Shown here: positions 1 through 64,000 of the stretch, piece by piece | Layout of the letters: every line of letters begins with the position of its first letter | Position numbering within the stretch: the first letter of the stretch is position 1 | NCBI RefSeq assembly: GCF_900099835.1 | Contig: NZ_FNKP01000004.1 | Span: 62,001 to 126,000 of the forward strand | DNA from: Paraburkholderia fungorum | GTDB lineage: Bacteria; Pseudomonadota; Gammaproteobacteria; Burkholderiales; Burkholderiaceae | Reading direction: 5' to 3' | DNA: 64,000 bases | Translations under genes and position numbers: made by a program | Notes under the pieces: generated by a model | The model's database searches: none | What the model saw: the letters and a program-made list of their open reading frames with translations, nothing else | Told to the model about the DNA's origin: nothing

Positions 1-1108
1 CCGTGTAGGTTGCCATCAACAACCGCTCTCGATTAGAGGCGACCCAGGCGAGGACCGCCTTCTGCGCCGAAATCTGATATTCGATTGTCGTTGCCGCTTG
101 CCAGATTTGTGGAGCAAGCGCTAAAGGCTGTATTCCACTTGGCACATGACGCGCCGGGACGAAAGGAATTCGCTGCGGATGTGGGGTGCCGATCACCTCC
201 GAGAGGATCCCCACTACGTTATGCAAATGAGCCGTCGTCGTAGACATGCCATTAGTCCATGCCGTATACGGAGCCGCATTCTGCATGTACGACCCGACCT
301 TGCCCTCCGCGATGAGTCGATGGTGAACGGCCATGCCCAGTTCAGCGCTCGTCGCGAGGACAAGCGGCGGAGTATAAGCGTTGTTCGGGTCGCGGAAGGG
401 GGGAACATACATCGCCCCCCCTAGAGGCCCCGTCTGATGAGGGTCATACGCAACCTGCGGAAACCACTCCCGGTACATGACTTCTGCTACGTTTCGTGTT
501 TCCGCTGTCGCCGTGAAATGATAGTCACGATTGATATCGGAACCCGCATACCGAGGCATCAACTCCGGCGTCGCAAAGCGCCATTCCACCGGCCGTTTTG
601 CGGGATCCCGCTCACGCATATACTCGCACGCAAAGTCCTCGTGACCATCCGGATTCGCATGTACCAGCAACAGCACCACCTCATCCAGAATTCTCAGGGT
701 CTCCCGATCCGTTCCTGAGGCCAAGCGCCATGCCAGTTCGAACAGGGTCTGCGTCGGGAGAATCTCGTTATGGTGAACACCGGCATCGATAAATACCACG
801 GCCTTGCCGTCGCGCGCCAACTCCGAAGCGCGACCATGATCGATATCGTAGGGTTGTGCCAGAGTGCGGGCCAGATCTCGATGTTTGTCAGCATTCACCA
901 GATTGTCCGGCGACGAGATGATCAGCATGTACTGACGTCGCCCATATCCGGTAGCCCCGATATCCACCATTTTGATGCGTGACGATTGGGTCGCCAGCAA
1001 GGTCCAATATTCTACCAATTGAGTATAGTTAGCGAGATAGTAATCTTCGCCAATCTCGTGCCCCAAGAACTCTTTGGGCGATGTAATAGAATTCATTTCC
1101 AATCTCAT
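1..1108 (-). CDS. M14-family zinc carboxypeptidase-like protein (3' end outside window)
   Basis: The reading frame is open from an ATG at 1108 to the window edge, so the C-terminus is missing; an in-frame ATG at 1096 is an alternative start. The peptidase M14 fold is suggested by a HxxE zinc motif (DAGVHHNE, residues about 109-115), an NPDGHEDF segment, an INRDY segment typical of the substrate-binding region, and a later PHQTG that could supply the third zinc ligand. There is no signal peptide, so a cytoplasmic peptidase acting on imported substrate is likely. It is the last visible gene of the minus-strand operon, 20 bp after the preceding hydrolase gene. The family removes C-terminal residues or hydrolyses amide bonds; the substrate here is unknown. 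Confidence 0.8.
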   Translation of the reverse strand, partial: MRLEMNSITSPKEFLGHEIGEDYYLANYTQLVEYWTLLATQSSRIKMVDIGATGYGRRQYMLIISSPDNLVNADKHRDLARTLAQPYDIDHGRASELARDGKAVVFIDAGVHHNEILPTQTLFELAWRLASGTDRETLRILDEVVLLLVHANPDGHEDFACEYMRERDPAKRPVEWRFATPELMPRYAGSDINRDYHFTATAETRNVAEVMYREWFPQVAYDPHQTGPLGGAMYVPPFRDPNNAYTPPLVLATSAELGMAVHHRLIAEGKVGSYMQNAAPYTAWTNGMSTTTAHLHNVVGILSEVIGTPHPQRIPFVPARHVPSGIQPLALAPQIWQAATTIEYQISAQKAVLAWVASNRERLLMATYT

Positions 1109-1128
1109 GGGAGCGGTCGGGTGTGAAT

Positions 1129-2112
1129 CTAGGAAATCAGAACGAAATAGTCGTAAGCAAGACGTGCCACATCAGCGATTATCGAGTTTCGGTAAGCCAT
1201 ATTTTCGGGTGAATCTTTAACGTACACTGCTAAAGCAACAGTGCCCCGTCCATCCGGAAGTGTCAGGAATCCGACATCTGCTGCGGCACCGAGCCCGCTG
1301 CCAGTTTTATTGGCGAACGGCACGCCCTGCGGTAGCCGGCCTTTAACACGTTCCGGACTGGTCGTCGTGCGACTCATGATGTCAAGAAGCAAATCACGCG
1401 ATGCTCTGGTTATTCCTTTTCCAGACCACAGCGCATTGAGCAATTCGATCATCGTGTACGGTGTGCATTGGTCACGCAAATCGTTGCGATAATCGGTTTT
1501 TTCGCCGTGCATCCGGTTTCGCGCGTCGATCACGTCGAAGGATGCGTTTCGCAGCGCATCGCGCTCCGAAACGTCAAATGGAAGCTCCGCAATATCGTGC
1601 AGTACACACAGTGCGTGGCGCATGGTGTACCGTGATTCGAAACCTTCGATTCCAAGCACGGTTTCGACATAGTCGGCGACAGCCTCCGCCCCTCCTGCCA
1701 CCCGGAACATCACGTCCGTCGACGTGTTGCAGCTGCGGGTGATCATCGGTTCAAGTAAGTTCATCACCGAGAGCGCGACCCCATCATGCAAAAACTCCTC
1801 ACCTAGCGGCCCCCCTGAATTCATCTCACTCGACTGGACTTCGATCCAATCGCTCAAGGCCAGCTCACCTGCATCCACAAGGGCCAGTACCTTCATCGCG
1901 ATGGCGATCTTGATGGTACTTTCGAGCGGGAAGCGGCAATCCTCATGAAGCCCCAGTCGCTCTCCGGTCTCTACATGCAACGCCGACACACCCACGCTGC
2001 CCCTAGAGTATTCGATAATCCGCTGTAACTCCGCGACCGCATTTAGTTTCGCAAGCGTGGCGGCGGGTCGGCCAGGATGAACGGGCGAAGCAGTCTTACT
2101 GTTTTCTGTCAT
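1129..2112 (-). CDS. Class A beta-lactamase-fold serine hydrolase, cytoplasmic, SCN variant
   Basis: This 327-residue protein has the serine beta-lactamase/DD-peptidase layout: SxxK as STIK at residues 65-68, an SDN-like motif changed to SCN at 127-129, and KTG at 269-271. The omega-loop Glu and Asn (ExxxN) that deacylate in true class A beta-lactamases cannot be recognised. There is no signal peptide, unlike secreted beta-lactamases. It lies 93 bp after a second gene of the same fold and 20 bp before the M14 peptidase, within a peptide-type transporter operon. I infer a cytoplasmic amidase or peptidase acting on an imported compound rather than antibiotic resistance. The family call is firm; the substrate is unknown. 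Confidence 0.8.
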   Translation of the reverse strand: MTENSKTASPVHPGRPAATLAKLNAVAELQRIIEYSRGSVGVSALHVETGERLGLHEDCRFPLESTIKIAIAMKVLALVDAGELALSDWIEVQSSEMNSGGPLGEEFLHDGVALSVMNLLEPMITRSCNTSTDVMFRVAGGAEAVADYVETVLGIEGFESRYTMRHALCVLHDIAELPFDVSERDALRNASFDVIDARNRMHGEKTDYRNDLRDQCTPYTMIELLNALWSGKGITRASRDLLLDIMSRTTTSPERVKGRLPQGVPFANKTGSGLGAAADVGFLTLPDGRGTVALAVYVKDSPENMAYRNSIIADVARLAYDYFVLIS

Positions 2113-2205
2113 AGCAACGACTTTAAATTCGGTTTAATCGACGACACCGGCTCTCCAAGAGACGAACATGAAGCGCCGGCAATAGATAGCAACCCAGTCG
2201 GCAAT

Positions 2206-3072
2206 CTAGTCGCCGAGTTCATCCCAGCAAACGCGGCACATTCGCGCCAGATGTTCCGAAGCTGCGTGCTGACCGGGCATTCCGTCCGGCATTTCAACCG
2301 GCACATCGACCGCATAAGCCGTCATGACGAAGCGTGGCTTTCCATTTCGGAACACGATGCCGGCGTCCATTTTTCCGTGCTTACCCGTACCGGTCTTGTG
2401 AGCGACTTTGGTCCCCAACGGCAGGTGAGCCGGTAGCTGTGTCCGATAAACCTGCCGGATCAGGATCTCCATAGCAAGCTGACATAGCGATTGCGAACAT
2501 CCCAGCCGTTGAGCCGCCGCATCGTCCTGGCTTCCGGCAAGTACCATCTGAAGAAGATTGCCTTGATCGATGGCACTCGTCTGAGCCACGAAATCGAAGT
2601 CGTGGTCTGCAGGCATATCTCTTGGCGGGACGAGTTCGCGAATCAATGTCGCCGACATGCCGAGCCGTTGACAATAGTTATTGATTGCATTCAGCCCTAC
2701 CGCTTCCCCGACGAGACTCGTACACGTGTTGTCGCTTGTGATGATCATCTGGACGAGCGCGTCGCGTAACGGAATAGTCAGCCCAGGCGTCATGAAATAG
2801 AAAACTCCCGACACGACGCCCTGCATCAGGCGTTCGTCGATCACCATGCGTTGGGACAAATTTAATCGCCCGGCATGTACGGCTTCAAGCGCAGCCAGCA
2901 TAAACACGATCTTGCGCGTACTTTGCGACGGTACCGGCATTTCCCCAGCGCGATGGATTTCAATATTGCTTTTCAGATCCTTGACATACCATGTCGTTGT
3001 GAAGGATTGGGCGTCACAGAGCCTATCCAGTTTTTCTTTCAGCCCGTTCATTGTCTTCATAAGGTTTTTCAT
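2206..3072 (-). CDS. Class A beta-lactamase-fold serine hydrolase, cytoplasmic, SDN type
   Basis: This 288-residue protein carries STRK at residues 51-54 (catalytic Ser and Lys), SDN at 113-115 and KTG at 226-228, the three signatures of serine beta-lactamases and penicillin-recognising enzymes. No secretion signal is present, and no clear omega-loop ExxxN is visible. Its ATG overlaps the stop of the MmgE/PrpD gene by 4 bases (ATGA), which implies translational coupling. It is the closer of the two to a canonical class A enzyme, since the paralog downstream has SCN. A role in opening an amide or lactam bond of an imported compound is inferred from the operon. Confidence 0.8.
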   Translation of the reverse strand: MKNLMKTMNGLKEKLDRLCDAQSFTTTWYVKDLKSNIEIHRAGEMPVPSQSTRKIVFMLAALEAVHAGRLNLSQRMVIDERLMQGVVSGVFYFMTPGLTIPLRDALVQMIITSDNTCTSLVGEAVGLNAINNYCQRLGMSATLIRELVPPRDMPADHDFDFVAQTSAIDQGNLLQMVLAGSQDDAAAQRLGCSQSLCQLAMEILIRQVYRTQLPAHLPLGTKVAHKTGTGKHGKMDAGIVFRNGKPRFVMTAYAVDVPVEMPDGMPGQHAASEHLARMCRVCWDELGD

Positions 3073-4493
3073 CTTGATTCGAGGGGTAACGACAGTGCCT
3101 GCTGAATGGGCCTGGCGTTCTCAAGCGCAGCAACCAACGAAAGCGCCGACTGCTGCGCAGTCATGTCCAGCGCGCGATCTGTCAACACGCGAGCTGAACG
3201 GGATTCAACGAGATTTGATACTTTCGCGGCAACCCATTCATCGTCCCACTGTGGTTGCAGCACGTGTTGAACGGCTCCCCCGTTCTCCATCAAGGTCTCG
3301 CAAACGTACTGTTTTCCGCTCACCCACGCTCGGACGGCACTTGGCTTGTTGCGGACGCTGCGTTGCGGATTTGTGCGAGCGTCTTGGGAAGGCCACGGTT
3401 GACGATGCTCCACCACTTCGATTTTTCTTCGAAATGCCGCGATACGGGGATGATCAGACAGTTCTTGCGAGCCCCACTGAGCGCCCGGCGGTATTCCGAA
3501 AGCAAGCATCGCCATGGTGTGCGGAATGCTGAATTGCCTGGCGGCGAAAGTCGCAGGAGTCTGATTGACGGCGTTTGGGGAGAGTCCGGCAAGGCCTATC
3601 TCGGCGACAATCCTTTCCGTGCGCTCAAGAGCGACTGGAAGCTGGCTCGTGAGCGCAAGCATGTTTTTCATGGGCCCAATGTTGAGTCCACAACAGGGCC
3701 AATCCTTGTAGACAATACGTCGGATACGCCAGCTCGACCCTAGCGATTCCGACAAATACTTCGGCTTAGCATGTTCGGCACAGAGGATGCGAAACAGGCC
3801 CCAATCGTCTTCCGTAAGCGATGTTAATCCCGTGGAACCTGCTGCGGCAGATACCGCCGCCATCACGCCGGCCAACGTGCACCATCCCACGTCGCAGAAC
3901 TTCGTGTTGGGCGAATTCGGCATTCTGCCCCATACACCGCCAGTGGGAATGGGCATGGATGCTCCCGCGATCGCATACGCCTCGGCGCTCGACGATGCGT
4001 CTAGCTTCAACAGTTTCGACGCCGTCGCGACAGCCGCATAGACCACCGGAGCGGACACACTCCAGATGGGCGCATATTGAGGCTTCCCTTCGATCTCCGT
4101 GAAATATGGCCCAATCGCATCCATGACGCGCGCGCCCGTCTCATAGCCAGCCGCAATCGCGGTCAACAATTCTGCGCCACTGGCACGGCTAATTGCCGCC
4201 AGCGCGAGCGCGGCAGCGACCGGCCCGACGCCAAAATGCGCACCGTTGTAGCCCTCGCTGAGATCCAATGCGTCCCCGAGGCGCGCATAACCATAGGCTC
4301 GACTACCTGGCGCACTGGCGCCCCCGAGCACAGCCACGGTGCCTGCGACAATCGGCTCCATCTCCGAAGCACGCGCAGCCACAATGCACCCCATATAGTC
4401 CAGGAACATTCGCTGGGTTTCGCTCCGCACGTCGTCGGGTATGTCTTCCAACCTGAGGGAGAGGTTGAATCTGATCAACGCCTCAACGCTCAT
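3069..4493 (-). CDS. MmgE/PrpD family protein
   Basis: The 474-residue product resembles the MmgE/PrpD superfamily (2-methylcitrate dehydratase, cis-aconitate decarboxylase, iminodisuccinate epimerase). The features seen are an N-terminal helical region with FLDYMGCIVAARAS, a GYNGAHFGVGPVAAALALA segment, and a small second domain containing YKDWPCCG. These enzymes dehydrate, decarboxylate or epimerise small polycarboxylates. It overlaps the transporter ATPase gene upstream and the serine hydrolase gene downstream by 4 bases each, so it belongs to the same pathway. The substrate cannot be deduced; epimerisation of an amino-dicarboxylate-like product is one possibility. Confidence 0.8.
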   Translation of the reverse strand: MSVEALIRFNLSLRLEDIPDDVRSETQRMFLDYMGCIVAARASEMEPIVAGTVAVLGGASAPGSRAYGYARLGDALDLSEGYNGAHFGVGPVAAALALAAISRASGAELLTAIAAGYETGARVMDAIGPYFTEIEGKPQYAPIWSVSAPVVYAAVATASKLLKLDASSSAEAYAIAGASMPIPTGGVWGRMPNSPNTKFCDVGWCTLAGVMAAVSAAAGSTGLTSLTEDDWGLFRILCAEHAKPKYLSESLGSSWRIRRIVYKDWPCCGLNIGPMKNMLALTSQLPVALERTERIVAEIGLAGLSPNAVNQTPATFAARQFSIPHTMAMLAFGIPPGAQWGSQELSDHPRIAAFRRKIEVVEHRQPWPSQDARTNPQRSVRNKPSAVRAWVSGKQYVCETLMENGGAVQHVLQPQWDDEWVAAKVSNLVESRSARVLTDRALDMTAQQSALSLVAALENARPIQQALSLPLESR

Positions 4494-5532
4494 AATGCAA
4501 TGTCATTCAGATGGCAGGCACTTCGGTGGCCTGGAGCAATCGTCTTGAGCAACGGAGCATCTTCCTTGCAACGGGCCATCGCGTGCGGACATCGCGGGTG
4601 GAAATGACACCCGCCGGGGGGAGACAATGGGCTGGGCAATTCGCCTTTCAGAAAAGAGAACGGCTTTCTGGTGGTGTCGATGCGTGGCACTTCCTCGAGG
4701 AGTGCCTGTGTGTAAGGGTGATTGGGCTTCCCGAAGACCTCCTCGGTGGGCGCCTCCTCGACGATTCTGCCAAGATACATAATGGCCACCCGATCGGAGA
4801 TGTGCTCGACCACGCCAAGATCATGGCTGATAAAAAGATACGTCAAACCGAGACTTTCCCGCAGGTCCATGAACAGATTTAGAATCTGCGCCTGGATCGA
4901 TACGTCGAGCGCCGCCACGGCTTCGTCGCAGACCAGAAACTCCGGATTGACAGCAAGCGCGCGAGCAATCCCAATTCGCTGACGCTGACCGCCGCTGAAC
5001 TGGTGTGGATAGCGGCTTTTGACGGCTGGATCGATTCCGGCTCGTCTCATCTGGTCATCCACGTAAGCAGAGTGATCGCTATCGACAAGCCCATGGATCC
5101 GCGGCGCCTCTCCGACGATATCGCCTACCGACATTCGTGGATTCAACGAGGCAAATGGGTTCTGGAATACCATTTGCACCCGCAACTTCCGTTGACGGTC
5201 TTCGAGCGCCGAGAGCGAATCGACGTCAGATCCGCGCCAGAATATGGAGCCTTCCGATGGTCGCATGATGCCGGCGACCATTCTTCCCAAGGTTGATTTG
5301 CCGCAGCCGGATTCCCCTACGAGGCCGACCACCTCACCACGTCGAACCGTCAGACTGACGTCGTTCACCGCGTAGACTTGCGGCGACAATTTCGCGGCGC
5401 CAATCCGTGCGAGTGAGCGGACCAGAAGATCGTCTCGAGCCCCGAAGCGCTTCGAAACACCTCGGAGTTCGATCATCGGTTCGACTGGGTCGGTTGGCAT
5501 CCGCGGTTCAATCGCTTCCATATCGCTCATAT

Positions 5533-5536
<4 letters not shown>
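4490..5536 (-). CDS. Dipeptide/oligopeptide-type ABC transporter ATPase, OppF/DppF-like
   Basis: This 348-residue ATPase shows Walker A GESGCGKST, the ABC signature FSGGQRQR, and a Walker B/D-loop region reading CDEAVAALDVSIQ, where most relatives have SDEPVSALD. The C-terminal oligo_HPY-type region (PLSPPGGCHFHPRCPHA) is typical of Opp/Dpp ATPases and carries Cys residues. It pairs with the adjacent OppD-like ATPase (overlap at 5533-5536) to energise the two permeases of the operon at the inner membrane. The start overlaps the upstream stop, consistent with coupled translation. Confidence 0.92.
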
Positions 5537-6515
<979 letters not shown>

Positions 6516-6519
<4 letters not shown>

Positions 6520-7460
6520 GCCAGGCTCCTGGGACTCAACACATCTCTCAGGCGGTCACCCACCAGGTTGATCGAAACGACCGTCAGAACAAGAGCAATG
6601 CCCGGATAAAAGCTGATCCAATATTGACCCGACAACATGTACTGGTAGCCATTTGCGATCAGCAGTCCAAGACTCGGTTCGGTCACGGGCACGCCCAGCC
6701 CTAAAAACGACAATGTCGCTTCAAGTGCGATGGCGCGGGCCACCTGAACGGTCGCAATCACAATGAGCGGCGGAAGAATGTTCGGGAACAGGTGACCAAA
6801 TAGAATTCGTCGTGTTGGAATGGCAAGACACTCCGCGGCTTCCACGTATTCCTTTCTGCGCTCGACTAATGTCGTGGCCCGTGCCGTTCTTGTGTACGCC
6901 GCCCACTCGACGATGATGAGCGCCAGCACTACGTTCATCACTCCTTTTCCGAGAAAAGCCAGAATCATCAGTGCGACGAGAATCGCCGGAAATGCCAGCT
7001 GAAAATCGACGATTCGCATGATGACCCCCTCAGTTCTACCGCCCACGTAAGCGGCAAACAGACCGAGCGATGCGCCGACCACTGCAGCAAACAACGCTGA
7101 CGCGACCCCGACGCCCAGCGATATTCTCAAACCGTAGAAGATAGACGACAAAATATCGCGGCCTTGTTCGTCCGATCCCAATAACATCTTCACACCGCCG
7201 CCGGAGATCGAACCGGGCGCCAATCGGCCGTCCATGATGTCGATGTGGGTGAGGTCATACGGATTCTGGGGGGACAGCACTGGCGCGAAGATGGCTATGC
7301 CAATGACCAGTACTAACACGACAAGGCTGATTACCGCGATCCATGAAGAGAAGAACTGCCTGGCCATGCGGCGCGCGGGCGTTTCCGGCTTTTGCTCGAC
7401 GACCGTCGTCGACGCGAAATCAACGACATCGACGGCCGGAGGACTCGATTGGGAGGACAT
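6516..7460 (-). CDS. ABC transporter permease, DppC/OppC type
   Basis: This 314-residue inner-membrane permease has an N-terminal transmembrane helix (about residues 38-62) preceded by the arginine-rich cytoplasmic tail common in DppC proteins. Four to five further hydrophobic helices follow. The GSDEQGRDILSSIFYGLR segment is characteristic of the DppC/OppC subfamily, and EAAECLAIPTRRILFGHLFPN is the EAA loop contacting the ATPases. It lies 5 bp after the DppB-like gene, and the pair forms the translocation pore. Confidence 0.93.
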
Positions 7461-7465
7461 GACTT

Positions 7466-8440
7466 TTAATCCTGGCTTCTGATGCGGACACGCGGGTCCA
7501 GCAATGTGTAAAGAACATCAACCAACAGATTGATACTCACGAACAGGAACGCGATCATCATCAGATAGGCCACGATGACGGGCCGATCGAGTTTGTCGAT
7601 ACTGTCGATAATCAGCTTTCCCATGCCTGGCCAAGCAAATACAGTCTCGGTGACAACGGAGAAAGCGATCAATGAGCCAAACTCCAACCCCATAACCGTG
7701 ACAACCGGAATCAACGTGTTCTTGAAAATGTGCACGAAGATGATCCGCGTCTCGGTCAGACCTTTCGCTCTTGCGAACTTCACGTATTCCATCGGCAGCA
7801 CTTCGCTCACGCCGGCTCGCGTGAGCCGCATCACGAGCGAGGTTTCGAAAAGCGCTAGAGTGCCTGCTGGAAGGACCAGATGTTTGAGACCGTCGAAGGT
7901 GAAGAGTGACCATTGCGCCCCGAGCAACGCTATTGTTTGGCCTCGACCGCTGCTCGGAAACCAGCCGAGATTAACGGCAAATACCATGATCAGAAGGAGC
8001 CCCACCCAGAATGACGGCAAGGAGAATCCGACGATACTCAGCGACATCGACGTTTTGCTGAACAGCGACTCGGGTCTAAGCCCGGCGTACAGGCCGAGTG
8101 GTACGCCAACGAGAATTGACAATATCAAGCCGCAGATCGCGAGCTCCACGGTTGCCGGCATTTTCTCCAGAATCACCTTGATGGCGGACTCCCCGTAAAC
8201 AAAGCTATTGCCCGCATTCCCGTGCACCACGCCGTGCAGAAACGATAGATACTGCCTCCACAGCGGCTGATCGAGGCCGAAGGTCTTCATGACATGGACG
8301 CGCTCTATCTGACTCGCTTCCGGACTGATCAGCATTTCGACCGGATCTCCAATCACATTAACCGCGACAAACACCACAGCTGTCATCGCGATCACGATCA
8401 GAATCGCCTGTAGCACCCGGCGGCTCAACCAAAGTGTCAT
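7466..8440 (-). CDS. ABC transporter permease, DppB/OppB type
   Basis: The 324-residue protein has the typical DppB order: an N-terminal helix (about residues 9-29), a periplasmic stretch with the GLDQPLWRQYLSFL motif, then five hydrophobic helices and an EAA-like loop (YVKFARAKGLTETRIIFVHIFKN cut short here as YVKFARAKGL). It is placed 12 bp downstream of the second binding-protein gene and 5 bp upstream of the DppC-like permease. It would form half of the membrane channel of the transporter. Confidence 0.92.
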   Translation of the reverse strand: MTLWLSRRVLQAILIVIAMTAVVFVAVNVIGDPVEMLISPEASQIERVHVMKTFGLDQPLWRQYLSFLHGVVHGNAGNSFVYGESAIKVILEKMPATVELAICGLILSILVGVPLGLYAGLRPESLFSKTSMSLSIVGFSLPSFWVGLLLIMVFAVNLGWFPSSGRGQTIALLGAQWSLFTFDGLKHLVLPAGTLALFETSLVMRLTRAGVSEVLPMEYVKFARAKGLTETRIIFVHIFKNTLIPVVTVMGLEFGSLIAFSVVTETVFAWPGMGKLIIDSIDKLDRPVIVAYLMMIAFLFVSINLLVDVLYTLLDPRVRIRSQD

Positions 8441-8452
8441 ACCATCTCCAGA

Positions 8453-10033
8453 TCAAACGGGTTTCGCAAAATAGGCACTCGAATGCCCCATCGGATTGGC
8501 CAGATAGCTGAGACGATCCTTTCGCCCGGCCCATGTCGCTTCTGTATAGAAAACCGGGATGAGTCCCACATCCGCCATCAACGCCTTCATGCCTTCGGCC
8601 AATGCGGCATTGCGGCGGGCCGTGTCCATTTCATTACCGGCACGTTTGAGCGCTTCATCGACGTGAGGATTGGAATACATCTGTCGATTCGATCCCCCTA
8701 GTCCCGCTGCCGCATCCTTGGTTTGCGCAAGGTACTGCATGGTGATTAGCGTGGACGGAGAATTGAATCCGAGGATAAAGAGCGAATACGCGCGTGCAGT
8801 CGCTTTGGTCGCGAACACGGACATCGGCGCTACCTCAACTGCGGTGGTAATGCCAATTCGGCTGAAGCCTTGCGCGATTGCCTGTGCCACGTTGGTATCG
8901 TTCGGGAAATATCCGTTCGGGCCATGCAGCGTCATGCGGAAACCATTCGGATAACCCGCCTCGGCCAAGAGGCGCTTCGCTTCCACGAGGTCCGTTTTCA
9001 GCGCCGCCATGTTGGGTGCGCGATCAGGAACGGCGGTAGAGACCATCTGATCGGCGACCGTACCCTGACCCGACATCAAACGGGTCACAATGCCGCTGCG
9101 GTCGACAGCAAGCGAAAGCGCCTGCCGGACCCTCACATCCTGCAGCGGGTTCGACTGAAGTGGTTTCCCGTCCTTGTCGAACACGAAGGGCGAGTCCTTG
9201 CGCATCGAATCGGGGAAGAGATAGATAGTCAGGAATCCCGTTGTCTCGAACAGCGCAAGTGCTTTGTCCTGCTTCAACCGATTCACGTTTTCGACCGGCA
9301 CCGTGTCGATCAGATCGACATCCCCGCTTTGCAAAGCGGCGATACGCGCCCCAGGATCGGAGATGTACTTGATGACCACGCTGTCCCAAGCCGGTTTGCC
9401 GCCGAAATATTGAAGGTTCGGGCTCAGCCGCAATTCCTGACCATTCGCATACGAGACAAACTTGTAGGGTCCCGTGCCGATCGCTGCCTTGCCCGATGTA
9501 AAGTCGGCGGTCGTAGCGCTCGCGTGAATCTTGCGAGACAGCATGGCCACCTGAGTCAGACGCCAATCGAAAATTGGGTCGACCGTGTGGAGCTTGAACC
9601 GGATCACCGTCCGGCTCACAATCTCAATCGACTTCACATTACGGGTACTGGCCGTGAAGGGCGACGAGGAGCCAACAACTTTCGGTACGCGCTCGTAACT
9701 GAACAGCACGTCTTCGGGTTCAAAGGGTGTGCCGTCGTGGAACTTGACGTCGCTGCGCAAAGTTAGCTCCCAGGTCGTGTCGTCCACAACCTTCCAGGCA
9801 GACGCCAGATTTGGCTTGACCACGCCACTCGAACTGTCGCTCAACAGAGTGCTGAAAATTTGCTGCGTCGCCTGCACGCTGATGAATGCGTCCTGGAACT
9901 GCGGGTCGAGCGACGTCGGTGGCGACGTGACGCCCATACGGAGTTCACGGGAACCCGCTGCCATTGATGGCAGTGGAAGAACATCCATCACAGCACCGGC
10001 CAGACCGATTTTTAGAAAAGAACGTCGTTGCAT
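8453..10033 (-). CDS. Family 5 extracellular solute-binding protein with Tat-like signal
   Basis: The 526-residue protein starts with MQRRSFLKIG, a twin-arginine (Tat) export motif, followed by a hydrophobic stretch ending near PSMAAGS. The mature part has the SBP_bac_5 layout (TSLDPQF near the N-terminus, WELTLRSDVKFHDGTPF, then a large peptide-binding lobe). It delivers ligand to the DppBC-like permease encoded next. A second binding protein of the same family sits 44 bp upstream, and the two probably share the transporter with different affinities. Tat export of one of the pair suggests it folds before secretion. Confidence 0.9.
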   Translation of the reverse strand: MQRRSFLKIGLAGAVMDVLPLPSMAAGSRELRMGVTSPPTSLDPQFQDAFISVQATQQIFSTLLSDSSSGVVKPNLASAWKVVDDTTWELTLRSDVKFHDGTPFEPEDVLFSYERVPKVVGSSSPFTASTRNVKSIEIVSRTVIRFKLHTVDPIFDWRLTQVAMLSRKIHASATTADFTSGKAAIGTGPYKFVSYANGQELRLSPNLQYFGGKPAWDSVVIKYISDPGARIAALQSGDVDLIDTVPVENVNRLKQDKALALFETTGFLTIYLFPDSMRKDSPFVFDKDGKPLQSNPLQDVRVRQALSLAVDRSGIVTRLMSGQGTVADQMVSTAVPDRAPNMAALKTDLVEAKRLLAEAGYPNGFRMTLHGPNGYFPNDTNVAQAIAQGFSRIGITTAVEVAPMSVFATKATARAYSLFILGFNSPSTLITMQYLAQTKDAAAGLGGSNRQMYSNPHVDEALKRAGNEMDTARRNAALAEGMKALMADVGLIPVFYTEATWAGRKDRLSYLANPMGHSSAYFAKPV

Positions 10034-10077
10034 GGGAGTTCGCCGAATCAGTGTTTTGATGTTGGAAGATTCGCGCC

Positions 10078-11664
10078 TTATTGCGCGGTGATCGCGTTCG
10101 CCAGCGTCAGCCCATCGGCGCGCGGAACATAGGCATAGCCCTTTCGGGTCACCCAGTAGTTGACGAAATTAAACAGGGGAATCACCGCGAGGTTGTCCAG
10201 CGCCACGCGGGATGCGTCCTGCAGCAACTTCTCCCGCTGCAGGGTATCGACCGTTCGCAGCGCGGTATCGACCTGCTGGTCCAGCGCCGGGTTCGAATAG
10301 CGAGACCAGTTGTACGTGCCTCGAGACTTGCCGGGATCGACAGTGCCAAGCAGGCTGCCGAGAATCGAGCCGGCTTCGAAAGAACTGTTTCCCCAGTTGT
10401 CGATATAAACAGGAACACTCTGGTTGCTTGCCAACTTGATACCGATCGACGTCGGCACAGCATTCACCTTCGTGCGTACCCCGATTCTCGACCACATCTG
10501 CGCGATGGCCTGCGCCACTTCAACGCTATAGGGAACCCGATCGTTCGTTGCAGTCAACGTCAATGAAAATCCGTCCGGATAGCCGGATTCCGCCAGAAGC
10601 TTTTTTGCCGCGACTGGATCGTATTTAGGAACACCAACATCCGACAGCGATGAAAAGACCCCCGGCGGCAAAAACTGGCCCGTCGGCTCTGCCGTGCCGA
10701 ACATGATTTTTGACGCCAATCCGGACCGGTCAATGGCGCCCGAGAGCGCCTTTCTCACGGCGAGATTGGTTAGCGGTGACGGGGTAATCCGGTTCCCGCT
10801 TGCATCCGTTACAGGTTCGGCGTCCGCGCTCGCCTGATAGAACGGCATGACGTAAGCCACGCGCAAACCTTTTGCGGAGAAAAGACGAAAACGGGAGTCG
10901 TTACGCAGGCGTTCGATGTCTTGTGCCGGAGGTGTCTCGGCAACGTCGATGTCGCCGGCAAGGATACTGGTCGTGCGTGTCGCCGCGTTTGTGACGACTT
11001 CGTAAGTCACATGTGCCCACTGTGGCTTTCCGTTCCACCAGTCGTCATTACGCACGAGACTAAGGCGTTCGTTCGTGACGTACTTTTCGAACTTGTACGG
11101 GCCCGTCCCAATCATTGCGCGGCCGGAGTTGTAGTCCGCTGTGGTCGATATTGAACCGGCCTTCTGGGAAACGATTTCGATAAAGCTCAACTGCATCGGC
11201 AAATTCGGCGTGGGCACAGAGGTAGTAATGTGCACGGTCAGGTCATCGACCGACTCCACCTTGACGATCGTATTGATCAAACCAGAAAACCCGCCCGGCG
11301 CGCCCGGAACATTTTTAACCCGATTCAGACTGAAGACCACGTCTTTGGCAGAAAAAAACGACCCATCATGCCAGTGCACTCCCTTTCTTAAATTGAATTC
11401 CCATACGGTGTCCGAGATTGATTTCCAACTCGTTGCAAGTGAGGGCATCAGCCGGCCTGTCGCGTCTCTCGAAACAAGAGGTTCGAAGATGTTCAGCGCG
11501 ACCGTGTGATTAGGCGTCGCGTTGTAGAAATGAGGATCAAGTGAGGTAATAGCAGCAGATAGCCCAATCCGGACTTCCTGCGCTTGTGCCGGCGCAGCGT
11601 AAAGCATCTGCAACCCCGCACATATGAAGGTTAGAAAAATGAGCGAACATCTTGAAATAGACAC
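10078..11664 (-). CDS. Family 5 extracellular solute-binding protein (first gene of operon)
   Basis: The 528-residue product has a Sec-type signal peptide (MSISRCSLIFLTFICAG followed by a cleavage region near APAQAQ) and the SBP_bac_5 pattern TSLDPHFYN, WEFNLRKGVHWHDGSFF. It is the first gene of the ten-gene minus-strand operon. Having two tandem binding proteins of similar length suggests duplication and divergence for related ligands. Expression would start in the gap between 11,665 and 12,057. Confidence 0.9.
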   Translation of the reverse strand: MSISRCSLIFLTFICAGLQMLYAAPAQAQEVRIGLSAAITSLDPHFYNATPNHTVALNIFEPLVSRDATGRLMPSLATSWKSISDTVWEFNLRKGVHWHDGSFFSAKDVVFSLNRVKNVPGAPGGFSGLINTIVKVESVDDLTVHITTSVPTPNLPMQLSFIEIVSQKAGSISTTADYNSGRAMIGTGPYKFEKYVTNERLSLVRNDDWWNGKPQWAHVTYEVVTNAATRTTSILAGDIDVAETPPAQDIERLRNDSRFRLFSAKGLRVAYVMPFYQASADAEPVTDASGNRITPSPLTNLAVRKALSGAIDRSGLASKIMFGTAEPTGQFLPPGVFSSLSDVGVPKYDPVAAKKLLAESGYPDGFSLTLTATNDRVPYSVEVAQAIAQMWSRIGVRTKVNAVPTSIGIKLASNQSVPVYIDNWGNSSFEAGSILGSLLGTVDPGKSRGTYNWSRYSNPALDQQVDTALRTVDTLQREKLLQDASRVALDNLAVIPLFNFVNYWVTRKGYAYVPRADGLTLANAITAQ

Positions 11665-12057
11665 TTTTTAAGTCCCCCGACGAAACGTTGAACGACGACC
11701 CTTTCATTGCGATGGGTACCGTGGAACACATCTGGATACGAAAAAAGTTTTTCACTACAAAATGACTCGAACAAGCAGCTTGGATGCTGACGATGTGTTC
11801 TTTAAACACACCATTTTTCGAACCGGCAACGAGAGGCGACGGCGAATTCAGGTCGCCGTTGGAACGATTGATTGGCTATATGGGATGCGGCCGGTCGCGC
11901 ACGCAACCGGGCCGTTGAAAACATGCTTGAACGAGTTCGCCAGTATGGAGAAATTAAACGCTTGCGACACAGCTGCGTCGCCAAAAGCGACACACTGAAA
12001 TCAACTCGATTTGATGAATTCAGTTCACGTGAATTCGCCTGCCGTGGCGCGGCAAGG
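11665..12057. promoter_or_regulatory. Upstream region of the transporter operon, with an inverted repeat
   Basis: No convincing gene lies here. It separates the aceE stop from the first binding-protein gene, both on the minus strand, so the operon promoter should be here. A perfect inverted repeat GAATTCA-N7-TGAATTC occupies 12016-12036 and could be an operator. It has no T-tract, so it does not look like a terminator. Its position 22-42 bases past the aceE stop leaves both roles possible. Confidence 0.4.
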
Positions 12058-14748
12058 TCAAATCGAAGCCATTCCTATGATGTCCGCCAGACGTTTCTTT
12101 GCCTCGATTTGCACTTCTGCTTCGCAAACTTCAGTGACGCGTAGGCTGGCGTTTACGATCGATTGCGCGTCTACCTCGAAATAGCGACGCAATTCAGCTC
12201 TTGAATCGCTACGGCCGAACCCGTCCGTACCCAACGTGATGTAGCGGCGGCCCTCCGGCACATAGCCGCGCACCAGTTCTGGCAATGCCTTGACGTAGTC
12301 GCAAGCCGCCACGATCGGACCACGTGTTCCGCGCATGTGCTTAGTGAACCAGCAGTCTTGAGTTTCACGCTTGCCGCTTCGCCATTCCCGCTCGCTGCGC
12401 ATACCGTCTCTGGCTAGCTCGACATAGCTGGTCACACTCCAGACGTCGGCGGAGATATGGTGCTTCGACTCAAGCTCTTCAGCAGCCTTCAATACCTCGC
12501 TCATGATCGCGCCGCTGCCAAAGAGTTGCACGCGTCTTTCGAACGGTCCGCCTGCACGAAAACGATACATACCTCTAACGATACCCTCTTGAGAGTCGGC
12601 CACGAAAGTCGGCTGCGGGAGGTTTTCATTAGTGACGGTGATGTAGTAAAACTCATCATGTTGCTCGGTGAGTATGCGTCGCATGCCATAGTCGACGATC
12701 ACCGCAAGCTCACCAGCAAACGATGGATCATAAGCGCGGCACGTGGGAATCGTCGATGCGAGCAGATGGCTCGATCCGTCCTGATGCTGCAATCCCTCAC
12801 CCCCGAGCGTGGTTCGGCCAGATGTCGCGCCAATCAGAAAGCCTCTGGCTCGCTGGTCCGCTGCCGCCCAGACCAGATCGCCGATCCGCTGAAAGCCAAA
12901 CATGCTGTAGTAGATATAGAACGGCAACATCGCCATACCATGGGTCGCGTAGCTGGTGCCGGCTGCCGTCCACGACGAAAGCGCGCCCGCCTCGGTGATG
13001 CCTTCCTCAAGGATCTGTCCATCGCGCTGCTCGCGATAGGAAAGTATCGACGCGTCGTCTTCCGGCTTGTACAGTTGACCGAAAGGTGCATAGATGCCCA
13101 CTTGACGGAACAGATTAGCCATTCCGAAAGTGCGCGCTTCGTCTGCGACGATCGGCACGATTCTCGGACCCACAACCGTGTCTTTCAGTAACGCGCCAAG
13201 CTGCCGCACAAACGCGGTCGTGGTGCTCATGACCTTGCCGTCCGCGTTCAGGGAAAAGGCAGCCACGCTTTCAAGGTCTGGCACTGCCAGCGATTCGGAT
13301 GAAGCACGGCGCTGCGGAAGGTGACCGCCAAGTGCTTCTCGACGATCGAGCATGTAGCGCAGTTCATCGCTGTCCGTTGGGAGCCGGTAGAAGCACGCAT
13401 CCGAGACTTGCGCATCAGTCAACGGAAGATTGAATCGGTCCCTGAAGGCGAGTAGATCGTCTTTGTCCAACTTTTTCTGTTGATGTGTCGTCATGCGGCC
13501 TTGGGCTATAGCACCCATGCCGTAACCCTTCATCGTTTTGGCCAGAATGACCGACGGCTTGCCATTCCGGACCGTCGCAGCAGCAAACGCCGCATGAATC
13601 TTGACGGGGTCGTGACCGCCACGTCTAAGCGACGCAATATCGTCATCTGAGAGTGAATCGACCAGCGCTTTGAGCTCCGGCGAACGGCTGAAGAAAGTCT
13701 CGCGATTGAAGGCGCCGTCGTTTGCAGACAGCGTCTGGAATTCACCATCTACCGTGCTCGCGAAAATGCCCTCAAGCACACGGTCATGATCCCTTGCGAA
13801 CAACGCGTCCCACTCCGATCCCCATAGACACTTAAAGACATTCCAGCCAGCCCCGGCGAACAACGCTTCAAGTTCGTCGATGACGCGTCCGTTCCCCCGC
13901 ACCGGGCCATCCAACCTCTGCAGATTGCAATTGATCACAAATACGCAATTGTCCAGCTTCTCTCGGGCCGCGAGCGTCAACGCACAGGTTGACTCGGGCT
14001 CGTCCATCTCGCCATCACCGAAGAATCCCCATACCCGCCGCTCACCTGCCTGTTTCAGTCCGCGATTCTCCAGATAGCGGATAAACCGCGCCTGATAGAT
14101 GGCGTTGAGCGGACCCAGACCCATCGAGCCCGTCGGAAACTGCCAGAAATCAGGCATCAGATAGGGATGCGGATAAGAGCTTAGGCCACGGACACCCTTG
14201 CTGCTAGCGACGATCTCCTGTCGATAGTGGCCTAAAGACTCCTCAGAGATTCTGCCCTCCAGAAACGCACGCGCGTACACACCAGGCGCCGAATGCGCCT
14301 GAAAGAAAACAAGGTCTCCTCCTTCTGGCGAATCGGGGCCACGAAAAAAGTGCTCGTAGCCGACTTCGAAGAGGTCGGCTGCCGACGCATAGCTCGCGAT
14401 ATGCCCACCGAGCTCCCCTTGTGCCCGATTTGCCCTCACGACCATGGCAAGTGCATTCCAGCGCGATATGGCGGAAATGCGTGCCTCAAGCGCAAGATTT
14501 CCGGGATACGCCGGCTGCTCTTCCACGCCAACCGTATTGATGTAGGGCGATACCAAAGGAGGCCGCCAGCCAACTTTCCGCGTACGCGCATGGGCAAGCA
14601 ATGCGTCGAGCAACGTTCGCGCTCGGGCCTTGCCATCTTCTTTTCCCCATGCATGTAGCACGCCGTCAAGTGCATCGCACCACTCCTTAAGTTCGCCCGG
14701 ATCCGGGTCGGGCGTCGTTGCTTCGGGTGCGTCATCCTGTCTTGCCAT
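12058..14748 (-). CDS. aceE: Pyruvate dehydrogenase E1 component, homodimeric type
   Basis: With the start at ATG 14748 the protein has 896 residues, close to E. coli AceE (887). That ATG has GGGAG seven bases upstream; an open frame continues to 14814 but without a better site. The thiamine-diphosphate motif GDGEMDEPES...NCNLQRLDGP is present, and the overall pattern is that of homodimeric E1, which decarboxylates a 2-oxo acid and acetylates the E2 lipoyl domain. No E2 (aceF) or E3 (lpd) gene follows, so it must borrow them from elsewhere. It lies 72 bp downstream of acdS on the same strand. Since ACC deaminase makes 2-oxobutyrate, a substrate E1 enzymes can accept, this paralog may serve that product (inference). 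Confidence 0.93.
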   Translation of the reverse strand: MARQDDAPEATTPDPDPGELKEWCDALDGVLHAWGKEDGKARARTLLDALLAHARTRKVGWRPPLVSPYINTVGVEEQPAYPGNLALEARISAISRWNALAMVVRANRAQGELGGHIASYASAADLFEVGYEHFFRGPDSPEGGDLVFFQAHSAPGVYARAFLEGRISEESLGHYRQEIVASSKGVRGLSSYPHPYLMPDFWQFPTGSMGLGPLNAIYQARFIRYLENRGLKQAGERRVWGFFGDGEMDEPESTCALTLAAREKLDNCVFVINCNLQRLDGPVRGNGRVIDELEALFAGAGWNVFKCLWGSEWDALFARDHDRVLEGIFASTVDGEFQTLSANDGAFNRETFFSRSPELKALVDSLSDDDIASLRRGGHDPVKIHAAFAAATVRNGKPSVILAKTMKGYGMGAIAQGRMTTHQQKKLDKDDLLAFRDRFNLPLTDAQVSDACFYRLPTDSDELRYMLDRREALGGHLPQRRASSESLAVPDLESVAAFSLNADGKVMSTTTAFVRQLGALLKDTVVGPRIVPIVADEARTFGMANLFRQVGIYAPFGQLYKPEDDASILSYREQRDGQILEEGITEAGALSSWTAAGTSYATHGMAMLPFYIYYSMFGFQRIGDLVWAAADQRARGFLIGATSGRTTLGGEGLQHQDGSSHLLASTIPTCRAYDPSFAGELAVIVDYGMRRILTEQHDEFYYITVTNENLPQPTFVADSQEGIVRGMYRFRAGGPFERRVQLFGSGAIMSEVLKAAEELESKHHISADVWSVTSYVELARDGMRSEREWRSGKRETQDCWFTKHMRGTRGPIVAACDYVKALPELVRGYVPEGRRYITLGTDGFGRSDSRAELRRYFEVDAQSIVNASLRVTEVCEAEVQIEAKKRLADIIGMASI

Positions 14749-14820
14749 CGTCGTGCTCCCAGATTCGTGGTCTGTGTCCATCGCGCCCAATTGCCGTCGG
14801 CGATCGGGCGCCACAGGTTA

Positions 14821-15837
14821 TCAACCGTCCTTGAACAGGAAGCTGTATGCGTTCAGTGCAGGCGCGCCGCCGAGGTGCGCATACAAAACCTTCGAGCCTT
14901 CCGGAAACTCGCCTAGACGAACCATATCGACCATGCCCTGCATCGACTTGCCTTCGTATACCGGGTCGGTCATCATGCCCTCCAGTCTGGCGCTCAGCCT
15001 GATGGCCTCGAGCGTTTGCTCTGACGGAAGCCCGTATTCGGGACCGCCGTATCGAGTGTCCAGTACCACGTCTGAATCGTGGATGGGTCGACCGAGTTGA
15101 ACCAGATCAGCGGTATGACGCGCGATCCGAAGGATCTGATCGCGGGTCTGTTCGGGCTTGGCGGAAGCGTCAATGCCTATGACTTTGTCGGCCCGGCCAT
15201 CCGCCGCGAAGCCGACAACCATGCCCGCCTGGGTGCTGCCGGTCACGGAACAGACCACGATGTAGTCGAACTTGAAGCCCAGTTCCGCCTCCTGCGCCCG
15301 GACCTCCTCCGCAAAGCCAACAAATCCTAGTCCACCCAGTCGATGCTCCGAACATCCCGCGGGAATCGGATAAGGCTTGCCACCCGCGTCCCGAACACTC
15401 TGCATAGCCTGTTCCCAGCTTGGCCGGATGCCGATGTCGAAGCCATCGCTGACGAGACGTACATCAGCGCCGAGCATACGTGACATCTGAATATTGCCGA
15501 CGCGGTCGTAGACAGCGTCCGAGTAATTAACCCAGTTCTCCTGCACCAGCACGCACTTCAGCCCAAGATGGGCCGCGACGGCCGCCACCTGTCTGGTTTG
15601 ATTCGACTGGATTCCTCCGATCGAAACGAGCGTATCGGCGCCTTGATCCAGCGCGTCAGGAATGATGTATTCCAGCTTTCGCGTCTTGTTGCCTCCAAAA
15701 GCGAGACCGCTGTTGCAGTCTTCACGCTTGGCATAAAGGTGCACTTTGCCACCTAGGGCTTCACTAAGCCTGGGCAGCGCATGAATAGGTGTGTGCCCAA
15801 AGGTAAGTTTATGGCGGGGGAATTGACTGAGGTTCAC
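14821..15837 (-). CDS. acdS: 1-aminocyclopropane-1-carboxylate deaminase
   Basis: This 338-residue PLP enzyme opens the ring of ACC, the plant ethylene precursor, giving 2-oxobutyrate and ammonia. It has the residues known for genuine ACC deaminase at the reference positions: Lys51 (PLP lysine, [10 protein letters not shown]), Ser78, Tyr268, Tyr294, Glu295 (DPVYEG) and Leu322. The Glu295/Leu322 pair separates it from D-cysteine desulfhydrases. Translation starts at GTG 15837 with GGAG seven bases upstream. The Lrp-type regulator is divergent 188 bp away. The gene points to a plant-associated lifestyle. Confidence 0.96.
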
Positions 15838-16025
15838 GTACGCTCTCCGATCTGATGGGGCACTGGAAAAAGACGCTATATGTTCGCGTCATTGCACTTA
15901 CAAATCGTATAGAAAAGAGGACGAAACGTGGTTGCGAAGAATAATGGATAGATAGACTATCGTTTAGTTAAAGTCGCAGTTTTGCTGATCACAATATCTT
16001 TCCTTCTCTCATAGGCGAAATAAAA
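15838..16025. promoter_or_regulatory. acdS-acdR divergent promoter region
   Basis: The 188-bp gap between the divergent acdS and acdR genes must hold both promoters and the binding site of the regulator. An exact palindrome GATAG-A-CTATC lies at 15951-15961, inside an AT-richer stretch with repeated GATA words. In known systems the Lrp-like regulator binds between the two genes and activates acdS with ACC or leucine as effector. The exact box cannot be fixed by eye. Confidence 0.45.
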
Positions 16026-16520
16026 TTGCGTTCGAACAAACAGAAGCCCGTTTTGCCGGGCTCCGAACTAGACCGGATCGATAAGGCCATCCTGCGTGCG
16101 CTTCAGAAAGACGCGTCCATCTCCAACGTCGCACTGGCGGCCAAGGTTGCACTGAGCGCACCCGCCTGCTTACGCCGCGTCGAACGATTGAAGAGCCTTG
16201 GCTTGATTCGCGGAGTCGTTGCGTTGCTGGACGCGGCGGCGCTTGAAGTTGGCATGCTGGTCATCATCGGTGTCGTGCTGGACCGCTCGACACCGGAGTC
16301 TTTCTCCGATTTCGAGAAAGCGGCGCAGAAAATTTCAGGGTGCATGGAGTGTCACGTCGTGACTGGAGAGTTCGACTATTTCATGATGCTTCGCACCCGG
16401 GATAACGACAGCTTCAATCGTCTCCACGCTGAACAGCTTCTGTATTTGCCAGGCGTCCGTCAGATTCGAACGTTTATGGTGCTAAAGCAGGTCTTCTCTA
16501 CGACACAGCTGACTATCTAG
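16026..16520 (+). CDS. acdR: Lrp/AsnC family regulator of ACC deaminase
   Basis: The 164-residue protein has an N-terminal winged helix (LDRIDKAILRALQKDASISN, then LSAPACLRRVERLKSLGLI) and a C-terminal RAM/AsnC ligand domain (GCMECHVVTGEFDYFMMLR). No ATG is available: the start is a TTG at 16026 with an AGGCGA element about eight bases upstream. Its divergent position next to acdS matches AcdR of other ACC-deaminase bacteria, where it activates acdS. Confidence 0.9.
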   Translation: MRSNKQKPVLPGSELDRIDKAILRALQKDASISNVALAAKVALSAPACLRRVERLKSLGLIRGVVALLDAAALEVGMLVIIGVVLDRSTPESFSDFEKAAQKISGCMECHVVTGEFDYFMMLRTRDNDSFNRLHAEQLLYLPGVRQIRTFMVLKQVFSTTQLTI

Positions 16521-16727
16521 AATCGTGCATCGGTTGATCTCGTTCGATCCAGAACCATATTTGAATTCACTTTTCGCCATTCAGTGCACCGAAAGCCTTT
16601 TTGAACAATGACGCTGACAATATGTGCGGCTCACACAACGAGAATTGATATAGATCCTAGATTTTTCGTCGTGGTGAGTGAAAGTGCTGATGAAACGATC
16701 CTTGACGAGGAGCGATTCCGTCAGATG

Positions 16728-16755
16728 AAAAAAAGGCGGCGCATGTAGCGCCGCC
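16728..16755 (-). terminator. Rho-independent terminator, minus strand
   Basis: A perfect 8-bp stem (GGCGGCGC / GCGCCGCC, 16735-16755, 5-base loop) is followed on the minus strand by seven Ts (16734-16728). It would end either the small frame just upstream or the gabT-gabD transcript. Confidence 0.85.
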
Positions 16756-16764
16756 AAACCAATC

Positions 16765-16818
16765 TCAGACAGATTGGGCAACAACGAAGCTTTCGTCCGG
16801 TGTGCCATGTTCTTTCAT
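16765..16818 (-). CDS. Possible 17-residue peptide gene
   Basis: An ATG at 16818 opens a 17-codon frame, MKEHGTPDESFVVAQSV, ending in TGA. GGAG lies ten bases upstream, and an in-frame TGA precedes the region, so it is not the tail of a longer gene in this frame. A strong Rho-independent terminator begins ten bases after the stop. I do not recognise the peptide. It may be a real microprotein, a leader-like frame on a small RNA, or chance. Confidence 0.3.
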   Translation of the reverse strand: MKEHGTPDESFVVAQSV

Positions 16819-17008
16819 TATTATCAGGCTCCGTCTGCGTCACTCCGATACGCAAATCTGCACTCCAGCCTCCTAGGGACAACCTTCCGCTGCAAGCATT
16901 TAGTCAAAGTTCTATGAGTCTCAGCGACGTGCTGGTATGACGAAACCTACGCGTTCCAACTCAGGATCTACGTGACCACCTCATCGACTACACATACACC
17001 AGCCGACA

Positions 17009-18469
17009 TCATGTGACTCCCATACACATATACTTGATCACGAGATAGTCGTCGATTCCGTAATGGGAGCCCTCGCGTCCGAGCCCCGATTGCTTAACGC
17101 CGCCGAATGGCGCGACTTCATTCGAGATCAGCCCGGTGTTGATGCCGACCATTCCATATTCGAGCGCTTCGGCGACCCGCCACACGCGGCTGATATCGCG
17201 GCTATAGAAATACGAGGCGAGACCGAATTCGGTATTGTTGGCCAGCCTCACGACCTCTTCATCCGATGAGAAGCGGAACAGCGGCGCAAGCGGCCCGAAG
17301 GTCTCATCACGCGCGACCTGCATGTCCGAGGTGACGTCCAGAAGCACGGTGGGTTCGAAGAATCCGTGTCCTAACGCGTGACGCTTGCCGCCGGCGACAA
17401 CACGCGCGCCTTTCGCCAGCGCATCTTCAATATGCGACTCGACCTTGCGTACCGCCGCTTCGTTGATCAATGGCCCTTGCGTGACGCCTGCATCGGTGCC
17501 CGCGCCCACCTTCAGTTGTTCGACCGCAACGCGCAACTTGTCGGCGAACGCCTCATAGACCTTCTCGTGCACATAGAAGCGATTCGTGCAGACGCAGGTC
17601 TGACCGCTATTGCGATACTTCGACGCAATCGCACCGGCCACGGCGGCGTCCAGATCGGCATCGTCGAACACGATGAACGGCGCATTGCCACCGAGTTCGA
17701 GCGACACCTTCTTGACTGTCGGCGCGCACTGCGCCATCAGCAGGCGGCCCACCGGCGTCGAACCGGTGAACGACAGCTTGCGCACCACCGGATTACCGGT
17801 CAGCTCGGCACCGATCGCTTTCGGCTCGCCGGTCACGACGTTGAACACGCCGCGCGGCACGCCCGCGCGTTCGGCGAGCACCGCCAGCGCCAATGCGGAC
17901 AGCGGCGTGGCCTCGGCTGGTTTAACGACGATCGGGCAGCCAGCCGCCAACGCCGGGCCGACCTTACGGGTAATCATCGCGGCAGGGAAGTTCCACGGCG
18001 TGATCGCTGCGCAAACACCCACGGGCTCTTTCACGACGACGATCCGTTTGTCGCTGGCCGGCGTGGGAATGGTGTCGCCATAAACCCGCTTGCCTTCTTC
18101 CGCGAACCATTCCAGGAACGATGCCGCGTACTGGATTTCGCCCTTGGCTTCCGCGAGCGGCTTGCCTTGTTCGGTCGTGAGGATCGTCGCCAGATCGTCG
18201 GCGTTTTCCAGCATCAGGTCGTGCCATTTGCGCAGGACCGCGGCGCGTTGCTTCGCCGTGGTCGCTCGCCATGCGGGCCATGCCGCGTTCGCCGCGTCGA
18301 TCGCGTGACGCGTTTCGGCCGCGCCCATCAGCGGCACCGTGGCAATTGTTTCGCCGGTAGCGGGATTGTTGACCGCGAAGGTTGCGCGTGCGTCGGCGGC
18401 TCGCCACTCGCCCGCGATGTACGCACGTGTCTGGAGCAGGGTCGGGTCTTTTAAAACTTGCGTGGTCAT
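17009..18469 (-). CDS. gabD: NAD(P)-dependent succinate-semialdehyde dehydrogenase
   Basis: The 486-residue aldehyde dehydrogenase begins at MTTQVLKDPTLLQ (18469); the frame is open 60 bases further upstream without a good ribosome site. It has the ALDH motifs ITPWNFPAAM, the FTGSTPVG cofactor loop, catalytic Glu in ELGGNAPFIVF and catalytic Cys in NSGQTCVC. It oxidises succinate semialdehyde to succinate, the last step of GABA degradation. It follows gabT on the same strand by about 70 bp, so the two form an operon feeding the TCA cycle. Confidence 0.93.
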   Translation of the reverse strand: MTTQVLKDPTLLQTRAYIAGEWRAADARATFAVNNPATGETIATVPLMGAAETRHAIDAANAAWPAWRATTAKQRAAVLRKWHDLMLENADDLATILTTEQGKPLAEAKGEIQYAASFLEWFAEEGKRVYGDTIPTPASDKRIVVVKEPVGVCAAITPWNFPAAMITRKVGPALAAGCPIVVKPAEATPLSALALAVLAERAGVPRGVFNVVTGEPKAIGAELTGNPVVRKLSFTGSTPVGRLLMAQCAPTVKKVSLELGGNAPFIVFDDADLDAAVAGAIASKYRNSGQTCVCTNRFYVHEKVYEAFADKLRVAVEQLKVGAGTDAGVTQGPLINEAAVRKVESHIEDALAKGARVVAGGKRHALGHGFFEPTVLLDVTSDMQVARDETFGPLAPLFRFSSDEEVVRLANNTEFGLASYFYSRDISRVWRVAEALEYGMVGINTGLISNEVAPFGGVKQSGLGREGSHYGIDDYLVIKYMCMGVT

Positions 18470-18537
18470 TGGATCAAGGTCTTTGTGGTCGTCGAATCGG
18501 AGCGCGGCCTGGAGCCGCACGGCTTCCACTCAGGAAA

Positions 18538-19827
18538 TCAGGCGGTCACGGCGAGGCTTTCGTTGATGACGTCTTCGAGAATGCGCATGCCTTCGTCGAA
18601 CACGGCGTCCTGAATCGTCAGCGGGAACAGGAAGCGCACGACGTTCGAGTAGACCCCGCATACGAGCAGCAGCAAGCCGCGCTCGAGCGCGCTAGCCTGC
18701 ACGCGCTTCGTGAACTCTGCATCCGGCTCGACGCCGCCCGGCCTGCAGAACTCGACCGCCACCATCGCGCCTGGTCCGCGTACGTCCGCGATTTGAGGCA
18801 CAGTTTTCTGCAGTGCGCCGAGCTTCGCTTTGACCCGCTCGCCCAGCACGCTCGCGCGTTCGCACAACTGCTCTTCGTCGATGATGTCGAGCACCGCGTG
18901 CGCAGCAGCGAGTGCCAGCGGATTGCCCGCGTACGTGCCGCCCAGGCCGCCCGGCGCCGCCGCGTCCATCAGGTCGGCGCGGCCCACCACTCCGGAAAGC
19001 GGCATGCCACCCGCGAGGCTCTTCGCGACGGTCATCAGGTCGGGCACCACATCGTAGTGATGCATCGCGAACAGCTTGCCGGTGCGGGCGAATCCCGTCT
19101 GCACTTCATCGGCGATCAGCAGGATGCCGTGCTCGTTGCACAGCTTGCGCAGCGCGCGCACGAATTCGGCCGGCGCCGGGTAGAAGCCGCCTTCGCCCTG
19201 CACCGGTTCGAAGATGATCGCGGCCACGCGCTTCGGATCGATATCGGCCTTGAACAGATACTCGATGGCCTTCAGTGAGTCCGCGGTCGTGACGCCGTGC
19301 AGCGGGTTCGGGAACGGCGCATGGAACACGTCCGACGGGAACGGGCCAAAGCCAAGCTTGTACGGCGCAACCTTGCCGGTGAGCGCCATGCCCATCAGCG
19401 TGCGGCCGTGGAAGCCACCGGTGAAAGCGATCACGCCGGCACGGCCAGTCGCGGCGCGAGCGATCTTGATGGCGTTTTCGACAGCCTCCGCGCCGGTCGT
19501 GAAGAACGCGGTTTTCTTCGGATAGTCGCCCGGCGCGCGCTGGTTAATCTTCTCCGCGAGTTCGACGTACGAGGCGTATGGCACGATCTGATACGCCGTG
19601 TGGGTGAAATGGTCGAGCTGCTCGCGAATCGCGGCGACGATCTTCGGATGACGATGCCCCGTGTTGCACACCGCAATGCCGCCCGCGAAGTCGATGAAAC
19701 GGCGGCCTTCAACGTCCCACAACTCGGCGTTCTCGGCGCGCTCGGCATAAAAATCGCACATCACGCCGACGCCTCGCGGCGTGGCGGCATCCTTGCGGCT
19801 CTTCAGTTCGGCATTCTTGCTGGTCAT
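18538..19827 (-). CDS. gabT: 4-aminobutyrate aminotransferase
   Basis: The 429-residue class III PLP aminotransferase starts at ATG 19827, preceded by AGGAG with an eight-base gap. It has the class signature LLIADEVQTGFARTGK and the PLP lysine in TVAKSLAGGMPLSG. It moves the amino group of GABA to 2-oxoglutarate and yields succinate semialdehyde for GabD next door. The divergent MocR-type regulator shares its promoter region. The assignment to GABA over 5-aminovalerate rests on gabD and gabR context. Confidence 0.93.
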   Translation of the reverse strand: MTSKNAELKSRKDAATPRGVGVMCDFYAERAENAELWDVEGRRFIDFAGGIAVCNTGHRHPKIVAAIREQLDHFTHTAYQIVPYASYVELAEKINQRAPGDYPKKTAFFTTGAEAVENAIKIARAATGRAGVIAFTGGFHGRTLMGMALTGKVAPYKLGFGPFPSDVFHAPFPNPLHGVTTADSLKAIEYLFKADIDPKRVAAIIFEPVQGEGGFYPAPAEFVRALRKLCNEHGILLIADEVQTGFARTGKLFAMHHYDVVPDLMTVAKSLAGGMPLSGVVGRADLMDAAAPGGLGGTYAGNPLALAAAHAVLDIIDEEQLCERASVLGERVKAKLGALQKTVPQIADVRGPGAMVAVEFCRPGGVEPDAEFTKRVQASALERGLLLLVCGVYSNVVRFLFPLTIQDAVFDEGMRILEDVINESLAVTA

Positions 19828-19942
19828 CGCGTTGGCTCCTGGTTTCGCGAACGCCACGCTCAGGGCGCGGCACATGGAGCGACTATAATGAGATTTGGCT
19901 CTTAATTTCAGAGCCATTTTTATAAATATGTAGGAGCCAATT
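19828..19942. promoter_or_regulatory. gabT/gabR divergent promoter with operator-like repeats
   Basis: An inverted repeat TGGCTCT-N7-AGAGCCA spans 19896-19916. The same GAGCCA word returns as a direct repeat at 19934-19939, 23 bases on, which is about two helical turns. A TATAGT -10-like element faces gabT just outside the repeat, with no good -35, as expected for an activated promoter. MocR-type GabR proteins bind paired direct repeats in such divergent regions, so these words are good operator candidates. Confidence 0.6.
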
Positions 19943-21478
19943 TTGCGAACGAGCGTGTTGTCCGACTGGCTGGCGCAGCGTCTGGACCGGGGCAACGGCC
20001 AGCCGGTGTACCGGCAGTTGCATCGGCTGTTGCAGCAGGCGATCCTGTCGCGCGAGTTGCCCGCGGGCAGCAAGGTGCCGTCGTCGCGCCTGCTCGCGCA
20101 GGAGTTGGGGATTGGGCGCAACACCGTCACGCAGGTGTATGAGCAGCTGGTGCTCGAAGGCTATGTGAGTTCGGCAACCGGACGTGGAACCTTCGTTTCC
20201 GACACGGCGCCGGACGAGATCGTCGGCGTGCCGGACCAGCGAAGCAAGGCGCACGCGCCCGACACGTCCGCGACGGAAACCGGCACATTGCCGCCGTCTT
20301 CCTCCGACGCGCGGCGCACACTGTCCGCGCGCGGTGCGCAACTGCTCACGGGGGCGGGCGTGTCCAGACGTCAGTGGGGGGCCTTCATGCCCGGCGTGCC
20401 GGACGTCACGAAATTTCCGTCGCGCGTCTGGAGCCGCCTGCACAACAAATACTGGCGGCGCTCACGTCCGGATCTGCTGACCTACGCGCCCGGCGGCGGC
20501 CTGGCTGCGCTGCGCCAGGCGCTAGCCGACTATTTGCGGACCTCGCGCTCAGTGCGCTGCACGCCCGGGCAGATCATCATTACGACGGGAATTCATCAGT
20601 CGGTGGATCTGGCGGTGCGCCTGTTGTCCGATCCGGGCGACGTGATCTGGACCGAGGACCCTTGCTACTGGGGCGTGCGCAGCGTGCTGCATGTATCCGG
20701 TCTGCAATCGCGGCCGATCGCTGTCGACGCGGAAGGCATCAACCCCTCACCGGACGATCTCGCGCAGCCGCCGAAGCTGATGCTCGTCACGCCGTCGCAT
20801 CAATATCCGCTCGGCATGGTGATGAGTCTCGCGCGCCGCCGCATGTTGCTCGAATACGCGCGGCAGCATCAATGCTGGATCATCGAGGACGACTACGACA
20901 GCGAGTTTCGCTACGGCAGCCGCCCGCTCGCGTCGCTGCAAGGGTTGGATACGGCGGGGCAGGTGATCTACGTGGGCAGCTTTGGCAAGACGCTGTTTCC
21001 TGGCTTGCGCATCGGTTATCTGGTCGTGCCCGAGGCGCTAGCCGAGAGCTTCGCGACCGCCAGCGCCGAGTTGTATCGCGAAGGGCAGTTGCTGCAACAG
21101 GCGATGCTGGCAGACTTCATCGCGGAGGGCCATTTCGTCTCGCACATCCGCAAGATGCGCGCGCTTTATGGACAGCGCCGGCAGACGATACTCGACGCCG
21201 CCGCGCATCGTTATGGCGAGGCGTTGCCGGCGGTCGGCGGCGATGCGGGTCTGCATCTGGTGCTGCAATTGCCGGACGGCAGCGACGACCGTCTAGTGGC
21301 CGCCGCCGCGCTGGAGCGCAACATCATCGTGCGACCGCTGTCGGGGTATTACGCGCGGCCCTCGCTCGCGCCGTCGGGCTTGCTGATCGGCTATGCCTGC
21401 GTGCCTGACGAGCAGATCGTGCCTGCGTTCGATACGCTGGCGGGGGCGATTGATAAGACGCTGCATTTCGAAACATGA
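19943..21478 (+). CDS. gabR: MocR/GabR-family transcriptional regulator
   Basis: The 511-residue protein joins an N-terminal GntR winged helix (LPAGSKVPSSRLLAQELGIGRNTV, shown in part as SRLLAQELGIGRNTV, about residues 50-64) to an aminotransferase class I-like domain with a PLP lysine context (VGSFGKTLFPGLRIGY). Such regulators sense GABA through PLP and control gabT/gabD. The start is a TTG at 19943 with GGAG placed seven bases upstream. It is divergent from gabT with a 115-bp spacer. Confidence 0.9.
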   Translation: MRTSVLSDWLAQRLDRGNGQPVYRQLHRLLQQAILSRELPAGSKVPSSRLLAQELGIGRNTVTQVYEQLVLEGYVSSATGRGTFVSDTAPDEIVGVPDQRSKAHAPDTSATETGTLPPSSSDARRTLSARGAQLLTGAGVSRRQWGAFMPGVPDVTKFPSRVWSRLHNKYWRRSRPDLLTYAPGGGLAALRQALADYLRTSRSVRCTPGQIIITTGIHQSVDLAVRLLSDPGDVIWTEDPCYWGVRSVLHVSGLQSRPIAVDAEGINPSPDDLAQPPKLMLVTPSHQYPLGMVMSLARRRMLLEYARQHQCWIIEDDYDSEFRYGSRPLASLQGLDTAGQVIYVGSFGKTLFPGLRIGYLVVPEALAESFATASAELYREGQLLQQAMLADFIAEGHFVSHIRKMRALYGQRRQTILDAAAHRYGEALPAVGGDAGLHLVLQLPDGSDDRLVAAAALERNIIVRPLSGYYARPSLAPSGLLIGYACVPDEQIVPAFDTLAGAIDKTLHFET

Positions 21479-21863
21479 CCTTCGGGTATGCAAGCTCGCG
21501 GGGAATGATTATCTCGAGAAACTCGATTACCCCGTTGGATTGCGCTTCTGCAACCTCCTACAGCAGGCAGCTACAATCACTGCGACCCTTTTGTGGATAG
21601 CAGCACGCAATTCAGCTTGAACGGGCCCACTTAATCAACGTCTTCTCCAAAGTCACTTGCTGGACTTCAAACGACCAATTGGCCCTGATAGGTAACCGTC
21701 AATCGCGGCCTAAAGAGCGAACCTTCGATGGCTCGCCCAAAGATCAGATTTCGCGACAAAGCCATATTCTCGTGTCCGTCCTCGAGGTAATCGACGTAAG
21801 TTCGACTTAACCAATAGAAAAACAAAAACAATCGAATTCTAATCATCGCATAAATTCATAAAT
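21479..21863. other. Intergenic region between gabR and the LysR remnant
   Basis: The 385 bp are AT-richer than the neighbours towards the right end. No gene, hairpin terminator or clear promoter is seen. Confidence 0.4.
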
Positions 21864-22674
21864 CTGAATCTCAGAGATATCCGCGCGTTTATCGCCGTGG
21901 CACAGGCGGGAAACTTCACCAAGGCCGCACAACGGATGCATCTGTCGCAGCCTGCGCTGACCGTGCAGGTTCAGCGTATCGAAGAGACTGTCGGCGCCCG
22001 GCTATTCGACCGCAATAGCCGGAACGTGTCATTGACTCCAACTGGGAGGGAGTTGCTACCCGCGCTCCAAAAAGTGTTGCACGACATGGAGCACGTACTG
22101 CTCGATGCTCGTTCGCTCGGCGACGGATCAAGTGGCACAGTGCGCATTACCTGTCTGCCGACATTCGCAGCGAGCGTTTTGCCTGATCTCGTACGGGAAG
22201 TGAAAAAGCTCGTTCCTCGCGCTTCGTTTTACGTGCGCGACGTGGTCGCCAGCATGGTCAACACGCTGGTGCGTACCGAGGAAGTGGATATCGGTCTGAC
22301 CGGGGCCGGGGTGACGGATCCGGCATTCGAAGTTATTCACACCGCTGACGATCGGCTCGTCGCCGTCTTCCCAAAGCAGCATCCATTGGCCAGACGTTCC
22401 CGCATCACGATGGCGGATCTTGAAAACGTACCGCTCGTACTGACTGCGCAAGGCACGAGCGTGCGCGCCGTCGTAGATAACGCCATCGCCGCTGCCGGAT
22501 TCGCCGTTGAGATTTCGTGCGAGCCCACTTACATGATGACGGCGGTCGCCATGGTTCGCGCGGGGCTCGGCGTCACCATCCTGCCGGCGTCCGCGCGCGA
22601 GGTCAGGGCCGAACCGGGTCTTCTGGCGCGCCCCGTCGATGAACCCGCATTCACACGGCCGATCTCGCTGACTC
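21864..22674 (+). pseudogene. LysR-family regulator truncated by an IS6 remnant
   Basis: About 270 codons of a LysR protein are present: the N-terminal HTH (NLRDIRAFIAVAQAGNFTKA, then SQPALTVQVQRIEE) and most of the effector domain up to PISLTR. The reading frame then runs into IS6 transposase sequence in another frame near 22,670, so the last 30 or so residues are lost. There is no ATG start: a CTG at 21864 sits where the initiator is expected, and an in-frame TAA at 21840 closes the frame upstream. It is therefore probably inactive. Confidence 0.75.
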
Positions 22675-23097
22675 GATATCCTGTTGCAGAAGCGTCGCGA
22701 CAAGGCCGCGGCCAAGCGGTTTTTCAAGCGCGTGCTGGCGTCGTGTCCCGAAGTGCCGTGCAATATCGTCACCGACCAGTTGCGCAGCTACCCGGCGGCG
22801 AAGGCCGAAATTCCCGAACTGGCAAACGTCAAACTCGTTTTCGTCAAAGCCAGTGCGCGGGTGAACAACCGTGCCGAGAATAGCCATCAGCCTACGCGTG
22901 AACGAGAGCGCCGGATGCGTGGCTTCCGCGACCCGAAACGCTCGCAAGCTTTCCTGTCGAGCTTCGGACCGATCCGCCAGCACTTCGCGCTCAAGCGACA
23001 TTTACTGGGTGCATCACTCTATCGCAAACAGCTCGCCGCACGCTTTGCTACGTGGCATCGCTTCACCGGGCTTACCCAAGATCCGTCCGATTTCTGA
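22675..23097 (+). pseudogene. IS6-family transposase fragment (C-terminal part)
   Basis: The frame starts abruptly inside a transposase (DILLQKRRDKAAAKRFFK) and includes the region with VNNRAENSHQPTRERERRM, where the family's catalytic Glu region lies. The N-terminal half, with the first catalytic Asp residues, is absent. The left junction coincides with the break in the LysR gene. Confidence 0.8.
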
Positions 23098-23121
23098 GCC
23101 AACGGTGCGCTCTATCGGCTA

Positions 23122-24136
23122 TCACGTCATCAACACGTCAACGTGACAATGCCCTCGTGAGCAAGAATAGCCCAGGCGGTTCTGAACATTTTGTTTGCCA
23201 GGGCTATCGCCGCGACATTTGCTGGGCGTCTCGCCTGAATCGCCTTTTTGGCACGCCGTCGGTACTTTGGTGTGACACATAACAGAACGTGCCCCATGTA
23301 TCAATAAGGTACGCAGGTACGGGTCACCGCGCCTTCAGATCGAGCCGAGCCGTATCTTTCCGCCCGTACCGTTCTGACGAGGAACGAGCCCCAGAAACGC
23401 TGCGAACTCGCGGCCTTACTTGAATGCCTTCGCGGCTCCAATTGTTGCCACCAAAGCCGTTGCAGTCAGCCGGCCGATTCCCGGTACTTCGGAAATCGCA
23501 CGGCATGCTGCCTCCTGCTTCTGCCATGCATCAATCCTCTTCTCGAGTTGATTGATGTCTTCCTCAAACACGTTGATGCGACGCAACTGCTCGAGGAGGT
23601 TCAGAACTATTGATCGTGGTAGCGTGTCCTCAAGTTCTGCCATGTGATCCCTGATCTCATCGAGCCTTGCAACGCGTCCTGCGCGAAACGTAACGCAGAA
23701 TTCACACAGCAACCCCCGCAGCTGATTTATTTGCATTGTTCGAAACTTGACGAGCAACGAGCGCATACGATGAAGGCTAGCATCACCTGCTGATCCTCTG
23801 TCTTGGCGGCAACAGTACGCATGCCGAGTTGCTGTACTGCTGTCCAGATTGCCCGGGCATCCGCCGCGTCGGTCTTGTTCGTTTGCACAAAAGGTCGAAT
23901 GAATTGGGCGTGTAATAGCACCACCTCGTGTCCGAGCGCGCAAATCTTACGCGTCCACCAGTGAGCACTTCCGCAAGCTTCGAGGGCGACGCGACTGGCG
24001 GGGCGTTGCGCCAGAAATGTAATCAGATCGTCACGTCCGAACTTCCAATTTGCGATCTCGCCAGTTGGGTGCCGATTCCATACAACTGGAACACCCGCTT
24101 TGCAACATTGAGTCCGTATGTCGTCGCATTCATCTG
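23122..24136 (-). pseudogene. IS110-family transposase, decayed
   Basis: Pieces of one IS110 transposase lie in order on the minus strand in different frames: an ATG segment MNATTYGLNVAKRVFQLYG at the right, then ALEACGSAHWW and TNKTDAADARAIW (DEDD-domain motifs), then FRTMQINQLRGLL, then EVPGIGRLTATALVATIG, and finally GREFAAFLGLVPRQNGTGGK. At least three frameshifts or stops separate them, so no active protein can be made. Confidence 0.8.
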
Positions 24137-24353
24137 GGGCCTCCGCTCCTTAAGTGGTTGTGGCGCAACTCCACTCTGGCATATTGATGCCGTTCGGACC
24201 TGGAGGCCTCAGTCGTGCCTAATTCCCCGGAGGGAGGGCGGTATCCATTCCACCTCGGCCAAGAAGGGACACCCGCCATCGCCGTTACGAAGTTATTTAA
24301 CCGGCAATTTTCCATCGAAAATCAACATTCGCAGAAGACTTAAAACCAGTTAC

Positions 24354-24932
24354 CTACCCTGAGGCGATGCGCAGGATAGCATTGGCGAGTTCGCTAGAAG
24401 TGCCAATAAAGCTGATCGGTTCGTGGTACTCGATGGCGCTTTGCTGCATGCCGGGCTCACCCGGTTCCGGCCGCAACACCATTGTCACCCCGCCGCATCG
24501 ATGGATCGCCGCCAGCCCCCGCGAACCGTCATCGAGCCATCCCGATAAAACAACCCCTATTCCTCGCTTTCGTGCATATTCCGCGACGGATCCAAAAAGA
24601 AGATCAACAGTCCGATTTCGAAATACGTCAGCTTCCCCATTAATTAATGCGGCCTGGCCGCAAGCTGAGACAGTCAGATGCGCGGTAGGATGGCCGATGT
24701 AGCACACCCCTGTAAGCAGAGGTTCGCCCTCTTCCGCAATCCGCACCGGCAGACGTAGCTCCCGCTGCAGGACGCTCTGCAGGCGACTTTCGTACTCAAT
24801 CGGGCGATGGAGAACCACGAGAAAAGAAGCATTGCAGTCCGGACTTAATTCCTTGAGCAAGTTGATAATGTCCCGCATCCCTGCCGGGCCAGATGCGCCG
24901 ATCGCCACATACCACGGCAGCGGGGTATCCAT
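24354..24932 (-). CDS. CheB-type protein-glutamate methylesterase, stand-alone
   Basis: The 192-residue protein is a free CheB_methylest domain without a receiver domain. The triad is visible: Ser in AIGASGPAG (about residue 13), His in VVLHRP (about 42), and Asp in LSGWLDDGSRG (about 138), where CheB has GMGADG. Such enzymes demethylate chemoreceptor glutamates or take part in chemotaxis-like signalling. No cheR or receptor gene is near. An excellent AGAGGAGG site lies three bases before the ATG. The neighbours are IS debris, so it is an island. Confidence 0.8.
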   Translation of the reverse strand: MDTPLPWYVAIGASGPAGMRDIINLLKELSPDCNASFLVVLHRPIEYESRLQSVLQRELRLPVRIAEEGEPLLTGVCYIGHPTAHLTVSACGQAALINGEADVFRNRTVDLLFGSVAEYARKRGIGVVLSGWLDDGSRGLAAIHRCGGVTMVLRPEPGEPGMQQSAIEYHEPISFIGTSSELANAILRIASG

Positions 24933-25220
24933 ACACCTCCTCTCTTTACTATCAGTACAGCGTACTCTAGCAATGATGCCCGCGTTGCGGTGCGGTTACA
25001 AGTAATCGCGTTCCTGCGGCCTTCCAAGCCGGGGGAGCGTTGCGCTCCCGTTCCCCGGGCGGCGCTCGAACGGCGTCAAAGGTTAGTAGGGGACGTTGAT
25101 GATTTAACGCGGGACGTGATAAAGCGCGTGAGGTCTGATACGGCCAGTTTTTGCCATTCGACACAACATCCTGAATCGCCGACAATCGACCGATCCGCGA
25201 CTCAATGAACCGTCAGCCCT

Positions 25221-25955
25221 ATGAAAATCGCAGCCCTCTCCGACATTCACGGCAACCTTGCGGCATTAGATGCTGTGTTAAATGACGCCCATCGACATGA
25301 CGCCGACGTTATCGTCAACCTCGGAGATATTTTTTCGGGCGCCCTCTATCCATCTCAAACGGCCGATCGGTTAAAGCCTCTAGGGCTGCCCACGATTAGG
25401 GGCAACCATGAAAGACAGATCCTTTCCAGCGATCCGTCTCGATTGGGACCGTCGGACCGCTTTGCCCGCCGCTCTCTACGGGACGATCAATTGGCTTGGA
25501 TACGCGAATTGCCTGCAACACTGAAACTTGTCGAAGACGTGTTGCTTGTGCACGGCACGCCGAAAAGCGATATGCGTTACTTCCTCGATACTGTGACAGA
25601 ACACGGTTGCCGAGTGGCGACGGTCGATGAGGTCGAAAGTCGCGTTGGCGATACCAACTCGACCTTGATTCTTTGTGGACACACGCATCTGCAACGATCC
25701 ATGAGACTCGCTGATGGGCGTCTGATCGTGAATCCCGGCAGTGTTGGGCTGCAAGCTTACGAGGACAGTCTCCCGTTTCCACACCGTATGGAAATGGGAT
25801 CACCACATGCTCGTTATGCCCTTGTCACTAGGACTGCGTCGGGATGGGACGTCGACTTTCGGGCCGTCGAATATGACTGGCATGAGGCTGCAAATGTAGC
25901 CGCATCGAACGGACGCCCTGACTGGGAAACTGCCCTTCGAACCGGATATTGTTAA
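25221..25955 (+). CDS. Calcineurin-like metallophosphoesterase
   Basis: The 244-residue protein has the complete two-metal motif set: DIHGN (residues 8-12), GDIFSG (about 37-42), GNHE (about 61-64), VHGTP and GHTH. Its size and pattern match the small YfcE-like/DNA-associated phosphoesterases. The physiological substrate is unknown. No ribosome site is obvious. It stands alone between the CheB-like gene and an IS1182 remnant. Confidence 0.85.
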   Translation: MKIAALSDIHGNLAALDAVLNDAHRHDADVIVNLGDIFSGALYPSQTADRLKPLGLPTIRGNHERQILSSDPSRLGPSDRFARRSLRDDQLAWIRELPATLKLVEDVLLVHGTPKSDMRYFLDTVTEHGCRVATVDEVESRVGDTNSTLILCGHTHLQRSMRLADGRLIVNPGSVGLQAYEDSLPFPHRMEMGSPHARYALVTRTASGWDVDFRAVEYDWHEAANVAASNGRPDWETALRTGYC

Positions 25956-26082
25956 AGGTTTTTACGCGGTTGCAGAATGGAATGTCCGCTTTCGAGAAAC
26001 GCCACCGTCGCAAGTGGGTCCATAGTGTGTGAAAACGCATTGATCGCCTAAACTGAATCAACGCACTGAGACCGGCTGACTC

Positions 26083-27495
26083 ATGAAGCGATTCGTTGAA
26101 GGCGATGACCGCAAGCAAGTCGCACTATTTCCCGAGTGTGTTGATGACTACATCGGACAGGACAATCCGGTGAGAGTCATCGTTGCCTTCGTCGATGAAC
26201 TTGACCTTGCGGAACTCGGTTTCAACGTACCAAGCCGGCAATCACGGGCCGCCCGTCCTACCACCCGGGCGTGATGCTCAAGATCTACATCTACGGGTAT
26301 CTGAACCGGATACCCTCCAACCGGCGGCTGGAGCGTGAATGTCAGCGGAACGTCGAGTTGATGTGGTTAACGGGACGTCAGACTCCGAATTTCAAGACGA
26401 TCGCAGACTTTCGCCGTGACAGCGGTGCGGCCATTCGCAACGTATGCCGGCGTTCGTAGAACTGTGTCGCGGGCTAAAACTGCTACCCAGTGACATGGTG
26501 GCCATTGACGGTAGCAAGTTCAAGGCATCAAACAGTCGCGACAGAAACTACACGACAGGCAAGGCATTCAGCGATATCTCGACCTGATTGAAACCGCAGG
26601 CCGGACCAGTCCGACGGGTTTCGATGTGAAGACCGTGCGCCTGTACGAGAAGATCGCCCGCTTGCGACAACAGATGCGTGTGCTCGCACAGGTGAGCAAG
26701 CAACTAACGAAGCAGCCGGACAGACAGCTGTCGATGACGGCCCCCGACGCAAGATCCATGGCAACGAGCGGAAGAGGCTCCGGCATAGTGGGCGACAACG
26801 ATCAGGTCGCCGTGGACACGAAGCATCACCTCATTGTTGAGCACGAGGTGACCAACGCCGGAAACGACCACGGTCAACTCAGCAAGATGGCACTGTCCAG
26901 GAAGAGCGCGGTGGGCAAACAGAAGCTGAAGGTTGTTGCTGACCGGGGCTATTTTAGCGGGCCGGAGATACGAGCATGTGATCTGAACGACATCAGCGCG
27001 TATGTCCCCAAGCCACTCACCTCCGCATCAACGAAGAAGCGCCTCTTTACGAAGGCCGACTTTGTCTATGAGGCCAAAGGCGATATCTTTCGATGCCCCG
27101 CCGGTGAGCGAGCCATCCACCGATTCAACACCGTCGAACATGACATAACTCGGCGGGTGTACTGGCCCAGCACCTGTCCACGTTGTCCGATCAATGAACG
27201 CTGCTCCCCCAGCGACTATCGCAGCATCCGACGGTGGGAGCACGAAAACCCTCTGGAAGCGATGCAGCGTCGGCTTGACCGGAAGTCCGATGCGATGACT
27301 ATCCGTCGAAGTACCGTTGAGCATGTCTTTGGTACGCTCAAACACTGGACGGGTCCCGCACACTTCCTGACGAAGACTCTTGGGCTAGCGAGTACGGAGA
27401 TGAGCCTTCAGGTATTAGCCTACAACCTCAAGCGAGTCATGAACATACTTGTGGTTGCTGGAACGATGAAGGCCATGAAGATGGCTGCAAGCTGA
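26083..27495 (+). pseudogene. IS1182-family transposase, frameshifted
   Basis: Three overlapping frames read as one transposase: MKRFVEGDDRKQVALFPECV, then MLKIYIYGYLNRIPSNRRLE and TPNFKTIADFRRDS, then a long third frame with DTKHHLIVEHEVTN, VADRGYFSG and STVEHVFGTLKHW (DDE regions). The breaks lie near 26,240, 26,450 and 26,575. The long third frame (26,626-27,495) alone lacks the first catalytic region. Confidence 0.8.
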
Positions 27496-27763
27496 AGCCC
27501 AGAGGGGCTTTCTTGCGCTCGGGAAGTTCGATTGGCGCATGCCTGACGTTTCAAACTCGATCGACCCGACTAGCAATCGGCCGCCATGCGGCAAACACGG
27601 GGTTTCCACACACTCTGGACTCGTTGCTGCCCGTCGATCAACACGCCTGAAGTTCCAAAAGCGATTTCGAAGCTTCTTCCTGACTTTAGGCACGCGTGAT
27701 GCTGCCCGGCGGGGAGACTATCTGCCGATAGACGATTTCGAAACTTTCGCTACGGGGACATCC

Positions 27764-28102
27764 ATGAATATTCTTTTCGTGGACGACGACAGGGAGCGAG
27801 GCGAACTCCTAAGCCGCAATGCATGCAGACTGGGGCACATCAGTTCGGTAGCCTATACCCGTCGAGCCGCCGTGGAATATGCGAACACTGCCTGCTTCGA
27901 TGTGATTGTGGTGAACATTGCGCCGCAACGGGGTGGACCGCGAAGCTTTGGGGCGGGCGATCCGGCAACACGGTCTCTCCCGGCGGGCAGTACTGGTTCA
28001 GGTTGGTCCACACCCGACAACCAAACGCAATCGGCGCCGGACTCCGGCGATCGATGGATTGATCATCCCATCGAACCACGCGACATCCGCAAATGGCTGT
28101 AA
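27764..28102 (+). pseudogene. Response-regulator receiver remnant
   Basis: From ATG 27764 the frame reads MNILFVDDDRERGELLSRN, the acidic pocket of a receiver domain, and later VIVVNIAP where the phosphorylated Asp should sit, so Asp is replaced by Asn. After that the sequence loses receiver character, while a neighbouring frame continues LGRAIRQHGLSRRAVLVQV. The first frame recovers an end-like IEPRDIRKWL. Two compensating frameshifts are the simplest reading. Confidence 0.5.
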
Positions 28103-28187
28103 GCGTCGCACCACGCCTTGCAATTACCCACATCTCAGCCACGAAACCTGGTAACCTGGCACGCGTTATAGTCGTTGCGCGAGCGAG

Positions 28188-29612
28188 ATGGCTAAAAAAG
28201 AGCGGGCAGACGAGCGAGCCTGGTTCGAGACGGAGATTGAGGCGAGCAAGTTTCAGGATGCCAGATTGCGCAAGCGCCTTGGCATGGTGCTGGAACAGTT
28301 GTGGTCGGGCAGCGCCAGACGATCCCCTTTTGCATGTCAGGATTGGTCTTCAACGAAGGCAGCTTACCGATTCTTGTCTAATGAGCGGGTCAGCGAGCAG
28401 GAGATCTTGAGCGGTCACTCCATGCAAGTGCAGAGCGCTTCAGGTCGACGCGGGGCCCCATGCGTATCCTTCAGGATACGACGACATTCTCATATCAGCG
28501 TGAGCGTCCAGAACTGATCGGCTATACAGGCGAAATGGCCATCAAGCGTTGAAAAAATGACTCGTTAAGGCTGCTGACACAATGCGGCATCCTAATGCAT
28601 TCCAGTCTAGATGTTACTGCCGAGGGATTGCCGCTAGGTCTGGCCGCCGTAAAATTCTGGACCAGAAGCAGGTTCAAGGGTACTACCGCGCTGAAGCGAT
28701 ACATCAATCCTACACGCGTACAATTGATGAGAAGGAGAGTTACCGCTGGCTGGAGAACATGCGCCAATCACCAGCGCTGCTCGGCGACCCGGTTCGTTGC
28801 ATTCACGTTGGCGATTGGGAAAGTGACTCTACGAACTGGTTTGTATAGCGTACGATCTGCGCACCTATTTTCTCATGCGGACCTGCGTTGACCGACTCGC
28901 CGGCGATGGCCAGCACACCATCGCAGACAAAATGGAACAGGTAAAGGTCAAAGGACTGCATCGTGTGGAGATGCGTGATGCGAAGGGGCATCCAATGACT
29001 GTAACCCTTGGGCGTCACTACCAGCGCATGACGGTGTTGCCGCCCATCGGCAAGCAAAGCCGCTACCCGGCGCTGCAATTCACGGTGATCCACGCGCAAG
29101 AGCGCGATGTGCCGCCCGGTCGTCCGGGCATCGAGTGGAAGCTGCTGACCAATCTCCCGGTCCAATCGCGTGCAGAAGCAATCGAGAAGCTCGACTGGTA
29201 CGCCATGCGCTGGAAGATCGAAACGCTCCACAAGATTCTCAAATCCGGATGCAAGGCCGAGGACTCGAAGCTACGCACGGCCGATCGACTTGCGAACCTT
29301 ATCTCCGTATTCTGCATCCTGAGCTGGCGCATATTCTCGCTGACAATGACAAGTCGATGTGCGCCGCAAGCTCCAGCCGAGGCAGCCTTCACCTCAACGG
29401 AAATAGAATTACTCCAACGCATAGTCCCTGGCTTGCCGCTTACCGCACAGGCACCACTGCTTCTGCGAAACCTGATCAAGGTCGGCCGGCTTGGAGGCTA
29501 TCTGGCTCGAGCCAGTGATGCGCCACCAGGCAATACCGTCCTGTGGCGTGGCATGCGGCGCCTCGCCGATATTCAACTAGGTTATGAACTCGCCCTGAAT
29601 GGAAGTGGGTAA
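28188..29612 (+). pseudogene. IS4-family (IS50-like) transposase, frameshifted
   Basis: The N-terminal DNA-binding part (AWFETEIEASKFQDARLRKR, then WSSTKAAYRFLSN) is in one frame, the middle (LDVTAEGLPLGL) in another, and the C-terminal catalytic part in a third with the Y-x2-R-x3-E-type signature WYAMRWKIETLHKILKSG. The breaks are near 28,440-28,560 and 28,850. The element is inactive. Confidence 0.8.
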
Positions 29613-29847
29613 TTGCAAGGTCGGCGACACGTTTACAAGGGCTTTCAATGAATTGATCGACAATCGTAGCCGCCAGTCACGAGTATAAACAGTTCGATCT
29701 TGAGCCGATAAATGAGGCCGTCACCGGCTGCATTAGAAACGCGCGGCCCGCACCCTCCGAATTCGCTGCCGAGTTCGACGAATACGCGCCGACCAAGAGC
29801 GAAATGTCGCGTGACATTGCTTCAGGCTGTCGCCCTGCTACCGTCGC
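29613..29847. other. Short unassigned stretch before the porin gene
   Basis: On the plus strand a fragment reads NARPAPSEFAAEFDEYAPT and stops near the porin end. It has no start and no recognised family. It looks like a relic flanking the IS4 element. Confidence 0.3.
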
Positions 29848-30924
29848 TCAGAATGACTCGGTGATACCCACGTGTGCAATCAATTGCGTGCGATTGGAGG
29901 AATTACCGTTAGGGTAAGTGGCGGCCGTTGCTCCGTTGCCCGACGCGATCTGATAGGTCAATGTCGCCTGAAGCTGCGCACGTTTTGACAGTGAGTACAG
30001 ATTGCCAGCTTCCACCATATTCCAGTGATCTGATCCCATACTCGAATAGGTGTAGTTAAGTGTGACAGCTTCAGCCGGAGTCAGACGATACAGCATGCCA
30101 ACGTCCTGATTGTCGAAATGCGTTGACGCATCCGCGCCTTTGATATCCGTACGTGTGAACAGTGCGTTGAGCACCAGCGTATCCCCGACTTTGTAAGTCA
30201 AACCAATTCCGAGATTGTTCACCCCGTTTGACTGAAACGTTTTTGTACTCGATAGCGTCTGACCAAGAAAGCTGGTGTATCCAAAATACGTGTAAAGGTC
30301 GAGCACGCGCCGCTGCGTTGCCATATACGTAATCCCTGCCGACAATGGCCCATTGTCGTAAGTAACGAAAGCGCCCGCCGTATGCCCTGTAGCATCCGAT
30401 CCGGAAAAGCCGTACATTGCGCCGGCCCGCACGCCGAACCAGTTGGGACTTTTATACTTCACCGCGTTTTCGATCTGATAGCCATTCGTGAGACTGTCGA
30501 GATTGCCGGCGTGATACGCATACAGGTTGCGGTTCCAGAAAGCATTCGAGTAGCGAATCGCGACATCATCCATCAGGTCCGACTGTCGCCCAAGCGTTAG
30601 CGTGCCGTAAGGACCGTCCAGACCCGCATAGGCCTGCCGGTCGAACAGAATGCCCGACTTGATCAGGGCGCCAGTGTTGACGTTAAAACCGCTCTCGAGC
30701 ATGAACACCGCCTTGGTGCCGCCACCCAGATCCTCACTGCCAGTCAGCCCCCACCGAGTCGGGGCGCCGATACCAGACGCTGCGCCAAGGGCCGAACCTC
30801 CTTTCTTGTTGCTGATGTAAGTTAGACCTGAGTCGACCTGCCCCCATAACGTCACCGAACTCTGGGCTTGGGCGAGCGTGCTACACAGGAGACTACATCC
30901 TGCGAATATCAGTTTTTTATTCAT
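29848..30924 (-). CDS. Gram-negative general porin (outer membrane)
   Basis: With the start at ATG 30924 the protein has 358 residues: a signal peptide (MNKKLIFAGCSLLCSTLAQA), then QSSVTLWGQVDSGLTY, the typical first strand of betaproteobacterial trimeric porins, a PTRWGLTGSEDLGGG segment, and a C-terminal phenylalanine (HVGITESF) needed for outer-membrane assembly. An in-frame TTG eight codons upstream is less likely. It is divergent from an MFS carrier gene, so the pair probably passes the same solute across the two membranes. Confidence 0.92.
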   Translation of the reverse strand: MNKKLIFAGCSLLCSTLAQAQSSVTLWGQVDSGLTYISNKKGGSALGAASGIGAPTRWGLTGSEDLGGGTKAVFMLESGFNVNTGALIKSGILFDRQAYAGLDGPYGTLTLGRQSDLMDDVAIRYSNAFWNRNLYAYHAGNLDSLTNGYQIENAVKYKSPNWFGVRAGAMYGFSGSDATGHTAGAFVTYDNGPLSAGITYMATQRRVLDLYTYFGYTSFLGQTLSSTKTFQSNGVNNLGIGLTYKVGDTLVLNALFTRTDIKGADASTHFDNQDVGMLYRLTPAEAVTLNYTYSSMGSDHWNMVEAGNLYSLSKRAQLQATLTYQIASGNGATAATYPNGNSSNRTQLIAHVGITESF

Positions 30925-31247
30925 GGCTTCGGGTGATGATTTGTTCAAGAGGAGAAGTCAGTTTCATCGTCCAATTGACCATACGCGGTCAATTCGTCAA
31001 CAGATGGTCAAATCATGAAGCAAATCAAAGCTGCTTATCAAGCGAAAAATTAATTGCCGCCACTTGACCTTCCATAATTGACCCGACAATAATCACTCCC
31101 TTGGTTTATTTGTCCACCAATGGAAACATTAATAGAGCTGCCGGGCAGAGTACAGAAGCACCGTCACGGCGTGGGGAAGCCGCTATCCCTCTGCCTGCGC
31201 GCACAAAGCCCAATCGGCAATGTTTTTACTGAAATCAGAGAGGGACC
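30925..31247. promoter_or_regulatory. Porin/MFS divergent promoter with TTGACC half-sites
   Basis: An exact inverted repeat AATTGACC-N6-GGTCAATT spans 30973-30994. Further copies of the half-site occur as GGTCAA at 31006-31011 and TTGACC at 31064-31069 and 31078-31083. Five half-sites in about 110 bp between divergent genes suggest an operator for one regulator, perhaps the IclR protein encoded at 32,895. Confidence 0.6.
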
Positions 31248-32564
31248 ATGCTTACTGCCAGACGTACCAATGTGCGCTATTTGATGTTGCTGCTCGTGTT
31301 TGTCGGAACCGTCATCAACTATGTCGACCGCGCAAATCTCTCTGTTGCCGCTCCACTCTTGCGGCATGAGTTCGCGTTAGGGCCTGTTGAACTGGGCGTG
31401 CTTTTTTCCGCCTATTCATGGACGTACGTGCTTGCGAACATTCCAGGCGGATGGATCGTCGACCGTTTCGGATCACGTGTCATGTACGCTCTCGCGTTGC
31501 TCATCTGGTCAGCATTTACCGTCGCCCAAGGATTCGCAGGCCGTTTTTCAACCATCTTCGGCCTGCGGCTAGGTGTAGGCGTCGCGGAAGCGCCAACGTT
31601 TCCGATCAACAATCGTGTTGTCTCCGTATGGTTCACGCAACGCGAGCGTGGCAGCGCTACAAGCGTCTATCTGGTCGGCCAGTACCTCGGCATGGCGGCA
31701 TTCACGCCCGCTCTCTATTGGATCGCCAGTTCTTTCGGCTGGCGCGAGATCTTTTATGTCACGGGTGTAGCCGGCATAATCTGGGCGGCCGTCTGGTATC
31801 TGTTGTACCGCGATCCCGAGGCGTGCAAATGGGCTAACGCTGCAGAATTGCATTACATCCGCGTAGGAGGCGCGCTCATCGGTGCCCCACGTGCTCGAGC
31901 GTCGGGTGGATTTCCTTGGAGCAAACTCGCTCTCGTGTTTCGCAACCGTCAGATTATCGCTATCTGCGTCGGCAAGTTCGCGTCGCTCTCGTCGCTCTAC
32001 TTCTTTCTCACCTGGTTTCCGAGCTACTTGATCAGCGAACGTCACATGACCGTGTTGAAGGCCGGTGGAGTTTCGGCCGTGCCCTTCATCGCGGCATCCA
32101 TCGGTGTGCTCGCGGGCGGCGCACTATCCGACCTGCTGTTGCGGCAGGGCGCAACCGTGGGAACCGCTCGCAAGACACCGATCATCACCGGTTTGCTGCT
32201 CGTGCCAACAATGACCCTTGCGCTGCTGACCAACAGTAATGCCGCGGTGATTGCAATCATGTCGTTTGCGTTTTTCGCGCAGGGAGTCGCATCGGCCTCG
32301 TGGTCCTTGATTGGCGACATTGCACCGAAAAGCATGATCGGTATCACGGGCGGCGCGGTGAACTTTGCGGGTAATCTGTCAGGAATCGTTACCCCCATTG
32401 CGATCGGCTTCATTCTGCGCGAAACCGGTTCATTCGGCTGGGCGCTTGGTTTGATCAGCTTGTTTGCCGTGCTCGGCGCGTTCTCTTATCTGGTGTTGCT
32501 AGGAGAAGTAAAGCGCATCGAAATCGACGAGCCAGTTGATGCAATGACGATGAGCGACCGATAA
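31248..32564 (+). CDS. MFS transporter, anion:cation symporter (ACS) type
   Basis: The 438-residue carrier has about twelve hydrophobic helices and ACS-family marks: an N-terminal NYVDRANLSVAAPLL, the WIVDRFGSR loop 2-3 motif, and RLGVGVAEAPTFPINNR in helix 4. Family members import organic anions such as glucarate, galactonate or phthalate-type acids by proton symport. An AGAGGG site lies just before the ATG. It is divergent from the porin and followed by an IclR regulator, a usual arrangement for aromatic or sugar-acid uptake, though no catabolic gene is beside it. Confidence 0.9.
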   Translation: MLTARRTNVRYLMLLLVFVGTVINYVDRANLSVAAPLLRHEFALGPVELGVLFSAYSWTYVLANIPGGWIVDRFGSRVMYALALLIWSAFTVAQGFAGRFSTIFGLRLGVGVAEAPTFPINNRVVSVWFTQRERGSATSVYLVGQYLGMAAFTPALYWIASSFGWREIFYVTGVAGIIWAAVWYLLYRDPEACKWANAAELHYIRVGGALIGAPRARASGGFPWSKLALVFRNRQIIAICVGKFASLSSLYFFLTWFPSYLISERHMTVLKAGGVSAVPFIAASIGVLAGGALSDLLLRQGATVGTARKTPIITGLLLVPTMTLALLTNSNAAVIAIMSFAFFAQGVASASWSLIGDIAPKSMIGITGGAVNFAGNLSGIVTPIAIGFILRETGSFGWALGLISLFAVLGAFSYLVLLGEVKRIEIDEPVDAMTMSDR

Positions 32565-32894
32565 ACACACTGGCTGCGGCGCAGAGACCCACATATGGCG
32601 AGAGGCAGACCAATGCGCGTCAAGGTCTTTCTCATGCCTGTTGTCGCCTGACCACTTCAATAAGGATTCAATGTTGGGGTAATGCTCATTGGCGCGGAAA
32701 TGCGGCAATCCGGTCATCACGAATCAATTGCAGCGCAGGTTCCTGGCAGAAAAGCTAGGACAGCTCGTTCAGACGAGCATTTTTGAAGCGGTGCCGGTGG
32801 CCCGTCTGGTATCGTTAAGTCCAGCACGATCAGTTTTGGACCGGGTAAGATTGGTTGCACTGTGGCAACCACACGTACGGTCATAGGAACCATT
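32565..32894. other. Gap between MFS and IclR genes
   Basis: The 330 bp hold a weak terminator (listed) and the presumed iclR-type promoter. No gene is seen. Confidence 0.4.
32763..32784 (+). terminator. Weak Rho-independent terminator after the MFS gene
   Basis: A 6-bp stem GCTCGT / ACGAGC with a TCAG loop (32763-32778) is followed by A and five Ts. Confidence 0.55.
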
Positions 32895-33722
32895 ATGTCT
32901 GACTACACCGATGCGGCTTCGGATGCCGAAGATACCTACCTCGTCCCAGCCCTTGAGCGTGGGTTGCGTATCCTTGAGCTATTCTCCCACCACGATCCGG
33001 TGCTCACGCCCAACGACATTGCAATCCGGCTCGGCCTGCCGCGTACCACCGCTATCCGCCTCGTGCAAACCCTCGCGTCGCTTGGCTATCTCGAGCGTGC
33101 AAACCGCGACCGCGATTTCCGCCTCGGACCCCGCGTGACAAAGCTCGGCTTCGAATACATGAACTCGATGGAATTGACCGACATCGGTATGCCTGTCATC
33201 GAGAGACTTCGTGATGAAACGGGTTTTGCAAGCTATCTGCTTGTTCGCGACGAGCGCGACGTCGTCTTCATCGCGAAAGCGTGGACGCATGAGCTGACAC
33301 TTAACCGGATCAAGGTGAACGTCGGATCGCGCATTCCCGCGCACGCCTCCGTGCACGGCCATGTATTGCTGGGCGATCTGAGCGAGGCAGCAATGGAAAA
33401 ACTCTTCCCTGAGCCGATGCTGGCTACCTACACGCCTTACACGCCTCGCAACGCGAAGGAAGTCTACGAACGAGCCCAGAAGTATCTCGCCGAAGGATGT
33501 GCAGTCAGCGAATCGTCGTTCGAGCCGGGCATTTCGGTTGTCAGTACTTCTGTACGCGACAACTCGGGGATGATCGTTGCCGCCGTGACCTTGACTGTGG
33601 CGCGTCCATTTCTGGAGAAGACGCTGGTCGATCAAGGACTGGTGGGCCGCGTTAAAGCAGCCGCGCAGGATCTGTCCGAGCGACTTGGTTATTGTGGAAA
33701 AAGTGCTGGCGCACCCACGTAG
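32895..33722 (+). CDS. IclR-family transcriptional regulator
   Basis: The 275-residue protein starts at ATG 32895 (AGGA seven bases upstream). It has the IclR helix-turn-helix (LVPALERGLRILELFS, then LPRTTAIRLVQTLASLGYLE) and the C-terminal effector domain (IPAHASVHGHVLLGDLS, GCAVSESSFEPGISVVS). It likely regulates the MFS/porin pair upstream. IS110 sequence begins about 50 bases after its stop, so any downstream partner has been lost. Confidence 0.9.
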   Translation: MSDYTDAASDAEDTYLVPALERGLRILELFSHHDPVLTPNDIAIRLGLPRTTAIRLVQTLASLGYLERANRDRDFRLGPRVTKLGFEYMNSMELTDIGMPVIERLRDETGFASYLLVRDERDVVFIAKAWTHELTLNRIKVNVGSRIPAHASVHGHVLLGDLSEAAMEKLFPEPMLATYTPYTPRNAKEVYERAQKYLAEGCAVSESSFEPGISVVSTSVRDNSGMIVAAVTLTVARPFLEKTLVDQGLVGRVKAAAQDLSERLGYCGKSAGAPT

Positions 33723-33851
33723 AAAAAGCGAATCGCGGGAGACGCGCGACGGTCCTGTTGTTGATTTACTGAGATGGACCCCGCGCCCCTTCGGGGAAGC
33801 GCGGTACATACTGAATGTCGTCTTCACCAGACCACATCGGGAGGTTCATCG

Positions 33852-33976
33852 ATGGAAATCGATATTCTCGGCATTGATCTAGCCAAGCACGTCCTCCAGT
33901 TGCACGGCACTGAACGCAGTGGGCGGCCTATCCACCGCTCCAAAGTCGGTCGTGAGGCATTAATCGAGACAGTTCA
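33852..33976 (+). pseudogene. IS110-family transposase 5' fragment
   Basis: ATG 33852 starts MEIDILGIDLAKHVLQLHG, the conserved IS110 N-terminus with its first catalytic Asp. After about 40 codons it is cut by an IS3 end (TGTAGTGG at 33977). Confidence 0.75.
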
Positions 33977-35048
<1,072 letters not shown>

Positions 35049-36714
35049 TGTTGATTTGCACCGAATCCTGACCCACCGGGGATGCGGACAAAATCCTGGA
35101 CTACTTTGGAGGTAGTCCATGTATTCATACGAAGACCGCGTTCGGGCGGTCGAGCTGTACCTGAAGCTCGGTAAGCGCCTCAAGGCGACAATCCGCCAGT
35201 TGGGTTACCCGACGAAGAATTCTCTCAAGGCGTGGTGTGAGGAATTCGAGAAGAGTGGCGATCTGCAGAAAGAATATGTTCGTGCCAAGCCGAAGTACTC
35301 AGAGGAACAGAAGAACCTTGCACTTGAGCATTACGTCAATCACGGGCGGTGCGTCAGCTTTACCCTCCGGGCATTAGGCTATCCCTGTCGCCAGATACTG
35401 ACAGCGTGGGTTCGCGAGCGCTATCCTGAAGCCAGGACATACGTGGTTGGCAAGCGAGGTCGACCGGCCGCGTCATTGCCGTCCAGGCAAGCCGCAGTGT
35501 ACGAACTGTGCACACGGCAAGGAAGTGCGGAAGCGGTGGCGCGAAAGCTGGACGTCGACAGGGTGACGCTGTACAACTGGAAGAACCAGTTACTCGGGCG
35601 AGAGGCCCCTGCATCCATGAAGCGCGACAAGAGATCACCCGCAGAGACGGATCGGGACGAACTGGAGCGGCAGGTCGAAGAGCTCCGGCGCGACATCCGC
35701 AATCTGCAGCTTGAACACGACCTGTTGAAGAAGGCGAATGAACTCGTAAAAAAAGACCTGGGCGTCGACCTGCCACTCCTGAGCAACCGGGAGAAGACAG
35801 CGCTGGTTGACGCCCTGAGAAAAGAATACGGTTTGGCTGAGATGCTTGCGCGGTTGGACCTGGCGCGCAGCTCCTATTTCTACCATCGGTCGTCCATACG
35901 GCTTGCCGACAAATATGCAGAGGTCCGTTGTACCGTTGCTGAGATCTTCGAGGACAATCACCGATCCTACGGCTATCGTCGGGTGCAGGCAGCGCTCAGC
36001 CGGCAACGGGTGTTTCTATCGGAGAAAGTCGTGCGTCGCCTCATGAAACAGGGTGGCCTTCACGCAGCAAGGCCCAGGCGTCGCCGATACCGTTCTTATA
36101 TCGGAGAAATCAGCCCTGCCCCAGATAACATCATCAATCGCGATTTCCATGCTGATGCCCCGAACGAAAAGTGGGTCACGGATATCTCCGAATTCCAGAT
36201 TCCCGCGGGGAAGGTATATCTATCGCCCATGATCGACTGCTTCGATGGCATGGTAGTCAGCTGGACGATTGGCACAAGCCCCGACGCAGAGCTCGTGAAT
36301 ACCATGTTAGATGCGGCTATCGAGACCGTGACCGAGGACGATGAGACGCCAATCGTGCATTCAGATCGGGGTGGCCACTACCGATGGCCGGGCTGGCTAT
36401 CGCGGGTTGCAAAGGCTAATCTGGTCCGGTCCATGTCGCGTAAAGCCTGTTCACCTGACAACGCGGCCTGTGAGGGATTCTTTGGCAGGCTGAAGACCGA
36501 GATGTTTTATCCAGGAGACTGGCGTTCGACGACCATCGCGGAGTTCGTTGAGGTACTGAACGGCTACATTCGCTGGTACAACGAGAAGCGGATCAAGGGC
36601 TCCCTTGGCTATCTCAGCCCGATCGAGTACCGAGAAAGCCTCGGGCTAACGACGTAAATCAGTCCAGGAAAATGTCCGCATCCCCTGTGGGTCAGGATTC
36701 CATGCAAATCAACA
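35049..36714 (+). mobile_element. IS3-family insertion sequence, apparently complete
   Basis: The terminal inverted repeats start TGTTGATTTGCA and continue for about 45 bp with few mismatches (left 35049 inwards, right 36714 inwards), with 5'-TG and CA-3' ends as in IS3. One uninterrupted transposase gene fills the interior. No target duplication is visible, and the right flank is not the continuation of the interrupted IS3 element, so a deletion or recombination followed insertion. Confidence 0.75.
35119..36657 (+). CDS. IS3-family transposase, single long frame
   Basis: The 512-residue protein joins what are usually separate OrfA and OrfB parts: helix-turn-helix segments in the first 150 residues, a leucine-zipper-like coiled coil (about 175-215), then the rve integrase core with VTDISEFQIPAGKVY, IVHSDRGGHY and DNAACEGFFGRLKTE, giving the D-D-E triad. 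It ends YNEKRIKGSLGYLSPIEYR. No frameshift or stop is seen, so this is the only element in the window with an undamaged transposase. Confidence 0.9.
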   Translation: MYSYEDRVRAVELYLKLGKRLKATIRQLGYPTKNSLKAWCEEFEKSGDLQKEYVRAKPKYSEEQKNLALEHYVNHGRCVSFTLRALGYPCRQILTAWVRERYPEARTYVVGKRGRPAASLPSRQAAVYELCTRQGSAEAVARKLDVDRVTLYNWKNQLLGREAPASMKRDKRSPAETDRDELERQVEELRRDIRNLQLEHDLLKKANELVKKDLGVDLPLLSNREKTALVDALRKEYGLAEMLARLDLARSSYFYHRSSIRLADKYAEVRCTVAEIFEDNHRSYGYRRVQAALSRQRVFLSEKVVRRLMKQGGLHAARPRRRRYRSYIGEISPAPDNIINRDFHADAPNEKWVTDISEFQIPAGKVYLSPMIDCFDGMVVSWTIGTSPDAELVNTMLDAAIETVTEDDETPIVHSDRGGHYRWPGWLSRVAKANLVRSMSRKACSPDNAACEGFFGRLKTEMFYPGDWRSTTIAEFVEVLNGYIRWYNEKRIKGSLGYLSPIEYRESLGLTT

Positions 36715-37649
36715 GTCCATTGCCTGATTCCATGATGAAAAAACGGAAGTGGCGGCCGCGCAGTACGCCGTCACCCCTTGCGTCGGCCCCACACAGGCGC
36801 CCGCCGTGGAGTGTATCCGAAAGCTGCAACGCGTAGGTGCCGGACGGCTTATACCGGTACGGACCGCCATAGCGGAAAAGTTCGTGATTGCGCGCGGATA
36901 AAAACGGTCGCGACGTGGGTGACGCTCTTCGCCAAGACCGTTACCCGGATAGCTGTTCACCCCACCCTGCCCTAAAATTTGAGTGACTGGGTGTTGGGTC
37001 GAGCGACTTGAGACCTTGCAAAGAAAAGCGCCGCCCCGTTTTCGGGCATCATTTCACGGTCCCATCCCAGCCGCCATGACAAAGAAAAAGCCTGCCCGTC
37101 TGCTTCGCGGTCGCTCCACATCGGCTGTTTCCGATGAAACGGGATGCTGCTACAGGAGTTGTGCTGCGAACCCGGTTGCCCATGGACCGTCGGCTGCACG
37201 GCGAGGCTGAAGGATTGGCCCTGAATCACCTCGCGCAGGTTGGCATGATCACCGGCTTTATTGCCCGTGAGGGTTAAGGGCATGTGCCGCTGGCGCGCGT
37301 CGCGGTACTCAAGCAGGCACTGGGCGATGCGTTGCTTGCGTTTGCTGGTTTGATGAAAGCGGCAAGCTGGCGTGCCGGTCTCCGTCCCTGACTGACAGTC
37401 GGACTGCTGTGGTCAACGAAAATAACCGGACGGTTACGACTGTTCGCCTCGAAACGTTTGCGAGAACGAGCGATCAACTTGACTATCTGATGGAACAGGC
37501 GGCACGCAAACCTCGCTCGGCATGCGCGCGCCGAAATGCGTTCCAGGAGCCGAGAGCGGTTCGAACACTCTCCCTCTTCTGACATCGCTTTCCGCGTACC
37601 TGGAGGGAACGCTTATTGCGGCAAGAACATCACTATTCCCGGAGGCGAT
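36715..37649. other. Region of unassigned gene fragments
   Basis: No intact gene is supported. On the minus strand a frame without a start reads ARNHELFRYGGPYRYKPSGT and ends at the IS3 right border, suggesting a gene cut by the element. Further right, minus-strand frames contain TLTGNKAGDHANLREVIQG and RKRFEANSRNRPVIFVDHSS in different frames, also relic-like. I do not recognise either family. Confidence 0.3.
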
Positions 37650-37655
37650 GTGAAA

Positions 37656-38327
37656 ATGTTCAGTGCTGCTGTTTTCGATGTGGACGGGACGCTCATCGAC
37701 TCTGTCGATCTGCATGCACTCGCCTGGCACGAAGCATTCGCCCAATTCGGCCATAAGGTCAGCTTTGCTTCAGCACGCAGCCAGATCGGCAAGGGTGGCG
37801 ACAAGCTTCTTCCCGTCTTTCTGAGCAGGGCAGAGATCAAGGACCATGGTGACGCGCTTGAGCAATGGAGAAGCAAACGCTTCAAGGATCAATACCTCAA
37901 CTGCGTGCGACCATTTTCTGCGGTGCCAGACCTGTTTCACTGGCTGCAAGGTCGGGGCACGAAAATCGCGGTTGCCTCCTCGGCCCGGAGAGCGGAACTC
38001 GATATCTATCTCGACATCGCCGACATAAAGAATACTGTCGATGTCACGGTGTCGTCCGAGGACGTCAGCGAATCGAAGCCGGCGCCTGACATCTTCGCTG
38101 CTGCCGTGGAGAAGCTCATGGTGTCGCCGCGCGAGGCGATCGCCATTGGCGATACGCCCTATGACGCGCAGGCGGCGGGCGGTGTTGGTATGGCGACTAT
38201 TGGTGTCCTCTCCGGTGGATTCTCCGAGACCGAACTGAGAGCGGCCGGGTGCTCAGCGATATACACAAGCGCCTCCGGCCTCTTAGCCTGTGCCAACGAG
38301 GCTTTTTCTAAGCCAGCAGCCTGTTGA
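37656..38327 (+). CDS. HAD-superfamily phosphatase (beta-phosphoglucomutase/phosphoglycolate phosphatase-like)
   Basis: The 223-residue protein has the HAD motifs DVDGTLIDS (residues about 8-16, nucleophile Asp), a Ser in VASSARR, Lys in SESKPAPDIF and the acidic motif IGDTPYDA. The cap domain is of the small alpha-helical type. GGAGG lies ten bases before ATG 37656; a GTG two codons earlier is possible. The substrate is a small phospho-ester, not definable here. It heads the stress-gene region. Confidence 0.85.
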   Translation: MFSAAVFDVDGTLIDSVDLHALAWHEAFAQFGHKVSFASARSQIGKGGDKLLPVFLSRAEIKDHGDALEQWRSKRFKDQYLNCVRPFSAVPDLFHWLQGRGTKIAVASSARRAELDIYLDIADIKNTVDVTVSSEDVSESKPAPDIFAAAVEKLMVSPREAIAIGDTPYDAQAAGGVGMATIGVLSGGFSETELRAAGCSAIYTSASGLLACANEAFSKPAAC

Positions 38328-38748
38328 CAGTCGAGTTGTTGCTGGGCCGCTAGCCCGGATTGCCACATCACTCACGCGTCATCTTCTGGCAGTAACCTGT
38401 ATCGCACGGCCCTCAAGAACAGGGCCGATCCTGGTTGCGGTCATGATCGAGGACGAGGCGATGAGGACAGTGAATCTGCGAGTGCCGTGTGACGAGACGT
38501 CAGCATCGCTCGATGATCTGACTGCATGGGCGGGTCTCACAGGCATCGATGCCGTTCCATCTTGCGACAAGACGCAATGCGCGGGATGAAGATGGGTAAT
38601 CGGCGCGGCTGTACACAATCTATGTAAGTGACAGTTTTTTTGAGCAGTTTTCAAGGTGGCGAAGCTTTATCGAGCAATAAACCGCTGGGTTGCACATGGC
38701 GATTCTATTGCTGTGCCGGTCCTTTTCCCTATGACCCGGGAGGTCAGA
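38328..38748. other. Gap between HAD and DUF2934 genes
   Basis: Apart from the terminator at 38609-38641 nothing is recognised. A 48-codon frame at 38446-38589 lacks family resemblance. Confidence 0.35.
38609..38641 (+). terminator. Possible terminator downstream of the HAD gene
   Basis: CTGT-A-CAC pairs with GTG-ACAG (38609-38634, one bulge, 11-base loop) and is followed by seven Ts. Confidence 0.5.
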
Positions 38749-38922
38749 ATGAACACACCCGTAACCGAAGAACAAATCCGCACCGTCGCATTTTCGCTTT
38801 GGGAAGAAGCAGGAAGTCCGGAGGGTCAGGCGGACGAATTCTGGGAAAAGGCCCGACAGCAACTGGGTGTCGACAGCGCCCCCTCCGACCCTGCCAGTGA
38901 GGGTGAACCGCAAACTGCCTGA
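38749..38922 (+). CDS. DUF2934 small protein
   Basis: The 57-residue product, starting after an ideal GGGAGG site with a five-base gap, carries the DUF2934 pattern: IRTVAFSLWEEAGSPEGQ, then EFWEKARQQL. Its function is unknown. Relatives are small soluble proteins common in rhizosphere Proteobacteria and often lie near stress genes, as here. Confidence 0.8.
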   Translation: MNTPVTEEQIRTVAFSLWEEAGSPEGQADEFWEKARQQLGVDSAPSDPASEGEPQTA

Positions 38923-39294
38923 TCCGGATCATTGCGTGACTTCAATGAGCGGAACCAGTGCATGTCGCAGAATGGCCAATGTATTTGCTCTTCATCCGCG
39001 CGATAGCAATGCATGGTCCCGCTGCGGCGAGAGTTTGCTCTATTGATCAGCGTTGATTCGTGACCTGGAAGCCTATAGGGTCTCGCTCTCCGGGAAATCA
39101 TTGATTCCCTTGTCCAGAGGGATGTGTGTTTGGACGGCTCATCGTGCGCGATGGGCCATTTTTTCTCCGCGCATCCGCTAAGGGTGAATCAGTTCATTGA
39201 GAACACGGTCGCCAAATAAACTCGCGCTGTCCTGCTGCCCCGCGTTGCGCCAGCAACCGTACCCGTACTTCGGTCGACCGGATAAGCGCATTCG
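38923..39294. other. Gap between DUF2934 gene and recQ-like gene
   Basis: It contains a strong plus-strand terminator (39136-39164) and a smaller hairpin GGGAA/TTCCC just before it. No gene is seen. The terminator is over 200 bp past the DUF2934 stop, which leaves room for a short non-coding transcript. Confidence 0.4.
39136..39164 (+). terminator. Rho-independent terminator
   Basis: A 9-bp stem GGCTCATCG / CGATGGGCC (one G-T pair, loop TGCG) is followed by A and six Ts. Confidence 0.8.
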
Positions 39295-41091
39295 TCATGG
39301 CGTACCTGCCTTCGCCGGTCTTACACGGCTCGCAAGGAATGTCCGCCTGCTACCATCCGGGAACTGCACGGCGACCTGTGTACTGGTTGCCATTGTGATT
39401 TCACCGCGGCCATATCGCGACACGCGCACCGCATCGCCAGGCGTCCACGTCTGTTTCGTACCGCCGTCGGACGCTTCCTCCATTGCCATAGGGCTACCCG
39501 GGATAATCTTCTGCGCCGCCCCCACGCTGATCTCCGGCGGATGCATGCAGTTGTCGCATACCTTGCACCGCGCGAACTCCGGTCGCTCTCCGTAATAATC
39601 GAGAATCGTTCTCCACCGGCACCCGCCTGTCTGGGCGTAATCAATCATTCTCTGCAGCGTTTTACTGTCACGCATGCTCATCTGCTCGAACTGCGCGGCG
39701 GCGTTAGCAATGACATCCACCGTCGACCCGGCGCCTCCGCTGCTGGACAGGCACCGCTCGAGCACCCGATACCGCCGTTGCCGATCGCGCGCAATCAGAC
39801 GCGCGTCCACCAGCATATGCAACGCCACTTTCAGCTTGCCGCTGCCGCTATCATTCAATTCCCGCTTCAGCGCTGTGATTGTCCCGCCTGGTCCAGCTTG
39901 CGCGCCAGCGGACTTCACCGCGTCATAGACCCGTTGCGCGAGCGCAAGCCCCGGATATCGGCCTGCCTGAAAAAACTGCTGGATGCGCCTGTCGTTCAGA
40001 TCGAAGAGCAGCACACAGTCGGCCGGTTCACCATCGCGTCCGGCCCGACCCGTCTCCTGGTAATAGGCATCAAGACTCCCAGGCATCTGGTAATGAATCA
40101 CAAAGCGGATGTCGGCCTTGTCGATGCCCATGCCGAAAGCGTTGGTCGCGACCATAAGCCGGGTAGCGCCGGACATGAACTGCTCCTGTGCCTGTTCGCG
40201 CATGCGCGCCCCCAGCCTGCCGTGATAACGAGAAACGGACTCGCCCGCCTCGAGGAGCCAGCCGTACACGCGTTCCACGTCGGCGACGGTCGCTGCATAC
40301 ACGATGCCGGTACCACGCATCGACGTAATCAGTTCGCGCAGATGTTCCTGCTTCGCTTCAACCGCACGGCGTGCTCCATCCTTGCCGCCCGCAGCGCTGA
40401 CCTGTACAACCCGGTAGCGCAGATTTGCGCGCAGCGTGCCAGTGCGTACCACATTTGTGTCGCGCAACCCGAGCGACCGGATTATGTCGTCAAGCACTGC
40501 GGCCGTGGCCGTCGCTGTCAGCGCGAGCACCGGTGGCCGGCCGAGCGTCTTGACGGCGCTGCCAATATCCAGGAAAGCTGGGCGGAAATCATGCCCCCAC
40601 TGGGAGACGCAGTGTGCTTCATCGACGACGACGAGGCCGACGCGCAAACCGGGACCCGAGTGCAGCATTTCGATAAAAGCTGGTTGAGCCAACCTCTCTG
40701 GGGTGACGAACACGATGCTGCACGCACCGGCGGCCACCCGTCTCAAGGCTTCACGTTCGGCCCGCGCACCAAGTGTACTGTTGACCAGCGTGCAATCGAT
40801 GCCAGCGGCCAGCAGCTTGTCGGCCTGATCCTTCATCAATGCAATCAAAGGGGAGACGACAAGCGTGATGCCCTCAAGATGTAGCGCGGGCAACTGGTAG
40901 CAAAGCGATTTGCCCGCGCCCGTCGGCATCGTGGCGAGCGTGTCCCGTCGCTGCAAGATACTGCGGATAATGTCTTCCTGACCTTTCCGCAAGCGCGTGA
41001 TGCCGAACATTTCGCGCATTGTTTTGCGCATGCTGCGCATACGCTGCTCCAGCGCTCGATCGGGTGTGTTACCGCTCGCGGATAAAGTCAT
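39295..41091 (-). CDS. RecQ-family ATP-dependent DNA helicase
   Basis: With the start at ATG 41091 (GGAG five bases upstream) the protein has 598 residues. It shows Walker A TMPTGAGKSLCYQLPA, the DEAH box VVDEAHCVSQWGHDF, a TATAT motif III, and motif VI QETGRAGRDG. The zinc-binding Cys set follows (GGCRW...RCKVCDNC). In place of an HRDC domain the C-terminus has a short basic beta-rich tail (GDAVRVSRYGRGEIT...VQFPDG) like the DUF3553-type ends of some stress-region RecQ paralogs. It unwinds DNA 3'-5' during repair; this is probably an accessory copy, not the housekeeping recQ. Confidence 0.9.
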   Translation of the reverse strand: MTLSASGNTPDRALEQRMRSMRKTMREMFGITRLRKGQEDIIRSILQRRDTLATMPTGAGKSLCYQLPALHLEGITLVVSPLIALMKDQADKLLAAGIDCTLVNSTLGARAEREALRRVAAGACSIVFVTPERLAQPAFIEMLHSGPGLRVGLVVVDEAHCVSQWGHDFRPAFLDIGSAVKTLGRPPVLALTATATAAVLDDIIRSLGLRDTNVVRTGTLRANLRYRVVQVSAAGGKDGARRAVEAKQEHLRELITSMRGTGIVYAATVADVERVYGWLLEAGESVSRYHGRLGARMREQAQEQFMSGATRLMVATNAFGMGIDKADIRFVIHYQMPGSLDAYYQETGRAGRDGEPADCVLLFDLNDRRIQQFFQAGRYPGLALAQRVYDAVKSAGAQAGPGGTITALKRELNDSGSGKLKVALHMLVDARLIARDRQRRYRVLERCLSSSGGAGSTVDVIANAAAQFEQMSMRDSKTLQRMIDYAQTGGCRWRTILDYYGERPEFARCKVCDNCMHPPEISVGAAQKIIPGSPMAMEEASDGGTKQTWTPGDAVRVSRYGRGEITMATSTQVAVQFPDGSRRTFLASRVRPAKAGTP

Positions 41092-41270
41092 CTGTTCTCC
41101 AGGTGGGGAGAGAGCCGGCAACCGGCGGCATTCAAGCGGACGCAGAACCAGCGCGGCAACCATCATGCTGTGCATGCGAACGCCGAACAATTCAGCTTCA
41201 ATGGAATCCGGCGCCACCGTGACCCAAATCCGTCCTGTTCACTTTCAGCGCGGCGTAGGCCTCGCCACAG

Positions 41271-41792
41271 TCAGTGCTGAACGTCGTCGGATCCAGCCGG
41301 AGTGGCCGGGTCGCCCAAGGTGTTGATGACTACCCCGCGCGACGCGTCGTCACCACGCCTGGCGACCAGACCATCGCCGCCTGCGGCGCTGTCCGGCAGA
41401 ATTACCAGCGAAGGTACGGCCCGTCGGTTCTCGTTCGTCTCTGACAGGATCGAAGCTATCGAAGCGGGATCGGAATAGTCCCGCACAAGACCAACAAGCG
41501 CGTTGTGGGCCTGAAAGCCTATGTCGCCGAAATGGCGCCAGTATGCGACCTGCTTCTTCACCGTCGCGGGCAACAACCGCATTGGCAACTCTATGCACTC
41601 CGCCGCCGACTGCGGCGAGAACACGGCGCCCGCGAGGGCCCGCTGCTCAAGCAGCGATGTCTTCAGGGTCTGCACATTCAGTTCAATCACCCTTTCCACG
41701 GCGGTGTAGATTGCGCCAAGCGAATCGATAAAGAAAGCGGCCGGAATCGCAAGATCACGGCGAACAGTTTTGGTCGGGATAGCTTGTTCCAT
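41271..41792 (-). CDS. Phasin-family protein
   Basis: The 173-residue protein starts at ATG 41792 (GGAG five bases upstream). The middle is an amphipathic helical region typical of phasins: AIYTAVERVIELNVQTLKTS, then RLLPATVKKQVAYWRHFGDI. Phasins coat polyhydroxyalkanoate granules, and some act as chaperone-like stress proteins. The C-terminal 50 residues are Ala/Gly/Asp-rich and probably disordered. No PHA synthase gene is near. Confidence 0.75.
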   Translation of the reverse strand: MEQAIPTKTVRRDLAIPAAFFIDSLGAIYTAVERVIELNVQTLKTSLLEQRALAGAVFSPQSAAECIELPMRLLPATVKKQVAYWRHFGDIGFQAHNALVGLVRDYSDPASIASILSETNENRRAVPSLVILPDSAAGGDGLVARRGDDASRGVVINTLGDPATPAGSDDVQH

Positions 41793-42167
41793 GACGGCTC
41801 CAGTGATGTCGAAAAAAGAGTTTTTGCGGGAAAACAATCGTAAATGCGATGGTCGCCGGAAGTCGGTCGCCGCCCGCGAGCGGGAGGCCTCGGATCGCCA
41901 ACTCTCGCGGGACGACTGCCGCACGAAATTTCCATCGCAGGACTCGTCCCCGCAATTTTTTGACCTGCCCATCCGGCTTTGTCGTCCCGCTGTCTGAAGT
42001 CGATCATCAAGAGCCTACGCGGCCGTATCCCCGGACATTCCACTGAGATACGCGTTCCGAGTTCATCCAGGTGCGTCCTAGGAGATTGCGTCGGACCCCG
42101 GTCACGACACTTTCACCCACGCCAGCCCATGTTCTGATCAACGGCTGTTTCCACCAAACTACATGGG

Positions 42168-42716
42168 CTAGTGAAGTTGCGTCGTACGATCGCCCACGTC
42201 ATTTGGTAACTTTGCCTCGAGTGCCGCCTTGCGCTTCGTGATCTCTGCGCCGAGGGTTTCAAGGTCCGCATTCGACTTTCTCAGTGCGGGGAACAGCTCG
42301 GACTCTTCCTCCTCAATATGGTGGCTCACCATCTCCGTCAACACTTTGAATGTTGCGTCAAATCCCTTTTGCCCCGGCTTTAGCGTGCTGAATTTCTCGA
42401 TCAGAACCTTGACGAGGTAATGCTCGACGAATGCCTCTTCAACATCTGGCCGCTTGTCCTCGTCAAGGGCCTCCTGAGCGGCAGGGTATAAGAGTTCTTC
42501 CTCAACCATGGCGTGAATACTCAACTCTTCGCATGCCCGCCGGACGAGCGTGCCTTTGCGATCCAAATCATGCTCGTCGGCTCTTTTAAAAGCGTCGAAA
42601 AGTGTTTGCACAGCACGATGGTCAGCGATGAGTACACTGATCGCATCTTGAACCGACGAAGCCGGGTTGCGCTTCGAGACCTCTACATCGGGAGTGGCTT
42701 TACGGTGGGTCTTCAT
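42168..42716 (-). CDS. Hemerythrin HHE-domain protein
   Basis: The 182-residue protein has the hemerythrin-like metal-binding layout: LIADHRAVQTLF, IHAMVEEELLYP, EHYLVKVLIEKF and SHHIEEEESELFP, supplying the His and Glu ligands of a di-iron four-helix bundle. GGAG precedes the ATG by seven bases. It lies about 200 bp downstream of the Mn-catalase gene on the same strand, suggesting a joint role in oxidative or nitrosative stress. Confidence 0.9.
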   Translation of the reverse strand: MKTHRKATPDVEVSKRNPASSVQDAISVLIADHRAVQTLFDAFKRADEHDLDRKGTLVRRACEELSIHAMVEEELLYPAAQEALDEDKRPDVEEAFVEHYLVKVLIEKFSTLKPGQKGFDATFKVLTEMVSHHIEEEESELFPALRKSNADLETLGAEITKRKAALEAKLPNDVGDRTTQLH

Positions 42717-42914
42717 GGTTGTGCTCCTTGATTTGGGTTGTGGGACATGGCCACCTGGCGTTTAGCGTCGTCGCGCTCACTGGCCGAACGGAATAAAAAT
42801 CCGAGACTGTCTGCGGGAGGTTTTCGCACGACCAGGCGGCCATCACCTGGTCTGCAAAACTGAGAGCGACATCTGGCGGCATCGCGCTGGCCGGCGACCC
42901 GGCCGGCAAATCCC

Positions 42915-43793
42915 CTAGATCTTGCTCGTAGCCTGACCAGCGCCGAGATCGGCACCCGTCGTGGGATCGACATCCGTAGCCGACGCCGTCCGTGCAGCCA
43001 TCCCCTTCAGCACCTCAAGGTCCTGCTTCCCCACGTTGACCTGAGCGGTGCCGTCGCCGCCATCAACAGCGGGCTTCGGCGTTTCGTCAAACTGCCACTC
43101 TGGCCCGTCGTTCCACGGGCCTCGCATGTCATCGCCCTTCGACAGGTCGTAGTACACGTTCGTAAATCGGGGGTCGCCAGGCAGTTTTCCCTGCGGAAAG
43201 TTTGGCTGAATCGAGTGCAACGCTTTTTCGAACGACTTCTGGTGCGCGATTTCCCGCGTCATCAGAAAGCCCAGCGCTTCCTTGATACCCGGGTCGTCGG
43301 TCACATTGATCAGGCGTTCGTACACGATCTTTGCGCGTGCCTCGGCTGCGATGTTGGAACGCAGATCGGCTGTTGGTTCGCCAATGGTATCGATGTAAGC
43401 CGCCGTCCACGGCACACCAGCAGAATTGGTCAGTGCCGGACCACCACCATAGAGCAACGCGGTGGTGTGTGAATCGTTACCTCCGCCAGTGAGAGAGCGA
43501 TAGAGCTCCGCTTCCTCTTCTACCGCTTCTGCAAGTTGGCCCTTCGCGCCCTTGTTGAGCATGGCAACGATGGACCCAATGATCTCGAGGTGACTGAGTT
43601 CTTCGGTTGCGATGTCGAACAGCATGTCGCGGCGGCCGGGATCATCCTCCGCCACTGCCTGGGTGAAATAGCGGCATGCGGCAGCCAGCTCGCCCTGTGG
43701 GCCACCAAACTGTTCGAGGAGAAGATTGGCGAGGCCCGGATTCGGTGCGGCCACGCGGACGGTGTATTGAAGACGTTTATTGTGGGTGAACAT
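42915..43793 (-). CDS. Manganese catalase
   Basis: With the start at ATG 43793 (AGGAG five bases upstream) the protein has 292 residues. The dimanganese ligands can be seen: Glu in GPQGELAAAC, Glu and His in ATEELSHLEI, Glu in AAEARAKIVYERL and His in REIAHQKSFEKAL. It breaks down hydrogen peroxide in the cytoplasm without haem. The tail (TDVDPTTGADLGAGQATSKI) resembles the extended C-terminus of soil-bacterial Mn catalases. It forms a unit with the hemerythrin gene. Confidence 0.93.
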   Translation of the reverse strand: MFTHNKRLQYTVRVAAPNPGLANLLLEQFGGPQGELAAACRYFTQAVAEDDPGRRDMLFDIATEELSHLEIIGSIVAMLNKGAKGQLAEAVEEEAELYRSLTGGGNDSHTTALLYGGGPALTNSAGVPWTAAYIDTIGEPTADLRSNIAAEARAKIVYERLINVTDDPGIKEALGFLMTREIAHQKSFEKALHSIQPNFPQGKLPGDPRFTNVYYDLSKGDDMRGPWNDGPEWQFDETPKPAVDGGDGTAQVNVGKQDLEVLKGMAARTASATDVDPTTGADLGAGQATSKI

Positions 43794-44241
43794 GAAATCT
43801 CCTTTTTCGGGGCATAGAGGTTTCCCGGTGCGTAGCGCATCCGGGTGCACAGGTGTTCTCCTGAACGTGGCAACCCGCGAAACGGCTGCCAGTAAAAACA
43901 GGCGTCCAGGTCTCAAAGCCTTTTATGCTGGCTTCGGCCAGATAGCGGTGCGAACCGCAAAAGAAAAATTGCTCGCACTCAGAGTTCAGCATGGACCGTG
44001 CCGCAGATCGCCTGGATTTCGACCGCTCGTACCGAGCCATGCTTGAGTCATAGCGTTCAAATTGGCAGCACATCCCACGGACATCCTGAATCGCATGTGA
44101 CTCGTCAAAGAGGTCGCAGAGCTTCGTGTTTCCTGATCCCCGAGCAGGTGACGGATCGAACTGCCATGAGCCCTCAGGCACAGACGATGCGCACTCAATT
44201 CCGGGTTGGATTAATGACCCGCTACTACCGACGGAGGAAAT
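43794..44241. promoter_or_regulatory. Divergent promoter region, Mn catalase and small acidic protein
   Basis: The 448 bp separate the minus-strand catalase gene from a plus-strand small gene. Both promoters should lie here, but no clear -35/-10 pair or repeat stands out. Confidence 0.35.
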
Positions 44242-44502
44242 ATGGCGAAGTTGACAGTGAATGATGAGGAGAAGGCCCCCAACGCAGATGGTGCCTCGTC
44301 CGGGCAGGCCAGGACGGCCCCGAATTCCGTTTCGGACGACAGCGCGCGGCGGGCACTGGAAGAGGGCGACAGTGAGAAGATTGATCGCACCCTTGAGGAA
44401 CTGAATGTCTCGACCACTGAATCAGGTAAAGATCAGTCGGCTAAACCAGATACCGAGGGATCAAACTCATCGAGCAAAAATCTCGATGAGCAAAGCGATT
44501 GA
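44242..44502 (+). CDS. Small hydrophilic acidic protein, unknown
   Basis: The 86-residue product has an excellent GGAGG site four bases before its ATG, so it is likely real. It is rich in Ser, Asp, Glu and Asn, with almost no hydrophobic core (SVSDDSARRALEEGDSEKID is the most ordered part), and is probably disordered. I do not recognise the family. It sits between stress genes, like similar hydrophilic proteins in desiccation responses. Confidence 0.6.
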   Translation: MAKLTVNDEEKAPNADGASSGQARTAPNSVSDDSARRALEEGDSEKIDRTLEELNVSTTESGKDQSAKPDTEGSNSSSKNLDEQSD

Positions 44503-44596
44503 TAGTCGTTTTTATAGTTGTTTCTTGCGAGACCGATCCATTGATGCCGACAGGTAAATTCGCGCAATTTTTTAACTACCCTTCGCTGGAGAGCAC

Positions 44597-44854
44597 ATGA
44601 ACCCGGAACCATCCGATCCTGTTGAGCGGGCTGATGAGCGCAGGCAGGCCCAAGGTCACGGCGACGTGGAAGAAAAACCCGACGGCACGATTAAGCAGCG
44701 CCCACACGGAAACATGGATGAGACACTCGTACCGCAGGCCAAAGATCACCCTGACGAGGGGCCTTTCGTGCCGGAGCACGACCTGATTGATTCTGACAGT
44801 AGTCCTGACGCCAGCAGTGACCATCCGCGGAGCAAGCCCGACTCTGCGGCTTGA
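44597..44854 (+). CDS. Small hydrophilic protein, unknown
   Basis: The 85-residue frame begins at ATG 44597 with GGAG five bases upstream. It is rich in Pro, Asp, Glu and His (for example KDHPDEGPFVPEHDLIDSDS) and probably disordered. It lies 94 bp after the preceding small gene on the same strand, and both may be co-transcribed. No family is recognised. Confidence 0.55.
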   Translation: MNPEPSDPVERADERRQAQGHGDVEEKPDGTIKQRPHGNMDETLVPQAKDHPDEGPFVPEHDLIDSDSSPDASSDHPRSKPDSAA

Positions 44855-45189
44855 CCGAGCGACGGGAAGCGCTGTCTCGCTGTATATAAGGGTGTCGCCA
44901 TTTCGAGGCGTTTGGGAATGTTGCGATGTTACTTTTGCGACATTGCGATGCCGCAGCACGATGACGACTTCACGCCAGATCAGCCCGGCACGTCGCGCAA
45001 GCTACGGCACCCAGCGCGCGAACGACATCGATGCAAGGAGCGGCAAGGAAATTGTGAAGCCGCTCGTTCGGGTATGTTTCGAATACCAAACCAAGCGAGC
45101 CTGATAGTCCGGACGCATACTGAAGGCTCGCCAGCCAGAACTCAATCGGGCAGCAGTGTAACCACCGGTTTAGCATCGGAGACGGCGAG
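44855..45189. other. Convergent gap between the small protein and kinase genes
   Basis: Nothing recognisable in 335 bp; no good terminator hairpin with a T-tract is seen on either strand. Confidence 0.35.
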
Positions 45190-46308
45190 TTACGCGGGTG
45201 CGCACGGTAGTGAAACGGTGAAGTGCGTTCCGCTTTTCGACGACGCAACACTAATGGTCCCTTGATACGCGGTAGCGATGCAACGGCATATGTAAAGGCC
45301 TAAACCCATGCCGGCGGCTGTGCCGCGCCGGTCGGCTGGCCCTGCTCGCGTTAGCGGATCAAACAGCGTGGGCAATGAATGCTCTGGGATCGGATTTCCC
45401 TCACTGAAAACTGTCAGCGTCATTTTTGCCCCGGAGACGCCAGCCTCGACCACGACGCTTCCCGATCCGTACCGCACGGCGTTCGTCAGGACGTTGACCA
45501 GCAACTGGCTGAGCCGGCTGCCATCCCAACGACCACGAAGTTCATTGCCTAGCCGTACTTCAATGTGCGCGTCGGGGTAGGATGCCCGCACTTCGTCTAC
45601 GGCATCGCTACAGATCCGTCCCATATCCTGCGGCGTGAAGGTAACCGGCAACGCATCTCCCAGACGCGTGCGGGTGAAGACGAGTAGATCATCGATCATC
45701 TGCTTCATTCTCAGCGCTCCGCGCTGAACAAACGCGACGGCTCTGGCGCCACCAAGAGACAAACCCTCGTCACGCAGCAATACTTCTCCAGCGTTCAATA
45801 TCGCACCGAGCGGCGAGCGCAGATCGTGGGCGAGCACGCCCGCGAACAGGTCCCGGGTGTGCTCGCTTCGGTAGGCGTAATGTCGCACCGACTCTGCGAG
45901 TACCTGGTCGATAGCTTCATTGAAGCGAATCATTTCCTCGAAGGCGGATGGGCCTCCAGCCGACGTCTTCTGCCACCGACGCAACACCGTCGCGCGAAGG
46001 GACCGGAATTCGGCCACCACATCGTTGATGCCGAAACCGTGTGAAAGACGATCCTCCGCATGTCGGCGGGCGATCCGATTGAAACTAGAGTCATCAACCT
46101 CGGCGCCTCCTCGCGATTTCGCCTGCTGCTGCTCCGCATTCTGCGCTGCACGCATGTCGGCTGCGATCGCCGGCAAGATTTCGCCCGACGAGTTACGCAG
46201 CTGCTTTTCCGTCAGCCGGCTGTTCTCCTGGCTGAGCGCGAGGGCATACTCAGTCCAATCGTCAATCAGACCGGAAAGATCAGCTTCAATGAAATCTGTG
46301 AGTTTCAT
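45190..46308 (-). CDS. Sensor histidine kinase with RsbRD-like N-terminal domain
   Basis: The 372-residue soluble kinase has an N-terminal helical sensor domain (MKLTDFIEADLSGLIDDWTE onward, about residues 1-140) resembling the RsbR/RsbU-type N-terminal domain. The HisKA motif LAHDLRSPLGAI (His about 166) follows, then HATPase boxes NVLTNAVRYG and GMGLGLYICR. No transmembrane segment is present, so it senses an internal signal. GGAG lies seven bases before the ATG. The single-domain receiver gene 154 bp upstream is its likely partner. The same sensor domain begins another gene at 63,781. Confidence 0.88.
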   Translation of the reverse strand: MKLTDFIEADLSGLIDDWTEYALALSQENSRLTEKQLRNSSGEILPAIAADMRAAQNAEQQQAKSRGGAEVDDSSFNRIARRHAEDRLSHGFGINDVVAEFRSLRATVLRRWQKTSAGGPSAFEEMIRFNEAIDQVLAESVRHYAYRSEHTRDLFAGVLAHDLRSPLGAILNAGEVLLRDEGLSLGGARAVAFVQRGALRMKQMIDDLLVFTRTRLGDALPVTFTPQDMGRICSDAVDEVRASYPDAHIEVRLGNELRGRWDGSRLSQLLVNVLTNAVRYGSGSVVVEAGVSGAKMTLTVFSEGNPIPEHSLPTLFDPLTRAGPADRRGTAAGMGLGLYICRCIATAYQGTISVASSKSGTHFTVSLPCAPA

Positions 46309-46462
46309 CGGAGGTCTCCACAGAAATGATGTCGCCAGGTTGGGATCAGCAAGTGAGAAGCTCGCGCGAAGGTGGATTCAGTCACAGGCCGCCACTTCGA
46401 AGAGCAGCCACAAGATTCCGCTCTTTCAGAAGAGTCCCCTGCTGCCTCGAGCGGACGCTAGA

Positions 46463-46900
46463 TCACGCTCCGAAAAATCGGAGCAAGGCGATTAGCTGGG
46501 CCGGCGAGCGGCCCTTTCGTAAATAAGCATCAAAATCACCAGCAGCGATCTCGTGGCGACGCACCTCAGTCTCGTCCAGCGCGGTATGGGCGATTATCAC
46601 CGTATCGCGCCCAGAAGTGTCCTGCCGGAGAGCATGCGTCGCATGGTATCCGTCAAGATGCGGCATGGTGAGATCCATCAGGATAATGTGAGGCTCCCAC
46701 ACACGACTGGCGTCGACCGCTTCCAGCCCCCCGAAAGCCGCGCGAGAATCCAGAGTTTCCGCACTTAGGTAGGTTGCCACGGCCAACGCAGCATGTTCGT
46801 CGTCGTCGACGACGAGCACACGCAAAGCGGCGCAATTGACCTTGGCGCGACGAGTCGTCCATGGATCGGCCTTATGCTGAAGTAAATCAGGTAGCGACAT
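46463..46900 (-). CDS. Single-domain response regulator
   Basis: The 145-residue protein has a complete receiver domain (LRVLVVDDDEHAA, phospho-acceptor Asp in IILMDLTMPHLDGY, Thr in IIAHTAL, Lys in AYLRKG) preceded by about 25 extra residues. There is no output domain, so it works by protein interaction. An AGGGGGA site is upstream. It precedes the RsbRD-type kinase gene on the same strand. Confidence 0.88.
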   Translation of the reverse strand: MSLPDLLQHKADPWTTRRAKVNCAALRVLVVDDDEHAALAVATYLSAETLDSRAAFGGLEAVDASRVWEPHIILMDLTMPHLDGYHATHALRQDTSGRDTVIIAHTALDETEVRRHEIAAGDFDAYLRKGRSPAQLIALLRFFGA

Positions 46901-47840
46901 ATATCATCCCCCTGCGAGGCCCTGCGCATGAGACGTGCCAGCCGGGTGGGCGTCGATCATCCGGTCAATGAAGACGTCCACTGACGGTATCGTGATCATT
47001 TCTGGTCGGGTGACTGTTGATCGGCAGCGACGTTATTTGAAGAGTGCCCCCGGCCCGACGATTCTTGCGATGGCGAGACGACGAACGGAGCGAAAGTCCG
47101 CACGACCGGAATGAAACGCGCGACGATCGCCTGACCGGGACTGCACTTCACAGAAAATTTATTTGCCAAATTTCTAGCAAACATGGATCTTTCACCCGGC
47201 ATTGCTGATCGCAACGTTATTGCTGAACATGAGCCTTGCCTCGGGAAGTCGGGAGTTGGAGGCCACCAGAGGCATTCATTTCCCTGCCGTCGGTCTGTGC
47301 GGCCGATCAGGATCGCCGAGAGGGCCAGCGGCACAGCTTTCCGCAATTCTGCGGGCATAGACCTTAGAAGACGGGCAATGAAAGCCGGCGGCTCGCTTCG
47401 TAGCAGGCAACTGTCACTTTCAGCCAGCGGCTGGAACCGATACAACCTAACGAAAACATTTGAAATGCAAAGCCGAATTTGGTTTGCCGCAGGTTTCAAC
47501 GGCTTTTTCGCAGGTTGAGTGGACGGATAATTGTCAGCCGCTCTGGCGTGTAAAGGCGCGCCGTGTTAGCCAGGGCCCATGGGTCAAATTTAGCTCGCCA
47601 GCTTAGCCGGAAGCGGACATACTGGCTTTTTCTCAGTCTCTGGCTCCTTCGATCGGATGGCTCGATGTCTGCTGGCCGATCACTGCCACTCGTTTCGGTC
47701 GTGCCCGCCTGGCACAAGACATCGCTTCGCTTCCCGCAGGTCAGAGATTCTTTTTCATTGATCTCGTTCTCGACGGTAGTCGTTCGTAAATGACCCGGCG
47801 TGCAGAAAGCCGCACTGGCCCACAAAACAATCAGAGAGCG
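46901..47840. other. Long gap containing decayed sequence
   Basis: A DedA-like relic is listed separately at 46,996-47,310. The rest has overlapping frames on both strands without family resemblance. The minus-strand text WRAKFDPWALANTARLY near 47,560-47,610 looks protein-like but I could not place it. Confidence 0.35.
46996..47310 (-). pseudogene. DedA-family membrane protein remnant
   Basis: Within a minus-strand frame, residues encoded at 47,130-47,080 read AIVARFIPVVRTFAPFV, the highly conserved DedA motif (ARFxPxxRTFAPxxAG). The surrounding residues keep only scraps of the family (PLALSAILIG before it), and the expected membrane helices are scrambled, so several frameshifts must have occurred. 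Confidence 0.55.
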
Positions 47841-48110
47841 ATGGCACGACAACCAACACGGAAGGGAATGAGCCGTGACTCCTATCGAGCTGTCTACATG
47901 CTCGATCTGGCACGCGGAGGCTCACATATCAGCAGTGCGCTAACTGAAGTCTCACAGCGTGCAGCCATTACCGACGCCTTGAAAGAATTCCATGGGCGAC
48001 ACAAGAGGGGCGACCTGGATGTCTTCTTGCACCTACTGGCCGAGGAACTGGAGAAACGAGGAAAAGCAGCCGCAGCCGCCATCGTGCGGGCTATGCCAGA
48101 AGCCGAGTGA
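47841..48110 (+). CDS. Small conserved-looking hypothetical protein
   Basis: The 89-residue frame begins at ATG 47841 (an in-frame ATG lies 51 bases upstream at 47790). It encodes a helical, charged protein (MLDLARGGSHISSALTEVSQ, then LHLLAEELEKRGKAAAAAIV) whose helices look like a folded small domain. No family name is recognised. The ribosome site is weak. Confidence 0.5.
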   Translation: MARQPTRKGMSRDSYRAVYMLDLARGGSHISSALTEVSQRAAITDALKEFHGRHKRGDLDVFLHLLAEELEKRGKAAAAAIVRAMPEAE

Positions 48111-48384
48111 CCGATCCCATCAAGACCGAAGCGGTTAACTTGATTTAACCCCGCACTGCCCGAAAATCCCGGCGCCACCTCTGTGCGTGGAAAGCCGCCG
48201 GATCTGGGGCGGCTGCCCGATGCGCGGCGTTTCCGTATGAGCCGGTATTGTCTCCCGTTGACCTTCAAAGTCCGCGAGCGTGCGCTTCTGACAGTCCGTA
48301 CGGATCGCCGTCGGCCGTCCACCGATCCGTTGTCAACTACGGCGCGAGGAGGAGCGGCTCAGAACGGATTCGGAGGTTTCTGCG

Positions 48385-48480
48385 ATGAGGGATTTCCGGC
48401 TGAAGTAGGCGACGACGATTGCCATTGCCATAAATTTGTCGATGGCCTCTGCGCTCCTAGCCGGCTGTTCAAAAGCGCCT
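48385..48480 (+). pseudogene. Lipoprotein gene with premature stop (5' remnant)
   Basis: GGAGG lies eight bases before ATG 48385. The frame reads MRDFRLK, then a TAG stop (48406-48408), then ATTIAIAINLSMASALLAGC, an almost perfect lipoprotein signal with the LLAGC lipobox, followed by SKAPDTRQKG. The single TAG probably arose from a Leu codon. After about 35 codons the frame loses protein character. Lipoproteins with this start include RND-pump adaptor proteins, but the family cannot be fixed. Confidence 0.55.
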
Positions 48481-48926
48481 GACACCAGACAAAAAGGCGT
48501 GGAACCGTTTACGCGCCGGATAGCCGACCTAAGACGATGTAAATGGGAAATTATGAACGGTTGCTCTATTCGCCATTCCGTATTGGCGCGGACCGCAGCC
48601 GGTCCATCTGCGAAACCACATGCACCGCATCAGAAGTCGTTAAGTTTGGGTTCGGGAAGCTAAGCGCCAGGATAGATATCGCACTGGTAACCGTGTGGTG
48701 CTCGACAGCGCGAACGAACGCCTCCAGATTGCCAGTCACGCCATGTTTTGCTGCCAATTCTTCAATCTACACCCAGCATCCTGTCCTCCGTGGTTGGTCA
48801 TAGCGGCCCTTCAGCCAAAAATTCGATTATCTGTTTGCAGTGTATAAACGCGCGTCTCGAACCAAAAGCGGCACATTCACGTTTGCCCTCCGCTTCCAGC
48901 CAGGAACACGAATTGCTAATCCCGCA

Positions 48927-49000
48927 CCGCACCTCGCGTCCTCAGCCGCGACGTGCACGTTCCTTCGACCCTTCGCTTGTGGCGCAAGGGTCTTTTTTTA
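48927..49000 (+). ncRNA. Small RNA candidate C with CCUC loop
   Basis: A hairpin GCAC-C-TCGCG / CGCGA-C-GTGC (48929-48956) exposes the loop TCCTCAGC. It is followed by a Rho-independent terminator GACCCTT / AAGGGTC (48968-48993) with a T-tract to 49000. A GCTAAT -10-like element (48915-48920) would start transcription near 48,927. The architecture matches the loci at 51,491 and 62,889, but its sequence is the least similar of the three. Confidence 0.45.
48968..49000 (+). terminator. Rho-independent terminator of RNA candidate C
   Basis: A 7-bp stem GACCCTT / AAGGGTC is followed by a T-run of eight (48993-49000 with the preceding C). Confidence 0.8.
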
Positions 49001-49230
49001 TCTGCTGTTCACCCCAGGCGGGCGCACGAACGTCCAGTGAAACCGCGTCGATTACTCGTTGCGTCGAGATTCGGTGTTCATGCGCAGGCCCTGCGATCAA
49101 ACCGCTCGTGCGGCCGCCCACTCCACTATTTGTGTCGCTTGAAGGGGTGGAACGCTGCTTGCATAGGGGGACGCAGCGCGCAGCAACGGCAAGCATTGCT
49201 GCGATGGGTAACTAACTGTAAAGGAGCAAT

Positions 49231-49506
49231 ATGGAACCGGTCTCGCACGGCATCATCTTCTGGCTGATTATTGGCGGCATCGCTGGGGCGCTCGCTGGCA
49301 GAATCGTCGACGGCGGCGGCTTCGGCATCGTTGTCGATATTATTGTAGGAATCGTGGGAGCGTTTATTGGCGGCTGGTTAGGTGGGGCCTTGGGCCTGCA
49401 TCTCGGCAGCGGCATAGTCGGTTCGCTTGTCACTGCGCTGATCGGCGCTGTCATCCTGCTATTCGTTGTGCGTCTATTCACTCGCGGTCGTTCAGGGCCG
49501 CTGTGA
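49231..49506 (+). CDS. GlsB/YeaQ/YmgE-family stress membrane protein
   Basis: The 91-residue protein has three hydrophobic helices rich in Gly (IIFWLIIGGIAGALAGRIV, then IVVDIIVGIVGAFIGGWLGG, then LVTALIGAVILLFVVRLF), the pattern of transglycosylase-associated/GlsB inner-membrane proteins. AGGAG lies four bases before the ATG. Family members respond to acid, envelope and general stress; the molecular function is unclear. Confidence 0.88.
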   Translation: MEPVSHGIIFWLIIGGIAGALAGRIVDGGGFGIVVDIIVGIVGAFIGGWLGGALGLHLGSGIVGSLVTALIGAVILLFVVRLFTRGRSGPL

Positions 49507-50017
49507 TCCTCAGTTAGTCATCCGCACGCCCGGACTCAGGCGCCCTCTGGACATCGCCTGAGTCCCGGCATCGGGGACGTCTCTCCAGGCGTCTCTGGTG
49601 ATTAGCCGACATTGCGGAACTCGTCAGTGCATGGCATCCATGCTACTGGGATGACTGCTCATCGGACCGTTGCGATGCTTTCCGGTAGCGGGCCAATACA
49701 GCGCGCTCAACCGAGGAAAACCCACATACACAGGATTGCCAATTATCTTAGTCAACAAGAGACTGGATTTTCACACCGCAGGAAGACCGGGGCAGAATGA
49801 CTAGAGCACAGCCGTTGACGGATTCCAGGGTCCCGCAATCAAGGGAGTCATTGAAGCTGCTGGCCGGCGCTCCAGACTGTACAACGGAAGGATAATTTCT
49901 CGGATATGTATCAGAAGGCAACCGCCGAGCGTGCAAAACGGAATGAGTATCGGCAGCCTGTCACGGCCCCTTATGCTCTCGACCGTCGCGGTACGCTGGC
50001 GGTCTCGACGTCGCAGA
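49507..50017. other. Gap between GlsB-type and receiver genes
   Basis: Nothing recognisable in 511 bp. Confidence 0.35.
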
Positions 50018-50506
50018 TCATAAAGTTGGCGCTATAAGATGGTTAGATAGCATTTCTACTGTCCTCCACGCGGAAAACTGTTCCGTGCAGATTCCGTCAA
50101 AGCCGAGCCGCTGCATGTCGGCAGGTTGTTCCTCCCCGGACGCGCCTGTCAATGCAATAATTAAAACGCCAGAAAGCGCATAGGCAATAGACGCTTCGCG
50201 AATCAAGCTGTAGTTGTCCTGCCAACAAAGACGCGTATCGATCAATACGGCGCCGGGTTTCCAGAAATCCAGTATCAATGCAACCTGCGCCATGTCGGAT
50301 GTCGTGACGCTGCTAATTTCTTTCAATCTGAAATACAGCGCTAAAGTCTCCGCGACATGGGTGTCTGCGTGTGCGACAACAACGCTTCGAGGTCGATTCG
50401 GAACGTTCGGAATCTTCTGGCTCCACAAAGCAAAATCGACTGCACTCTTATGACTTAGACGATCGGCCCGCATTGCAGGCGCAGAGATGGAAGAAGGATG
50501 ACCCAT
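50018..50506 (-). CDS. Degenerate receiver-domain protein
   Basis: The 162-residue protein has receiver-like spacing: SVVVAHADTHVAETLALYF where the acidic pocket lies, AVLIDTRL with a possible phospho-acceptor Asp, and VLIIALTGASG. However one pocket Asp is replaced (AHAD), and the conserved Lys is missing (GFDGICTEQF). Phosphorylation may be lost or unusual. About 40 N-terminal residues precede the domain. No ribosome site is clear for the first ATG; an internal ATG at codon 12 is possible. Confidence 0.6.
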   Translation of the reverse strand: MGHPSSISAPAMRADRLSHKSAVDFALWSQKIPNVPNRPRSVVVAHADTHVAETLALYFRLKEISSVTTSDMAQVALILDFWKPGAVLIDTRLCWQDNYSLIREASIAYALSGVLIIALTGASGEEQPADMQRLGFDGICTEQFSAWRTVEMLSNHLIAPTL

Positions 50507-51490
50507 AAGAATGTTGATTTCTAGCGCTACGACCCCACGGCGTCATCAGTAGATGGTCATCAGGTTTGCCATGACATTCGCATTAACTGATCATACTTCG
50601 CTCCCATCCCGCCGGATATTACCAGTCCGCTTTCAGCGGCCCCAGGTCTAGCGGTGTCTCACATGAAAGCTTTGGACTGTACGAGCTGTGATGTATTTAT
50701 CTGCAAATGCCAGAATCTGGCCGTCACCTCTTCCGCCCCCAAACATGTTGTGTAATGCGAATCAGACGTGATCCATTATTCTGGCGATGACATTCGAGCA
50801 GGGATTCCATGACAATATCTTTCCCAAAAACGTTGTCCAAAAAAATGCAGCGCCCCGGGGATACATGGTCCCCACTGCTGTCGGAATGCTTTCTCAGGTT
50901 CTGGCCAGGCGCTGCCCAACATGAGCTACCCTCCCACAACGAATTTATGGATTAAAAGCTTGCGAAGGTGGGCAGCAGGGAGATGAAAACAAAAATTAAA
51001 TAATCAAGCAAGTGGGGGCTTCAACCAGGCGTTGGTCATCTTTCTCCTCAAGCCGAAAGAAGATAAGTAATAATTGCTTGACCAGATTCCGCAAACGATT
51101 GCGCTGCAACCCTATTCCCGCTTTTTATGGAAACCCGCTAGCGACAGCTGGCAGTTGCCGGAAAATAATAAGCTTTGTCGATCTTAAACTCAGCGCCTGC
51201 ACTAGATTAATTTCTTCATATCAAACACGCTCTGCCGCCATATTACCGTTTTCTTTATAACCGATTACAGCGAAGACCTCTAAAAAGAGCGACGGTTAAA
51301 TATCCATCCGGCATTAATCCGCATTTTTTATTTGGGTTCCGCGCCGGCAGGTCGTTGAATCCGCACTGGTTAGCTCGTGATGGCTATCCGCGAATGCAGG
51401 CGGCACATTCGCAAGGGACAAGCCGCGGGGCACGGGGACACACGAGGGAAATAAAGCTCGCAACTCCAACCGATAGCGAACATACTGTGC

Positions 51491-51566
51491 ACCTCTCAGG
51501 TTCTAGCTACCTCGGATACGCTAGTGACCTTTTGGCCGGCCATCCCTGGTCGGCTTTTTTATTTCG
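51491..51566 (+). ncRNA. Small RNA candidate A with CCUC loop
   Basis: The segment starts ACCTCTCAGG and folds a stem AGGT-T-CTAGC / GCTAG-TG-ACCT (51498-51530) around the loop TACCTCGGATAC. A terminator hairpin GCCGGCC / GGTCGGC (loop ATCCCT) with six Ts follows to about 51,560. A CATACT -10-like box at 51481-51486 sets the start near 51,491, giving an RNA of about 70 nucleotides. Compared with the locus at 62,889 the 5' end (CTCTCAGGTT) is shared while the stem pairs change together. Confidence 0.6.
51534..51560 (+). terminator. Rho-independent terminator of RNA candidate A
   Basis: GCCGGCC pairs with GGTCGGC across an ATCCCT loop (one G-T pair) and is followed by six Ts. Confidence 0.8.
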
Positions 51567-51879
51567 GCACCGCTCTGCTTTTGTGCCCACCAACGGGCGC
51601 CTTGTTTTTTCGCACCCGTGGATACATCGGTCCCCTCGTCGAAGCTCGCAGGTCGGTGCGCTTCTCCAGCGTTTCCGCCAGGCGCTACCGTCACCGTCCC
51701 TGTCTGGCTCGATCTGAAGCACACCATCGCGTAACCGTCTTTTCGGCTACGGTATGAGCAGCGCAGGAAAATGCGGCACCTTGAGCTCTGAGGTGGCACG
51801 TAACGTGATCTGAATTGGCCTACACGCGACCGCGATATCTGTATCTGCTGGGAGAGCACACGTTCGGCATGCCTAGACC

Positions 51880-53472
51880 CTAACTGGCCGTGCTCATAGC
51901 TTCGCGCAGCTGATCCAGATTAACCGGTTTGGTGAAGTGCAGATCGAAGCCCGCGTCCTTCGCTTTCTGGACATCTTCTGGTTGGCCCCACCCTGTCACT
52001 GCAACCAGTAGCAAATCGTCGCCACCTGAAGATTTGCGCATGCGTCGGGCCAGTTCATGCCCGGACATATCCGGCAATCCGATGTCAAGAAGCGCGACAT
52101 CGATCCTGTTTTCCTCCGCAAGCCGTAACGCTGACTGCCCGTCCGCCGCACGCCACACCGTATGACCCTCAAGTTCGAGCAGCATGGCCATGCTATCCAC
52201 CGCATCGTGATTGTCGTCGACGATAAGGATACGGTGAGGCTCAACCAAAGCCATTGGTCTCACACTGCTCTCCTCTGCAGTCGGGCTGCAAAGCGGCAAC
52301 CGAACGAAAAATTCGCTGCCCTTGCCAATGCCTTCACTTGACGCCGACACAGTCCCTCCATGAAGGGTGGTCAGCATCCTGACGAGCGCGAGTCCAACAC
52401 CAAGGCCACCTTGGGAATACTGCTTGCCGCCTGGCAACTGGGTGAACAGTCCGAACATCGAGGGCAGATCGTCGGCGTGCATGCCGATACCTGAGTCGCG
52501 CACGGAAATGACCGCGTGATTACCCTCACGATGCGCGGCAAACCAGATGTTTCCACCCGACGGCGTGTATTTGGCGGCGTTGTTCAAAAGATTTTGCATG
52601 ATCTGCGACAGCCTCGTTGGGTCTGCATCAACGGTCAGCGGTTCGGCTGGCACCGAGACCGACAGCTGATGCGCCGCGGCGGTGATGCGAGGCAAGCTAC
52701 CTTCCAGCGCTGTCCGCATAATCTCCTCAAGGTCTGTTGGGGCGCGACGCAACTCGATTTTGCCTTCATTGATCCGTGACACATCGAGCAGATCGTCGAC
52801 GAGATGCGGCACCTGCGCGAGTTGCCGGTCAAGCACGCCGTACGCCCATGCCGCACGCTGATCGTCCAGCCGGCGCGCGCGTAACAGGTCCACCGTGCTT
52901 CGCATCGGGGCGAGAGGATTGCGCAGCTCATGCGCAAGCGTGGCAAGGAATTCGTCCTTGCGCCTTGCTGCTCGTCGCAGGTCCTCCTCCGCCTCATGCT
53001 TTGCGATGAGTGCGGCCTCTGCGTCGGACCGGGCTTTGCGCAGTTCCTGCTCGAACTTGTGACGATCGGCAATTACCATAAAAGCAAAGTGATCCAGGTC
53101 GCCGGAAACACTGCGGCTACGGCTCACGTTCATCAGCATGGGAACTCGAGTCCGGTCAGAACGGACCATTTCGAGCTGCAGCTCGGCAACCGAATGCTGC
53201 AATTGGAGGAGCGGCCCCCAATGCGTCTGATGGAACAGCTTTCCACCGACGGTAAGAAGATCCGTCAGCCTTCGAATGCCCACCAGTTGATCAGGCTCGT
53301 AACTAAGCCAACGGCAGAACAACGAGTTGACGCGAACGACTGTGCCATCGGTTGTGGTAGCAACCAGTCCACACGCAGCGTATTCGAACGCGTCGTCAAC
53401 TGTGAGCACACTGACCGCCCGATACAAGGCTGTGAGCGCGGAGAAAGCGTTCAATCGCCTCGATGCTTGCAC
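51880..53472 (-). CDS. Hybrid sensor histidine kinase (PAS-HisKA-HATPase-REC)
   Basis: The 530-residue protein has a PAS-like domain (about residues 28-140, AFEYAACGLVATTTDGTVV), a linker coiled coil, HisKA with LATLAHELRNPLAPM (His about 181), HATPase with NLLNNAAKYTPSGG and GLGVGLALV, and a C-terminal receiver (RILIVDDNHDAVD, phospho-acceptor Asp in VALLDIGLPDMSG, Lys in FTKPVN). It is soluble and presumably feeds a phosphorelay. The only start, a GTG at 53472, has no ribosome site, and an IS3 element begins about 50 bp upstream. The original promoter or first codons may have been displaced. Confidence 0.88.
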   Translation of the reverse strand: MQASRRLNAFSALTALYRAVSVLTVDDAFEYAACGLVATTTDGTVVRVNSLFCRWLSYEPDQLVGIRRLTDLLTVGGKLFHQTHWGPLLQLQHSVAELQLEMVRSDRTRVPMLMNVSRSRSVSGDLDHFAFMVIADRHKFEQELRKARSDAEAALIAKHEAEEDLRRAARRKDEFLATLAHELRNPLAPMRSTVDLLRARRLDDQRAAWAYGVLDRQLAQVPHLVDDLLDVSRINEGKIELRRAPTDLEEIMRTALEGSLPRITAAAHQLSVSVPAEPLTVDADPTRLSQIMQNLLNNAAKYTPSGGNIWFAAHREGNHAVISVRDSGIGMHADDLPSMFGLFTQLPGGKQYSQGGLGVGLALVRMLTTLHGGTVSASSEGIGKGSEFFVRLPLCSPTAEESSVRPMALVEPHRILIVDDNHDAVDSMAMLLELEGHTVWRAADGQSALRLAEENRIDVALLDIGLPDMSGHELARRMRKSSGGDDLLLVAVTGWGQPEDVQKAKDAGFDLHFTKPVNLDQLREAMSTAS

Positions 53473-53583
53473 CTGGCGCGCTCAGATGTGGACAGTGTCC
53501 AATATTTTCGACGATGTTGAGGGTGAGGTCGGTCGAAAAAAGTAGAGGCCAACGTTTCGTACAATTGTGAAACGGAGGCATAG

Positions 53584-53886
53584 ATGAATCGAATTCCCAG
53601 GGCGGTCTACACGAGCGAATTTCGTGAGCAGGCGGTCAAGCTTGCGCTGACCGAAGGTGTAGGCGTTTCGGAGGCCGCACGTCGGCTGTCAGTTCCGATG
53701 AAGACGTTGGCGAACTGGGTCCGTTCGGCTAGAGCGGGCAAGCTGCGGGAGGTCGGCAAGGAGCAGAAACCGCAGACCGAACTTGAAGCCGAGCTGGCAC
53801 GCGTGCAGCGGGAACTGTCGGAAGTGAAGATGGAGCGCGATCTCCTAAAAAAATTCGCGACGTACTTTGCGAGGGAGTCGCGGTGA
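53584..53886 (+). CDS. IS3-family transposase OrfA
   Basis: The 100-residue protein has the helix-turn-helix of OrfA (EFREQAVKLALTEGVGVSEA, then SVPMKTLANWVRS) and a C-terminal leucine zipper (LEAELARVQRELSEVKMERD). Its stop overlaps the OrfB start (GTGA), and a run of As in LLKKFATYF is a possible slippage site for making the OrfAB fusion. Confidence 0.88.
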   Translation: MNRIPRAVYTSEFREQAVKLALTEGVGVSEAARRLSVPMKTLANWVRSARAGKLREVGKEQKPQTELEAELARVQRELSEVKMERDLLKKFATYFARESR

Positions 53887-54757
53887 AGTACGGCGTGATT
53901 GAACAGATGCGACAGGAATATCCGGTGCCGCCGATGTGCCGCTTGCTCGGCGTCTCGGTCAGCGGTTATTACGCATGGCGCAAACGCACGCCCTCCAACC
54001 GGGCACGGCAGGAAGCCCGACTGGAGACGGAGGTGCTCGCTGCCCATCAGCGTACGCGCGAAAGTTTCGGTCCGGAGCGGTTGCAAAGGGATCTCGAACG
54101 GCACGGCGTTTGTGTGGGCGTACACCGGATAAAACGGTTGCGCAGAAAGCTCGGCCTGCGGTGCCGGCAGAAGCGTAAGTTCAGGGCCACCACTAATTCA
54201 AAGCATGACTTGCCGGTCTCGCCGAACCTGCTGAACCAGAAATTCTCCGTGTCAGCGCCCGATCAGGCCTGGTGTGGCGACATCACGTATATTGCGACTG
54301 ACGAAGGATGGCTATATCTTGCCGGCCTGAAAGACCTGTACAGCGGCGAAATCGTTGGCTATGCAATGAGCGAACGCATGACGAAAGATCTGGTGATGCA
54401 GGCGCTGTTTCGCGCCGTCTCAAGCCGACGTCCGAAGCCCGGCCTGATTCAGCACACCGACCGCGGCTCGCAATATTGCGCACGGGCTTACCAGGAGCTC
54501 GTCAGGCAGTTCGGCATGCGCGCGTCGATGAGTCGCCGCGGCAATTGCTACGATAACGCGCCGATCGAATCTTTCTGGGGTTCTCTCAAGAGTGAACTGA
54601 TCTATCATCTGCGCTTCGCTACGCGGGAACAAGCCAGCTCGCCATCAGCGAGTACATCGAAATGTTTTACAACCGGCACCGCACGCAAGCCCGTCTCGGC
54701 TACCTGTCGCCTGCCGCATTTACGCAGCGATTTTATCTGGATCGTACTGCGGCTTAA
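53883..54757 (+). pseudogene. IS3-family transposase OrfB with a C-terminal frameshift
   Basis: From GTG 53883 the frame keeps the DDE core: AWCGDITYI-type context (QAWCGDITYIATDEGW), IQHTDRGSQY and NCYDNAPIESFWGSLKSE. Near 54,635 one base is missing: the normal tail AISEYIEMFYNRHRTQARLG continues in the next frame to TAA 54755-54757, whereas the original frame runs on to 54,803 with unrelated residues. The triad is intact, but the changed tail probably impairs activity. Confidence 0.75.
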
Positions 54758-54790
54758 CGCGTTGGCCTCCACCGATTCCGACCGACCTCA

Positions 54791-55104
54791 AAGGAACGCT
54801 TAAGGGTCCTCGGATATCGCGTCGATATGTGCGCTTCCGTACATTGATGGGCACACACCCATTGGCCGCGTGAGACTTGGGAACAGACCGTAATCTAACT
54901 AGTCGCATCTATGGTCTGGAGTCGAGAGGCCGCTTTGCGCAGTTGAGTGGTCCTCCGAATGTCGTGGTCAGTGTCCCGACAACCGCGCTTCTTGGCCGAT
55001 TGGTGCGGTATCCAATGAATTGGTAAGGACCTCCCTGATTGCAGGATCGACACCGTCTGGTGCCATCATGGCTGGTGCTTCGACCTTCCGGGAAGGGGGA
55101 TGTC
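54791..55104. other. Gap between IS3 and IS110 elements
   Basis: No gene is seen; it presumably includes the left end of the IS110 element. Confidence 0.35.
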
Positions 55105-56164
55105 ATGGACAGGATTACTCGTGTTGGCGTGGATCTGGCGAAGAACGTGATGCAGATTCATGCGGTCGACAGCGCCGAACGCGTCGTAGTACGTAAAGCA
55201 ATTCCGCGGGAGCGATTTGTGAGCTGGTTTGCCAATCTGGAACCGTGTCTGATCGCCATGGAGGCATGCGGTGCGGCGCATTTCTGGGCACGCAAACTAC
55301 ACGCGCTCGGCCATGAGGTGCGGCTGATTCCCCCGCAATTTGTCGCGCCCTATCGTAAAGGCGGCGCCCATGTAAAGAACGATGCACTCGATGCCGAAGC
55401 TGTCTGCGAAGCGGCGAGCCGCCCGCACATGCGTTTCGTGCCGGTCAAGTCACCTGCGCAGCAAAGCGTGCTGGTGCTGCACCGCATGCGTACCAGATTT
55501 GTCGAAGAGGGTACCGCGCTGGTGAACCGGTTGCGCGGGCTGCTGGCCGAGTTCGGGGTGTTCCTGCCGCAAGGCATCCGCCGGTTACACGAGCACCTCA
55601 TGGAGCGCATTGAGGACGGCAGCAATGAGCTGACAGGACCGGCGCGGCTGGCCCTGTTGCGCGGCTGCGAACAATGGCAGGTACTGGATGAGCAGATTGC
55701 CTGGTTTGACAGACAGATTGCCGAGCATGCCAACCGCGACCCGCAGGCGCAACGCTGCATGGACGTGTGCGGCGTGGGCCGGCTAACGGCATCGGCCGCA
55801 GTGGCGACGGTGGTAGATGCCCGCCAGTTCAGGAACGGCCGGCAGATGGCCGCCTGGCTCGGCATCGTGCCCAAACAGAAAAGCAGCGGAGGCAAGCAGC
55901 GGCTCGGGAGCATCACCAGACAGGGCAACGACTATCTGCGAACCTTACTGTTCCAGGGTGCCCGCTCAGCGGTCCTGACGGCGCACCGACGTGACGACCG
56001 GCTCTCGCGCTGGATTGTCCACTTACAGGCGCGTGGGCTACTACAAGACACTGGTCGCCGTGGCGAACAAGCATGCACGCATTCTGTGGGCAGTGCTCGC
56101 CAAGGGGGAGCGATTCGATCCGTCCTACGCGCCCGCCCGCACTGGTGGGGCGACGGGCGCCTGA
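55105..56164 (+). pseudogene. IS110-family transposase with a late frameshift
   Basis: ATG 55105 (GGGGGA upstream) starts MDRITRVGVDLAKNVMQIHA. The DEDD domain (KNDALDAEAVCEAASRP) and the transposase_20 domain (MDVCGVGRLTASAAVATVVD, then AWLGIVPKQKSSGGKQRLGS) are intact. Near 56,030 a one-base shift puts the usual tail VGYYKTLVAVANKHARILW in the next frame, ending TGA 56162-56164. The original frame continues to 56,187 with wrong residues. The catalytic Ser region precedes the shift, so partial activity cannot be excluded. Confidence 0.75.
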
Positions 56165-56926
56165 TACCCCAAACGACATCGCCATAAACTGGTTCCGAAG
56201 TTGAGGACGCATTCGACGAACGATAGCGACAGGTCAGACCGGCAGCGGGCGAACTCGATAAGCGGTGAGGCGCTACACGAAATGTATTCGCCGTCCAACG
56301 GATGGAGTCCTGCTGCGCGGTTACTATCTGGGCCCAGGCGCGGTTGTGATGGCGCCCAACAAGGCCGTTTATAGGCATGCAGTCTGTCACGCCGCCAACC
56401 GTTGTCGTTGAAGTCCTCCACTGACCGATACAGGAATCGAACATATGAATCACTAAACCCAGCTTGCAAAAACTGGAAGGTCCTTATAGGCCGCTTATCG
56501 GCGCTCCAAGTCGCAAAATCTGAATCTGGCTGGGTGACCGGTTTGGAGGAAGCTATCTGACCGGAGTGGGTCGGGCCGAGTCCGTCCACACTTCAAACTC
56601 ATCGCCGGAAAGCGGTCAGTGGAATTCAACTGCCTAGAAGCGGCCACTTGGCAACGCGTCTTCCCGACCCACTCCGGACCTTGAACCCGGCCGGACCTCT
56701 ACGGCTGCTTTGATGTGATTAACGGCCATCCCCAGTACACGGCGTTTCCATGCCGAACTCTCCGAGGAACGAAAACTGCCATCTTCCGCGCGGGTCATTG
56801 GGATTTGACGGGCGTGCGGGCGCCCTGCCTTCACTGGCATCATCGCCACATAACCGTCGGGCATGCTTCGTGCGGTTTGGTTAGCGTTGGCCCCATAGGG
56901 CCTTGCTTATTCGCCACTCTGCCGAT
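56165..56926. other. Gap between IS110 and uvrA2-like genes
   Basis: No gene is recognised. It contains one copy of an 80-bp dispersed repeat (56,591-56,670) and a short hairpin GGCCCCATAGGGCC just before the uvrA2-like start. Confidence 0.35.
56591..56670 (+). repeat. Dispersed repeat, copy 1
   Basis: This 80-bp segment beginning CTTCAAACTCATCGCCGG and ending GCGTCTTCCCGACCC matches 62,973-63,050 in the same orientation with only about ten differences and one short gap. The origin is unknown. Confidence 0.7.
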
Positions 56927-59614
56927 ATGGACGCCATCCACAACCAAGCCCGCTCGACATCGCCGCCGTCCGGGGAATCTGCCTTCACCGGTTTCGTGCG
57001 GGTGCGCGGCGCTCGCGAACACAATCTGAAAAACGTCGATGTGCAGATTCCGCGTGATGCGCTGGTCGTCTTCACCGGCGTGTCCGGATCGGGCAAATCG
57101 TCGCTGGCATTCGGGACATTGTATGCCGAAGCGCAGCGGCGCTATTTTGAATCGGTCGCGCCGTATGCCCGGCGCCTGATCGAGCAGGCCGGCGTGCCCA
57201 AAGTGGACGCGATCGAAGGCCTGCCGCCCGCAGTCGCGTTGCAGCAGCAGCGCGGCACGCCGAGCGCGCGCTCGTCGGTTGGCAGCGTGACCACGCTGTC
57301 GAGTCTCGTGCGCATGCTCTATTCGCGCACGGGCGACTACCCACCGAAGCAGCCCATGCTGTTCGCCGAGGATTTCTCGCCCAACACGGTGCAAGGCGCC
57401 TGTCCGACTTGCCATGGACTTGGCCGCGTGTACGAGGTCACGGAAAAATCGATGGTACCCGACGACTCCCTGACCATTCGCGAGCGCGCAATCGCTGCAT
57501 GGCCGCCCGCGTGGCACGGACAAAACCTGCGCGACATTCTCGTGACCCTTGGCTACGACGTCGATAAACCGTGGCGCGATTTGCCGAAGAAAGACCGCGA
57601 CTGGATTCTTTTCACCGACGAGCAGCCGACCGTGCCGGTCTATGCCGGACTCACGCCGAAAGAAACGCGCGCCGCGCAGAATCGCAAGGACGAACCGAGC
57701 TACCAGGGCACATTCACCAGTGCACGCCGCTACGTGCTGCACACGTTCGCGAACACGCAAAGCGCGCTGATGAAAAAGCGCGTGTCGCAATTCATGATTG
57801 GCGGCGTTTGTCCAGCCTGTCATGGCAAGCGGCTCAAGAAGGAAGCGCTGTCGGTGAAATTCGCCGGGCTCGATATCGGCGCGTTCGCTCAGTTGCCGCT
57901 AGCCAGACTTGCCGAAATGCTCGAACCGATCGCGCGCGGCGAATGGCCCGAGCCGGATGCCGCTCATTCGGGGAAAGACGCCGGCAAAGGCAGCGTGCTC
58001 AGCAGGAGCGCCATGCGCGATGCCGTCGATAAGCGGATCGCCGCAGGCGGTTCCGCGCATAAAGCCTCGCCCGACGTGCGGCGCACACCCAACCTGTCCG
58101 GGGAAAAACGCATCGCCGCGCAACGCATTGCTGCCGAGTTGCTCGAACGCCTGACGACTCTGGTCGATCTGGGTCTGGGCTATCTCGCGCTGGAGCGCAG
58201 TACGCCGACACTGTCATCCGGCGAACTGCAGCGCTTGCGACTCGCCACGCAGTTGTCGTCGCAGTTGTTCGGCGTCGTGTATGTACTCGACGAGCCATCG
58301 GCCGGCCTGCACCCCGCGGATGGCGAAGCGCTCTTCCGCGCGCTACAAAGTTTGAAAGCCGCGGGCAATTCGCTGTTTGTCGTCGAACACGATCTTCAGA
58401 TGATGCGGCGTGCCGACTGGCTCGTCGATGTTGGTCCCGAGGCCGGCGAAGCCGGCGGCCATGTGGTCTATAGCGGGCCGCCCGCGGGCCTCGAGAAGGT
58501 CGAAGCGTCGCATACGCGCCGGCATCTGTTTGCGTCGGCCGCGCCCGTTGCGCGCGCGACGCGCGAACCGGCCGGCTGGCTTCGGCTCGCCGGCATCACG
58601 CGCAACAATCTGCATGGGCTGGACGCCGCGTTTCCGCTCGGCTGCCTGACTGCCGTCACAGGCGTGTCGGGCTCGGGCAAATCGAGCCTCGTGAGCCAGG
58701 CGTTACCGGAAATGGTTGCCAGCCACCTTGGCAGCGTCTTTGAAAACCCGGACCACGGCGAGCAGGATTTGTTGCTCGCGGCAGCGAGCGCGCCAACCGG
58801 TGGGCACATTGCCGAAGGCATGGACGCGCTGCGCCGCCTCGTGCGCGTCGACCAGAAACCGATCGGCCGCACACCGCGTTCCAATCTCGCCACCTACACC
58901 GGCCTCTTCGATTACGTGCGCAAGCTGTTCGCCGACACGCCCCTAGCTCGCAAGCGTCGCTATGGCGCGGGCCGCTTCTCGTTCAACGTGGCGCAAGGCC
59001 GTTGCCCGACATGTGAAGGCGAAGGCTTCGTCAGCGTCGAATTACTGTTCCTGCCAAGCGTCTATGCGCCCTGCTCGACCTGTGATGGTACGCGCTACAA
59101 CCCGCAGACGCTGGAAGTCACATGGCGCGATAAGAACGTCGCCGAGGTGCTCGGCTTGACCGTCGACGCCGCCTGCGATTTCTTCGCCGACGAAGCCAGC
59201 GTGATGCGCGCACTGAACGTGCTGCGTGACATCGGCCTCGGCTATCTGCGGCTTGGTCAGCCTGCCACCGAATTGTCCGGGGGAGAAGCTCAGCGCATCA
59301 AGCTCGCCACGGAACTACAACGCGCGCAACGCGGCGACACGTTGTACATCCTCGATGAACCGACTACCGGCCTGCATCCCGCCGACGTCGACCGGCTGAT
59401 GGTGCAACTGCAGCGACTCGTGGATGCGGGCAATACCGTCGTCGTGGTGGAGCACGACATGAGAGTCGTCGCGCAAAGCGACTGGGTTGTCGACGTCGGC
59501 CCGGGGGCCGGCGACGCCGGCGGCAAGATCGTGGCGAGCGGCACACCGGCCCACATCGTGCGCGCGAAGGAAAGCTGCACCGCCGAATATCTGCGGCAGC
59601 ACCTCGTAGCATGA
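56927..59614 (+). CDS. UvrA2-type excinuclease ATPase (class II UvrA)
   Basis: The 895-residue protein starts at ATG 56927 and has the tandem UvrA ATPase design: first Walker [19 protein letters not shown], zinc modules [10 protein letters not shown] and [11 protein letters not shown], signature [15 protein letters not shown] and [10 protein letters not shown]. The second half has [24 protein letters not shown]...[24 protein letters not shown] and [10 protein letters not shown]. The UvrB-interaction domain that follows the first Walker A in housekeeping UvrA is missing: the text passes from RTGDYPP directly to CPTCHG. This is the hallmark of UvrA2/DrrC-like proteins linked to tolerance of DNA-binding drugs, so it is an accessory copy. 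Confidence 0.88.
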
Positions 59615-59632
59615 AAGAAGGAAGCATGCACA

Positions 59633-59890
59633 CTACCGAGCGCCGCGCTGCTCTGTCAGAAAGCCGATCAGCGTGCGCAGTCTGGGCGGCATTTGCGCGC
59701 CGCTCGACGTGTAGAGACAGAAACCAGGGAAGCTCGGACGCCATGCCTTGAGTCCGGGCACGAGGCGGTCGTCGTCGAGTTGGTCGCGCACATAGTCCTC
59801 GATAACATGCGGCAGACCCTGCTGCAGGATTTCCTGATGCAGTGCGTCCACCTGCGGCTGTAGTTGCATCCCGCAGTTTCCGGCCCATGC
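59633..59890 (-). pseudogene. LysR-family regulator, C-terminal remnant
   Basis: Minus-strand residues GLPHVIEDYVRDQLDDDRLV and WRPSFPGFCLYTSSGAQMPP are the conserved end of a LysR effector domain. The DNA-binding domain and the rest of the protein are absent to the right, where the frame dissolves near 59,890. Confidence 0.7.
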
Positions 59891-59944
59891 GCCTAATGTC
59901 GAGCGGGATATCGCGAGCCCCTGGGCAAAGGTCTGCTCCTGACG

Positions 59945-60112
59945 TTACTGGCGAAGGTGCTCAGCGTACCTGGCAACCAACACCGACGCGGGGAGCCCGC
60001 TGCTCGGAGAGTGTTTGCTGGTCGAATCGCTGGAACGGTCACAGCCGCCGCATAGCATCGGCAGGGCGATCACAAGCGCCATAGAAAGCAAGAGGTGTTT
60101 TATCGTGTTCAC
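59945..60112 (-). CDS. Small lipoprotein, unknown
   Basis: The frame starts at GTG 60112 with GGGAG seven bases upstream and encodes 55 residues: VNTIKHLLLSMALVIALPML followed by the lipobox-like CGGC. The mature part is Ser/Asp-rich. It is probably anchored to a membrane; no family is recognised. Confidence 0.55.
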   Translation of the reverse strand: MNTIKHLLLSMALVIALPMLCGGCDRSSDSTSKHSPSSGLPASVLVARYAEHLRQ

Positions 60113-60459
60113 GCCCTGTCTCCCTGTCTTCAAACCGCTAGCCGACGCAGACCCAAGATAGTGACGCGTAGCTCAACCGGTCTGCGCTGTTGGTGCAGCA
60201 ACCACCATTCCCACCTTGCGAAACGACGGAATCATAGCCATTGCACGCACAGAGCAACGAAACGCCAGCGGCATTTACACGCAGCGTTGAAACTTGTTCC
60301 TTTCAGCTACGAGTCATTGGTTCGAAAACCTTCAGCGCGTGGCGTTATCGCGATCGGGCACTTCATTTGTGGGTGCCTCGCCCGTGATCCATTCGTCGAC
60401 AGGCTGGCTACAATAAGGCGCCCTGGCTGCTCCTCCTCTTTTTGCGCAACGGCGCCCAC

Positions 60460-62658
60460 ATGCCATTCAGAAAATTGTCTGCCGATCCCACCGCCGCGGC
60501 TGGAACCAACCGCAATTCGCAATTCCAGCGGACTCGTCAGGCGTTTTTTCTTGCTCTCGCGCTCACAGTGGTCGCGCCAACGCTTTTTCTGGGCCTGCTC
60601 GGCTGGCAGGACTGGGAGGGCCGGCTCCGCGCTGCGCGAGACACGACTGAACGCTCCACATACATCGCCGAAGAGCATGCTCAAAAAATTTTCGACATCA
60701 ACGCGGCGCTGGCCGAGCGCGTGCTGGACACGCTCAGCGATCAAGCCGACGCTCCGTCAGACCGGCTGCGCAGAGATCGGCCGTTCTACGACTATCTGAA
60801 CCGGCTCGTGCAGGGCTACCGGCAGGTCGATGCGCTGTCGGTCTGGATGGCGAACGGCCTGCTTGGTGCGACCAGCGTCGTCTATCCGGCGCCGGACCTG
60901 AACATCGCCGACCGGTCCGACTTCAAAGAAGCCGTGGCCGGCACCGACCAGTTATACGTGTCCGGGCCGATGAAAGGTCGCGTCACCGGAAGATCGACCT
61001 TCAATGTGATGAAGCGTGACGTGCGGCCGGACGGTACCTTTGCGGGCCTCGTTTCGATCTCGATGTCAGCGGACTATTTCGAGCACTTTTACCGCCAGCT
61101 TGCGGATGAGCACCCAGTCACGATCGGGCTGATTCGCAGCGATGGCGCGGTTCTCGCATGGTCGCGCAACGCAGGCCCGCGGCCGGAACGCATTGCCCGC
61201 GATACACCGTTCTTCAAAATGCTCGCGAGTGGTCAGGAAGCCGGACTGGTCCAGATGGTCTCGAGCGTCGACGGCGAAGAGAAGATCCTCGGGTTCCGCC
61301 GCGTCGGCGCCTATAACGTGTATGCGAGCGCCGGAATCCCGCTAGCCTCGATCCGCTCGGCGTGGCTCGCGCGCTTCAGGACGCTCGCGATTGCCACGGC
61401 GCTCCCGTCGAGCGCACTGTTCATCCTGATCCTGTTCTCTCTGAGGCGCCTGCGAGTCGAAGAGCGGCTGTGGCTGCACGCCGAAGAAGAATCGGTGAAG
61501 CGGGCTGCCGCCGAAGCCGCAGCGAAGGAAAGTCAACGGCTAGAAGCGCTCGGCAACATGGTGGCGCTGGTCGCGCATGACTTCAATAATCTGCTGATGT
61601 CGATCCTCGGATACGCGCATGCGGCTTCGCGTGCAGCAAACGCCCAGCATTCCGACCTGCTTGACCGCATCGTGAAGACCGTGCAGCGGGGCCAAACCCT
61701 CACCCGGAAACTGCTATCGGTCAGCAGAAAGCTTCCCGTACGTCCCGAGAAGCTGACGGTCGCCGACTGGTCGCGTAACGTCGATCTTCTGCGCTCCGCC
61801 GTAGGCGTCGGGATAGAGATCGAACTGACGCTGCAGGAACGCCTGTGGGAGTGTCACGTGGATCAGGCGGAGCTCGAATTGGCCCTGCTCAACATCGCCA
61901 TCAACGCTCGGGACGCAATGAATGGCCGGGGCCAACTCTCCATTCATATCTCCAACGTCGACGCGCAGTTCGACCCTGCCACAGCCCCAGCGCAATTCGT
62001 GAGAATCGATCTCACCGACAGCGGTCCGGGGATTGACGAAGCGACAGCTGCACGGGCTTTCGATCCGTTTTTTTCAACCAAGCCGGCCGGCCGGAGTACG
62101 GGCCTCGGACTGGCACAGGTACGCTCATTCTGCGAACTCTCCGGTGGTTATAGCAGCATCGCGGCCGCGCCGACCGCTGGCACGACGGTCAGCCTTTTTC
62201 TGCCCCGCACAGACGGTCAGGCCTTGCAGCCTCTTAGCAAGCCAGCGGCAGCGGCGAACACGAGCACACCGGATAGGCCCATCAGGATGCTGCTTGTGGA
62301 GGATGACGAAACGGTTGCCGATGCGCAGACGGCAATGTTCTCGGCACTGGGCTACGAGGTGAGACATGCGGCCACAGCGGACGAGGCTTACCTGCTGCTC
62401 GTCCCGCCGCATCCTTTCCAGGTAGTTATCTCCGATGTACAGATGCCGGGGAAGCTGAATGGCGTTGATTTGGCCGAGCACCTGCAAACCAGTCAACCGG
62501 AGCTTCCCTTGCTGATGCTGACCGGATTTGTCGATCAGGCCGAGCGGCTCAGGGCGCTCGGCCTGCCCGCGTTTCTCAAGCCGGTCATCGACCTCGCCGC
62601 AATGGACGAATGGATTCGCCGGCGCGTCGGGGCAATCTCGACCACGAAGAGATCCTGA
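60460..62658 (+). CDS. Hybrid sensor histidine kinase with periplasmic Cache-like sensor
   Basis: With the start at ATG 60460 (an in-frame TTG lies 18 bases upstream) the protein has 732 residues. Helices at about 25-47 and 305-330 enclose a periplasmic double-Cache-like domain (DRSDFKEAVAGTDQLYVSGP). Then come a HisKA with LVAHDFNNLLMSILGY (His about 376), an HATPase with NIAINARDAMNGRGQLS and GRSTGLGLAQV, and a receiver (RMLLVEDDETVAD, phospho-acceptor Asp in VVISDVQMPG, Lys in AFLKPV). The AHDFNN-type H-box is of the NtrB/hybrid class. It senses an external ligand; no partner regulator is adjacent. Confidence 0.88.
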   Translation: MPFRKLSADPTAAAGTNRNSQFQRTRQAFFLALALTVVAPTLFLGLLGWQDWEGRLRAARDTTERSTYIAEEHAQKIFDINAALAERVLDTLSDQADAPSDRLRRDRPFYDYLNRLVQGYRQVDALSVWMANGLLGATSVVYPAPDLNIADRSDFKEAVAGTDQLYVSGPMKGRVTGRSTFNVMKRDVRPDGTFAGLVSISMSADYFEHFYRQLADEHPVTIGLIRSDGAVLAWSRNAGPRPERIARDTPFFKMLASGQEAGLVQMVSSVDGEEKILGFRRVGAYNVYASAGIPLASIRSAWLARFRTLAIATALPSSALFILILFSLRRLRVEERLWLHAEEESVKRAAAEAAAKESQRLEALGNMVALVAHDFNNLLMSILGYAHAASRAANAQHSDLLDRIVKTVQRGQTLTRKLLSVSRKLPVRPEKLTVADWSRNVDLLRSAVGVGIEIELTLQERLWECHVDQAELELALLNIAINARDAMNGRGQLSIHISNVDAQFDPATAPAQFVRIDLTDSGPGIDEATAARAFDPFFSTKPAGRSTGLGLAQVRSFCELSGGYSSIAAAPTAGTTVSLFLPRTDGQALQPLSKPAAAANTSTPDRPIRMLLVEDDETVADAQTAMFSALGYEVRHAATADEAYLLLVPPHPFQVVISDVQMPGKLNGVDLAEHLQTSQPELPLLMLTGFVDQAERLRALGLPAFLKPVIDLAAMDEWIRRRVGAISTTKRS

Positions 62659-62888
62659 TACCACGCCGGTCGCGGCGCCTTCCTTGAGCTACTCATGTTC
62701 CCGGGCCCTGGGCTCTGCAGTTTGTCTTGGCCGTGCAGAAAGGTTTTTGCGCGGTTCGCATCTCTGCATACCCGCAGGACCTAGGCCACCACTTCCTTAA
62801 CAGAACCTTAAGCGCAAAAAGAGTTGCAGACGTGTATGTTTTGCGCATCTTTTGTCTGGCGGGCGAGTGCGGACTCGCGCACACTCAC

Positions 62889-62956
62889 AACCCTCTCAGG
62901 TTATAGCCGCCTCGAGCTGATAACCTTTCAAGGCCGATGTAAATCGGCCTTTTTTT
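62889..62956 (+). ncRNA. Small RNA candidate B with CCUC loop
   Basis: The stem AGGTTAT-AGC / GCT-G-ATAACCT (62898-62926) exposes a loop CGCCTCGA. An exact 8-bp terminator stem AGGCCGAT / ATCGGCCT (62931-62950) with seven Ts ends the RNA at about 62,956. A CACACT -10-like box at 62880-62885 predicts a start near 62,889 (ACCCTCTCAGG). The expected length is about 67 nucleotides. It shares its 5' end, loop word and design with the locus at 51,491. Confidence 0.6.
62931..62956 (+). terminator. Rho-independent terminator of RNA candidate B
   Basis: A perfect 8-bp stem with a GTAA loop and seven Ts. Confidence 0.88.
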
Positions 62957-62972
62957 CTTTTCGCGGAAACGT

Positions 62973-63050
62973 CTTCAAGCTCATCGCCGGAATGCGGTCT
63001 GGCATTCATCTGCCTGGAAGCGGCCACTTGCCAATGCGTCTTCCCGACCC
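62973..63050 (+). repeat. Dispersed repeat, copy 2
   Basis: The second copy of the segment at 56,591-56,670, starting 16 bases after the RNA B terminator. Confidence 0.7.
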
Positions 63051-63407
63051 CCAGCGGCCACTAGCCGCGTCAGATGGCGGCCGCCTGATCCTGCACTGCA
63101 GCCGGCCATCTGGTGTGCACGTAGGATTGGTCCATCCGGCTGGTGCAGCTGAATCGATTATTTGCTTAAGACAGGGTCACCATGAAATGCTTTGGCAGGT
63201 ATCCTTTTCTGTCTCGCATCCCGTTTTCCGCCATCGCGAGAAAAAAGGTTTCGGTGTAGCAGTGGCTCTCTCAGGGGCGCTGCGTGTGTTAGGGGCGGCC
63301 TTCACGGCTGCCCTCCTTTTTGCATCGGCTTGGACCGATGCCCCGGATCCCGTCCGTCACCACGCCGTTATGCGAGCCTTGGCCTGCGGGGCGACAAGGG
63401 AGGAAAC

Positions 63408-63689
63408 ATGAGCAGACCCAAGCTGCTCTTTGCGAAAGCGGCTATACGCCGATGCAAGAGCGTTCCAGCGACGCGATCCGATTACCGCATGTACGTCAGC
63501 TATCGCGCGAACCGTTCGGGCTCGTTTCTGGGTGAGCTGAAAGTGGTCCGGATGACGGACGACCGGCTGCTGTTTCCCTTCGACGGCGCACCCTCCATCG
63601 GCCCATTTGCAACACCGGCCGAGGCCCGCGAAGCGGCAGTCAGCAAGGGCGAGGAGATCATCTCGCTGGACCTGGAAAATCCGGAATAA
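63408..63689 (+). CDS. DUF6723-like small protein
   Basis: The 93-residue product starts at ATG 63408 with an AGGGAGG site four bases upstream. It reads like the small Burkholderiaceae family DUF6723: YRMYVSYRANRSGSFLGELK, then ATPAEAREAAVSKGEEI. The function is unknown. The family name is recalled, not checked. Confidence 0.65.
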   Translation: MSRPKLLFAKAAIRRCKSVPATRSDYRMYVSYRANRSGSFLGELKVVRMTDDRLLFPFDGAPSIGPFATPAEAREAAVSKGEEIISLDLENPE

Positions 63690-63780
63690 TAGTGACGCTG
63701 GCAAGCGGTTCGGATTAGCCGCCGCGAAAGCCAGCGAATGTCGCATAAAGCGATGTGGCTCCCACCCACCGAGGATCTCC

Positions 63781-64000
63781 TTGACACTTTCGGACTTCAT
63801 CGAAGCAAATCTCGACATCCTGATCAAGGACTGGATGGACTATGCCAGGATAGTGGGACCAAAGGGCTGTCGTATGACCGACGAGCAGCTGCGCGATTCA
63901 GCGCGCGATCTGCTGGTCGGGATCGCTGCCAACATTCGCGAACCGCAAGATGCCGGACAGCAGATAGCGAAATCGCGCGGCGAGTGGATTGCTCCGGATC
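63781..64000 (+). CDS. RsbRD-type sensor protein, 5' part (cut by window end)
   Basis: The frame begins at TTG 63781 with AGGA five bases upstream and stays open to the window end. The 73 visible residues (LTLSDFIEANLDILIKDWMD, then MTDEQLRDSARDLLVGIAAN and AKSRGEW) match the N-terminal domain of the kinase at 46,308 almost position by position. It is probably another soluble histidine kinase with the same sensor domain. Confidence 0.75.
   Translation, partial: MTLSDFIEANLDILIKDWMDYARIVGPKGCRMTDEQLRDSARDLLVGIAANIREPQDAGQQIAKSRGEWIAPD

Follow-up and report, generated by a model that had tools for sequence, protein, structure and literature searches.

The question raised by the locus

Most of what is known about the beta-lactamase/PBP fold concerns the cell envelope and antibiotic resistance. 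In the window, a 64,000-nucleotide stretch of Paraburkholderia fungorum DNA, two proteins of this type are encoded together with a peptide-type importer, and neither has an export signal; what, then, might they do behind an importer? The operon consists of nine complete minus-strand genes (window 1129-11664) and a tenth, for an M14 peptidase, that crosses the left edge and extends 1,637 bases past it. All ten genes named in the original prediction were in place with their families, except that the window includes only part of the M14 gene.

10078..11664, minus strand: SBP1, periplasmic binding protein of Opp/Dpp type (SBP_bac_5) whose N-terminus resembles an export signal
8453..10033, minus strand: SBP2, the other binding protein (SBP_bac_5), its N-terminus likewise resembling an export signal
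7466..8440, minus strand: DppB-type permease, by family match
6516..7460, minus strand: DppC-type permease, by family match
5533..6519, minus strand: DppD-type ATPase, by family match
4490..5536, minus strand: DppF-type ATPase, by family match
3069..4493, minus strand: MmgE/PrpD-family enzyme, by Pfam domains; closest plasmid relatives beside Dpp operons
2206..3072, minus strand: SH_A, putative cytoplasmic class-A-like serine hydrolase, PBP-A-like, by motifs and model; of an importer-linked family
1129..2112, minus strand: SH_B, putative class-A-like serine hydrolase of the cytoplasm whose omega loop carries an insertion of ~40 residues, by family and model
1..1108 (whole gene C4:60364-63108), minus strand: protein of 914 aa resembling M14 zinc carboxypeptidases, by family and residues

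The transport genes match SBP_bac_5 (two), BPD_transp_1 (two) and ABC_tran with oligo_HPY (two), and the enzyme genes MmgE/PrpD, Beta-lactamase2 (PF13354, two) and Peptidase_M14. The predicted 4-base overlaps occur at four of the nine junctions (DppC/D, D/F, F/MmgE and MmgE/SH_A); the remaining five are gaps of 44, 12, 5, 93 and 20 bases. By N-terminal hydropathy, a coarse test on which two exported-looking M14 relatives reach only 1.60 and 1.66, an export signal is present in both binding proteins and absent in SH_A, SH_B, MmgE and M14, as had been predicted for the two hydrolases. The exact ten-gene set was met at this locus alone among the loci examined.

SH_A and SH_B depart in sequence from standard class A beta-lactamases

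Both predicted motif sets were found: the SxxK, SDN and KTG motifs of class A beta-lactamases are present in SH_A (S51TRK54, S113DN115, K226TG228), and SH_B has the same set with C for D in the second (S65TIK68, S127CN129, K269TG271). In an alignment of 44 SH_A sequences (the window copy and 43 others drawn from the 80 loci described below), these motifs were invariant except at residue 227 (T in 19, G in 20, S in 5). Glu166, in class A numbering, is the deacylating residue of this class. A study of the soil enzyme LRA-5 agrees with that numbering and role (PMC12777564). When the omega loops were compared by sequence alignment, not by model coordinates, no Glu was conserved among the 44 SH_A sequences at positions 138-170, where D156 (43 D, 1 E) and D169 (44/44) are the only conserved acids, and in SH_B a Thr stood at the aligned Glu166 place, two residues after the omega-loop Arg. 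The window SH_A does have E146, at a position that is Phe in 28 of the 44 sequences and acidic in two in all. By sequence, the claim that neither protein has a recognisable deacylation Glu is borne out.

Modeling of SH_A returned a class A fold (pLDDT 94.4) whose first Foldseek match was PBP-A (Tll2115) of Thermosynechococcus (PDB 2j7v/2j8y; 24-26% identity), with a Sphaerobacter beta-lactamase and LRA-5 tying with it. PBP-A itself lacks Glu166. Sequence and model together therefore make SH_A a candidate PBP-A-like protein in the sense of a class A fold without Glu166; the likeness is one of predicted fold, and unlike PBP-A, SH_A has no export signal and is located in importer operons. We know of no importer context for LRA-5, which is among the best structural matches of both the SH_A and SH_B models (18-28% identity). 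LRA-5 (PDB 8eo5), from an Alaskan soil metagenome, combines the class A fold and catalytic motifs with the absence of Glu166 (PMC12777564). SH_B differs from it by the omega insertion of ~40 residues, in a model built on only 12 mostly distant sequences and poor at the insertion (pLDDT <50 for much of 161-212).

Against the NCBIfam class A beta-lactamase model NF033103, with a cut-off of 200 bits, SH_A scored 65.1 and SH_B 189.8. With no export signal and no Glu at the 166 place, neither SH_A nor SH_B, judged by sequence, conforms to the usual exported type of class A beta-lactamase, and the non-standard status originally assigned to them holds. Their class A fold and its three motifs (SxxK, S[DC]N, KTG), and the nearness of SH_B to the cut-off, would nonetheless suit a detoxifying role, in which SH_A and SH_B trap or open an antimetabolite that has been imported, for instance a competitor's peptide-linked beta-lactam or lactam toxin. 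We consider this very improbable, as a toxin would hardly be expected to have its own importer and two binding proteins, the Glu at the 166 place is missing from both proteins, and the partner enzymes are degradative. Because no deacylating residue is visible in its sequence, SH_A might be slow or noncatalytic, and instead of turning over the compound brought in by the importer it could trap its acyl group and serve as a sensor or chaperone for it. PBP-type peptidases turn over natural substrates without Glu166, and the catalytic motifs of SH_A are invariant in all 44 sequences, residue 227 apart; a sensor role is accordingly quite improbable, even with the missing omega-loop Glu in its favor. 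The LRA-5 study also leans toward it, describing the beta-lactamase activity of the wild-type enzyme, likewise without Glu166, as biologically insignificant (PMC12777564).

SH_A recurs beside importers with exchangeable partners

SH_A relatives were collected by one pattern scan of genome contigs that needed two short peptide patterns, 80 of 113 being kept; genes in unannotated loci were named by similarity to reference proteins. The 80 loci span Proteobacteria to Rokubacteria and Chloroflexi, and 54 of them form one mainly rhizobial cluster at 70% identity. At 67/80 loci, and in seven of the nine clusters, the strand of SH_A also carried an importer-type gene no more than 3 kb away, one locus and cluster (L102) being counted on a 32% ATPase match alone; of 138 control points 8.5 kb away, which come from these loci themselves and so are no independent sample, 25 had such a gene. 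No importer gene was present within 3 kb at 13 loci, some with cut flanks: eight of the 11 in a Rokubacteria-type cluster, both Neoroseomonas loci, L068 and both Pseudomonas loci, the last two having a DcuC-type carrier in place of the importer. None of the 80 SH_A N-termini reached a mean hydropathy of 2.0, and three reached 1.6.

The partners of SH_A in these loci were M20 amidohydrolase (54 loci), MmgE/PrpD (30), PGA_cap (5), FGase (4) and S15 (4). The single M20 partner tested passes TIGR01891 (262 bits, cut-off 154), and the PGA_cap partner scores 248 bits against the model for the MslH peptide epimerase, below its cut-off of 700. No match to SH_B or M14 turned up at any of the 80 loci (tblastn E <= 1e-8), which rules out a conserved ten-gene set; of the originally predicted import-and-hydrolysis pathway, the coupling of import to cytoplasmic hydrolysis is supported, by the linkage at 67 loci and by neighbors (M20, FGase, S15) that cleave amides or peptides, and the ten-gene set as a conserved unit is not. 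Among 397 further genomes from this bacterial family, with the best 5-6 candidates per genome scored, neither SH_A (E <= 1e-20) nor SH_B (E <= 1e-30) was found. With few candidates per genome scored, SH_A was found in none of 368 other genomes drawn from the class (E <= 1e-12), and SH_B in four of 397 other genomes of the phylum draw (E <= 1e-25). In 12 genomes behind SH_A loci, SH_B gave weak partial matches alone, in two.

The conserved core is the importer plus SH_A, with exchangeable amide- or peptide-cleaving partners. Tentatively, and at less than even confidence, we suggest that SH_A could represent a new family of cytoplasmic serine amidases of penicillin-binding fold behind peptide importers. 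Such amidases would deacylate with a base that is not Glu166 and form a fixed core to which lineages add a second, swapped amidase (M20, FGase, M14 or S15). A literature search found no account combining MmgE, a serine hydrolase, a dipeptide and an operon, nor one of the rhizobial version, and we know of no description of the family. With a large cytoplasmic branch linked to nutrient uptake, the beta-lactamase/PBP fold would gain a role in metabolism and a class of natural substrates; this also suggests that the rhizobial genes that carry the annotation "class A beta-lactamase-related serine hydrolase" may have a role other than resistance.

SH_B and M14 have exported-looking relatives

All four SH_B relatives found have export-signal-like N-termini, the fourth less clearly, as do seven of seven M14 relatives examined among ten found; the window copies of both have none. 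A hidden upstream start with a signal was not found for either, with in-frame stops 8 codons (SH_B) and 22 codons (M14) upstream of the start. Aligned with seven relatives, the M14 protein keeps HxxE and a later His and Glu, which we take to be the usual M14 motif, distal His and catalytic Glu. The window thus adds a case of two enzymes of otherwise exported-looking types without signals in an importer operon.

MmgE/PrpD enzyme

The MmgE/PrpD protein matches the N and C Pfam domains at 100.2 and 35.6 bits (cut-offs 32.1 each), which it has in common with cis-aconitate decarboxylase, iminodisuccinate epimerase and 2-methylcitrate dehydratase; no NCBIfam model matched it at E 0.001. In the 6 of 15 records viewed, its closest plasmid relatives by tblastn (35-37% identity) lie beside Dpp operons at 4/4 loci and relatives at 25-27% identity at 0/2. 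The MmgE/PrpD protein adjacent to rhizobial SH_A belongs to another subfamily (21% identity to that of the window, one aligned). H86 is invariant in seven aligned relatives and coincides with the HPG motif in one, and in the alignment with IRG1, which matched only weakly (E 0.0025), it lies two residues from catalytic H102. The catalytic histidine of the family is given as H102 of bsIRG1 and H99 of IDS epimerase (PMC7347537).

Importer and proposed pathway

Compared with Dpp/Opp/Nik-type peptide and opine importers, the window set is complete and lies in one operon: two SBP_bac_5 proteins, two permeases and two oligo_HPY ATPases. Its DppB-type permease is 53-56% identical to SH_A-linked Oxalobacteraceae copies and 65-70% to the L048, L087 and L096 copies. 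Among the matches listed, no NCBIfam model reaches its cut-off for the importer, and therefore no known substrate can be assigned. Nor could a substrate be called from the binding proteins, whose closest relatives of solved structure are a mixture (uncharacterized, heme-binding, dipeptide-binding, YliB, AgaA).

We propose that the operon is probably a catabolic import-then-hydrolyze module for an N-acyl or peptide-like carboxylate; it builds on the observed gene order, families, N-termini, motifs and fold and on the recurrent SH_A-importer linkage. An intact peptide-like or N-acylated amino-carboxylate would enter through the single DppBCDF-type ABC importer, served by both binding proteins. 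SH_A, as a serine acyl-transfer hydrolase of PBP-A build, would cut an amide bond in the cytoplasm, where SH_B and the M14 carboxypeptidase, presumably recruited from families otherwise exported in the members seen and now without signals, would complete the cleavage. The MmgE/PrpD enzyme may then isomerize, epimerize or eliminate on the carboxylate product. We infer cotranscription, the direction (uptake for growth), the bond cleaved and the order of steps; that the substrate bears a lactam, as originally suggested, is a guess.

M14 families include murein-peptide peptidases, and PBP-A is the first Foldseek match of SH_A, so that the operon could instead recycle cell-wall or D-amino-acid peptides, importing murein-type peptides for SH_A as a cytoplasmic DD- or D-specific carboxypeptidase and M14 as a carboxypeptidase. 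The likeness of the PGA_cap partner to MslH, though below cut-off, points the same way. We regard recycling as unlikely: no muropeptide enzyme was recognized in the operon, MppA (3o9p, 4toz) ranks under several other solved binding proteins for SBP1 and SBP2 alike, and the patchy distribution would suit a specialized nutrient better than wall recycling.

Upstream neighbors

Upstream of the operon, on the same strand, lie AceE (12058-14814) and AcdS (14821-15837), with 393 bp between the end of AceE and SBP1. A consensus scan of 11400-12300 found no promoter or terminator before SBP1. This arrangement raises the idea that the operon feeds the neighboring ACC deaminase: plant ACC conjugates would be imported and ACC freed, AcdS then yielding 2-oxobutyrate for the AceE paralogue. 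Plants do produce malonyl-, gamma-glutamyl- and jasmonoyl-ACC (PMC5827301). The link of the operon to ACC conjugates is nevertheless a weak rival, and a very improbable one, as no importer operon was present at three of three same-genus AcdS-AceE loci viewed (19 kb each) and AcdS occurred at just one of the 80 SH_A loci. Among the matches listed for both, AcdS and SH_A are more than 400 kb apart in four plasmid records; in Sinorhizobium saheli (L043) the distance is ~4 kb.

Organization of the operon

The operon consists of ten minus-strand genes and had been predicted to import a peptide-like compound and to carry two cytoplasmic hydrolases of the beta-lactamase fold, SH_A and SH_B.

11664 to beyond the left window edge, minus strand: SBP1, SBP2 (binding proteins), DppB, DppC (permeases), DppD, DppF (ATPases), MmgE/PrpD, SH_A, SH_B and M14 peptidase, in this order

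Pfam confirmed the families of all ten genes, which overlap by 4 bases at four of the nine junctions and are otherwise separated by 44, 12, 5, 93, and 20 bases; gene order, junctions, and families thus bear out the predicted arrangement. The M14 peptidase has 914 amino acids, with its first 369 codons inside the window and the remainder past the left edge. The source genome is 8.58 Mb in four contigs, with the window in contig 4. In predicted function, the operon resembles known operons for the import and catabolism of peptides and opines. Immediately outside the window's left edge, a porin-like gene, recognized by eye, is convergent with the M14 gene (locus L004, 9118-10266), and a Pfam porin gene likewise lies ahead of the SH_A operon in Janthinobacterium (L024).

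Two predicted cytoplasmic serine hydrolases

By the sequence tests run, neither SH_A nor SH_B qualifies as a class A beta-lactamase: each lacks the Glu at the 166 place and an export signal and scores below the family's cut-off, in agreement with the original prediction of cytoplasmic hydrolases other than the standard exported enzymes. SH_A is like PBP-A in its predicted fold and missing Glu, and would fit a protein of that type. To our knowledge, no cytoplasmic branch of the beta-lactamase/PBP fold with linkage to importers has been described, although our literature search on this point was limited.

SH_B is a branch distinct from SH_A. Its class A score was 189.8 bits versus a cut-off of 200, and its alignment retains the omega-loop Arg, places a Thr two positions on, where class A has Glu, and contains an insertion of ~40 residues. 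Four relatives from the phylum draw (42, 37, 32, and 34% identity; genomes from other families) all have signal-like N termini, the fourth less clear and dependent on the start chosen, and the window's SH_B has none. Similarly, seven of seven M14 relatives examined, among ten found on plasmids, open with a signal-like stretch as judged by hydropathy and by eye, two scoring only 1.60 and 1.66; the window's M14 protein lacks this stretch and retains HxxE, the later His, and Glu. On the simplest reading, exported enzymes would have been recruited and kept inside once joined to the importer operon. In Novosphingobium (L021, 12172-20536), an M14 relative is accompanied by genes for an amidohydrolase, an MFS carrier, a carbon-nitrogen hydrolase, a creatininase, and RraA, and the whole resembles a further amide-catabolism cluster.

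Linkage of SH_A to importers

Of the ten genes, SH_A is understood best. A profile built from eight SH_A relatives was run on the genome collection and detected 113 relatives, of which the best 80 were kept. The titles of their records name, among others, Rhizobium, Sinorhizobium, Agrobacterium, Herbaspirillum, Janthinobacterium, Pseudomonas syringae and P. viridiflava, as well as Stella, Neoroseomonas, Rokubacteriota, Methylomirabilota, and Chloroflexi. Among these best 80 of 113, 67 loci had a gene for a Dpp-type importer component or a family-5 binding protein on SH_A's strand and no more than 3 kb away, and linkage was seen in seven of nine clusters (70% identity). One of these clusters is a single locus (L102), also among the 67, whose one importer-type hit is a 32% match to an ATPase. 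Control points 8.5 kb away on each side, taken from these loci and so not independent of them, had an importer gene at 25 of 138. The 13 loci without a nearby importer gene were 8 of 11 in a Rokubacteria-type cluster, both Neoroseomonas, L068, and two Pseudomonas; the flanks of some end at contig ends.

Partner genes of SH_A differ between lineages; their families were assigned on representative proteins. In a mainly rhizobial cluster (54 of the 80 loci), DppB, DppC, a fused ATPase, SH_A, a binding protein, and an M20 amidohydrolase are collinear, and a LysR-type gene is found nearby; the one M20 protein tested passed TIGR01891. An MmgE/PrpD gene occurs on the opposite strand at 30 SH_A loci. 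Four Oxalobacteraceae loci (L024, L026, L027, and L028) have an importer arranged like the window's (DppBCDF 53 to 60% identical), followed by FGase and SH_A, with a PGA_cap protein added at three of the four and a chemoreceptor gene between FGase and SH_A in L027. The two Pseudomonas loci combine a DcuC-type carrier, S15 peptidase, SH_A, and PGA_cap. At L048, SBP1 (43%) and SH_A (46%) share one strand and DppBCDF (65 to 68%) occupies the other, within ~11 kb; at L096, a second importer cluster ~5 kb beyond SH_A includes a gamma-glutamyltranspeptidase gene and a DppB 65% identical to the window's. PGA_cap proteins adjoin SH_A at:

L026, 7960-9372: PGA_cap protein
L033, 10863-12254: PGA_cap protein

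The L026 protein, the one tested, scored 248 bits against the MslH lasso-peptide epimerase model (cut-off, 700), and by this similarity some SH_A modules may include a peptide epimerase. An amide- or peptide-type substrate class is proposed mainly because the M20, FGase, S15, and M14 partners cleave amide or peptide bonds.

The MmgE/PrpD protein

Six loci of MmgE/PrpD relatives, from 15 plasmid records, were viewed. Dpp-type operons adjoined all four at 35 to 37% identity (L014, L015, L120, and L121) versus neither of the two at 25 to 27%; therefore, the window's subfamily is tied to Dpp importers even without SH_A, and from the family a carboxylate on the substrate or product is in turn likely. 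H86 is invariant across seven aligned relatives, with an HPG motif at this position in one. A histidine of this region is described as a key base in bsIRG1 and IDS epimerase (PMC7347537). Direct alignment with bsIRG1, however, placed H86 two residues from the key histidine, so that equivalence of the two is likely rather than certain.

The ACC deaminase neighborhood

Upstream lie the genes for ACC deaminase (AcdS) and, 6 bases away on the same strand, an additional pyruvate dehydrogenase E1 of the AceE type, with an Lrp-type gene on the opposite strand (12058-16520). The boldest reading of this neighborhood, in which the operon would release ACC from plant conjugates and so supply the adjacent deaminase, finds little support. 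In Sinorhizobium saheli (L043, 14343-15971), an Lrp-type gene and an ACC deaminase (69% identical) are directly downstream of the SH_A-M20 operon, but this is the one locus among the best 80 of 113 where the neighborhood recurs, and three same-genus AcdS-AceE loci lack an importer operon.

AcdS, two Lrp-type genes, and an AceE paralogue are also clustered in three same-genus loci viewed. Beside ACC deaminase, 17009-21478 holds what we take by eye to be succinate-semialdehyde-dehydrogenase-like and 4-aminobutyrate-aminotransferase-like genes and a GabR-like regulator. Transposase-like pieces, likewise recognized by eye, at 23416-23943, 26626-27495, and 28875-29612 suggest that 23416-29612 is a rearranged region.
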